Virus record (IMG/VR): IMGVR_UViG_3300023174_004928
Location: 1-34,338 of that record
Reading direction: 5' to 3' (one strand)
Source of the DNA: a virus
Length of the DNA stretch: 34,338 nucleotides
Shown here: positions 1 to 34,338 of the stretch, in pieces
Layout: every line of letters starts with the position of its first letter
How positions within the stretch are numbered: the first letter of the stretch is position 1
Program-made: the position numbers and the translations under genes
Notes under the pieces: model-generated
Seen by the model: the letters and a program-made list of their open reading frames with translations, nothing else
Database searches by the model: none
What the model was told of the DNA's origin: nothing

Positions 1-134
1 ATGTTGTTGACTCGGAACTCATCAGAGGCTCGACGCTCGGCTTCTAGTCGAGCCACATTGGCCCGAAAGTCATCAAAGAAGTCATCGTCGGTACCTTCGC
101 TCTCATGCTGTGGTTCTATAGTGATATTGTTCAT
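1..134 (-). CDS. N-terminal part of an unrecognised acidic phage protein (runs off left edge)
   Basis: An ATG at 134-132 preceded by a good AAAGGA ribosome binding site opens a frame that stays open for 44 codons to the window edge. The visible part begins MNNITIEPQHESEG, continues with a run of Asp and Phe, then a charged, probably helical stretch rich in Arg and Glu. It lies immediately after the tRNA-Leu gene and would be read from the same promoter as the tRNAs. I do not recognise the family, and the missing C-terminal part prevents any functional call. Confidence 0.7.
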   Translation of the reverse strand, partial: MNNITIEPQHESEGTDDDFFDDFRANVARLEAERRASDEFRVNN

Positions 135-145
135 GTCAGTTCCTT

Positions 146-229
146 TGGTACGAGTAACCGGAGTCGAACCGGTACGCATTCAGCGGCGGATTTTAAGTCC
201 GCTGGGTCTACCAATTCCCCCATACTCGC
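146..229 (-). tRNA. tRNA-Leu (anticodon TAA), CCA encoded
   Basis: The minus strand folds into a class II tRNA. The acceptor stem GCGAGTA pairs with TACTCGT, the anticodon stem GCGGA/TCCGC encloses loop CTTAAAA with anticodon TAA, and there is a long variable arm typical of tRNA-Leu. The T arm carries GGTTCGACTCC. The discriminator base is A and a CCA end is encoded (complement of 146-148). It reads TTA codons. It is the last of three tRNAs in one cluster, 14 bases after tRNA-Arg. Confidence 0.95.
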
Positions 230-243
230 ATGGTTGTATTTAC

Positions 244-318
244 TGGTCCGGCGTGCAGGAATCGAACCCACATTCAAGAGGTAGAAGCTCTTTGTATTAT
301 CCATTATACTAACGCCAG
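244..318 (-). tRNA. tRNA-Arg (anticodon TCT), CCA encoded
   Basis: The acceptor stem CTGGCGT pairs with ACGCCGG (one T-G wobble), the D stem is GTAT/ATAC, and the anticodon stem AAGAG/CTCTT holds loop CTTCTAC with anticodon TCT. The T arm contains GGTTCGATTCC. Discriminator A is followed by an encoded CCA (complement of 244-246). It reads AGA codons, which are often rare in bacterial hosts and are commonly supported by phage tRNAs. Confidence 0.93.
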
Positions 319-321
319 TGT

Positions 322-396
322 TGGTGGGCTGACTAGGAATTGAACCTAGACTCAATCGATTATGAGTCGACTGCTTTACCATTAAGCTATCAGCCC
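322..396 (-). tRNA. tRNA with CAT anticodon, probably tRNA-Ile2 (or elongator Met), CCA encoded
   Basis: The acceptor stem GGGCTGA pairs exactly with TCAGCCC. The anticodon stem GTCGA/TCGAT encloses loop CTCATAA, giving anticodon CAT. The T arm carries TAGGTTCAATTCCTA, and discriminator A plus CCA are encoded. The anticodon arm resembles bacterial tRNA-Ile2 (loop CTCATAA on a stem ending CGA/TCG) more than elongator Met, so it may need lysidine modification by host TilS and read ATA. T4 also carries such a tRNA. Sequence alone does not fully settle Ile2 versus Met. Confidence 0.92.
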
Positions 397-404
397 AATA
401 ATGT

Positions 405-433
405 ATTGTAACAGGAATTTTATTTATAGTCAA
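405..433 (-). promoter_or_regulatory. Sigma-70-type promoter of the tRNA cluster
   Basis: On the minus strand TTGACT (433-428) is followed after exactly 17 bases by TACAAT (410-405). Transcription would start about 7 bases later, close to the first base of the CAT-anticodon tRNA at 396. The spacer also contains TATAAATA (428-421), the sequence of a T4 late promoter, but the -35/-10 pair is the simpler reading. Confidence 0.8.
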
Positions 434-446
434 CCCAGAGTGGGTT
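432..446 (-). terminator. Short hairpin at the end of the upstream unit
   Basis: AACCCA and TGGGTT form a perfect 6 bp stem with a 3-base loop. The hairpin starts at the stop codon of the preceding small gene and ends inside the -35 box of the tRNA promoter. No T-run follows, so it is at best a weak terminator. It could also limit read-through into the tRNA unit or affect promoter access. Confidence 0.35.
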
Positions 447-582
447 AGGTCAGCAGTTGGTTGATAACGTCTATGGCCATTTTGACCAAGTCTAAATCAA
501 TGCCCATCCTGTGTGCTATTTCTGCAGTGGTGAGATTGCGATCCAACAGTTCTCGTACTTGGTTGATGATTTCTCGCTTCAT
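445..582 (-). CDS. Small helix-turn-helix-like protein, 45 aa
   Basis: The frame from ATG at 582 to TAA at 445 encodes a 45-residue, mostly helical protein. Its middle, LTTAEIAHRMGIDLDLVKMAI, reads like a helix-turn-helix of the kind that binds DNA: an AEIAHRMG helix, a turn, then a second helix. The N-terminus MKREIINQVRELL would form the first helix. It could be a small regulator, but no family is recognised. It is the last gene of the small-gene run that starts at 2922 and lies just before the tRNA promoter. The ribosome binding site (AAGG about 12 bases upstream) is weak. Confidence 0.6.
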   Translation of the reverse strand: MKREIINQVRELLDRNLTTAEIAHRMGIDLDLVKMAIDVINQLLT

Positions 583-628
583 GTATATATAACGCCTTAG
601 CCCTAGAACCTAGCTAGAGCAGTTTTGC

Positions 629-880
629 CTAACTGAACAGGGCCCAGGCCCAAACTTTGACAAACAGCCAAACCGCGCCCAAATAACCCGCACCTATTAC
701 AGCATTGGCCATGATGCCAAACAAATCTACAGGTTCCTCTTTGGGCTTGCTAAATGGTTTTACATTGGCCGCACCCATGTGCAGGTCAGTTTGAGCCAGT
801 TCAGTCAGTGGGCGAAATTCCATCAGCATCTCATCTGTGAGTTCGGGCATGTCAAAGTCGTCGTCAGGTGTGGTAGCCAT
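629..880 (-). CDS. Small single-pass membrane protein, unknown function
   Basis: An 83-residue protein. The first 55 residues are acidic and soluble (MATTPDDDFDMPEL...). Residues about 56-82 form a hydrophobic helix (IMANAVIGAGYLGAVWLFVKVWAWALF) that ends almost at the C-terminus, so it looks like a tail-anchored inner-membrane protein. Its ATG overlaps the stop of the upstream gene (TAATG), indicating translational coupling. I recognise no specific family. Roles in host-membrane modification or lysis control are possible but not shown. Confidence 0.7.
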   Translation of the reverse strand: MATTPDDDFDMPELTDEMLMEFRPLTELAQTDLHMGAANVKPFSKPKEEPVDLFGIMANAVIGAGYLGAVWLFVKVWAWALFS

Positions 881-1116
881 TATTCTAGTCCCAGTGTAGC
901 AGGGGCATGATCCAGCCTGGCACGGTGTCCCTCATTGTACGATGATTCATCGTAAAAGAACGCATCAGGATCAGTTATTGTCACACTGAGATCACTGTGC
1001 GTCAGTTCATAATCCCAGAAGTTGTGGTCAGCATCGTACACACGGAAGTAATAGGTTCCGTCATGGCCGCGTATCAAACATCCTTCTGCACCCGTAGCTG
1101 GTTTTGTCATACTCAT
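880..1116 (-). CDS. Conserved small phage protein, unknown function
   Basis: A 78-residue soluble protein (MSMTKPATGAEGCLIRGHDG...) with several aromatic residues and an acidic centre. The pattern GTYYFRVYDADHNFWDYEL suggests a small beta-sheet domain. It is coupled to the downstream membrane-protein gene by a TAATG overlap and lies 3 bases after the upstream gene. I recognise this only as a type of small accessory protein found in large phages and assign no function. Confidence 0.75.
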   Translation of the reverse strand: MSMTKPATGAEGCLIRGHDGTYYFRVYDADHNFWDYELTHSDLSVTITDPDAFFYDESSYNEGHRARLDHAPATLGLE

Positions 1117-1119
1117 TAT

Positions 1120-1551
1120 TTACTCCCAAGTTCTGTGACGTTCGGCCACCCATTCGCGGCCATCATACTCCTCGATGTACCAATTGACATCATCAGGGAT
1201 TTCAACAACCTTTAGGTCAGCGTGACACCCGTTGGCCTGGTTGCCCAGCTCTTCGACCACTGCCACAAGGTCAGGATCATCACGAGCTAGATCTCGATCA
1301 TAGAACACTGTGTCACTGTATGCGGCATTGTGTGCTTGACGCTCGGCTAGAGTCATCTCATGCCAGTTGCCAGGATCACCTTCTATACGTTGCTCTGGAG
1401 GCACAAGATAGTAGGTAAATGGAATCAAGCCACCAAACTTGTCATTTTCTTCAACCCACACCTGCCGGCCACTCCGGTCAAGATACAGCAAAACAGCTTC
1501 GTGGCTTAGGCCAAAGCCACTATGGCATGCGTTGATTACAACTTTAGTCAT
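1120..1551 (-). CDS. Conserved phage protein of the KVVINACHSGFGLS type, unknown function
   Basis: A 143-residue soluble protein. The N-terminus MTKVVINACHSGFGLSHEA is a recurrent signature that I associate with small accessory proteins of many large phages and some bacteria. The middle contains a run of charged and aromatic residues with DLARDDPDLVAVVEELG, and the C-terminus is EVAERH-like and acidic (WYIEEYDGREWVAERH). No catalytic motif is obvious. The start overlaps the end of the upstream gene by 4 bases (ATGA), so translation is coupled. Confidence 0.85.
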   Translation of the reverse strand: MTKVVINACHSGFGLSHEAVLLYLDRSGRQVWVEENDKFGGLIPFTYYLVPPEQRIEGDPGNWHEMTLAERQAHNAAYSDTVFYDRDLARDDPDLVAVVEELGNQANGCHADLKVVEIPDDVNWYIEEYDGREWVAERHRTWE

Positions 1552-1943
1552 AGTTCATCCTCATACCAGTCAACAGCATCAGTTTCAATTACGACATGTC
1601 CAAACTGGAGTTGTCCGCCTTGTGAGCCAGTTGCAAATGGCTCGGCAAACTCTTGCACAGCACCCAAGTCCAAGATGTTGTCATACTTGTGGGCACGAAT
1701 ATCTGACATCAAGATACAACCAATACTTCCTGCGTCTACACTGTATGCATGGCCGTGTTGATCATGATAGGTGCCGTCACCGTAGGCAGTGCTGTAGATG
1801 GCAAACCTGCGTCCATCGGGCAGTTCAAATTCGCCGTCAAGAATGTGTGGCTCTCGTATGATGATGTTGCAAATTTCACGCCACTCTTCATCGGCCATGA
1901 CATAGCACAAATCACCAATGTAGTACTTTCCTGCGGGCATCAT
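1548..1943 (-). CDS. Conserved phage protein of the KYYIGDLCYV type, unknown function
   Basis: A 131-residue soluble protein beginning MMPAGKYYIGDLCYVM. This start pattern (a KYxxGDLCYV strand pair), followed by a region with YGDGTYHDQHG and a VDAGSIGCI strand, is typical of a beta-rich family seen in phages and some bacteria. Function is unknown. An AAAGGAG site lies 10 bases before the first ATG. A second in-frame ATG directly follows, so the exact start is uncertain by one residue. Confidence 0.85.
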   Translation of the reverse strand: MMPAGKYYIGDLCYVMADEEWREICNIIIREPHILDGEFELPDGRRFAIYSTAYGDGTYHDQHGHAYSVDAGSIGCILMSDIRAHKYDNILDLGAVQEFAEPFATGSQGGQLQFGHVVIETDAVDWYEDEL

Positions 1944-1944
1944 A

Positions 1945-2118
1945 TCAGTAGGTCTCCTTTATGATGTCATACTGTTCAGCAGGCCATTGGGCCTTGAACT
2001 CGTCTGTTTTGACATAGGCATTGTAATCACTAGCATTGAAAAACACTTTACGAAACACTGCCGTGTGCTTGCCCTTCTCAGTGACTGTGAGATAAACTGA
2101 TTTTGCTTTGCCTGCCAT
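1945..2118 (-). CDS. Small conserved protein, 57 aa, unknown function
   Basis: ATG at 2118 to TGA at 1945 encodes MAGKAKSVYLTVTEKGKHTA... ending in KAQWPAEQYDIIKETY. A GGAG site lies 7-10 bases upstream, and the start overlaps the stop of the upstream gene (TAATG). The composition is basic at the N-terminus and aromatic at the C-terminus, like a small compact domain. It fills what would otherwise be a 175-base gap. No function can be assigned. Confidence 0.75.
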   Translation of the reverse strand: MAGKAKSVYLTVTEKGKHTAVFRKVFFNASDYNAYVKTDEFKAQWPAEQYDIIKETY

Positions 2119-2327
2119 TATGCTGTCTCCTGATCAAATTCACAACCAACTTCGGCCCACAAGTCGGGGTTCATCATGTCCATGTGATATGCACAAATTT
2201 CTTGGGCATCCTCAATGGTGGCACATCGGTCCACAGTGGTACCAACTCGCGCACCTTCCGCAGTGATATCCCAACGCACCACGTCCCAACGATGCATTTT
2301 GTCATGCCATTCAACTGTATATTTCAT
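2118..2327 (-). CDS. Small conserved phage protein, 69 aa, unknown function
   Basis: A short soluble protein beginning MKYTVEWHDKMHRWDVVRWD. The first half looks like two beta strands, followed by a helix (TIEDAQEICAYHMDMMN) and an acidic end. Its start overlaps the preceding gene by 4 bases (ATGA), showing coupling. I do not recognise the family beyond its membership of the small-gene block. Confidence 0.7.
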   Translation of the reverse strand: MKYTVEWHDKMHRWDVVRWDITAEGARVGTTVDRCATIEDAQEICAYHMDMMNPDLWAEVGCEFDQETA

Positions 2328-2554
2328 TCTTTAGACTCCTGCATACCAAAATGTTCTAAAATCTGATTATACACTTCATAATTCCCGTCGGCATACTGCT
2401 CACCGATATCAGCACATTTCTGCACAATCAACTGGACGAACTTTTCAAGCTCGTCATCAATAGCAATCCACACAGGTTCCCGCGCAATCTCAGGCAGCAA
2501 TTCATAATCTATTTTAGCCTGTTCAGCAAGTTCTCGAATTTGTTCGTTCATCAT
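2324..2554 (-). CDS. Small helical conserved phage protein (MNEQIRELAEQA type)
   Basis: A 76-residue protein with a helical start MMNEQIRELAEQAKID and a second helix ELEKFVQLIVQKCADIGEQY. I recognise this general pattern (IRELAEQA... plus ELEKFAELIV) from many large phages, where it is annotated as hypothetical. It overlaps its upstream neighbour by 4 bases. The true start could be the second ATG. Function unknown. Confidence 0.8.
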   Translation of the reverse strand: MMNEQIRELAEQAKIDYELLPEIAREPVWIAIDDELEKFVQLIVQKCADIGEQYADGNYEVYNQILEHFGMQESKE

Positions 2555-2922
2555 GCTGCCTTTCTAAAATAACTGTAGGGCAAGCCCTGCGTAAAAGCGA
2601 AGTACTCAAAGTCGCCATTGGCATGTTCAGCATCCATTAACCATGCAATCACACGCTCACGGTCAGCACCAGTGTGCATGAGACTGGTCACACGGTCTTC
2701 AAACTTCACAATGGCCTGGGCCTCGGCCGCTTTGCGGTCAGCCTCTTCACGCTGGATCACAGAGCCCAGGCCGGCAAACTCCTGTTCGAAGTCAGCAAGG
2801 GTCCAAGTGCTGGTGTCAACACCGCGGGGACGATGGCCGTAAGCATCCTTGTACATGTCCCAATAGGTGCATTGGGCTTGCTCAAGTGCAGTCATCTCTT
2901 CCCAACTTTTAAACTGTTCCAT
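2551..2922 (-). CDS. Conserved phage protein of the YWDMYKDAYGHRPRG type
   Basis: The start at 2922 (MEQFKSWEEM) is chosen because AAGGAG sits 6 bases upstream. A longer frame would begin before the promoter's transcription start. The 123-residue product contains YWDMYKDAYGHRPRGVD, a signature of a widespread phage/plasmid family of unknown function, then a charged helix and a C-terminal domain with AFTQGLPYSYFRKAA. It is the first gene of a run of nine small genes ending at 445, all tightly spaced or overlapping, driven by the perfect consensus promoter at 2978-2950. Confidence 0.85.
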   Translation of the reverse strand: MEQFKSWEEMTALEQAQCTYWDMYKDAYGHRPRGVDTSTWTLADFEQEFAGLGSVIQREEADRKAAEAQAIVKFEDRVTSLMHTGADRERVIAWLMDAEHANGDFEYFAFTQGLPYSYFRKAA

Positions 2923-2949
2923 TGCTGACTCCTTTGTGTTCATGTGTGT

Positions 2950-2978
2950 ATTATATGCTCTTTTGGATAACCTGTCAA
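2950..2978 (-). promoter_or_regulatory. Perfect-consensus sigma-70 promoter
   Basis: TTGACA (2978-2973), a 17-base spacer, then TATAAT (2955-2950): an exact match to the bacterial housekeeping consensus. The start point would be near 2943, giving a leader of about 20 bases with AAGGAG before the ATG at 2922. It drives the block of small genes down to 445. Confidence 0.9.
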
Positions 2979-2987
2979 CTGCCAGGA

Positions 2988-3158
2988 TCACTTGTTGTTT
3001 TGCAATACCACAGCGATCTCTTCTAGAAATTCTGCGTACAGCATTTTTTCGTTTGCTGTCAATCGGTCAAACTGTTCTGTCAACACTTGCATGGTGCGTA
3101 CAACACCTGGTGATCCAAAATTTTCATTGTAATCTGCAATAAACTGTAATGCATTCAT
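2988..3158 (-). CDS. Small helical protein, 56 aa, unknown function
   Basis: ATG at 3158 to TGA at 2988 encodes MNALQFIADYNENFGSPG... ending VVLQNNK. It is mostly helical and acidic, with a likely amphipathic helix (TANEKMLYAEFLEEIAVVL). AAGGAAATAGAG precedes the start, and its own TTGCCC-N17-TATAAT promoter lies at 3217-3189. The downstream promoter at 2978 begins just after the stop, so this looks like a single-gene unit. No family recognised. Confidence 0.75.
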   Translation of the reverse strand: MNALQFIADYNENFGSPGVVRTMQVLTEQFDRLTANEKMLYAEFLEEIAVVLQNNK

Positions 3159-3188
3159 CTCTATTTCCTTTTTGCTTTGTATGCCACT

Positions 3189-3217
3189 ATTATAACATTT
3201 TGGAAATTATTGGGCAA
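3189..3217 (-). promoter_or_regulatory. Sigma-70-type promoter of the 56-aa gene
   Basis: TTGCCC (3217-3212), 17-base spacer, TATAAT (3194-3189). It overlaps the last codons of the GIY-YIG gene and precedes the small gene starting at 3158, giving a leader of about 25 bases with a good ribosome binding site. Confidence 0.8.
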
Positions 3218-3539
3218 CCGATTTCACACGCACATCAGTGTTCAACGCAGGTGCGTACTTTTGTATTAACTCGCGCTCTAACTTGTGTGCAACATCTTTG
3301 CCACGCACAATGTCCACGATTGCGTAGTTTACAGCGGCTTCGCCTGCGGTGCGAATTGCTTCGTACAGGTTCCAGCTCTTGTCTTCTGTGCGAGCGCGGT
3401 AGATGTGCTTGTTAACACGGCTACGAAGCGACATGTTTATGGTGCGCTGAGTTTTAGCGGTAATACCAATGTAGTACTCCAATCCAATTTGGATTGTGTA
3501 CACAATGTGGGTTCGATCAACACGTTTCTTTCTCATCAT
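3207..3539 (-). CDS. GIY-YIG nuclease-domain protein
   Basis: A 110-residue protein with the GIY-YIG fold near its N-terminus: [17 protein letters not shown] (residues about 11-27) matches the two beta strands that name the family. A following helix with [14 protein letters not shown] carries the usual Arg and His, and [11 protein letters not shown] near residue 93 supplies the conserved Glu and Asn. Such proteins cut DNA as homing endonucleases, repair nucleases or host-DNA degraders. The lack of extra DNA-binding domains suggests a small stand-alone nuclease. The first ATG lies only 6 bases after the -10 box, so the message may be leaderless. No ribosome binding site is visible. Confidence 0.8.
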
Positions 3540-3545
3540 GTGTGT

Positions 3546-3574
3546 ATTATAGCATTTCGGGCATATTCGGTCAA
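3546..3574 (-). promoter_or_regulatory. Sigma-70-type promoter of the GIY-YIG gene
   Basis: TTGACC (3574-3569), 17-base spacer, TATAAT (3551-3546). The 16 bases from the -10 onward, TATAATACACACATGA, are identical to those at the 2955 promoter. Here the ATG in that block is the gene start itself. Confidence 0.8.
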
Positions 3575-3577
3575 CCG

Positions 3578-3620
3578 AACGGTAGTACTACAAAAGTATT
3601 ACTACAAAAGTATTACCGTT
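3578..3620. repeat. Inverted repeat enclosing a 14-bp tandem duplication
   Basis: The unit TACTACAAAAGTAT occurs twice in direct tandem (3586-3599 and 3600-3613). The pair lies within an imperfect inverted repeat: AACGGTAGTACT (3578-3589) matches the reverse complement of 3609-3620 with one mismatch. It sits in the only divergent intergenic region of the window, directly upstream of the -35 box of the GIY-YIG promoter, so an operator role is plausible but unproven. Confidence 0.7.
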
Positions 3621-3631
3621 GCACAGTTTTT

Positions 3632-3660
3632 TTGACTCAATTTAGTCTACAACAATAAGT
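3632..3660 (+). promoter_or_regulatory. Weak candidate promoter for the plus-strand gene
   Basis: TTGACT at 3632-3637 is a good -35 box on the plus strand, but the -10 at 17 bases (ATAAGT, 3655-3660) is poor and very close to the ATG at 3668. The gene must be transcribed from somewhere in 3575-3667, and this is the best site seen. Confidence 0.3.
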
Positions 3661-3667
3661 ATTTCAT

Positions 3668-4354
3668 ATGTCAAAATACATTAAACCAACTATGAAAATA
3701 CTAATCAACGGCGACAGCAACATGTGTGGCGAAGAACTCGATGACCGTTCTCTAGGAATTGCTCCACAACTGGCCTCCATGCTTGGCATGCAAGAAATCA
3801 ATCTAAGCCTGTCAGGGTCCAGCAATGACCGCATTTATGACACCACCATGAGTTATGTACAGAATCAAACTGCTCCAGACTTGATTGTGATAGGCTGGAG
3901 TGAGTATGCTAGGGTGCAATGGTTTCTGACAGAGTGGGACCGTCCTGAATGGGTAGAAATAAATAATTTAGGCATAGGCCAAAGACTCCCGCCTGCGGAA
4001 TATCAGATGCGGTTAGAACACTGGCATAAATCTGCTTTGAATCCAAATTATCGCAAAGGTTTGAGTTTGTACTGGCATGAGCGGATTTTTAATTTGCACA
4101 AATACCTTGAGCACCTGCGTATCCCACATGTGTTTTTTCATGCTTTCCATGATTTTAAACTGTATGAAAGAGAGTATCAGTTGAATTGGAACAGCGCATT
4201 TATGAATCCATATCATCACGAGCTGACCTACATTCATTGGTGTGCTGGCAACAACTACAAAGAAATTACACCTGGGATGTTTCATTATGAACCTGCGGCA
4301 CAACGGGCCTGGGCTGAGAAATTAGCTGAATACATCAAACAAAACATTTTATGA
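3668..4354 (+). CDS. SGNH/GDSL-fold hydrolase-like protein, only plus-strand gene
   Basis: A 228-residue protein. After a short lead, MKILINGDSNMCGEEL (from residue 9) gives the block I motif of SGNH hydrolases, with Ser in GDS. A block with SLSGSSNDRIYD supplies the following Gly/Asn region, and LIVIGWSEYARVQ resembles the strand with the oxyanion-hole Asn position. The end contains a His-rich stretch (HYEPAAQRAWAEKL). Family members hydrolyse esters, often O-acetyl groups on sugars. It is related in pattern to three minus-strand proteins at 4434, 10629 and 13154. It is convergent with 4434-5243. The start may instead be the ATG at 3692. Confidence 0.65.
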   Translation: MSKYIKPTMKILINGDSNMCGEELDDRSLGIAPQLASMLGMQEINLSLSGSSNDRIYDTTMSYVQNQTAPDLIVIGWSEYARVQWFLTEWDRPEWVEINNLGIGQRLPPAEYQMRLEHWHKSALNPNYRKGLSLYWHERIFNLHKYLEHLRIPHVFFHAFHDFKLYEREYQLNWNSAFMNPYHHELTYIHWCAGNNYKEITPGMFHYEPAAQRAWAEKLAEYIKQNIL

Positions 4355-4433
4355 TTTATTCTATTGATCAAGTGCGGCGGTGTTTAATATTGCCACTTTG
4401 GAATCAAGTCACACAAGGTCTACAAAAATACTG

Positions 4434-5243
4434 CTAACTAGTGCCAAATCCAGGGTTTGGCCAGTTTACAGCGTTTGGATTAATTATATCAAACTTGTCT
4501 GTATCAATTGGTCTAGCACCAGGCTGATAATTTTGCATTGAATCCACTACCAAGTTGCCTAGGACTTGGTTGTTTTGCATGCTAAAATGATTGGTTCGTT
4601 GATCCTTTGCCATAAATTTTTGCATAATTTCTGCGTCTGTGCCCGTGGCTTCGCCAAGGCTGATATGCAGCAGCGGCGTAGTAAACACAATACCAGGAAG
4701 TATTTTCTTAACCATATCCACATTGTTAGGAAATGAAAAAAAATGCATTTGTGGCACATGTTGAAATGTTCTGGCTATTTCATAAAACCATTGTTCTTGC
4801 GCCCAAGATTGATAGCGCGAATCCATTAGATCCAATAACCATGTCCTGTAGGATTGGGCTGTTCTGACCTTGCTCTCGTAATATTGATCTTTATCAGCTG
4901 GCTGATAATCCGGAGCGGACATTTCTACACCTATGTGCCCATTGCCGGTGTTGTATCTCCAACAATCAGTGTGACAAAATATCATAACAGCCACATTCTC
5001 AATCCAACCAGGTTTATTCGCCATATGTCTAAATAGTTGTTCTCGACTGTAATACCAGCTGGCTCCGGTATATCCAAAACTGTAAAGATCAAGTTCAAGT
5101 TTGGCCGCAGACACATCTAGCCAACTACGCCTGGTAGGATCATTGAGTTTAATTTTTTCTTGACGAGGCCAGTGAGGCATTGCACTGGGTCCTCCCCAGG
5201 AACTGCAATAGCTGTCACCTACAAATACTATATTTTTTTTCAT
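4434..5243 (-). CDS. SGNH-fold hydrolase-like protein
   Basis: The start MKKNIVFVGDSYCSSWGG is placed at 5243 because this ATG overlaps the stop of the upstream radical SAM gene (ATGA) and puts the GDSY block I motif at residues 9-12. A 269-residue protein follows, with many aromatic residues, a VAVMIFCHTDCWRYN strand that fits the SGNH block III position, and a C-terminal TNHFSMQNNQVLGNLV segment that could supply the catalytic His. An esterase acting on a glycan is the family-level expectation. A direct substrate cannot be read from sequence. Coupling to the radical SAM gene suggests they act together. Confidence 0.65.
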   Translation of the reverse strand: MKKNIVFVGDSYCSSWGGPSAMPHWPRQEKIKLNDPTRRSWLDVSAAKLELDLYSFGYTGASWYYSREQLFRHMANKPGWIENVAVMIFCHTDCWRYNTGNGHIGVEMSAPDYQPADKDQYYESKVRTAQSYRTWLLDLMDSRYQSWAQEQWFYEIARTFQHVPQMHFFSFPNNVDMVKKILPGIVFTTPLLHISLGEATGTDAEIMQKFMAKDQRTNHFSMQNNQVLGNLVVDSMQNYQPGARPIDTDKFDIINPNAVNWPNPGFGTS

Positions 5244-6655
5244 AAGCCTGCATACCATTCAGAGAGACGCGGAAATGTTTTGACAAAATTTTGATTTCTT
5301 CGTTGATCGTATTGTAAGAAAAAACTTTTAAAATCACGACCCAATGCTGCCCTATCAATATTTTGCTGAGTACCTGCGTATTCAGTTTGCATGTGGGTTA
5401 TCTGTGTTTCTTCGTGTGGTACTTTGACCTCACGTAGATATGTAGAATATCGTTTGATGTGATCCAATTCGATGGGGCCAAACAGTTTGACAATGTCTTG
5501 TTGGCTTAAAAATTTATCAATTTCTTGACTGTACTCTAAACGCAGTATGTCCGGCAAAATTACGATATTTTGAAAGGTGGGAAAACGTACTGGATTCACC
5601 GACAACATGAGACTATTTGTGTTATTGGGATTGTGCGGTGCATTGCGCTTGCGGTCAGCCAGCCAATACAAGAACTCTGTAAATCCATCGGCACTGGCAG
5701 CACTCAGTGTGCCACATATGCCAGTCATGGCAATCACTCCAGAATTCAACACATGATCTATATTGCTGTTCCACAGTTGCCAGTCCAGGCCATCTCTCAC
5801 ATATTCAATCTTTTTCTCAGTGCATTCACCGCTGGTAAACAACCAAATTGGCACACTCACACGACTGCAAGCATCCAAGAAACGCATGAGTGTGTCTTGA
5901 TCGTAGGCCAAGTTTGTGGTCATTTCGATTCGGCAGTCGGCCTCGCCTGCATGTTCAGACAGCCAGTCCATGAGTTTCCAGGTGTGACCCGACATCATGG
6001 GTTCTCCACCGCTGATGCGAATCTGCTTGATGGTTTTGTGCAAACTCGAATCCCACCATTTGAAAAATGCGTCAGCATAGGGATTGGCATCGCCGTATTT
6101 GTAACCAACCGACTCATTACCATTGGTTTTGTAATGGTTGCGGTGATCTGTTGGCAAATTTTCGTATGGACCATTCTGTGTGATGTCACGAGCCCAGGTT
6201 GTACTAATGGCTGGAGCACAATAACTGCAACCTAGATTACATGTACGATCGGGAACAAACTCCAAGTAAGTCAAATCAAAATCGTCATCGGCACTTTGGT
6301 CAAATGCTGAATCCAATTGTTCAGAGGTTGTTTGACCGCCCCAGCTGGTCCACACACGATCACTGAGAGCTTCTGGATCAGTGTCTTCCATCACCCAACA
6401 AAATTGACAGTTTTTGGGCCTTAGTCCCTGTTGCATCATGGCACGTTCTTGTTTTTTTATGGGAGTGTTGTGCATGGCCATGGGATTGGCAGCAATGGCA
6501 TCTACATCGATGGCATGCGGCGGGTTGTGATGGCAGCTGGTGGTCCAGCCTTGACTCAACCATACACTGGCGTTGTACCATTTGGATCCACAAAAACTTG
6601 CACTCTTGGAGTCCAAATTTTCAATTTTCCATTGCTTCATTTTTTTTATATCCAT
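5240..6655 (-). CDS. Radical SAM protein with extra N-terminal cysteines (twitch type)
   Basis: A 471-residue protein. The radical SAM cluster motif CNLGCSYC (Cys139, Cys143, Cys146) is followed by ISGGEPMM at about residues 214-221 that contacts SAM. Upstream cysteines at about 22, 41, 83 and 86 (CQFCW) suggest an additional iron-sulfur cluster in a twitch-like domain. This architecture is one I associate with marine phages and annotations such as 'twitch domain-containing radical SAM protein'. Substrates of this phage group are unknown; possibilities are peptide or sugar modification. A second protein of the same class is at 28726-30306. AAGG lies 6 bases before the ATG. Confidence 0.85.
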   Translation of the reverse strand: MDIKKMKQWKIENLDSKSASFCGSKWYNASVWLSQGWTTSCHHNPPHAIDVDAIAANPMAMHNTPIKKQERAMMQQGLRPKNCQFCWVMEDTDPEALSDRVWTSWGGQTTSEQLDSAFDQSADDDFDLTYLEFVPDRTCNLGCSYCAPAISTTWARDITQNGPYENLPTDHRNHYKTNGNESVGYKYGDANPYADAFFKWWDSSLHKTIKQIRISGGEPMMSGHTWKLMDWLSEHAGEADCRIEMTTNLAYDQDTLMRFLDACSRVSVPIWLFTSGECTEKKIEYVRDGLDWQLWNSNIDHVLNSGVIAMTGICGTLSAASADGFTEFLYWLADRKRNAPHNPNNTNSLMLSVNPVRFPTFQNIVILPDILRLEYSQEIDKFLSQQDIVKLFGPIELDHIKRYSTYLREVKVPHEETQITHMQTEYAGTQQNIDRAALGRDFKSFFLQYDQRRNQNFVKTFPRLSEWYAGL

Positions 6656-6680
6656 GCGCTGCCTTGTTTGTGCGTAGTCG

Positions 6681-7040
6681 TCAATAACTCAAACTCTTGA
6701 TAAATCTCTGCATGTCACCATGCAGGGTGGCCATCATGGCTTCTCGACTGCCAAACATCACCATGTGGTTGTGCTTGCGATTGTTCACAATGTAATACGG
6801 TGATGCCATGTGACGATCCAGAGCAATCAAATTGCGTGGTGTCAACAATTTTTCTGGCAACTCAAATGTGTAGCTGTTTAGTTCCAAGCAGTCACTGAAC
6901 ACACGATATCCTTCGTAAGTCAATCTCAAGCCACCATCGTCTCGAATGTTTTGCCACCATGAGCGCATGGCCTCATCCAATCCTGGAGCATCAGGATAAC
7001 GGGTTATGAGCTCTTGGGTAAGTACCAGTTTGTTTAACAT
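6681..7040 (-). CDS. Conserved phage protein (LTQELITRYPDAPGLDEAMRSWW type), unknown function
   Basis: A 119-residue protein. The N-terminal half (MLNKLVLTQELITRYPDAPG, then AMRSWWQNIR and RLTYEGYRVFSDCLEL) follows a pattern I know from large phages, where it is always hypothetical. The C-terminal half has a strand-rich MASPYYIVNNRKHNHMVMFG segment, then a helix. Its start overlaps the stop of the upstream glycosyltransferase-like gene (TAATG). No enzymatic motif is visible. Confidence 0.8.
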   Translation of the reverse strand: MLNKLVLTQELITRYPDAPGLDEAMRSWWQNIRDDGGLRLTYEGYRVFSDCLELNSYTFELPEKLLTPRNLIALDRHMASPYYIVNNRKHNHMVMFGSREAMMATLHGDMQRFIKSLSY

Positions 7041-8296
7041 TAGTTGTAACTTTTTTGAATAACCTCAAATATGTTTTGAGCGTGTTGTTTGCTCAGAAAA
7101 AGTTGTTGATTGTGATTTGTTGCTTGTAAAATCTCATCATGCGCAAATCCACTGAGTGGTAAATTAGCCATTGCGTGTCGACGTACCTCCATAGCAATAT
7201 GGTGAATAGCCAGTACTGGAGACAATATTTTATCATAGTGTTCATCGAACACCGAGGGAAATGTCTTGTAGCCCAACATTCTCAATAGCTCTAAACTGCC
7301 AGGATTGCCGCAAATTATAAATGGCACACCCATGTAAATTGCACGAAAAGTTTTTTCAGTCAAAAATACTTGGTCGCCTATGTTCTGGTGATGTGTTTCA
7401 TTTATTATTTCAAAATCAACATCATTGTACAATGGTGCTGAACTCAACCAATCTGTCCCTGGGTATTCGTCTGCATCTGGATAACTGCCTGAGATTTTGT
7501 TAATGTTGCGAACATGTCGTTCTATAGTTGGAAAAAACTTTAATCCACAAGAATACAATGGATTTGTTGTTAATTCATCTAGTGTTCTGCTATGAGTCAA
7601 TGGCCAAGACATGTACCCATGATGAGCAAGCTGAAGATGTTCCAGCCAGGCTGTTAATAAAAATCTGTGTGGCCTGGGTCTCTTGTTTAAACTCAAAAAC
7701 TTGTACTTCTTTTTCAGCAATGGATCCCGTGGCGCATTGGTAATACTGCTGGAGTTGACCTGATTTTGCAAGGCAGCTTCAAACCATGGGTAAAAGATCC
7801 AGGCCACACGCCGGTCTTGATGATTCTGCATGGTAGGACTGTGCGCACCCAGCAATACCTTTACTGATCCGTGTCTTTGTATACCTAAAAAATTTAAATG
7901 AGTACAAAAATCAGTTTGCCACTGAGCAAGACTAGCTGCGTTAAAAGTTTCATACACCATGACTACCAACAGTGTCAACACGCCATCATTGATTTGATCA
8001 ACAATAATAGGTGGCAAAGTAATAAAGCCATAATGCTGTGCTGCCTGGATGTCATTTCCATAGTGCATTAGATAATAGCCTTGTTCTGCCAATGGAATCT
8101 GTTCATTCCACGGACAAATTTTAAAATAATTTTCTGAATTTGGTAATTGCCTTAATTGATTGACAAATATATCAGTTGTCCAGCCAAACTTTACTACACT
8201 GTCACTTTTTATACCAGGGAAAATATTGTGTTGATTTTTTTCATGAATACTCTCTACTCGGCCGCGTTTGTCACAGTGCGTATAGATTTTGATCAT
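7040..8296 (-). CDS. Glycosyltransferase-like phage protein
   Basis: A 418-residue protein. The recognisable part is near residues 310-350, FLTEKTFRAIYMGVPFIICG then PGSLELLRMLGYKTFP. This donor-site pattern (LTEK.F.A...G.PFI..G) occurs in GT-B-like enzymes of the fucosyltransferase/exostosin kind and in many phage proteins. The middle contains KFLSLNKRPRPHRFLLTAWL, also typical of that phage group. It would transfer a sugar to a phage or host glycan, or to modified DNA. It is AT-richer than the genes around it. Alternative: a degenerate sugar-binding protein. Confidence 0.65.
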   Translation of the reverse strand: MIKIYTHCDKRGRVESIHEKNQHNIFPGIKSDSVVKFGWTTDIFVNQLRQLPNSENYFKICPWNEQIPLAEQGYYLMHYGNDIQAAQHYGFITLPPIIVDQINDGVLTLLVVMVYETFNAASLAQWQTDFCTHLNFLGIQRHGSVKVLLGAHSPTMQNHQDRRVAWIFYPWFEAALQNQVNSSSITNAPRDPLLKKKYKFLSLNKRPRPHRFLLTAWLEHLQLAHHGYMSWPLTHSRTLDELTTNPLYSCGLKFFPTIERHVRNINKISGSYPDADEYPGTDWLSSAPLYNDVDFEIINETHHQNIGDQVFLTEKTFRAIYMGVPFIICGNPGSLELLRMLGYKTFPSVFDEHYDKILSPVLAIHHIAMEVRRHAMANLPLSGFAHDEILQATNHNQQLFLSKQHAQNIFEVIQKSYN

Positions 8297-8580
8297 GGAT
8301 AGACCTTGTCCCCTTGCGTCAACAGCACCACTGAAAATTTATCAGTTTTGAATTGTGTATTGAGTTTGCGAGCTAGATTTTTAGCATGTCCAGGATTGGA
8401 GAATGATACTTTTTTGTACTTAGGCCCTGGATACTGTGTGAGCAAATTACCAGTTTTGAGATTGATAGGTTTGGCATCAAAGAATACTGCCCACACACCT
8501 TCTGAGGCCAGCACCTGCTCGGTCTTGTAAGTTTGTTTGTTGGTGTGCTCGATCAGCACAGATGGCTTTGGTCTTGACAT
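8293..8580 (-). CDS. Conserved phage protein (MSRPKPSVLIEHTNKQTYKTEQVL type)
   Basis: The start at 8580 is chosen because GGAG lies 6 bases upstream of MSRPKPSV; the earlier ATG would remove this site. The 95-residue product begins with the pattern SRPKPSVLIEH..., contains GPKYKKVSFSNPGHAKNLA and ends with KFSVVLL. I recognise it as a family of cyanophage and other marine phage hypotheticals. Function is unknown. It overlaps the glycosyltransferase-like gene by 4 bases. Confidence 0.85.
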   Translation of the reverse strand: MSRPKPSVLIEHTNKQTYKTEQVLASEGVWAVFFDAKPINLKTGNLLTQYPGPKYKKVSFSNPGHAKNLARKLNTQFKTDKFSVVLLTQGDKVYP

Positions 8581-8610
8581 ATTAAACTCCATGTTTATTT
8601 ATGCCAATAA

Positions 8611-8823
8611 CTATGCAGATTTAAAACTGCCCCCAGCAATTTGTACTTCTACCACTTCTACACCACGTGATTGTTGTGCTCGCATTTGTTCCAATGTAAT
8701 CAACAGTTTAGTGATGTCCGCGTGTAGGTCTTTGGCATCGCGCATGGGCATGGTGAAGTCTTTTTGCCCACGTGCTTCGTGTGCTTTGACTGAATCCACA
8801 AATCGATGTATGTGTAGACTCAT
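8611..8823 (-). CDS. Small conserved phage protein, 70 aa
   Basis: A soluble helical protein (MSLHIHRFVDSVKAHEARGQ...) with a long helix MRDAKDLHADITKLLITLEQMRAQQ, then a short strand VEVVEVQIAGGSF. The helix could mediate dimerisation. It starts 2 bases after the stop of the MazG gene, so it belongs to the same message. Function unknown. Confidence 0.7.
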   Translation of the reverse strand: MSLHIHRFVDSVKAHEARGQKDFTMPMRDAKDLHADITKLLITLEQMRAQQSRGVEVVEVQIAGGSFKSA

Positions 8824-8825
8824 TT

Positions 8826-9188
8826 TTAAACAAACGGTTTTAGATCAGGCGGTGTCCAGCCCACGGGTTTTAAAACTTTACCATCTTCACGCTTACGCAC
8901 TTTACCATTTTCACCAATCTTGGCAAAGTTTGTACTCATTACTTCTTTCCAAGCGCCTTCAGCATCACTACCCATGCTATGAATAGCACCTATAGTTACA
9001 ACTAAAATATCAATAAGAGCATCAAGTGTTTCTACTTGGTCATGTGCTTTGATTGCTTCGGCAAGTTCACCTGCTTCTTCTTCAATCAAACTAACATACA
9101 AATTAAATTGATCCTTGTCAAACTCGCTGCCAACTGTTTGGTCACAGGCCCGCATAAATTTTTCTTGATCACGAAAGGGATTTGTCAC
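8826..9188 (-). CDS. MazG-like nucleotide pyrophosphohydrolase
   Basis: A 120-residue all-helical protein with the MazG/HisE-type metal-binding motif LIEEEAGELAEAIKAHD at residues about 35-50 (E-x-x-E-like pairs of Glu) and ETLDALIDILVVTIGA at about 53-68 for the second metal-ligand helix. Family members hydrolyse nucleoside triphosphates or related nucleotides to monophosphates, and phage forms are thought to adjust nucleotide pools or alarmone levels. The C-terminus KREDGKVLKPVGWTPPDL is typical of the phage subfamily. Its stop lies 2 bases before the next gene. Confidence 0.85.
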   Translation of the reverse strand: MTNPFRDQEKFMRACDQTVGSEFDKDQFNLYVSLIEEEAGELAEAIKAHDQVETLDALIDILVVTIGAIHSMGSDAEGAWKEVMSTNFAKIGENGKVRKREDGKVLKPVGWTPPDLKPFV

Positions 9189-9618
9189 GTGCTGCCTCCT
9201 GAGTATGAAAAGGTCCTTGATATTGATAACGTTCTAACACAATAAGTTTTGGGTTGCGCAGGATCTTCCAGGCACGATGTTGTTTCACCGCATAGTAGCC
9301 GGCAGCATACCAAGACTTGGATTTGCGTTCTTTGGTAAACAATGGCAATCGCTGTTTGACATCCCACATGGGATTGTGCGCTCGGCATCCTGTGGCATAA
9401 CCATGCACTTGATCTGGTGCTGGCCGGGTGGTCTTTTCTGGCGGCACAAATTCAATGTCAACTTTTTTACGCACCATGGGAATGGTCTTGAACTTGCCGA
9501 TCTGGTCCAAGATACGCATGGTGTAACCATCAGGTTCAGCCTCTAACGCACCAATCTTGCGATTGTCTTTTTTAAGTATCCAATACTTTTTATCAATTAC
9601 TGGTTTGGCTTCTATCAT
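9169..9618 (-). CDS. Conserved phage protein (KPVIDKKYWILKKDNRKIG type), unknown function
   Basis: A 149-residue basic protein. The start MIEAKPVIDKKYWILKKDNRKIGALEAEPDGYT is a two-stranded pattern that I recognise from T4-like marine phages. A region with HGYATGCRAHNPMWDVKQRLPLFTK and a tail of ILRNPKLIVLERYQYQGPFHTQEAA follow. The basic charge suggests nucleic-acid binding, but no specific domain is seen. It overlaps the exonuclease gene by 26 bases upstream and MazG by 20 bases downstream, so the three are read together. Confidence 0.8.
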   Translation of the reverse strand: MIEAKPVIDKKYWILKKDNRKIGALEAEPDGYTMRILDQIGKFKTIPMVRKKVDIEFVPPEKTTRPAPDQVHGYATGCRAHNPMWDVKQRLPLFTKERKSKSWYAAGYYAVKQHRAWKILRNPKLIVLERYQYQGPFHTQEAARDKSLS

Positions 9619-10648
9619 CTAATACTCCTTTGTATGTTTGATTCAACCAGCGACTTATGGCATCTGCATAGTCGCTGAGTTTGGTAAGCTCGTACTTGCC
9701 ACAAAACCGTAAAAAGTGCGCACCTACCATGCCCACATCTTGATGACTGATCTGTTCACGTATGGCTTCATCTACCATGGCCTTGATCTCATCGGGCTGT
9801 GCTGTGAGATCAATTAGTGTGCGATTGCGTTCATAATCATCCAGCACCCGGTGTTCGGCTTGCTCATGATCGGACCAACGTTGCAACATGAGATTGTTCC
9901 AGGCATAGCCGCGACGATCACGATCTTCAAATGCTTCTGTCAGTCCCACCTGATTCTTAGTGCCTTTCACACGCACACCCGGATAGGCCGAGAACACATT
10001 GTCACCAGGATCACCACGCATGCACTTCATGAACAGCACCCACTTCTGATAGTCCACAGGTGGCACAAAGTTGGCATCGGCTTTGCCAACCTTGATCTTT
10101 GAGTTGCTCTCAATAGTGAATGCCAAGTTTTTGCCTTTTGCGTCTGTGACACCCGTGGTACTGAACAAGTGATCGTTGATGCCATTGTACAATTTTACAT
10201 TGGGTGCGATCAACTGCACAAAGTCTGAATCTGAACTGACAATAACGTGTTCGTCTTGGGGGTGTAATGCAATCCAACGTGCAATGACATCATCTGCTTC
10301 TGCTGTGGCACAACGGACGACACTACAGTTGGTTCGTGTAGACAAGTATTTAGTCAGCTCATCATAGGTTTCCCAGAACAGCTTGTCCTCTTCTGCTTCT
10401 GTTTCGCTCATTTGTCCACGTGCTACTGCGCGGTTTGCTTTGTAAGGTCGGTAGTGATCTTTGCGCCAGCTACGTCCCTCCAGTGCGAATACCACATGAT
10501 CAGCACCCAAATCACGTGCTACTTTGTTTGCACTCATCAAGGTCAAATGTAGGGCAAAGCCCAACTTGGTCCACGTGTCGGCAGCACGATGTGCTTGGTG
10601 CCGCGCACGGAAAAACATGTTGCTGGTGTCAATCAGTAGATAGCGCAT
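9593..10648 (-). CDS. FEN-type 5'-3' exonuclease (T4 RNase H / Pol I 5'-nuclease family)
   Basis: A 351-residue protein with the acidic metal sites of the family in order: LLIDTSN (Asp7), the helical clamp region HYRPYKANR, ATAEADDVIAR (Glu117, Asp119, Asp120), VSSDSDFVQL (Asp140, Asp142), and MRGDPGDNV (Asp213, Asp216) leading into the helix-hairpin-helix-like region. The enzyme removes RNA primers and 5' flaps during phage DNA replication. Length is close to T4 RNase H (305 aa). Its start overlaps the upstream SGNH gene by 20 bases. Confidence 0.92.
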   Translation of the reverse strand: MRYLLIDTSNMFFRARHQAHRAADTWTKLGFALHLTLMSANKVARDLGADHVVFALEGRSWRKDHYRPYKANRAVARGQMSETEAEEDKLFWETYDELTKYLSTRTNCSVVRCATAEADDVIARWIALHPQDEHVIVSSDSDFVQLIAPNVKLYNGINDHLFSTTGVTDAKGKNLAFTIESNSKIKVGKADANFVPPVDYQKWVLFMKCMRGDPGDNVFSAYPGVRVKGTKNQVGLTEAFEDRDRRGYAWNNLMLQRWSDHEQAEHRVLDDYERNRTLIDLTAQPDEIKAMVDEAIREQISHQDVGMVGAHFLRFCGKYELTKLSDYADAISRWLNQTYKGVLDDRSQTSN

Positions 10649-11348
10649 TGTGTGTTACCAAGTTGTGTTGTTTGATGTATTGTAACACATACTTGGCCCA
10701 AAAGCAATGGCCTTTGGCATCAAAATGGTGACCTTTTGTGGGCACATGTCCGTTTTGTTGTAAAATTGCGCTGTAAGTACCCTGCCGATTGTAAGGATAC
10801 ATATAACTAGTACCCCAAATATGTTGATTTTGGACATCACCAAAACTGCTGTTCCCACTGTAAAACAAGTGAGGAATACCAAGTTTTTGCAGTTCAACGT
10901 GCAAGGCCCAAATTTTTTCATGACATTCTTGTGTTTTTGCTGTCCAATCTACATCAACCACAAACTGTTTGTATCGCTGTTGTAGTTCCCTTGGTACCCA
11001 ATCCACACCTGATGCATTGACCTGATACCATGTGCCTTTGTGCAACCACTCTTCGCGTTCCCAAGTGGTCCACTGTATGACCATGAATGTGTTGCTCAAT
11101 TTGTCAGGGTTGTTGGTAATCCATTCACGTGTGGTTCTGGCAATGCGATCATTACTGGCCGCTGACTCTGCATCGCAGTATAAAGTCCAGTCAAGATCTC
11201 TTGCCAAGTGTGAGCACCAACTGGCTGCTAGGTTTAGAGGATGTGGGCGTCGATCTATACCAGCCCGGCCGTCATCCACTGCAAATGCATCCGGAACAAC
11301 TGCTTCAGCAGCCGCGGTGTGACTGCAACCATTTGCGTACAGTATCAT
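10629..11348 (-). CDS. SGNH-fold hydrolase-like protein
   Basis: A 239-residue protein with block I motif MILYANGCSHTAAA (Ser in GCSHT), followed by SAASNDRIARTT for block II and MVIQWTTWEREEW for block III. The end carries HVPTKGHHFDAKGHCFWAKYV, a His and Asp pair that fits block V. The GCSHT variant is common in phage SGNH proteins. An O-acetyl esterase or transferase role on a glycan is expected by family but not shown. It is coupled (ATGA) to the cytidylyltransferase-like gene, linking it to sugar or polyol activation. Confidence 0.7.
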   Translation of the reverse strand: MILYANGCSHTAAAEAVVPDAFAVDDGRAGIDRRPHPLNLAASWCSHLARDLDWTLYCDAESAASNDRIARTTREWITNNPDKLSNTFMVIQWTTWEREEWLHKGTWYQVNASGVDWVPRELQQRYKQFVVDVDWTAKTQECHEKIWALHVELQKLGIPHLFYSGNSSFGDVQNQHIWGTSYMYPYNRQGTYSAILQQNGHVPTKGHHFDAKGHCFWAKYVLQYIKQHNLVTHNALSTD

Positions 11349-11836
11349 CGCGGACTGGGACCACCTGTGTCATCTGCACCCACTGGTTCCCATTCTTCTA
11401 TTTTCCGTTTCAAAAGTTCGGCCTGTGCCACACGTTGTCGCAATTCACTGCTGCTGAATGAATGATCACGACCATTGAAATGTAGTTCAATATCACGTTT
11501 GTGGCAAATTTCACGACCAGTAAATTCCCGGCCTTCATACTCCACGCCCAGGATGCGCACGTCAATGGGCAGGATCAACAACAGGTCTTCCAAATCTTTC
11601 TCTGTGTTGTACACCCAAACTTCGTCCACATACTTGCAACCTATCAGTTGCAGTTGTCGTTCCACAATGCTTTGTACCGGGCGATTCTTGTTGGGACGAT
11701 CCAGGGTAGGATCATTTTGTAATGCGCAAATCAAGTAGTCGCATTCTTCCCGGGCCTCACGCAACATGGCAATGTGGCCAGCGTGTAGCAAATCAAATGT
11801 TGAGGCAGTAAAGCCCACACGTCTTCCGTCCATCAT
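11345..11836 (-). CDS. Cytidylyltransferase-like nucleotidyltransferase
   Basis: The start MMDGRRVGF at 11836 is chosen for the AAGGA site 7 bases upstream; an earlier frame opening lacks one. In the 163-residue protein, GFTASTFDLLHAGHIAML (residues about 8-25) contains the HAGH nucleotide-binding motif of the HxGH superfamily, and HSFSSSELRQRV near residue 135 matches the STSELR-like motif that binds the triphosphate. Relatives include glycerol-3-phosphate cytidylyltransferase and HldE/RfaE-type sugar nucleotidyltransferases. It probably activates a polyol or sugar phosphate. Substrate is not resolved. Confidence 0.8.
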   Translation of the reverse strand: MMDGRRVGFTASTFDLLHAGHIAMLREAREECDYLICALQNDPTLDRPNKNRPVQSIVERQLQLIGCKYVDEVWVYNTEKDLEDLLLILPIDVRILGVEYEGREFTGREICHKRDIELHFNGRDHSFSSSELRQRVAQAELLKRKIEEWEPVGADDTGGPSPR

Positions 11837-11846
11837 ATCAGTATCC

Positions 11847-12245
11847 TTAACTAATTTCGGTGCGTCCGTCACCAATGTCTCTGGCACGAACATATTGTGA
11901 GCCTGAATTGCGAATGGCCTGTTCTTGTTCCCAGGTTTCCATTACCACATGTCTGCACACATTTTGAAACCACCGATCCACAATGTCTGAGTCTGCGTCT
12001 GTGGGCTTCATCATGTAGCCGGCCTTGACCAGTCTGGCAATGAATATTTCATTCCAATCCAGTTCAAATGCACCTTGATGCAGGTTGGCAGGATCAATGT
12101 CCATGCTCAAGATGGCCACATAAGGTTCATTGTTTTCTGTGGCCTTCTGCTTGGCAGTTTTTTCAGGTGCTTTAGGCACACGAATAACTTTTTCTTTTTC
12201 CTCTTTCACAGGAGGCGTTTTCTTTTTTGTTAACCAATCCCACAT
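11847..12245 (-). CDS. Conserved T4-like marine phage protein (MWDWL type), unknown function
   Basis: The start MWDWLTKKKTPP at 12245 is chosen because GGAG lies about 8 bases upstream and because relatives I recall begin MWxWL. A longer start at 12269 overlaps queE. The 132-residue protein has a basic, Lys-rich linker, then EPYVAILSMDIDPANLHQGAFELDWNEIFIARLVKAGY, a hallmark of a cyanophage and marine phage hypothetical family. The C-terminal third is helical. Function unknown. Confidence 0.8.
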   Translation of the reverse strand: MWDWLTKKKTPPVKEEKEKVIRVPKAPEKTAKQKATENNEPYVAILSMDIDPANLHQGAFELDWNEIFIARLVKAGYMMKPTDADSDIVDRWFQNVCRHVVMETWEQEQAIRNSGSQYVRARDIGDGRTEIS

Positions 12246-12265
12246 TTCAAATGCTCCATCTAGTA

Positions 12266-13141
12266 TCATGCCAGGCTTGCATATAAATGCATCTGCAAGT
12301 TCAATTTGAGTCCATGCTCAACACAGTAGCGACCGGTGTATTCGTGATTGGCTTGATTGGCTGTCAAGTTCAACAAACCAGGTTCCCAGAAACTGATGAC
12401 CTCATCCACTGTGCTACGTTCAGCCATGGTGATTGTGCCTTTTTCTGCTCGCAACAGTTTGATCCGTTGTGGGAAATCGTTGTACACATTCATTGGACTG
12501 CAATAGATTTCTTTGTGAGGATTAGTACGTTTCCACTCATGTGCCCAGTCAGGAATGTTGTTGTATGGACTGGCCGTGTCTGATGACATGACAAATTTCA
12601 AACAGTCTGCACGATCCAAGATGGTCTTGCTGGGTGCAAGATACTTGGTAGCAACACCGTTCTTCTCCATGCACTTGGGACTGCATACCAGTGTGACACC
12701 CTCGGGTACTGGTGTCTCTGGAATGCCATTGCTTTCAACTTGTACAGCCTTGAATCTTGGCAGTTGACGACTCATGAATTCTGTAATGTTTTCTTGTAGC
12801 AAAGGTTCGCCGCCGGTCATTACCAATACCACACCTGGATAGTGTTTGACTTCACTGCTTGCCCATGCGGGAGTTGCTTTGCCTTGTTTGTGCCAAAAAT
12901 CATTGACGGCATCATGCATGTTGTTTTCTAGTTGATCAAATGTCAACCAGTCACCATCATCAAAGTATGTGTCACAAAAACTGCAATCCAAATTGCACTT
13001 GGCCAGGCGTATGAACAGTGCAGGCTGACCTGCATACGGTCCTTCACCTTGCAGTGTGAAGAACATACTGGTCACAAACAAACTGTCTGCGGGTGCGTCC
13101 TTAAAATACTTCTTGCCAATAATTTCGTTAGTACCAAACAT
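12266..13141 (-). CDS. queE: 7-carboxy-7-deazaguanine synthase (radical SAM)
   Basis: A 291-residue QueE. It makes 7-carboxy-7-deazaguanine (CDG) from 6-carboxytetrahydropterin. FTLQGEGPYAGQPALFIR (about 28-45) is the QueE signature. The cluster-binding CNLDCSFCDTYF gives Cys49, Cys53 and Cys56, the spacing shared with most radical SAM enzymes. VMTGGEPLLQ follows at about 108-116 and the C-terminus is NLQMHLYA, again typical of the family. It is longer than E. coli QueE (223 aa) because of an insert around residues 75-100. It lies in the long operon below queD and, with folE, queD and the DpdA-like gene, points to 7-deazaguanine in phage DNA. Confidence 0.96.
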   Translation of the reverse strand: MFGTNEIIGKKYFKDAPADSLFVTSMFFTLQGEGPYAGQPALFIRLAKCNLDCSFCDTYFDDGDWLTFDQLENNMHDAVNDFWHKQGKATPAWASSEVKHYPGVVLVMTGGEPLLQENITEFMSRQLPRFKAVQVESNGIPETPVPEGVTLVCSPKCMEKNGVATKYLAPSKTILDRADCLKFVMSSDTASPYNNIPDWAHEWKRTNPHKEIYCSPMNVYNDFPQRIKLLRAEKGTITMAERSTVDEVISFWEPGLLNLTANQANHEYTGRYCVEHGLKLNLQMHLYASLA

Positions 13142-13153
13142 GTTGCATTGCCT

Positions 13154-13858
13154 TTATAATCTTTTTACTTGAGTCATTCCCGAACGACGAGGATCTTTAC
13201 GTAGATTGATGCTTTGTTCATGCATTTTAACACGAGTTTGTGCTTTTGTCACCCAACCTGGCAACACTGCGTCCAAATAGGCCAAATGCTCCGCAGGACT
13301 GGGATGTGGGTCAGCACCAGGTTTTGGCCAGTTATTTAAAAACACAGTTTTATCGTACCCGGGCAAAATGCTGTCTAACACATCACTGTACAGTCGCATG
13401 GCATCTCTATGCAAACTCTCATTATCATTTGGCGCAGGTCTTGCCATGAGTTCTACCATGCTGAGAAAACGCCAGGATAATCCAGGACGATTTTCCAACA
13501 GTGTTTTCACAGCTTTGATATAAGCAAGATCTCTTATCAAATAACCTCGCTCGTCATGGTGATCCCTGAGATATTTAGGTTCGTAGATAGGGCAATTAAA
13601 AATATTGCCCAGTGTGTGCCATCGACCACCTATGTATCGATCATCTCTGTTGAAATCAGTCCAACACACTATCACAGTATCACTAGCGCCAAACTGATGC
13701 CATTGATCTGCTTCCATTACACTATTGAAGATATAGTGATTGCCACCGCCGGCCTGCCCCCAGTTTTCAAAGTAATCAAATTCTGGTGCCAAACAATCAG
13801 CCCAGGTGCTCCAACGATAGTTGGTAAAACTGCACCCAAACGCAAACAATCTTTTCAT
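13154..13858 (-). CDS. SGNH-fold hydrolase-like protein
   Basis: A 234-residue protein with block I MKRLFAFGCSFTNYRW (Ser in GCSFT), block II QAGGGNHYIFNSV, block III DTVIVCWTDFNRDDRY and a clear block V, ADPHPSPAEHLAYLDAVLPGW, whose Asp and His complete the expected Ser-Asp-His triad. It is therefore the most complete SGNH protein of the four. Expected role is de-O-acetylation or acyl transfer on a sugar. It lies between queE and the sugar epimerase, in the glycan part of the operon. Confidence 0.75.
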   Translation of the reverse strand: MKRLFAFGCSFTNYRWSTWADCLAPEFDYFENWGQAGGGNHYIFNSVMEADQWHQFGASDTVIVCWTDFNRDDRYIGGRWHTLGNIFNCPIYEPKYLRDHHDERGYLIRDLAYIKAVKTLLENRPGLSWRFLSMVELMARPAPNDNESLHRDAMRLYSDVLDSILPGYDKTVFLNNWPKPGADPHPSPAEHLAYLDAVLPGWVTKAQTRVKMHEQSINLRKDPRRSGMTQVKRL

Positions 13859-13864
13859 TTTGTA

Positions 13865-14755
13865 TCAGGATAAAATCAGTCTGATACCTTGTTCAAAAGA
13901 CATGGGTTCATAGTCAGGCATGATGCTACGCAGTTTGCTGATGTCTGGACGTCGGTTGGTGACTGATCCAGGCATGCTGGGCAACTGTTCAAACTCTGCG
14001 TCAGGATGGCCCATCACTGCGGCAATGGTCTTGACTGCGTCACCAATTGAAATTTCACAATCATTGCCCACATTGATCACTTCGCGATTGCAATTTTCAG
14101 CAATAAAAATACTGGCACGAGTGGCATCACTCACATGACAGAAACTGCGTGTTTCTTGTGCACCAATAACAGAGAACACACCCTTGCGTATCTTGCTGAT
14201 TTGATCGCCCAAGAAATGTCCCGGCTTGCTGTTCTCGCCGTACACATTGAAATATCTAATGATCATGTAGGGCAAGTCAGAGTTTACTAGATAATTCTCA
14301 GAAGTGATTTTGGCCAGTCTATAACTCCAACGAGCATTGTGAATGTTTTTGATCAACACATCAGTGTGTTCGGGCACAGGTGACACTGTGTCATCTGCCA
14401 CAATCTCTGAACTGGATGCATACACCAGGCGTGTTAGATTCTTGCACTTACGAGCAAAATTAAAAATGTTTAGGTCACATACAAAGTTATTTTCCAACAC
14501 CTTGTTGGGCATGTTGTAAAAATTAGTAGTACCGTTGATGGCACCGTAGTGATAGATATAGTCAAAGTCTGTGGGCAGGCTGTTGATGGCATCAACGTTG
14601 TTCAAATCCATGGGATACCATTCACTGCAACTGGGAATGGTTGTGCTACGACTGTGATTGTCCACAGCATACACAGTGTGTCCGTCATTGATCAACTGTC
14701 GACAAAATTCTGTGCCCAACAAACCTGAAGCACCGGTCACTAGTATTTTAGCCAT
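13865..14755 (-). CDS. NAD-dependent sugar epimerase/dehydratase (extended SDR)
   Basis: A 296-residue extended SDR. The start MAKILVTGASGLLG at 14755 lies inside the end of the upstream gene (ATGGCTAA overlap), which places the Rossmann motif GASGLLG at residues 8-14. The active site is SSSE near 114-117 with Tyr145 and Lys149 in YRLAK. IRYFNVYGENSKPGHFLGD and VSDATRASIF match nucleotide-sugar 4-epimerase and 4,6-dehydratase relatives. The substrate would be a nucleotide-activated sugar used for glycan assembly. Distinguishing epimerase from dehydratase needs phylogeny. Confidence 0.85.
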   Translation of the reverse strand: MAKILVTGASGLLGTEFCRQLINDGHTVYAVDNHSRSTTIPSCSEWYPMDLNNVDAINSLPTDFDYIYHYGAINGTTNFYNMPNKVLENNFVCDLNIFNFARKCKNLTRLVYASSSEIVADDTVSPVPEHTDVLIKNIHNARWSYRLAKITSENYLVNSDLPYMIIRYFNVYGENSKPGHFLGDQISKIRKGVFSVIGAQETRSFCHVSDATRASIFIAENCNREVINVGNDCEISIGDAVKTIAAVMGHPDAEFEQLPSMPGSVTNRRPDISKLRSIMPDYEPMSFEQGIRLILS

Positions 14756-15524
14756 TTTTGACTCTTTCGTTGTCGTCAAATGCGGCCTGAATCATTTCAA
14801 ACTCCAGGCCAAGTTTTTTAATCAAGTTGTTCAGTGCCAGTGTATCTTTAGGCAAGCAATGTCCGCCAAATGCTCGAAATTTTTCATTGACCAACAAGTA
14901 GTGAGGGTTAATACAATCGCGTTTGATGATGGCATTGTAAACGCTGTTGTAATCGGCACCGATACGTTGGCAAACTTCGTAGATGATATTGCCAAACGTC
15001 ACAGTGACCGCATGATGCACATTGTTGAAGTACTTGATAACTTCTGCTTCAATGGGCGTGACTTGAACTACGTTTCGTGGAATGAAGCCATGTATCTTTT
15101 TAACCAACTCAAAATCTGCATCGTTGTAAACTCCAATGACCAATACATCATGATTGTAAATAAAATCTGCTAGAGCAGTCTTGGCCCGCAGAAATTCAGG
15201 CACATTACACATACGCAACATGGGATAGGTCAATTTCATACGATCAGTAGTTCCAGGAACCACTGTGCTTTTGATTCCCACCAGTCCTCGGTAGTTTGCA
15301 TCACTGAGTTCTTTGCAAACTTTTTCTACAATGCTGGTGTCGCAGTCACCTTCAACAGTGCTGTCTGTGGGCACACTCAAGAATACACATTCGGTATCCA
15401 ATATGTCTTCAAGTCTAGAGCCTTCAATTTTTGGATCATAAAAACTCATGTCATGTCCTTGTCCTTCAAGTCCATCATACACTGCTGAGCCCACAGTACC
15501 TTTTCCAATAACTCCTACTTTCAT
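14748..15524 (-). CDS. Short UDP-glucose/GDP-mannose dehydrogenase-like protein
   Basis: A 258-residue protein, about 60% of the usual 400-450. The N-terminal NAD domain (MKVGVIGKGTVGSAVYD), the VFLSVPT strand, NVPEFLRAKTALADF and the helix with EAEVIKYFNN are present. The catalytic Cys223 lies in FGGHCLPKDTLA. The protein ends soon after, so the C-terminal UDP-binding domain is missing. The reaction in the full family is oxidation of a UDP-sugar C6 to a uronic acid. Whether this short form is active, or uses another substrate, cannot be read. It overlaps the neighbouring epimerase. Confidence 0.8.
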   Translation of the reverse strand: MKVGVIGKGTVGSAVYDGLEGQGHDMSFYDPKIEGSRLEDILDTECVFLSVPTDSTVEGDCDTSIVEKVCKELSDANYRGLVGIKSTVVPGTTDRMKLTYPMLRMCNVPEFLRAKTALADFIYNHDVLVIGVYNDADFELVKKIHGFIPRNVVQVTPIEAEVIKYFNNVHHAVTVTFGNIIYEVCQRIGADYNSVYNAIIKRDCINPHYLLVNEKFRAFGGHCLPKDTLALNNLIKKLGLEFEMIQAAFDDNERVKNG

Positions 15525-16120
15525 ACAGTCTCCTTAATTTTGTAATCCATATCTATGCAGCGACTTTGTGTCATGTCACATAAATTCACAATCTCTCTTG
15601 CAACATCAATTGGTTCCAGACAGATGTCTGGGTTTGGGTGTGGCTTGTGTGCTACCATTTTGGTATGCACATGAACTGGGTTGATCAATCCCAGTTTCAA
15701 ATTGTCGCTGACAAATTCACTGGCGCCTTGCCACGTGTTGAACAACGCTGCCTTGCTGGCGCTGTACAAAATGAAGTTTTTACGCCCTTGCTTGTAGGCA
15801 CTGGATCCCAGCATGACAAATCTTACTGTCTTGGTGGGTGGATTTTTGATGTAGTAATTGATCACTGACCAATTGCTTTTTAAATTTACATTGAACACAG
15901 TGTCGTAATCTAGTGTGTTGTCTCCAAAAACTCCGGCACAATTAACAATCACATCTGCGTCGGCCATGGCCAATACCATACCAATACGCATGTCACTAGT
16001 AGTGTCGTCAAGATTGATCGTTTCTCGACCAACCGCTACTATGTGATATTGTCGTTCTAGAAGTTGTATGGCGCTTTTGGCAATGTCACTGTTGGCGCCA
16101 ATGATCACGGCTGTTTTCAA
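15521..16120 (-). CDS. Short-chain dehydrogenase/reductase
   Basis: A 199-residue classical SDR: cofactor motif VIIGANSDIAKSA at the N-terminus, NCAGVFGDN near residues 60-68, catalytic Ser in MLGSSAYKQG and the YSASK active-site motif. The length is slightly under the usual 250, mainly at the C-terminus. It would reduce or oxidise a small carbonyl substrate with NAD(P)H. Its ATGA overlap with both neighbours (the UDP-sugar dehydrogenase-like gene and E1 beta) suggests it acts on the product of the thiamine-diphosphate enzyme pair. Confidence 0.88.
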   Translation of the reverse strand: MKTAVIIGANSDIAKSAIQLLERQYHIVAVGRETINLDDTTSDMRIGMVLAMADADVIVNCAGVFGDNTLDYDTVFNVNLKSNWSVINYYIKNPPTKTVRFVMLGSSAYKQGRKNFILYSASKAALFNTWQGASEFVSDNLKLGLINPVHVHTKMVAHKPHPNPDICLEPIDVAREIVNLCDMTQSRCIDMDYKIKETV

Positions 16121-17169
16121 AACGGTCCTTTGAATTCAACAGATTTTAATTCATCCTTGGCAGTTGGATACCAATGCTGAGCATGGCCTTTAACAAGATC
16201 ATTTGCAGCGGCAGCGATGGATTGTCCTGTGGGATAAAAATGGTCTTCTAAAGAAGGAGTGGTAGGACATGGTGTTGGTGCGAATCCTAAACGTTTGGCC
16301 CGCCAGACTGTGTCACCCAAACGTTCATGCAAACTGGCAATGATTTCACTGCCGGCACCACATGTAGTCCAAGCATTGTCAACTACCACAAGATTCTTTG
16401 TTTTTCGTACACTGGCTTCGATGGTGTCTATGTCAATGGGCGACAACCAAATTGGATCAATAACTTCTGCGCTGATTCCAATGTCTGCAAGATAATTTTG
16501 TGCTCGCATGCATTCTACTGCCTGATAGCTGATACCCACTAAGGTCACATCCTGTCCTGGAACAAGTACTCGCGCTCGGCCAGGAGGCACCAACAATTCG
16601 CCCTCGGGCACATGGCCAGTGCTGTAGTACAACATTCTGTGTTCAACCATGACCACAGGATTGTTGTCACGAACGGCATATTCCAAACATCCTTTGGCAT
16701 CATATGGAGTGCTAGGTGCACAGATTTTGATGCCGGGTATGTTCATAAACAAGGGATAAAGACTTTGGGTGTGTTGCGATCCGTTGCCCCAACTTTTGCC
16801 AATCAGCATGCGCACCACCATGGGTACATTTTGCATACCGCCGGACATGGCATGTGTCTTGGCAGCCACGTTGATCAATTGGTTCATGGCCAGAGTAGCA
16901 AAGTCCATGCGATAGTGATTGTGTATGGGACGCAGCCCGGCCAAGGCCATGCCAACAGCCACACCAGTCATGCCATCTTCAGCCAATGGAGTTCCGAAAC
17001 ATCGGTCAGAACCAAATTCTTCAGCCAAGCCTTTGGTTGTGCCAAATGTGCCCTTGGGGTCATCAACATCAAGACCAAACAGCACAACATTGCTGTCACG
17101 AGACATTTCAATAGCAGTGGCTTCTCGAATGGCTTCTACATAAGATATAGATCGATTATTTGTAGACAT
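16117..17169 (-). CDS. Thiamine-diphosphate 2-oxoacid dehydrogenase-like E1 beta subunit
   Basis: A 350-residue protein of the transketolase-pyrimidine/C-terminal fold: SYVEAIREATAIEMSRD, then TPLAEDGMTGVAVGMALAG with the conserved Glu64 that activates the thiamine ring, RMDFATLAMNQLIN, and a C-terminal domain with DPIWLSPID. It matches pyruvate/acetoin dehydrogenase E1 beta (usually 325-350 aa). The beta subunit supplies the pyrimidine half of the active site. It overlaps E1 alpha by 14 bases and the SDR by 4. No E2 or E3 gene is present, so a standard dehydrogenase complex is unlikely unless it uses host parts. Confidence 0.92.
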   Translation of the reverse strand: MSTNNRSISYVEAIREATAIEMSRDSNVVLFGLDVDDPKGTFGTTKGLAEEFGSDRCFGTPLAEDGMTGVAVGMALAGLRPIHNHYRMDFATLAMNQLINVAAKTHAMSGGMQNVPMVVRMLIGKSWGNGSQHTQSLYPLFMNIPGIKICAPSTPYDAKGCLEYAVRDNNPVVMVEHRMLYYSTGHVPEGELLVPPGRARVLVPGQDVTLVGISYQAVECMRAQNYLADIGISAEVIDPIWLSPIDIDTIEASVRKTKNLVVVDNAWTTCGAGSEIIASLHERLGDTVWRAKRLGFAPTPCPTTPSLEDHFYPTGQSIAAAANDLVKGHAQHWYPTAKDELKSVEFKGPF

Positions 17170-18097
17170 ATTTTAACAGTTCCTGTTGCGGTGGGAATTC
17201 ACTAGACTCAGCAAACACAACTGCCTGAGCAATCTTGTGTTCAATCTCTTGATCAATTTGTGCGCGAACGGCAGGGTCCAATTGATTGCCCAGGCGTTCC
17301 ACTTCGTCTTGAGCTCGATACGGAGCCACTTCATCCTCAGTGCGATATCCCAATTTAAAATCTTCACCAGGACCAACGTGTTCTAGCCAACGACTGGTGG
17401 CAATTTCCAAAAACTGCGGACCTGCACCGTTGCGTATTTTTTCAACAAGATCCCCGGCAGTGTTGTAAATTGTTTCTATGTTGTATTCTTTGATGTGTGT
17501 CGATTCAACACCAATGGCTCTGGCCCGGGCACAGATATCAAGCACTGCTTGTCGTTGACTGCGTTTGGTATGTATGGCCAGCTCATTGTTTTCGCACACA
17601 AACAAAATAGGTAATTTTTTAAGTGCAGCAAAATTCAAACTTTCCGACACCACACCTTCTTCGGTGGCACCATCACCAAAGAAACTCACAACTATCTGAC
17701 GGGATTTTTTAAGTTTGAGAGCATAGGCATAGCCCACAGCATTTGGCACACTTGATGCCACAATAGCAGTGGTAGACATCACGTTGTGTTCAAGATCAAC
17801 CAAGTGCATGCTGCCACCCCAGCCACGAGCACAACCAGAAATTTTTCCATACAGTTCGGCCATCATGGCATTGAGGTCGCCACCTTTGGCCAGATACAGT
17901 GGATGGCTGCGGTAGTAGCCAAACACAACATCTTGTTTTTGCAGGTGTTCGCACACGCCCACCTGAATGGCTTCGTGGCCAATGCCCAGGTGTACTGGAC
18001 TTTTGATTTTGTCTGTGGGATATATTTTAGCAACAATTTCTTCCACTCGCCGGATTGTTTTTATTGACCGGTATAATTTATTCGTATCCATACTCAT
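17156..18097 (-). CDS. Thiamine-diphosphate 2-oxoacid dehydrogenase-like E1 alpha subunit
   Basis: The start MSMDTNKLYRSIK at 18097 sits one base after the stop of the upstream gene. The 313-residue protein contains YYRSHPLYLAKG, GCARGWGGSMHL and the thiamine-diphosphate motif GDGATEEGVVSESLNFAALK (Gly-Asp-Gly at 141-143, Asn170-Asn171 at the end). These are E1 alpha hallmarks of pyruvate, acetoin and branched-chain dehydrogenases. Length is near the family norm (about 320-360). With E1 beta it would decarboxylate a 2-oxoacid and pass a two-carbon-type unit to an acceptor. Regulatory phosphorylation loops of mitochondrial forms are absent. Confidence 0.92.
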   Translation of the reverse strand: MSMDTNKLYRSIKTIRRVEEIVAKIYPTDKIKSPVHLGIGHEAIQVGVCEHLQKQDVVFGYYRSHPLYLAKGGDLNAMMAELYGKISGCARGWGGSMHLVDLEHNVMSTTAIVASSVPNAVGYAYALKLKKSRQIVVSFFGDGATEEGVVSESLNFAALKKLPILFVCENNELAIHTKRSQRQAVLDICARARAIGVESTHIKEYNIETIYNTAGDLVEKIRNGAGPQFLEIATSRWLEHVGPGEDFKLGYRTEDEVAPYRAQDEVERLGNQLDPAVRAQIDQEIEHKIAQAVVFAESSEFPPQQELLKYVYK

Positions 18098-18098
18098 A

Positions 18099-18935
18099 TT
18101 ATTTTCCACTTTCGGTCCGAATAGGAAATTGTACTTGTTGTTTGTTGATGTCATTGGCTGCTAATTTTTCCCAAGGATCTTGTCGTCCTTCCAGTACATT
18201 TTTAAAAAATTCTGTACTGCTGGGGTCAACCGAGTGCATGTATGTGGCCAATGTTGCACAATCTTTCATTCGTTGGTCTCGTTTGGACTGATGATGGAAG
18301 TCTCTAGGGTCATTTGGATTGCCTTCGAAACACACACGATTTTGATGGGTAGCATCTGGACTTTTACCAGTCAAGTCAGCACGATCGTGGATCACTGAAA
18401 CATCAATTATTTCTACAATATCCAACATATATGCTATTTGACTGAGTTCAGCATCGGGCATTTGATGACGGCTCAATGTACCCAATAGGTCATACCATTT
18501 GTGTGGCACAATGGGAAAGATACTGTAAGGATGTTCGTTGTGTGTGTGTACTTTTAGTAATTTGAATTGACCATTGTACTCAGTAATTTTAGTGTCCCAG
18601 CCCTGAGTGTCCATGGTTGCATCATCACTCCAAAACAAATACCAATCAGCAGATTGTTGTTTGGCCAACCAATTGTAATACACATTCAAGTTTGCATATC
18701 CCATGGGCTCAAAAATCATGGCACTGTATTCAATGTCATGTTCGGACAACCAAGGTTGTATTTCTTGACTGAAATAGTCAATACCCTTGGCATCATCGCG
18801 GTCAAACCCAATCACGAGATTTATGCGATCTTTGTTGTCTGCTAGATCAAACAGTGTTCGAATACTGCGAAACAGTATGTCGGTTCTGGCCCGCGTGGGC
18901 AGTAGTACGGAGATGTCGAAATCATGTGTGTTCAT
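18099..18935 (-). CDS. GT-A family glycosyltransferase-like phage protein
   Basis: A 278-residue protein. DISVLLPTRARTDILFRSIRTLF at the N-terminus is the first strand and helix of GT-A (GT2-like) enzymes, followed by INLVIGFDRDDA and WYLFWSDDATMD, where the double Asp could bind metal and nucleotide-sugar. I recognise the FDRDD variant from phage glycosyltransferases. The target is unknown (host LPS, phage structure, DNA). No good ribosome binding site is seen; it lies 60 bases after queD and is presumably read from the queD promoter. Confidence 0.7.
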   Translation of the reverse strand: MNTHDFDISVLLPTRARTDILFRSIRTLFDLADNKDRINLVIGFDRDDAKGIDYFSQEIQPWLSEHDIEYSAMIFEPMGYANLNVYYNWLAKQQSADWYLFWSDDATMDTQGWDTKITEYNGQFKLLKVHTHNEHPYSIFPIVPHKWYDLLGTLSRHQMPDAELSQIAYMLDIVEIIDVSVIHDRADLTGKSPDATHQNRVCFEGNPNDPRDFHHQSKRDQRMKDCATLATYMHSVDPSSTEFFKNVLEGRQDPWEKLAANDINKQQVQFPIRTESGK

Positions 18936-18995
18936 GACATTATATAGTTGTTAAATGTGGGTATATTAAAATTTATTAGATATCTTACTTGGATG

Positions 18996-19493
18996 TTACG
19001 CAAATAAATCTTCATTCCATTCTCTATGACCTTCTCTAAAAGCCATGTTTGATTGTGTTTCACGCACTTCCACTCGGTAGCACCACAAGCGTTTGGCCTC
19101 TCCTGGACCCCACATGTCTGGAATGTACACACCATTCACATACTTGTACAATTGGTCAGCCAGTCCTTCACAGCCTAGTCGGGGCAATATGGTCAGCTTG
19201 GCAATGTTTCTGCGTTGCATTTCTAAATACAGTTCCAGTTCAGGATCGTCTTCGGCCACAAGCAATGTGTGATCGAATTGACTTTCCAACACTGATTTGA
19301 GTTCTTTGAGACCGCCATAGTCGGCGGCCCAATTACGTGCGTCCAAGTTGTCAGTGCCAAAGTAAAACTTCATTGAGAAGCTATATCCATGAATCAGGTT
19401 GCAATGGCTGTCTGCCCGCCACTGACGATATGCGCATGGAAATGCATCGTGGTATTCTTTGGTCGAAGTGTATTTGTATGTTATTGGTGTCAT
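18996..19493 (-). CDS. queD: 6-carboxy-5,6,7,8-tetrahydropterin synthase (QueD subfamily)
   Basis: A 165-residue protein of the QueD/PTPS family, which converts dihydroneopterin triphosphate to 6-carboxytetrahydropterin. CAYRQWRADSHCNLIHGYSF (about 20-39) is the FRQWRA...SHC...HGY signature of the proteobacterial-type QueD subfamily; Cys31 is the expected catalytic thiol and His35 a zinc ligand, with Tyr37 where E. coli QueD has His. DYGGLKELK, FDHTLLVAEDDPEL and VEVRETQSN follow in family order. The gene has its own promoter and an AGGAG site, and precedes queE on the same strand. Confidence 0.93.
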   Translation of the reverse strand: MTPITYKYTSTKEYHDAFPCAYRQWRADSHCNLIHGYSFSMKFYFGTDNLDARNWAADYGGLKELKSVLESQFDHTLLVAEDDPELELYLEMQRRNIAKLTILPRLGCEGLADQLYKYVNGVYIPDMWGPGEAKRLWCYRVEVRETQSNMAFREGHREWNEDLFA

Positions 19494-19511
19494 GCTTTTT
19501 CTCCTATGTTA

Positions 19512-19540
19512 ATTTTAGCATAGGCGGCAGAGTTTGTAAA
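19512..19540 (-). promoter_or_regulatory. Sigma-70-type promoter of queD and the long downstream unit
   Basis: TTTACA (19540-19535), 17-base spacer, TAAAAT (19517-19512), then ACATAGGAG and ATG at 19493. It is the nearest recognisable promoter above the chain of overlapping genes that runs to 4434. Confidence 0.75.
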
Positions 19541-19574
19541 GCGGGAATGACGCCAAGACCGCTTAAAGAAATAC

Positions 19575-19976
19575 TTATGCTGGCAGTTGATAGCCGGCTG
19601 CTTTGTAGTTGGCTTGCCCGGCAATAACACCACGCACACCGCCAATGGGATCAGCGCAGTCTCCGTGCTTTCGTGGAATGAGATGCACATGTGGATACAT
19701 CACAGTTTGGCCAGCGGCCTCACCCATGTTGATGCCTATGTTGAATGCATCACATTCTCCGTCTCGGACCATTCTGCTACCTTCGCGCAAGGCTGATTCA
19801 AAACACTCTACAATCACATCTGATGTGTTGTACTGTGGCACAAACAACAAGTGTCCTGGAGCCACAGGATAACGATCCAGGAACACAGCCACATGATAGT
19901 CAGTCAACCGATCAACTGTCAAATCCCAAGGTGCCACACCTGCGGCGTGTGCTTCTTTTAATGTTTCGTATTTCAT
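19575..19976 (-). CDS. HIT-family nucleotide hydrolase
   Basis: A 133-residue HIT protein. The motif GQTVMYPHVHLIPR at 89-102 matches the HIT signature with nucleophile His96 and His98 kept, while the first position of the usual His-x-His-x-His is Tyr94, a variant common in a bacterial subfamily. PVAPGHLLFVPQ is the first half of the fold, and DPIGGVRGVI at the end is typical of bacterial HIT proteins. The family splits dinucleoside polyphosphates and related nucleotides; a stress-signal or nucleotide-pool role in the infected cell is plausible. It is the last gene of the unit from 21598. Confidence 0.9.
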   Translation of the reverse strand: MKYETLKEAHAAGVAPWDLTVDRLTDYHVAVFLDRYPVAPGHLLFVPQYNTSDVIVECFESALREGSRMVRDGECDAFNIGINMGEAAGQTVMYPHVHLIPRKHGDCADPIGGVRGVIAGQANYKAAGYQLPA

Positions 19977-20152
19977 TGTGCCTGTTCTTCCACAGCATTT
20001 TCATAGCCACGTGCATAGTCTTCGGCATCAGCTTCGGAATTTTCAATCTCCGCATAGGGATTGTAAAATTCTTCTCCGGCCTTGGCTGAATCAAAGCCTT
20101 GGATATAAGGTGCTTCTGCGTACAGTTCAATTTTTGCTTTTTTCTTAGGCAT
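19973..20152 (-). CDS. Small acidic protein, 59 aa, unknown function
   Basis: The start MPKKKAKIELYAEA at 20152 is chosen for the AAGGAG nine bases upstream; a longer frame lacks one. The basic first eight residues are followed by a very acidic tail (SEADAEDYARGYENAVEEQAQ). It overlaps the HIT gene by 4 bases and the upstream gene by 8. No family recognised. Confidence 0.75.
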   Translation of the reverse strand: MPKKKAKIELYAEAPYIQGFDSAKAGEEFYNPYAEIENSEADAEDYARGYENAVEEQAQ

Positions 20153-20564
20153 CTGGTTCTCCTTGAAATACCTCACCGGTCGCTTCGTTTTCCAGTCGTA
20201 GTGGACCGTAGAAATGATATTCAGTATCATCATTTGACCAGCCTAGTTCTTCCATACCATCGTACCAGTTTTCATCCCAGGCTGTTTCAATGGCCTCACG
20301 TTCTTCATCACTCATGCCGTCGGGAAACTCCCAGTCGGCCCAGCAACCATCGTCTAGGCTATCCAATTCCCAGTCGTAGTCGCCACAGTTGACTTCGTAA
20401 CCGTCAGGGTTTTTCAAATCAATGTCCGGCTGGTAGGCAGTTTCGCAATAGAATGTGCCCCAACGATAACCTTCTTCGCGCACAACAGTGACACCATCCT
20501 TGGTCCAGATAGACCGTTCAACAGCAGACTTTTTGTACTGGGGACTGAGTTTCCAAGTGGCCAT
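20145..20564 (-). CDS. Conserved marine phage protein (MATWKLSPQYKKSAVE type)
   Basis: A 139-residue, strongly acidic protein beginning MATWKLSPQYKKSAVERSIWTKDGVTVVREEGYRWG. This N-terminal block followed by an acidic Asp/Glu-rich body with CWADWEFPDG and Trp-containing repeats is a family I recognise from cyanophages. Function unknown. AAAGGA precedes the start, and the gene lies 2 bases after the Bax-inhibitor-type gene. Confidence 0.85.
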   Translation of the reverse strand: MATWKLSPQYKKSAVERSIWTKDGVTVVREEGYRWGTFYCETAYQPDIDLKNPDGYEVNCGDYDWELDSLDDGCWADWEFPDGMSDEEREAIETAWDENWYDGMEELGWSNDDTEYHFYGPLRLENEATGEVFQGEPDA

Positions 20565-20566
20565 GG

Positions 20567-21265
20567 TTATTCCTTTCTACCGCCAAACAACTGCAATAAA
20601 TTCAAGAACAAGTTGATAAAGTCCATGTACAAAGTCAATGCGCCACGTACTTCCACAGCCGCACTGGTTTCAACTGAGATCTCTTCGCGAATCTTTTGAG
20701 TGTCGTAGGCAGTGAGTCCCAGGAAGATTATGATGGCCAAGGCACTGATAACCATCTGCATCACAGTTGAGCCAATGAATATGTTCACAATGCTGGCAAT
20801 CACAATAGCAATCAAGCCCACAAACATAAACCGGCCTAAACTATCAAGGCTCTGTTTGGTAAAGTAGCCATAGCCACTCATTACCGCAAACAAGATGGCG
20901 GCACCCATGAATGCACTCACAATCGATCCCATGGTAAACACCGCAAAGATCATTGAAAAGCTCAGGCCCATCAAGGCTGCAAATCCATGCAAGCACAACT
21001 GTGCCACAGGTTTTGTGGGGTTATTGGCTAGGATCATGCTGACACCAAATATGGCTGCCAAGGGTGCAAATATCACAATCCATTTCAACACACCGGTAAA
21101 AAAGAATTGCAACAGTTCTGGAGTGGTGCCAATCCAGTAACTGACCAGCATGCTGACCAGCACAGCTATGGTCATATGACCATACACACGGCCCATGGCC
21201 GAATTAATGTCGGCTGCTGAACGATAATTGATAACATCATTGTCATTGTAGTTTGCACCAAACAT
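20567..21265 (-). CDS. Bax inhibitor-1/YccA family membrane protein
   Basis: A 232-residue protein with a short soluble N-terminus and about seven hydrophobic helices from residue 30 onward. The C-terminal part LGLTAYDTQKIREE and ALTLYMDFINLFLNLLQLFGGRKE is the hallmark of the BI-1/YccA family. Bacterial members are inner-membrane proteins, some of which bind FtsH (YccA) or act as pH-dependent calcium leak channels. In a phage it might protect phage proteins from FtsH or alter membrane ion balance; that is inference. The AAGGAG site is strong. Confidence 0.92.
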   Translation of the reverse strand: MFGANYNDNDVINYRSAADINSAMGRVYGHMTIAVLVSMLVSYWIGTTPELLQFFFTGVLKWIVIFAPLAAIFGVSMILANNPTKPVAQLCLHGFAALMGLSFSMIFAVFTMGSIVSAFMGAAILFAVMSGYGYFTKQSLDSLGRFMFVGLIAIVIASIVNIFIGSTVMQMVISALAIIIFLGLTAYDTQKIREEISVETSAAVEVRGALTLYMDFINLFLNLLQLFGGRKE

Positions 21266-21274
21266 AACGTCTCC

Positions 21275-21469
21275 TTAAGTATCAATTTCCATTGTGGTCC
21301 ACTCGCGAACCACTGCTGTCATTTCTTCTTCTGTACTGCAAAGGATTTTTGCAGTTTTCCAATCGCTTTCGTTGTCACGTCCGCTGACTTCTACCATGAA
21401 ACCATTGTCATAACGGTTGATGGTGATTGATTCGTTTACCTTGCTCAGTTTAGTTAGTTTCTTTGCCAT
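21275..21469 (-). CDS. Small conserved phage protein, 64 aa
   Basis: MAKKLTKLSKVNESITINRYDNGFMVEVSG is basic then strand-rich; the C-terminal half (EEEMTAVVREWTTMEIDT) is a helix. The pattern of strands followed by a helix occurs in small phage proteins near this type of operon. GGAG lies 7 bases before the ATG. Function unknown. Confidence 0.75.
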   Translation of the reverse strand: MAKKLTKLSKVNESITINRYDNGFMVEVSGRDNESDWKTAKILCSTEEEMTAVVREWTTMEIDT

Positions 21470-21481
21470 GGTCTTTCTCCT

Positions 21482-21598
21482 TTAAGTTAATTCTACCACT
21501 CTATATTTGCTTGCAGGATAGTGTTCCTGCAACCACTCCAACAGCCCTGGTTCCCAAGGCAACTTGATTTCGCCTGTGATGTTTGTGATAATTGTCAT
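21482..21598 (-). CDS. Very small protein, 38 aa
   Basis: ATG at 21598 to TAA at 21482, preceded by GGAG six bases upstream and by a strong promoter. The product begins MTIITNITGEIKLPWEPG and ends with a helix and strand (WLQEHYPASKYRVVELT). It is the first gene of a promoter-driven unit and its stop is followed 12 bases later by the next gene, both signs of a real gene. No family recognised. Confidence 0.65.
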   Translation of the reverse strand: MTIITNITGEIKLPWEPGLLEWLQEHYPASKYRVVELT

Positions 21599-21624
21599 AA
21601 TTTACTCCTAAGTCATTAAAAGTT

Positions 21625-21653
21625 AGTATACACAATATTGCCTGACATGTCAA
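21625..21653 (-). promoter_or_regulatory. Sigma-70-type promoter of the HIT/Bax-inhibitor unit
   Basis: TTGACA (21653-21648), 17-base spacer, TATACT (21630-21625). The -35 box begins at the end of the FG-GAP lipoprotein gene, so the promoter lies immediately after its stop codon. A TAGGAG site follows before the ATG at 21598. Confidence 0.85.
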
Positions 21654-23053
21654 TACTTCTTGAAAGTATATTTAGAACTTGTGACGAAAAAGGATGTTTG
21701 ACTGTTGCTGAATTTAGAGTACACAAAGGCAAATGTGTTTCCAAACCCAACTGGAATTATCGGGCCGTTGGCTCCTATTCCATCAATTGTGCTTTGCGAC
21801 GATCTTGTAAATGTACCAGAGTCATTGTTTAACCAGGCCTGGTTGGCTTTTCCTGAAGAAAAATCAGGATTACCTAACCACAGATCTAGGATGCTATCCC
21901 CGTCTAAATCTATGGTCACTGGTGTATATGAAATTGATACATTAGTAGGATAATTAGCCATTGCAGTATCGGTTGTGTCGTCAAACATCCAATTGCCTCG
22001 ATTGATTAATACTTGCACCCTGCCTTCGTCGGTCCATCTATTGTTCCTCGATTGGGCGTTGGGCCTACTGAGTACTAATAAATCTAATTTACCATCACGA
22101 TTCAAGTCTGTTGTAACACACCGCACATCATGACTGACTTCCTTGGTTGGATCCGTTGTGTTTCTATCTAAAACAGGAACAGGCAAAGTATGACTGGCTA
22201 CCGGAGATAACGAACTATCCAATTCAAAAATCACAGTGTCTGCAATCGGCGCCTGTGTAGGATCAACTGCAAGATCAGTGATGACCACTTGCTTTCTGCC
22301 TGTGTTGTTGAAATCACCAACACATACACCAGATCCATTCATCCATAGTCCTGGGCTGGTATTTAAATTATACAAGTGATCATGGAATGTAAAGTTTCCC
22401 CGTCCATTGTTGAGCCACTTTTGCCCGCGACTGTTGATGATATCCAAGCTGCCGTCATTGTTAAGATCGGCAACTGTTGTGTTGTGAGACCAGCTCTCTC
22501 CTGCAAGCACACTGCGACTGTGTGTCAGTCCTGGACGGCTTAAAAATACTGCACCAACTCCACGGAATTCGTTACCAGACATATCTACAAAAGGAAAGTC
22601 TTTTGTATACAATGAAACAATGTCGTCGATCCCATCACCGTTAAAGTCTGCTATATCGATATTTCCAGGTGTGGTAGCATTGTCGCCAAGAATTTTGGCA
22701 GTCACGTCAGCACTGGTTCCGTCGCTGTTGACTTTTAAGATGCGAATAGGTGCATCTGGATTTGGTATGGGTGCAGATTCAATATTACCACTGGCAAGGT
22801 AAATTCCACTTACTACAATATATTTTCCGCCAACAGCATCAAATTTTGCCGGCATAAACATTGTGCTGTAATTTAATCCTGCAGGTGTATTCAGTATTAG
22901 CGATGCGCTAACCGAAGTTGGAGTCGGATCGGTGGCCGCCGAAGTTGGTGGGCCACCCCCACCCCCACCCCCACCCCCACCCCCACCCCCACAGGCAGTC
23001 AAGGCGCCAATCATGCCAGCCACCAAAGTCCAAAGTATTGTATGTTTCATCAT
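21650..23053 (-). CDS. Lipoprotein with FG-GAP/VCBS beta-propeller repeats
   Basis: A 467-residue exported protein. The N-terminus is a lipoprotein signal peptide: hydrophobic run to LTAC with Cys21 as the lipidated residue, followed by 13 Gly. Five blade-like repeats carry calcium-binding DxNxDG loops at about residues 136, 196, 247, 316 and 382 (DFNGDGIDD, DLNNDGSLD, DFNNTGRKQ, DLNRDGKLD, DLDGDSILD). This points to an integrin-alpha-like propeller, seen in bacterial surface and sugar- or protein-binding proteins. It has its own promoter. In a phage it may coat the host surface, block superinfection or bind a surface partner; that is inference. It is AT-richer than its neighbours and could be an acquired gene. 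Confidence 0.85.
   Translation of the reverse strand: MMKHTILWTLVAGMIGALTACGGGGGGGGGGGGGPPTSAATDPTPTSVSASLILNTPAGLNYSTMFMPAKFDAVGGKYIVVSGIYLASGNIESAPIPNPDAPIRILKVNSDGTSADVTAKILGDNATTPGNIDIADFNGDGIDDIVSLYTKDFPFVDMSGNEFRGVGAVFLSRPGLTHSRSVLAGESWSHNTTVADLNNDGSLDIINSRGQKWLNNGRGNFTFHDHLYNLNTSPGLWMNGSGVCVGDFNNTGRKQVVITDLAVDPTQAPIADTVIFELDSSLSPVASHTLPVPVLDRNTTDPTKEVSHDVRCVTTDLNRDGKLDLLVLSRPNAQSRNNRWTDEGRVQVLINRGNWMFDDTTDTAMANYPTNVSISYTPVTIDLDGDSILDLWLGNPDFSSGKANQAWLNNDSGTFTRSSQSTIDGIGANGPIIPVGFGNTFAFVYSKFSNSQTSFFVTSSKYTFKKY
22955..22990. repeat. Six tandem copies of ACCCCC inside the lipoprotein gene
   Basis: Six perfect ACCCCC hexamers in a row (with partial copies at each side) encode the poly-glycine run after the lipidated Cys. 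Each unit adds two Gly, so copy-number change keeps the frame. On the coding strand it reads GGGGGT repeats, which could fold into a G-quadruplex. Confidence 0.9.
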
Positions 23054-23081
23054 TCCAGTCCAATGTTATAACAGTAAGGCA

Positions 23082-23110
23082 ATTATAACATCACTGTAAT
23101 TTCTGGTCAA
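23082..23110 (-). promoter_or_regulatory. Sigma-70-type promoter of the lipoprotein gene
   Basis: TTGACC (23110-23105), 17-base spacer, TATAAT (23087-23082). It lies about 30 bases before the ATG at 23053, with GGACTGGA near the start codon. A second TTGACT nearby (about 23120-23115) does not have a -10 at the right distance. Confidence 0.85.
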
Positions 23111-23171
23111 TGAGTCAAAAGCTAGTACTCAAGTATTGGTATTTTTCTACCATAGCTCGATCTTGCATTTA

Positions 23172-23795
23172 TTATGCGTGATGGTCAACTAAGAAAACGT
23201 TATATATGTCAACCAGTTCGTCCCAATTCACAATTAAATCTTTGTAGTTTCTTGTGTTTTTGTTACTTGGTGCAGAATCTGTTTGGCAACTGTTCTCATT
23301 TACTGCATAATCAATGCCCAATTGATCCGCTATGTACTTTTCGGGAATTGCCGAGCTGGTCAGATGGTCAAAGTCAATGACAACTGAGTTGTTAAACAGC
23401 GGCAAAATATCTTCTGGAACCGTTTTTGTTTGAATATATTGTAGATCATTGATGAGCCATTTAAATCTGGCAGTGTCAGCCACAAACGGTTCGACTGTTT
23501 TGCTTGTGTAGTGATACCATTCGTCAGAGATTTCGGCTACCAACTTACTGACAGCAACATCAAAATGATTCTTTCGAACACAATAAATCAATGTGGTAGA
23601 ATCTCTAATTTCGCTAGGCATTTCTAATATTTCGGTTGTGCCATTAGTATGATAAATCCAACCTGTTGGCAACATCGTGAAAGAGTCAACTGTATATTTA
23701 ACACCAAGAAGATTTATCAGTATTGTCTCGACCCAATGGCTGCCGCAACGACCACCGGGTCCGAACACAATAAAGTTTTTTTGAGATTGAGGCAT
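23172..23795 (-). CDS. Sulfotransferase-like protein
   Basis: A 207-residue protein. FIVFGPGGRCGSHWVETIL (residues 8-26) resembles the 5'-phosphosulfate-binding loop of sulfotransferases (P-R-S-G-S-T type, here GRCGSHW), and LIYCVRKNHFDVAVSKLVAE (about 68-87) resembles the 3'-phosphate site with Arg and Ser. The middle and C-terminal parts are less informative. It would transfer sulfate from PAPS to a sugar or protein, or may be a nucleotide-binding relative. It lies 8 bases after folE and shares its promoter. AT-rich composition. Confidence 0.6.
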   Translation of the reverse strand: MPQSQKNFIVFGPGGRCGSHWVETILINLLGVKYTVDSFTMLPTGWIYHTNGTTEILEMPSEIRDSTTLIYCVRKNHFDVAVSKLVAEISDEWYHYTSKTVEPFVADTARFKWLINDLQYIQTKTVPEDILPLFNNSVVIDFDHLTSSAIPEKYIADQLGIDYAVNENSCQTDSAPSNKNTRNYKDLIVNWDELVDIYNVFLVDHHA

Positions 23796-23803
23796 TTCAA
23801 AAA

Positions 23804-24547
23804 TTATCTTGGTGCAAACTCTTGTTGCAGTTTGATATTGTCCATGAACTCTTTTTTAACACTGTCATCCGTTTTAAAAGCACCACGTAGCACAGTGGTC
23901 TGTGTTAGACTTGAGTGTGCCATGATGCCGCGATTCTCACAGCATCCATGCACTGCTTGAATATACACACCCACATCCTTTGACCCAGTTGCGGCCATGA
24001 TCTCATTGGCAATGTCTATGCACAGTTCTTCCTGTAAAGTACCACGCCTAGCACACCATTGAGCAATGCGAGTATACTTAGATAGACCAATGAGCTTGTT
24101 GGCAGCGATGATTCCAATATAGGCGACCCCACTAACTGGTTGATGATGATGACTGCACATACTGCGAAGTTCACTGCGTACAACCAACATGCCTTCATAA
24201 CGGTCTGCTGAATCATTTGGAAATGCTGTTGCGTCTGGTGGGGGTTCATATCTTCCTGCCATTACTTCGTTGAAATACATTTTGGCCAAGCGCCGTGCTG
24301 TGCCCTTTGAATTAGGATCCGTCTCGCGATCAATCAGCAGTGCATCCAGCACACCTTCAAACGCCACAGTGGCTTCGGCAATGAGTTTTTCTTTTACAGC
24401 TTCGCTCATGTATTCGCTGACATTATCGTTGGCCCAAAAGCGTCGACCTCGTGCCTGCATTTGTTCCCTAAGCACTTGTGATAAATTTTTGCTAGTACTC
24501 ACGGTTTGTTCTTCGTCATTGCTGATATATACTTTGTCGTAACCCAT
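23804..24547 (-). CDS. folE: GTP cyclohydrolase I
   Basis: A 247-residue FolE, which converts GTP to dihydroneopterin triphosphate, the first step to 7-deazaguanines. The zinc site SMCSHHHQPVSG gives Cys131 and His134, with the third ligand in HGCCENRGI (about 200-208). GIIAANKLIGLSKYTRIAQW is the substrate-loop region. SKGTARRLAKMYFNEVMAGRY is the conserved helix. The N-terminal 40 residues are extra relative to short bacterial forms. It has its own promoter and an AGGAG site, and pairs with queD and queE elsewhere in the window. Confidence 0.96.
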   Translation of the reverse strand: MGYDKVYISNDEEQTVSTSKNLSQVLREQMQARGRRFWANDNVSEYMSEAVKEKLIAEATVAFEGVLDALLIDRETDPNSKGTARRLAKMYFNEVMAGRYEPPPDATAFPNDSADRYEGMLVVRSELRSMCSHHHQPVSGVAYIGIIAANKLIGLSKYTRIAQWCARRGTLQEELCIDIANEIMAATGSKDVGVYIQAVHGCCENRGIMAHSSLTQTTVLRGAFKTDDSVKKEFMDNIKLQQEFAPR

Positions 24548-24564
24548 TTTTACTCCTATGTGTA

Positions 24565-24593
24565 ATTGTACACTATTTAGATCGTGACGTCAA
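24565..24593 (-). promoter_or_regulatory. Sigma-70-type promoter of folE
   Basis: TTGACG (24593-24588), 17-base spacer, TACAAT (24570-24565). The -35 box overlaps the stop codon of the aminotransferase-like gene. ACATAGGAG, the same leader element as before queD and the sliding clamp, precedes the ATG at 24547. Confidence 0.85.
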
Positions 24594-25180
24594 CTGACTA
24601 TGGAAATTTGTCTGCAATCTGGATAAACAACCTCACGTGGAGGTTGACTGGTGTATTGATTTAACAAGTCCATGCCACGTTCAGCTTCTTCTATGGTGGG
24701 CTTGTAGTGATATCCAACTCTAAAAGTTTGTTGTGAAACCCAAGGACTCACGGTCAAATCTCTGCCATCGTAACGCATGGCCAACAAGTCACGATAGGCT
24801 TCAACATCGTCCAACAGTATGGCACCACCACGACCAATGCTCAAAGGTTTGCCATGCCCAAAACTTACGCACTGTATTTGTCCTGGTCGATACATGTTGT
24901 GTTCTAAACGTCGAGCACTGTCCCAGATCCTAGTTTTTCTAAATCGGTATTCACCCACCCACTGAGCAGGATCATCCTCTTCATACACATACTTGATACC
25001 CAATTTGTGCATGAGCATGGGTATACTCAAATAGGTGTACGGGGTAAATGCGCAAAACTCCACACGGTCATACCGCATGCACAGTTCGATAGCATGGGTA
25101 CAACAGTCGGTCATCACAGCATATGGAGCACCAGTGAATTCAGCCAGGGCTGTTTCAAACTCAAGTATCTTTTCGAACAT
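24590..25180 (-). CDS. Short DegT/DnrJ/EryC1-type aminotransferase-like protein
   Basis: About 196 residues from the preferred ATG at 25180 (an upstream ATG at 25195 is possible). LAEFTGAPYAVMTDCCTHAIEL matches the N-terminal part of PLP-dependent sugar aminotransferases, IWDSARRLE (Asp87) resembles the residue that contacts the PLP ring, and CVSFGHGKPLSIGRGGAI places Lys111 as the PLP lysine. The C-terminal domain of about 150 residues found in full-length members (about 370 aa) is absent. It could be a compact active form or a binding protein. It overlaps the 3' end of the epimerase gene. Confidence 0.7.
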   Translation of the reverse strand: MFEKILEFETALAEFTGAPYAVMTDCCTHAIELCMRYDRVEFCAFTPYTYLSIPMLMHKLGIKYVYEEDDPAQWVGEYRFRKTRIWDSARRLEHNMYRPGQIQCVSFGHGKPLSIGRGGAILLDDVEAYRDLLAMRYDGRDLTVSPWVSQQTFRVGYHYKPTIEEAERGMDLLNQYTSQPPREVVYPDCRQISIVS

Positions 25181-26123
25181 ACCACGCCCATGCATGTTGA
25201 ATCATGTGATCCAGTTCAAACTGTCTCCATCCTTCGGACACCTGGCCAAATTTGGCAGCACTGGCAGTGAGCACAGCAGGGTCTCCTGGTCTGGCCCGGC
25301 CCATGACAACTTTCAGTTTCCGACCAGTCACACGTTCAGCGGCCTCAATGATTTCTCTATTGCTGACACCTTGATTGTTGCCCAAATTGTATACACCAGG
25401 TTTTATCTCAGAATCCAAGGCTCGAACATGTGCTCGAGCAATGTCTTCCACATGCACATAGTCTCTCACACAGGTGCCATCCGGCGTGGCAAAGTCCACA
25501 CCATTCAGCGTAAATTCACGATCATCTCTAATGGCCTCCAACACTCGGGCAATAATATGTGTGGCTCCAGATTCTTGTCCGTGTCTGGCTTGGCTGTCGG
25601 CACCACATGCATTGAAATAACGAAACGCCACATAGTCCAGGTTGTAGGCCTTGTGATATGCTGCCATGATCTTCTCCACCATGAGCTTGCTGTCACCATA
25701 CGGTGATATAGGCTCACAAGGATCCACTTCATGGCAGGGAGTCATTATGGGCTCACCGTACACTGCGGCACTTGAACTGAAAATAACTCTGATCTGGGGC
25801 ATGCTTCGGCGCACTTGATCCAACAGTGTGAGAGTACTCACCACATTGTTTTCAAAGTAATCGGCAGGATTGTTCATGCTGGGTCCAACCAGGCTGCTGC
25901 CAGCACAATGAATCACAGCGTCGGGCCCATGTACCAACAATTTGACCAAGGCATCTTTGTGGGCAAAGTCTTGTTCGACATAATCATCAAATGCTGATTT
26001 TAAGTGAGGAGGGCATGGCAACCTATCGATGCCCACAACACGATGGCTAGAATCAGCCAACATCAATGCAGTCTGTCCGCCAATATACCCACCAGCACCT
26101 GTTACGACCACAGTTTTTTTCAT
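25161..26123 (-). CDS. galE: UDP-hexose 4-epimerase (GalE-like)
   Basis: The start MKKTVVVTGAGGYIGG at 26123 overlaps the stop of the upstream glycosyltransferase (ATGA) and sets the Rossmann motif at residues 9-16. The 320-residue protein has VIHCAGSSLVGPS, SSSAAVYGEP for the catalytic Ser, SPYGDSKLMVEKI (Tyr142, Lys146), LDYVAFRYFNACGAD and YVHVEDIARAH, all hallmarks of GalE. It interconverts UDP-glucose and UDP-galactose (or the N-acetyl forms). It would supply donor sugars for the neighbouring transferase. Confidence 0.9.
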   Translation of the reverse strand: MKKTVVVTGAGGYIGGQTALMLADSSHRVVGIDRLPCPPHLKSAFDDYVEQDFAHKDALVKLLVHGPDAVIHCAGSSLVGPSMNNPADYFENNVVSTLTLLDQVRRSMPQIRVIFSSSAAVYGEPIMTPCHEVDPCEPISPYGDSKLMVEKIMAAYHKAYNLDYVAFRYFNACGADSQARHGQESGATHIIARVLEAIRDDREFTLNGVDFATPDGTCVRDYVHVEDIARAHVRALDSEIKPGVYNLGNNQGVSNREIIEAAERVTGRKLKVVMGRARPGDPAVLTASAAKFGQVSEGWRQFELDHMIQHAWAWYVRKDT

Positions 26124-27322
26124 GATTCGACTTTTACCACTTGATACTTTTCGTGGGCCACGTGATCTCTGTATCTTGGCCCTGCACGGTTCCACTGTTC
26201 ACCTGCACCTGTCACAATGTCTATCACACGGTCAATGGTACCATTGTTCCAGTCTGAAATCAAGCCCATGTTGTGATGTGGCTCACGCAACAAGTTCTGC
26301 ATCTTGTGGTATGCATCATCTATTGACCAAGGAACATAAAGCCTGTTAGGGTCATTACTAAAAGTTTCAGGGAAAGACCTATAAGCAGGGTATAAAACAT
26401 TACACCCAAGAGTGTCTGCTTCGCTGACAGTGTTTGAAACCCAATCTTGAAGGGCGCAATTAAACAGCACACGAGTATTATTAAGGTGAGCGTAGTAATC
26501 ATTTTTTGTGATGTTGTCGTAGATTTTGAGTTTACCGGCTGCTTCCATCTCTCTGGCACGAGTCACATATTCAGGATTGTTGCTACGCAGTGACCCACCG
26601 GAATAGATCACAAACTCACAGGGCTCGCTAGTGAGTTCACCATACATCTCAATCAAGTCCATGAAGAAGCCTGGTTGCTTTTCTTGGTCCCAACGTGCGG
26701 CAAATCCCACACGGCGTGGACGATCTACAAATGGTCGGATGTTTGCACTGCCACCAATGCGTTCCAGCACTTCTTCCTTGCCAAATGCCAATCCTGAAAT
26801 GTTGTAGATTGGGGCAGTCCACCCTGCAATACGCATGTGAGCAACCATTTCTTCATTGGTGGCCAACACGCCTGTCACAAAGTGATTGACCATGCGTTCA
26901 TATGTGCTCATCCAACCTGCCATGCCCCACACATGCACAAAGTCATCAGGATCAATGGCCTGTGCTAGACAGCGTACATAAATGCGAGGGCGCTGTTCAG
27001 GGGGAATCTGGTCCATGATGTAGGGCAGACTCTCAATGCCCGGTTGGAACATGTCTTCAAAGTAGATGACATCGTCACTAGTGACTTCGCCATTCTTCAT
27101 CAGTTGAACCAAGTTCATCATTTGGCTCATTGAGAAGTAACTGCGTCCGTGTGCATCCAGCACTTGTCCAACACTGATGCTTTGTGTGTTGTCAATGGTG
27201 GTGCCTTGCACATACACCACATCCAGGCCACGTGCATCAAACACACGTCGGTTCCATTCAGTCAGTTGCAGTGTGTAACGGGCCTCATAACTTTCAAGAC
27301 CCATGTAGTACAGTTTTCTCAT
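26120..27322 (-). CDS. GT-B fold glycosyltransferase
   Basis: The start MRKLYYMGLESYEARYTLQL at 27322 overlaps the stop of the upstream gene (ATGA). A 400-residue protein with a long N-terminal domain (TLQLTEWNRRVFDARGLDVVYV), a central RRVGFAARWDQEKQPGFFMDLIEMYG that resembles the second Rossmann domain of GT4-like enzymes, and VSEADTLGCNVLYPAYRSFPE with the Glu expected for donor-phosphate binding. Family-level role: transfer of a sugar from a nucleotide donor. Its epimerase neighbour suggests a UDP-hexose donor. Confidence 0.75.
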   Translation of the reverse strand: MRKLYYMGLESYEARYTLQLTEWNRRVFDARGLDVVYVQGTTIDNTQSISVGQVLDAHGRSYFSMSQMMNLVQLMKNGEVTSDDVIYFEDMFQPGIESLPYIMDQIPPEQRPRIYVRCLAQAIDPDDFVHVWGMAGWMSTYERMVNHFVTGVLATNEEMVAHMRIAGWTAPIYNISGLAFGKEEVLERIGGSANIRPFVDRPRRVGFAARWDQEKQPGFFMDLIEMYGELTSEPCEFVIYSGGSLRSNNPEYVTRAREMEAAGKLKIYDNITKNDYYAHLNNTRVLFNCALQDWVSNTVSEADTLGCNVLYPAYRSFPETFSNDPNRLYVPWSIDDAYHKMQNLLREPHHNMGLISDWNNGTIDRVIDIVTGAGEQWNRAGPRYRDHVAHEKYQVVKVES

Positions 27323-27543
27323 GTGCGATGTCCTGCAAAGCGACGAGTATCCTCGTCCCACATGTTTTTGGCATTCTTGCCTTGATGCCACTTGTTGAAT
27401 TGTTGCCATGCATAACTCTTGAAGTTATACAAGTCGGCCTCGTTGTAACGATAGCCATAGTCCTGGCAAAATTCCAAGTACACTTCGAGATCCTCTTGGA
27501 TCTCTGTGACTCGAGGGTTGGGCTTGAAAGTAGGTCTTGCCAT
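27319..27543 (-). CDS. Small conserved phage protein (MARPTFKPNPRV type)
   Basis: A 74-residue protein beginning MARPTFKPNPRVTEIQEDLEVYLEFCQDYGYRYNEADLYN and ending with the basic FAGHRT. I recognise this type from cyanophages and other T4-like marine phages, with unknown function. It is aromatic-rich and could be a small binding domain. It couples by ATGA to the glycosyltransferase. Confidence 0.85.
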   Translation of the reverse strand: MARPTFKPNPRVTEIQEDLEVYLEFCQDYGYRYNEADLYNFKSYAWQQFNKWHQGKNAKNMWDEDTRRFAGHRT

Positions 27544-27559
27544 AATGCTTCCTTGATAA

Positions 27560-28273
27560 TTAAAGTTTATAAAATTCTAACGCTTGAGTAAAAAAGGTTG
27601 GATGCTCAACAAATATATTTGGTAATCTAGCTCTTAACAATAATGCTCCAAACATTTCTACATTTTCAAAATAGATGAAATTTTTAGATTTATCTTGTAT
27701 CCATTCATCAAGAAACTCATCTGCAGAATGCCCAACATGGTGAAAAAACATTGCTTGGTCTCCTACCATGAATGGCACAAAATCATGTTTTCCTAATAAC
27801 TCTTCACATATTACTTGATCTACACCAGGCAAGCGATAATCATCCATGTATAATATAGTATTTTTATGCATGCAAGGAAAACATTTTGCAAAGTCATTTA
27901 ATACATATTCGTAATCATGATTACCGTCAATAGATATGAAATCATATTTCTTATTGCTGTCTAACTGTAATTTCAAACTGTCAGTCTCAATAAAATTTAT
28001 ATTATGATTAAAAAATATTTTTTCAAATACATGTCTTCGAGAAAAATCTATATCTATTGACGTTAGCATTGAATCTGGTCCAGCAGCTTCTGTTATGATA
28101 CCTGCACTTTGGCCTGCAAAAAATCCAATCTCTAATAGATTTTTTGGGAGAAAATACTCGACAGTTTTCCATAACAAAAACATATCGACACGCTCTCTCA
28201 TGAGTTTAGTTGGCGTGTCGGTAAGCCTAAAGTTATCTAGATTGGCTAGTACTTGTGATTGATATAATTTCAT
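27560..28273 (-). CDS. Class I SAM-dependent methyltransferase
   Basis: The start MKLYQSQVLANLDNF at 28273 overlaps the stop of the upstream PTPS-like gene (TGATG). The 237-residue protein contains motif I LLEIGFFAGQSAGIITEA, motif II SIDIDFSRRHVFE, and DFISIDGNHDYEYVLNDFAKCF with the acidic motif IV region followed by YMDDYRLPG. It belongs to the FkbM/Methyltransf_24-like group, which often acts on sugars or small molecules in glycan and O-methylation pathways. The target is unknown. AT-rich compared with its neighbours. Confidence 0.85.
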   Translation of the reverse strand: MKLYQSQVLANLDNFRLTDTPTKLMRERVDMFLLWKTVEYFLPKNLLEIGFFAGQSAGIITEAAGPDSMLTSIDIDFSRRHVFEKIFFNHNINFIETDSLKLQLDSNKKYDFISIDGNHDYEYVLNDFAKCFPCMHKNTILYMDDYRLPGVDQVICEELLGKHDFVPFMVGDQAMFFHHVGHSADEFLDEWIQDKSKNFIYFENVEMFGALLLRARLPNIFVEHPTFFTQALEFYKL

Positions 28274-28707
28274 CAGATGACAATGTTGAGGTTGGGTTTG
28301 GTTAATTCGTATCGGATCACGGCGCCATTTTCGCCGTCTTCCGACACTTCGATATGTACCACACGACCGGGATAGCGTGAAGCTATCTGTATATATAGGT
28401 CGTCTGCCATCATCTCGCAACTTTTGTGATCGAGGCTTAGAACGGAATTGTCACTGTTGTACAGCGATTCACACCAGCGTTTGAATTGGATAAATTCCAA
28501 GTCTCGGTCATTGTGAAACACATCAATCCACACTCGGAAATGAAATATATGACGATGGGGATAGCCAAGAAATTCAACATCGGCCAAGTTGGGGTCTGTC
28601 AAGGCAGCAGGATACATGTGTATGCCTTCACGTTGCCATGTGACCCAGATCTGACGCCGGGCTTCGCTCATCACACGTTCTGTTTTATCTCTTTGTTCTT
28701 GGTTCAT
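28273..28707 (-). CDS. PTPS/QueD-like fold protein
   Basis: A 144-residue protein that I read as a distant member of the pterin synthase (T-fold) group: LGYPHRHIFHFRVWIDVFHN carries the His-x-His pair expected for zinc (His51, His53), with His30 as a possible third ligand; FIQFKRWCESL, LDHKSCEMMADDLYIQI and IEVSEDGENGA match the later conserved blocks. It is a recurrent family in phages, usually annotated as hypothetical. It may act on a pterin or related substrate in the 7-deazaguanine route, but the catalytic Cys of QueD is not obvious. AAAGGA precedes the start. Confidence 0.7.
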   Translation of the reverse strand: MNQEQRDKTERVMSEARRQIWVTWQREGIHMYPAALTDPNLADVEFLGYPHRHIFHFRVWIDVFHNDRDLEFIQFKRWCESLYNSDNSVLSLDHKSCEMMADDLYIQIASRYPGRVVHIEVSEDGENGAVIRYELTKPNLNIVI

Positions 28708-28725
28708 AAAGATTCCTTTAGATTA

Positions 28726-30306
28726 TTATAACACATATCCCATGGCTTGTGCAATTTCTGGATGAGAATTTGCAAAATTTTCCCCACGAATTTTATCTTT
28801 TGATCTCACATACTCACAAAACTCTTTGCCGTCAGATGTAACAGAATTTTCAATATGTTGAATTACATAATTTAGTTTTTGTAGGTCAAAATCGTTGAAT
28901 GCACTGTGTGAAAATTTATTCAATATCATGTTTTTGGCTGCCTGGGTCAATTGATTGATATTCAAGTAATCGGGCTGTTGCAACACATTGTAAAAATAAT
29001 GATCTATATTCTTGGTTTTTAGCCATTGAATTAATTCTGGAATATAAAACACATTTTGGATATTAACTGTAATACTGACACCAATTTTTACAAATTGATT
29101 TTTTTGTTTCAAAGAAATAAATTTTTCTAAATTGGTTTCAACCTTGTGCCATTCTGCACCACTGCGTTCAACTTCAAATCGTTTGCCTATATTGTCTATG
29201 CTAACAGTGATTGTGAATCGTCCAAATTGATCAACTTTATCAAATATGTCAGGATACTGAGTACCATTGGTTGTAAATTCAAAAAAAGAAGATTTGCTGT
29301 GTCCAGTGTCTACTAGATGTTGCATAAATTCTAAATTTTCTTTTAACAACAATGGTTCACCACCTAAAAATTCAAATGTAGAAATTTTTGGAACATGATT
29401 TTTTAAATCTGCCCAAAAATGTTTGTTGTCTTTGGCCCAGGTATTGTTTTTTGATAATAGATACACAGGATGAGTGTTGACTTGTTGCTTTGGCACCAAC
29501 GATAATTCTTCAGCGGCAATCACAGAACTAAAAAATGGACTGCAAATTCTGCATTTTGAATTGCAAAGATTACCAAAATGCCCGCCTATGTATCCAAGAT
29601 TGTTTTGGTAATCCTCGCTTTCCCAGTCAATCAGTCCGTATATATTTTGCATTTTGTGTTTGGCTAGAGATCTTCTGGATTCGCCGCCAGTAGACTCAAT
29701 TCGAATACACGCATCACATTGCACTGGGGTTGTGCCTTGTCTAAATGAGTGTCTCAAATTTTTCATGTAGGTGCTTGATAATATTTGATCTATAGTATGT
29801 TCACGTACATCAAATGCATGGTCGTTGTCATCTTTTATAACATCGTTGAAATCACAACAAACAGCAACTTTACTGTCAGGTCTTACATGCAAACCTGCCC
29901 AGGCATGAGCACACATGTGATTTGATGGGTTAAACATGGGTTCAGTAGCACACTCAAGTGATTGACTGGGTACAACAAATGGCACCTGTTGAATCTGTAT
30001 TGGTTGTGCTAGTTTTTGAAAGTATTCAATGGTGTCAGACTGATCAGAAATCAACAGCACAAAATAATGTGATATATCCAAATAATCAACTATGTCTATC
30101 ACATGATCCAATGTTGTTGATTGCAAAGTAGAAAAATTTAAAAAAACAAATCTATAATCATCAGAATACTTTGGCTGCTGATATTTTTTAAGAATTTTAT
30201 ACAAAGTAGAACTAGACTGACGTTCTAGATCTTCTAAAAACAACACACAATCAACTGTGTATTTTGTTTCTAAAGTTGTTTTTAACTTTTCCAAAGATAG
30301 AGACAT
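28726..30306 (-). CDS. Radical SAM protein with N-terminal auxiliary-cluster cysteines (twitch/SPASM-like)
   Basis: A 526-residue protein. The radical SAM motif CNSKCRIC (Cys248, Cys252, Cys255) is followed by FEFLGGEPLLLKE (about 311-323). N-terminal to it, MCAHAWAGLHVRPDSKVAVCCDFND plus CDAC (Cys132, Cys150, Cys151, Cys197, Cys200) make a further iron-sulfur site of the kind in SPASM/twitch proteins, here placed before rather than after the barrel. The first 110 residues are a separate domain without recognised motifs. The family group modifies peptides or sugars. It differs enough from 5240-6655 that the two are paralogues in class, not duplicates. AT-rich. Confidence 0.85.
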   Translation of the reverse strand: MSLSLEKLKTTLETKYTVDCVLFLEDLERQSSSTLYKILKKYQQPKYSDDYRFVFLNFSTLQSTTLDHVIDIVDYLDISHYFVLLISDQSDTIEYFQKLAQPIQIQQVPFVVPSQSLECATEPMFNPSNHMCAHAWAGLHVRPDSKVAVCCDFNDVIKDDNDHAFDVREHTIDQILSSTYMKNLRHSFRQGTTPVQCDACIRIESTGGESRRSLAKHKMQNIYGLIDWESEDYQNNLGYIGGHFGNLCNSKCRICSPFFSSVIAAEELSLVPKQQVNTHPVYLLSKNNTWAKDNKHFWADLKNHVPKISTFEFLGGEPLLLKENLEFMQHLVDTGHSKSSFFEFTTNGTQYPDIFDKVDQFGRFTITVSIDNIGKRFEVERSGAEWHKVETNLEKFISLKQKNQFVKIGVSITVNIQNVFYIPELIQWLKTKNIDHYFYNVLQQPDYLNINQLTQAAKNMILNKFSHSAFNDFDLQKLNYVIQHIENSVTSDGKEFCEYVRSKDKIRGENFANSHPEIAQAMGYVL

Positions 30307-30611
30307 TAACTCTTTAGAGATTCAAATGTAACAATTTTGGCCAGTGCCGAACCAAGATCTTGATCTGGATGTACAATGTGCAACTCACAGCAGTGTTGAT
30401 CCCGGCGGTCATCATATCTGTTGTACTCTACCATCATGCCACCATTGGCACGATACACAGTGAAATTCATTCTGTGTCGACTGGTACCAATGTTGGCACT
30501 GTCCTGGCTCTTTAGGCCACTGGTGATGCTAGGTGATACTTCGTACAGTATTTCTTCACGTTGTCTAATGCGCTTGGCACGTTTCAATATCCAGTTGTCT
30601 AGCCATTTCAT
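30306..30611 (-). CDS. Conserved phage protein, 101 aa, unknown function
   Basis: MKWLDNWILKRAKRIRQREE gives a basic amphipathic helix at the N-terminus that may bind membrane or nucleic acid, followed by a basic middle (NIGTSRHRMNFTVYRANGGM) and a strand-rich end (CCELHIVHPDQDLG). Coupled on both sides (ATGA with 30608-31105, TAATG-type with the radical SAM gene). I recognise it only as a small phage hypothetical. Confidence 0.75.
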   Translation of the reverse strand: MKWLDNWILKRAKRIRQREEILYEVSPSITSGLKSQDSANIGTSRHRMNFTVYRANGGMMVEYNRYDDRRDQHCCELHIVHPDQDLGSALAKIVTFESLKS

Positions 30612-31105
30612 AATTTACTATCGCCTTTGTAATCATCCCAACTGGTAAATGTTTCACGGCTCATCAGGCTGTGCAGACTGTGGCACCAGACGCCGGGATT
30701 GGTAGCGTCAAAGTCCTTGTCATCTATTTTTAACATTGTATTATAATTCCACAGCTTTGTATACGGTACACTTATTCGAATCTGTGGAATAAAGTTGCGA
30801 TAGTCACACAATGATCCATCATTGAACTGTTCCACTGCTGAAATGGGAATGTCCAGGGTACAAAGATAATCACGTTCCAAAAAGTATGTGATCATGCTTT
30901 CCCATCGTTGCCATTCCAGTGCGTCCTTGGGATCAAAGCTGTGATTGGCACCAAAGAAAATGTGCTCACAACTTGCCATTTTGGCTGCAATGGTATCCAC
31001 TGACTGAACACCAACCACGAACAATGTCGGCCGACCAAATGCCGGAGTGCGTTCTACTTCCGTGCCTTTGAAAAAGTCAACGTTGTCATGTCCTTCACGT
31101 TTCAT
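30608..31105 (-). CDS. Conserved phage protein next to DpdA (KREGHDNVDFFKGTEVERTPA type)
   Basis: A 165-residue protein with characteristic blocks: MKREGHDNVDFFKGTEVERTPAFG, TLFVVGVQSVDTIA, HIFFGANHSFDP, LCTLDIPISAVEQ, KIDDKDFDATNPGVWCHSLHSLM. I associate this family with T4-like marine phages, where it is hypothetical. It directly follows the DpdA-like gene with a 4-base overlap, so a part in DNA base insertion or later modification is a reasonable guess. It has no zinc motif and no recognised nucleotide-binding loop. Confidence 0.8.
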   Translation of the reverse strand: MKREGHDNVDFFKGTEVERTPAFGRPTLFVVGVQSVDTIAAKMASCEHIFFGANHSFDPKDALEWQRWESMITYFLERDYLCTLDIPISAVEQFNDGSLCDYRNFIPQIRISVPYTKLWNYNTMLKIDDKDFDATNPGVWCHSLHSLMSRETFTSWDDYKGDSKL

Positions 31106-32628
31106 ACTGTGGCCTCTAATCGATCAAGTTTGCTGGAATCAAAATCTTCTTGTTCAGTTTGTTCATACTCAAACAGTGCATTGAACTGGCTACGTGCATT
31201 CATGGCCTTCTTGCCCTTGAAGCCACGTGTGCCCACAATCTCCATCCAGTAATTGCTGTAATATTCAATAATGGCTTCTGACTCCGCACGAGTGGGTGCG
31301 GCAAATATGGCTTCTACAATGTCTTCAAACTTGGCATAGTCTCCGCCTTGTCGACGCATCATGGCAGGATGTTCTCCTGCATCAAAACGTCTATTGGCTT
31401 CTTGCACAGCAGTCAAGTGCATCCAAACATTGTGACCCATCAACAATGCATATGAGAATGAATCCCATGATGTTTTGCCTTCTTTTCCATTTTTATTTAG
31501 GTCGCCGGGTGCGTAGATGCAGATATCTTTCATAGTAAACAAGTCACTCAAAGGACTGTCTTCCCAACGTGGATATATGCCATCTGCCACAACACCATCA
31601 CTCCACTTGCGTGTGTCTGTGGCATATTTCTTGTCATCTGCTGACGGTGCCATTCTATAACTCCACTTGGAATCATGTTCAAACACATTTTCAAAGTACA
31701 CTTGTCCATTGGCTGTGGCGAGGAATGGACTGGCACAATCAAAGGAGATAGAGAATGCGGGATTAGCGTATTTTCTAACGGCCCTTTGAATCACGGTGAG
31801 TAGCACAGCCCATTCCAACTTGCTTGTACCCAAGAAGTGCATCCAATCGTGTGTGCCTTCTTGTAACAATCCATCATATTTCAGTGCAATCAATCTACGC
31901 AAAACCAAATGCACGTCACACATGTTCTGACCGCCCATAGCCCAGCCATCAAAGTGTGTGTCTGGATACACAGCAGGGTCACAATACTGCTTCATGGTTT
32001 GATACCATGTTTCTGCCGAGGTATGATTATCGCCTTGCAACACGTTTAAAAATTTAGCACCACCGTTGGCCTTGCCACGACGATGCCGCATAAAGTATTC
32101 ATTGTTGTACTTGGTGGCATCCACTGCTTCTTCCAGTGTTCGAATACCACAAGCATCCGATGCTTTTTTATCATGGATGACCCAGGTAGGGATGTCAAGA
32201 ATCATTCCATAGTCACTGACAGTATCCAACCACTTCAAGATGGACGAACGTTTCTTTTCGGCCTTGACGCAACCTGAGTTGGCCTTCCAGTCGCCTTCCC
32301 ACAAGCCCTTGGCAATCTGGAATCCACCTGAATCGCCCAGCATGAATGTACCAGGTTCACGATTGCGAACCATGTCTTCTGACCAGTCTTGCTTGTTCAA
32401 ATCCAAGTTGGCATGGCCACCGGAGTACAGGCTCCACCGGTAGGGAAACAATGCTTTCTGACTGTTGAGCCAGTTCATCTGTTCCATGTCAGTTAGCCCT
32501 TGTGGAAATCTTGCAGGATCCACATACGGCTCGTTGCGTTGTTTGCCTACAAATGTGGCATAGAAACCTGATATGGCCGGTAAGAACACAGCGTAATCAT
32601 TTTGTTTAGCGGTTAAGTTATCTTGCAT
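31102..32628 (-). CDS. dpdA: DpdA-like (tRNA-guanine transglycosylase family) DNA 7-deazaguanine insertion enzyme
   Basis: A 508-residue protein of the TGT fold. MLGDSGGFQIAKG at 96-108 corresponds to the TGT DSGGFQ motif (general-base Asp99). VLQGDN (196-201), GWAMGGQ (228-234) and FLGTSK (265-270) match later TGT blocks, and SISFDCASPF holds Asp297 in the FDC-x-x-P position of the TGT nucleophile. The zinc-binding Cys cluster of bacterial TGT is not seen, which fits the DpdA group that acts on DNA. Such enzymes swap guanine in DNA for a 7-deazaguanine (preQ0 or derivative). Its place in the sliding-clamp operon fits a replication-time role. Confidence 0.85.
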   Translation of the reverse strand: MQDNLTAKQNDYAVFLPAISGFYATFVGKQRNEPYVDPARFPQGLTDMEQMNWLNSQKALFPYRWSLYSGGHANLDLNKQDWSEDMVRNREPGTFMLGDSGGFQIAKGLWEGDWKANSGCVKAEKKRSSILKWLDTVSDYGMILDIPTWVIHDKKASDACGIRTLEEAVDATKYNNEYFMRHRRGKANGGAKFLNVLQGDNHTSAETWYQTMKQYCDPAVYPDTHFDGWAMGGQNMCDVHLVLRRLIALKYDGLLQEGTHDWMHFLGTSKLEWAVLLTVIQRAVRKYANPAFSISFDCASPFLATANGQVYFENVFEHDSKWSYRMAPSADDKKYATDTRKWSDGVVADGIYPRWEDSPLSDLFTMKDICIYAPGDLNKNGKEGKTSWDSFSYALLMGHNVWMHLTAVQEANRRFDAGEHPAMMRRQGGDYAKFEDIVEAIFAAPTRAESEAIIEYYSNYWMEIVGTRGFKGKKAMNARSQFNALFEYEQTEQEDFDSSKLDRLEATV

Positions 32629-32824
32629 TTTGAGTTTTTGTTTTAGTATTCCAATTTACTTCGTGATATAAACCTAAAATATCTAAATCATGTATAAACT
32701 TAACACAGTGATGCCAAGTTTTTGTTGCTTTATTACAATGTAGAGAAAAATAAAGAGATTTAAATCTCAATGTACAAATCAATGTGTACCTATTATTGAA
32801 ATAATAATAGTTAATTTTACGCAT
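32618..32824 (-). CDS. Small ORF between the membrane protein and DpdA-like genes, 68 aa
   Basis: An AT-rich frame from ATG at 32824, overlapping the stop of the DUF2061 gene by 8 bases and the start of the DpdA-like gene by 11. The product (MRKINYYYFNNRYTLICTLRFK... ending DLDILGLYHEVNWNTKTKTQN) is protein-like, with many Tyr, Lys and Thr and a helical middle. The two overlaps and the lack of any other gene in these 190 bases favour a real gene, though no family or ribosome binding site is recognised. Confidence 0.5.
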   Translation of the reverse strand: MRKINYYYFNNRYTLICTLRFKSLYFSLHCNKATKTWHHCVKFIHDLDILGLYHEVNWNTKTKTQNAR

Positions 32825-33023
32825 CAATTCGACCCCACTTGATTTTTAACCATACTCGTTCGTGGATGTAATAATCTATGCTGAGCATGATGTGTAAGGC
32901 TGTGGCAAATCCTGTGGCCGAAGCAATGTCACCAGTGAACAACCAAGTCCAAAATATAGTAAACAACCATGCGGTTATTCTATATGTGATCATTTTTGTT
33001 AGAGTTCTAGCTTTGGTTTCCAT
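32817..33023 (-). CDS. DUF2061-type small membrane protein
   Basis: A 68-residue protein starting METKARTLTKMITYRITAW, then two hydrophobic helices (about 15-30 and 35-52), then HERVWLKIKWG. This pattern (ETKxRTLxKxxTYR ... SIDYYIHERVW) is the DUF2061 family of small bacterial membrane proteins with unknown function. It is coupled to the sliding clamp gene by a 1-base overlap of stop and start. Why a phage places it between clamp and DpdA-like gene is not clear. Confidence 0.85.
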   Translation of the reverse strand: METKARTLTKMITYRITAWLFTIFWTWLFTGDIASATGFATALHIMLSIDYYIHERVWLKIKWGRIDA

Positions 33024-33745
33024 TACTTGCTCTGTGCAGGTAAAATATAGTTGTAAACAGCCACACCTGAATCCACAGTGATCTTGGCAGCACCATCATC
33101 TGAAATGCGGATGGTCTTGTCCCCGGTCAGGGCCATGATGGCCATGAACTGTGTGGCCGGCCATGACCAAGTGCGTTTCAATTGACCATTTACGCCTGCA
33201 TGGAACACAAAGTTACCTGCATGTGTGCTATGGTCACCAAAGAAAAACTTCAAATCGCCGTTTTCAGTCCGAGCCTGGAAGTTGGGCTCTTCAGCATTGG
33301 CCTGTGCCTGCATACGCAATCGTTGAATAGCAGCCACAGTGGGTTCAAATTCAATGTGCCATGTGACGCCTTTGAACTTGGGTGTTTTGAGTTTGTCGTT
33401 CACAATCTCTGCGGCCATAAAACGATATGTGTTGCGAAAATCTCCGCCAGCGTTTTCAAACTCAATACCGTCAGGTGCTCCTGTGGCCTTCTTGGTCAAT
33501 TTTAATTTGGCGTTTTCTTTGTATTCCTGCAAGTTCAACAAAATTTTTAACTTGTTCAAGTTGGGCATGCCAAATGTGCCCACAAAGTCTGCGTGTGGGT
33601 TTTTAAACTCACCTTCCAAAACTACTGACAAATCCTCAGCTACACCCACAATGGCTGTGCTTTTGTCGTCACCAGTGATCTTGATCAAGTCAATGCAGCC
33701 AAGATCGTGTGTGTGTTCTACCAAGTCTTTAAGATAATCTCTCAT
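33023..33745 (-). CDS. DNA polymerase sliding clamp (gp45-type)
   Basis: A 240-residue protein with the two-domain, beta-rich pattern of T4-type clamps: GCIDLIKITGDDKSTAIVGVAEDLSVVLEGEF, TFGMPNLNKLKILLNLQEYKENAKL, DFRNTYRFMAAEIVN, then the second domain with VTWHIEFEPTVAAIQRLR and LKFFFGDHSTHAGNFVFHAG. I recognise this as the clamp of T4-like and marine phages. It holds the DNA polymerase on DNA and, in T4, is also needed for late transcription. It has its own promoter and AGGAG site, and starts the long unit through the DpdA-like gene. Confidence 0.88.
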   Translation of the reverse strand: MRDYLKDLVEHTHDLGCIDLIKITGDDKSTAIVGVAEDLSVVLEGEFKNPHADFVGTFGMPNLNKLKILLNLQEYKENAKLKLTKKATGAPDGIEFENAGGDFRNTYRFMAAEIVNDKLKTPKFKGVTWHIEFEPTVAAIQRLRMQAQANAEEPNFQARTENGDLKFFFGDHSTHAGNFVFHAGVNGQLKRTWSWPATQFMAIMALTGDKTIRISDDGAAKITVDSGVAVYNYILPAQSK

Positions 33746-33765
33746 GTGTACTCCTATGTTGTATG

Positions 33766-33794
33766 ATTATATAGATTTTTTTACTGATTAGCAA
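33766..33794 (-). promoter_or_regulatory. Sigma-70-type promoter of the sliding clamp unit
   Basis: TTGCTA (33794-33789), 17-base spacer, TATAAT (33771-33766), then ACATAGGAG and ATG at 33745. The -35 box lies inside the last codons of the upstream methyltransferase-like gene. Confidence 0.8.
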
Positions 33795-34338
33795 CTATTT
33801 TGGCCAGAGTCTGACCACCTCTAAGGGATTTGATTTCGCCGGGTTTTTTAATTTCTAACCAGGCAAGATCGCCCTGTCCGCGATGTCTGTCTAGGATTTC
33901 AAATCCCACAGAGAGGGCATGCGCTACAACTTCGGTTCCGGGTGTGTAGCACATGAAATCTTTTTCTGCAAGTGCCGCACCTTGCCGCCAATCACAATCA
34001 TTAAATGTGAATAACGCAACTCCTCCAGGTCTGAGTTTGGCATATATTTGGTCAATGTATCGGCGCAACACTGGCATGGGTTTAAAATTAAAATAGTTGT
34101 AGGCAAACACAAATCCAAATTGTCCGTCTGGCAATTGCCACATGGCATTTTCATTTTTGGTATCGTCAATGGCATATGGACGCAGTCGTCGACGATACTC
34201 TACAGTAAATTGATTCAGCGCAGGTTCTAACAATTCCAAATTGTGATCTACCACGTACAATGGATCCAACGGCACTAGATGTTCTATGAACTTTTCTAAT
34301 CCTGGTCTGATGATCATGCCAGGCACACGCCAATCTGT
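33781..34338 (-). CDS. Methyltransferase-like phage protein, N-terminus missing (runs off right edge)
   Basis: The frame is open from the right edge (34338) to the stop at 33781, giving 185 residues. The beginning TDWRVPGMIIRPGLEKFIEHLVPLDPLYVVDHN is a pattern I recall from phage proteins with a class I methyltransferase fold; QFGFVFAYNYFNFKP and LRPGGVALFTFNDCDWRQ match motifs IV-VI of that fold. The SAM-binding motif I would lie in or just after the VVDHNLELLE strand. A role in modifying phage DNA or a small molecule is possible. A GTG near 34326 might be mistaken for the start, but no ribosome binding site supports it. Confidence 0.7.
   Translation of the reverse strand, partial: TDWRVPGMIIRPGLEKFIEHLVPLDPLYVVDHNLELLEPALNQFTVEYRRRLRPYAIDDTKNENAMWQLPDGQFGFVFAYNYFNFKPMPVLRRYIDQIYAKLRPGGVALFTFNDCDWRQGAALAEKDFMCYTPGTEVVAHALSVGFEILDRHRGQGDLAWLEIKKPGEIKSLRGGQTLAKIVANQ

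Follow-up and report, generated by a model that had tools for sequence, protein, structure and literature searches.

Several actinobacterial antibiotic pathways employ enzymes of the E1 type to branch sugars. The E1-type pairs of aldgamycin, kibdelomycin, paulomycin, avilamycin and everninomicin biosynthesis add, or have been proposed to add, the two-carbon unit of pyruvate to keto sugars (PMC12247030, PMC4753412, PMC4425429). AviB1/AviB2 and Pau11/Pau12 are such branched-sugar pairs (PMC4753412, PMC4425429), and KbDH-alpha/beta couples pyruvate, its sole donor, to ketones including sugar analogues in vitro (PMC12247030). In the everninomicin pathway, the decarboxylase EvdS6 yields UDP-4-keto-xylose, and this has been proposed as the acceptor of the E1-like pair EvdU5/EvdS3 (PMC10338323). 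The E1-type sugar enzymes described so far make only C2 branches from pyruvate (PMC12247030).

We analyzed a stretch of 34,338 bases from an IMG/VR virus record (hereafter the window), a fragment of a phage genome that encodes an E1-like pair within a sugar cassette. On the minus strand, and in order of transcription, a GT-A-type glycosyltransferase (18099..18935; phrog glycosyltransferase, 4e-5, with support from a structure model and Foldseek) is followed by an E1-alpha-like thiamine diphosphate (ThDP) subunit of 313 aa (17156..18097; Pfam E1_dh, 2.9e-52), an E1-beta-like ThDP subunit of 350 aa with a tail ending EFKGPF (16117..17169; Pfam Transket_pyr, 1.4e-36, and Transketolase_C, 4e-27), a short-chain dehydrogenase/reductase (SDR) of 199 aa (15521..16120; Pfam adh_short, 1.9e-10), a short nucleotide-sugar 6-dehydrogenase-like protein of 258 aa (14748..15524; Pfam, and PDB matches of 2e-24 to 2e-21), and an extended SDR of the epimerase/dehydratase/decarboxylase type (13865..14779; Pfam Epimerase, 1e-38; PDB 2b69, 1.2e-21). 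The genes are tightly packed, with overlaps of 14 nt between E1-alpha and E1-beta and of 4 nt both between E1-beta and the SDR and between the SDR and the dehydrogenase. This arrangement bears out the sequence-only reading, which had reported overlapping E1 subunits adjoining an SDR, a short dehydrogenase and an epimerase, with a glycosyltransferase upstream.

That reading had also described both subunits as full-length, with E1-alpha beginning at 18097, and our analysis agrees on both points. The longest E1-alpha open reading frame extends from 17156 to 18154 on the minus strand, its upstream part overlapping the glycosyltransferase gene. We place the start at 18097 because the glycosyltransferase stop codon (TAA) directly precedes the ATG there, one base apart, and because related phage E1-alpha proteins start at about that place, the equivalent of approximately Met20 of the longest frame. 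E1-alpha keeps the ThDP motif GDGATEEG...CENN as well as the His and Tyr-Arg positions (VHLGIGHEA, YYRSH), while E1-beta keeps the activating Glu in TPLAED and the His in SQHTQS. The closest PDB relatives of E1-beta are pyruvate dehydrogenase (PDH) E1-beta proteins, at about 1e-60, and its structure model (pLDDT 89) best matches one of them, 1w85_B; the C-terminal tail falls beyond the aligned region and is modeled with low confidence in the monomer. We rejected a split transketolase identity, since the pair has the fold and sequence of E1 and only ~20% identity to split transketolase. Read from their genes, the two proteins are intact E1 subunits.

The order E1-alpha, E1-beta, SDR, dehydrogenase, epimerase is repeated in eight IMG/VR contigs besides the window, nine in total, so that the recurrence proposed earlier as a check was indeed found. 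These contigs (L002-L007, L010 and L016), some of which were extracted twice and one of which (L010) begins within E1-alpha, are 57-99% identical to the window. Wherever related contigs reach the upstream side, the glycosyltransferase lies 5' of the five-gene cassette. All genes are under purifying selection, with dN/dS values of 0.03-0.10 for the E1 pair, the SDR and the dehydrogenase relative to the two nearest relatives, and of ~0.2 for the glycosyltransferase relative to its closest relatives.

Other genes indicate the kind of phage involved. An RNase H-type exonuclease encoded on the window shares 45-47% identity with its counterparts in the jumbo phages XaC1 and PA5oct, and the sliding-clamp-like and TGT-like genes match adjacent genes of PA5oct-like phages of ~287 kb. 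Judged by these genes, the window comes from a large phage that is distant kin of the PA5oct-like phages. Three tRNA genes are encoded on the window; 7-deazaguanine-type genes are also present. The occurrence of the same cassette in nine contigs, along with PA5oct-like replication genes on the window, rules out contamination or an assembly error.

To place the pair among E1 enzymes, we built trees that included 80 bacterial loci from a profile search and the other E1 genes of nine of those genomes. The phage E1-alpha sequences form one clade (support 100), nested in a large clade drawn from many phyla and separate from PDH and acetoin E1-alpha. They adjoin two sequences from betaproteobacterial bins (L020 and L021; 61% identity), though under a mixture model this sister branch receives support of only 81/55. 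The E1-beta tree agrees, with the same two betaproteobacterial-bin pairs as neighbors, and the wider clade also takes in the E1 pair of a Streptomyces plasmid (L130), which carries the E1-beta tail. Grouping with PDH E1, the outcome specified beforehand as counting against a special role, was not obtained, and forcing the phage sequences together with PDH-type or housekeeping E1-alpha was rejected by the AU test (p-AU 0.0005). We therefore discarded capture of a housekeeping PDH or acetoin E1 by the phage. The best reading of these sequence comparisons is that the pair belongs to a branch of E1-alpha/E1-beta proteins for nucleotide-sugar (and natural-product) biosynthesis, rather than to an oxo-acid dehydrogenase complex.

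The trees also bear on the proposal, raised from the sequence alone, that the pair redirects host pyruvate metabolism through host E2. In this view it would be an E1 of the housekeeping type, for pyruvate or acetoin dehydrogenase, working with the E2/E3 of the host. The retained catalytic residues are compatible with this, as are the best NCBIfam matches, to PDH E1 models whose cut-offs they do not reach (269.5 versus 393.85 bits for E1-alpha against TIGR03182; 259.9 versus 321 bits for E1-beta). Besides the AU test, the position of the pair in a sugar cassette and the features of E1-beta speak against it. PDH E1-beta touches E2 through its C-terminus and through an acidic residue of the LDAP segment. 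The phage E1-beta lacks this residue and runs ~25 residues further at the C-terminus, two sequence features that make E2 binding less likely. In line with the earlier observation that E2 and E3 are missing, we detected neither a lipoyl-type motif of E2 nor a redox motif of E3 in the 34 kb window or in related viral loci. We consider the use of host E2, disfavored by phylogeny and by the E1-beta extension alike, scarcely plausible.

The C-terminal extension is in fact a shared property of the clade. Nearly all complete family members have an E1-beta that ends in [FY]xGP[FY], a tail present in 98 loci (some overlapping); the exceptions are distant members such as L132 and L008 and sequences cut short by a contig end or a frame break, and complete PDH and acetoin-type E1-beta proteins in the set end ~25 residues earlier. 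A further E1-beta segment, H-x-R-x-D-F, replaces FMTFNF of PDH, and its His85, Arg87 and Asp89 are invariant in 53 sequences. Trp127-Gly128 is likewise invariant, and SWG-GxxH is a family signature absent from PDH and Aco E1. Family E1-alpha proteins mostly carry a [ED]H[VC]GP..D..(G)YR loop that is three residues longer than GHSMSDP of PDH; the phage version reads EHVGP..D..LGYR where PDH has GHSMSD.

We then surveyed the surroundings of the 80 bacterial loci by tblastn within 8 kb, using Pfam-identified reference neighbors that included a DegT aminotransferase, a nucleotidyltransferase, a GHMP kinase, an SIS isomerase and a B12/radical SAM protein, among others. At least one sugar-pathway gene lay near the E1 pair in 74 of the 80 loci; an epimerase/dehydratase was found in 51, DegT in 45, and a GHMP kinase and a nucleotidyltransferase in 39 each. 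Seven other E1 loci of these genomes, taken with up to 8 kb on either side as far as the sequence reached, lacked every such neighbor (0/7), and four of the seven contained lipoyl or E3 motifs, whereas the 80 family loci yielded only two weak lipoyl-like strings. This difference between the family loci and the other E1 loci supports a predicted sugar-pathway role for the whole tail-bearing E1 clade. A further alternative is that the product is a free small molecule, whether acetoin, acetaldehyde or an acyloin, and that chance gene packing in the phage placed the sugar genes alongside. The phage pair is distantly related to acetoin-type E1 enzymes, but the genes overlap, their five-gene order is kept in nine contigs, and sugar contexts are common to the bacterial homologs in many phyla; we find such an explanation highly improbable.

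The phage and bacterial loci share the clade, the E1-beta tail and the E1-alpha loop, with identities of up to 61% in alpha and 71% in beta across the bacterial set (L020-L099). Their neighbors differ: DegT, kinase and isomerase genes in bacteria; the SDR, the short dehydrogenase and a UDP-glucuronate-decarboxylase-like SDR in the phage. The phage product may differ from that of its bacterial relatives.

Two alternatives draw some support from the bacterial gene neighborhoods. One is that the keto group made by E1 is transaminated rather than reduced, giving an amino-branched sugar. DegT lies directly 3' of E1-beta in 38 of the 70 bacterial loci with enough sequence, the sugar branch of kibdelomycin is transaminated (PMC12247030), and the phage itself encodes a small DegT-like protein (24590-25195). 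However, this protein, at 201 aa, is only about half as long as usual and is encoded ~6 kb from the cassette, and the enzyme adjoining the pair is a reductase, the SDR; transamination in the phage therefore seems very unlikely. The other is chain extension, in which hydroxypyruvate or another hydroxylated 2-oxo acid serves as donor, or the pair acts like a split transketolase, and a ketol unit passes to an aldehyde sugar to give a heptose- or octose-type sugar. Heptose-type genes (SIS isomerase, GHMP kinase, nucleotidyltransferase) adjoin the bacterial relatives, and the phage has a nucleotidyltransferase of the HldE C-terminal/glycerol-3-phosphate cytidylyltransferase type (11345..11893, minus strand; Pfam CTP_transf_like, 6.5e-12) that matches the phrog heptose-1-phosphate adenylyltransferase at 9e-33 and is kept in related phages. 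Cyanophages S-SM2 and P-TIM68 provide a parallel, with a fused E1-like gene, annotated as transketolase, among carbohydrate kinase, nucleotidyltransferase and epimerase genes, accompanied in P-TIM68 by a phosphoheptose isomerase gene. Against this stand the distance of the pair from split transketolase and the restriction of described E1-type sugar enzymes to pyruvate-derived branches, and we regard chain extension as unlikely. The nucleotidyltransferase is possibly part of the same sugar route as the cassette.

The GANSDIA, NCAG, Ser and YxxxK positions of the SDR are conserved; its matches to PDB SDRs are weak, and we found no relatives of it in annotated phages. The dehydrogenase-like protein resembles GDP-mannose and UDP-glucose dehydrogenases in the PDB and keeps the catalytic Lys, Asn, Cys (GGHCLPKD) and Asp as invariant residues, but consists of the NAD and central domains only, without the C-terminal nucleotide-binding domain of true UDP-glucose dehydrogenases. 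For the epimerase-like protein, the nearest PDB relative is UDP-glucuronate decarboxylase (2b69), at only ~80 bits, with 4,6-dehydratases also similar; its S-S-E triad (in SSSE), YxxxK motif (YRLAK) and arginine region (RRPDI) are invariant in six phages, and 4,6-dehydratases have most of these too. The glycosyltransferase model (pLDDT 77.5) gave TarP as its best Foldseek match (2.8e-9), followed by other glycosyltransferases, with TM scores of ~0.5.

By analogy with the actinobacterial systems, we think it probable that the pair takes a two-carbon unit off pyruvate and passes it to a keto-sugar nucleotide. The pair would decarboxylate a small 2-oxo acid (pyruvate is the likeliest, though another donor acid might be used) to a ThDP-bound two-carbon carbanion; attack of this carbanion on an activated sugar, at its keto carbon, would give a C-branched (acetyl) sugar. 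The adjoining SDR would then reduce the new ketone to a hydroxyethyl branch, and the adjacent glycosyltransferase would transfer the branched sugar. The extended SDR could supply the 4-keto acceptor, perhaps from a sugar that the dehydrogenase-like protein has first oxidized. Since these two neighbors resemble UDP-glucuronate decarboxylase and UDP-glucose dehydrogenase, respectively, they suggest a UDP-4-keto-pentose, formed from UDP-glucose via UDP-glucuronate as proposed for eurekanate in everninomicin; by this analogy it is a possible, if doubtful, candidate. Two-carbon transfer followed by SDR reduction had been put forward from the sequence alone. The transfer is favored by the avilamycin, paulomycin, everninomicin and kibdelomycin precedents and by the fitting neighbors, while we infer the donor, acceptor, product, order of steps and final use of the sugar. 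The phage may use it to make an uncommon sugar of the surface, the virion or the DNA. Taken as a whole, we tentatively propose that phages of this lineage encode a full route to a hydroxyethyl C-branched nucleotide sugar via a tail-bearing E1-type transferase and attach the sugar to the virion, the host surface or modified DNA, and that many bacterial phyla employ the same E1 family in a widespread but undescribed route to amino- or branched heptoses. If so, E1-type C-C bond chemistry on sugars would be far commoner than the actinobacterial antibiotic clusters imply. The E1-beta tail, the HxRxDF segment and the EHVGP loop provide a signature that separates this family from genes annotated as pyruvate dehydrogenase, and they caution against labeling such phage genes as auxiliary genes of pyruvate metabolism.

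Compared with described systems, the closest likeness is to the aKADH2 pairs (AviB1/AviB2, Pau11/Pau12, EvdU5/EvdS3 and KbDH-alpha/beta), which comprise E1 alpha and beta subunits without an E2/E3 complex in sugar clusters. Like them, the phage pair is heteromeric, retains the ThDP motif and the catalytic residues, and sits in a sugar cluster with no adjoining E2/E3 genes within the 34 kb fragment. Their pathways also include a keto-sugar-forming SDR and, in several cases, later reduction of the branch. The likeness is drawn from literature descriptions, and those systems belong to actinobacterial antibiotic clusters, whereas the present pair comes from a phage and has a short dehydrogenase and a glycosyltransferase in its cassette. 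PDH, branched-chain and acetoin E1 enzymes (1ni4, 1w85, 1um9, AcoAB) share the fold, ThDP motif and catalytic His and Glu, with ~36% identity in beta, but fall in another clade; the phage pair differs in its alpha loop, its extra beta tail and the lack of nearby E2/E3. YerE of yersiniose biosynthesis, compared from the literature only, is likewise proposed to transfer an acetyl unit from pyruvate to a 4-keto sugar before reduction, but is a single-polypeptide flavoprotein of another ThDP subclass.

Among annotated phages, the best E1 matches come either from records that look host-derived or from the fused cyanophage protein. We set aside as probable host DNA the records of Acinetobacter phage MD-2021a (an aco operon beside aroC) and of short Listeria, Enterococcus and Staphylococcus contigs. 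Literature searches for phage E1 genes, and for E1 alongside DegT and heptose genes, returned nothing relevant, and a two-subunit, tail-bearing phage E1 with the five-gene cassette was found neither in annotated phages nor in the searched literature. The "transketolase central region" protein of S-SM2 and P-TIM68 (phrog_34187, a profile matched by both window subunits) is also an E1-like phage ThDP protein in a nucleotide-sugar cluster, but is a single chain of ~380-400 aa, with both halves fused and shortened, and lies far off in the tree. The chemistry is already known, and the cyanophage protein is a distant precedent for a phage E1-like protein in a sugar cluster.

The epimerase-like gene (13865-14779, minus strand) is only 64-67% identical to its counterparts in L003, L005 and L010, three related viral contigs with the same five-gene order, whereas their E1-beta and dehydrogenase genes are approximately 95% identical to those of the window; yet the same gene is 80% identical to that of a fourth contig, L006. 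Because of this discordance, the epimerase end of the cassette is, on sequence identities, a putative site of allele exchange. The glycosyltransferase at the opposite end (18099-18935, minus strand) is likewise more divergent (54-59%). Beyond these contigs, UDP-glucose-dehydrogenase-like proteins related to the cassette's short dehydrogenase (14748-15524, minus strand) were present in 41 annotated phage records, in several of which the match covers this protein from end to end.

The bacterial loci with E1 pairs of the same clade (L020-L099) combine a GHMP kinase, E1-alpha, E1-beta with the C-terminal FxGPF tail, DegT, an epimerase and a nucleotidyltransferase, with a SIS isomerase and B12/radical SAM proteins in some; this locus type is widespread across many phyla. 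Several E1-bearing public records labelled as phage, L134 among the entries concerned, look like host DNA; the signs are an aco operon adjoining aroC or a contig of 2-5 kb.

The window itself encodes a DegT/aminotransferase-like protein (24590-25195, minus strand) that is short, at 201 residues versus the usual ~370; its homologs in related phages are also ~200 residues (66-92% identity). A lysine within SFGHGKPLSIGRGG appears to be the PLP lysine. Also on the minus strand are a phage-encoded Bax inhibitor-1 family membrane protein (20567-21265) and an FG-GAP repeat protein (21650-23053) that starts like a lipoprotein and contains a glycine run. Four proteins, an unusual multiplicity, resemble SGNH hydrolases with a GDS/GCS motif close to the start (3668-4354, plus strand; 4434-5258, 10629-11348 and 13154-13858, minus strand); DUF6071 matches two of the four weakly.

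Four further minus-strand genes, encoding a QueE-like protein (12266-13141), QueD/PTPS (18996-19493), GTP cyclohydrolase I (23804-24547) and a TGT-like protein with a DSGGFQ motif but no Pfam match (31102-32628), likely constitute a 7-deazaguanine modification set acting on DNA or RNA. Both the TGT-like gene and a clamp-like gene (33023-33745, minus strand) match PA5oct-like jumbo Pseudomonas phages (34-36%), in which their counterparts adjoin each other; the window is therefore probably a fragment of a phage much larger than 34 kb.
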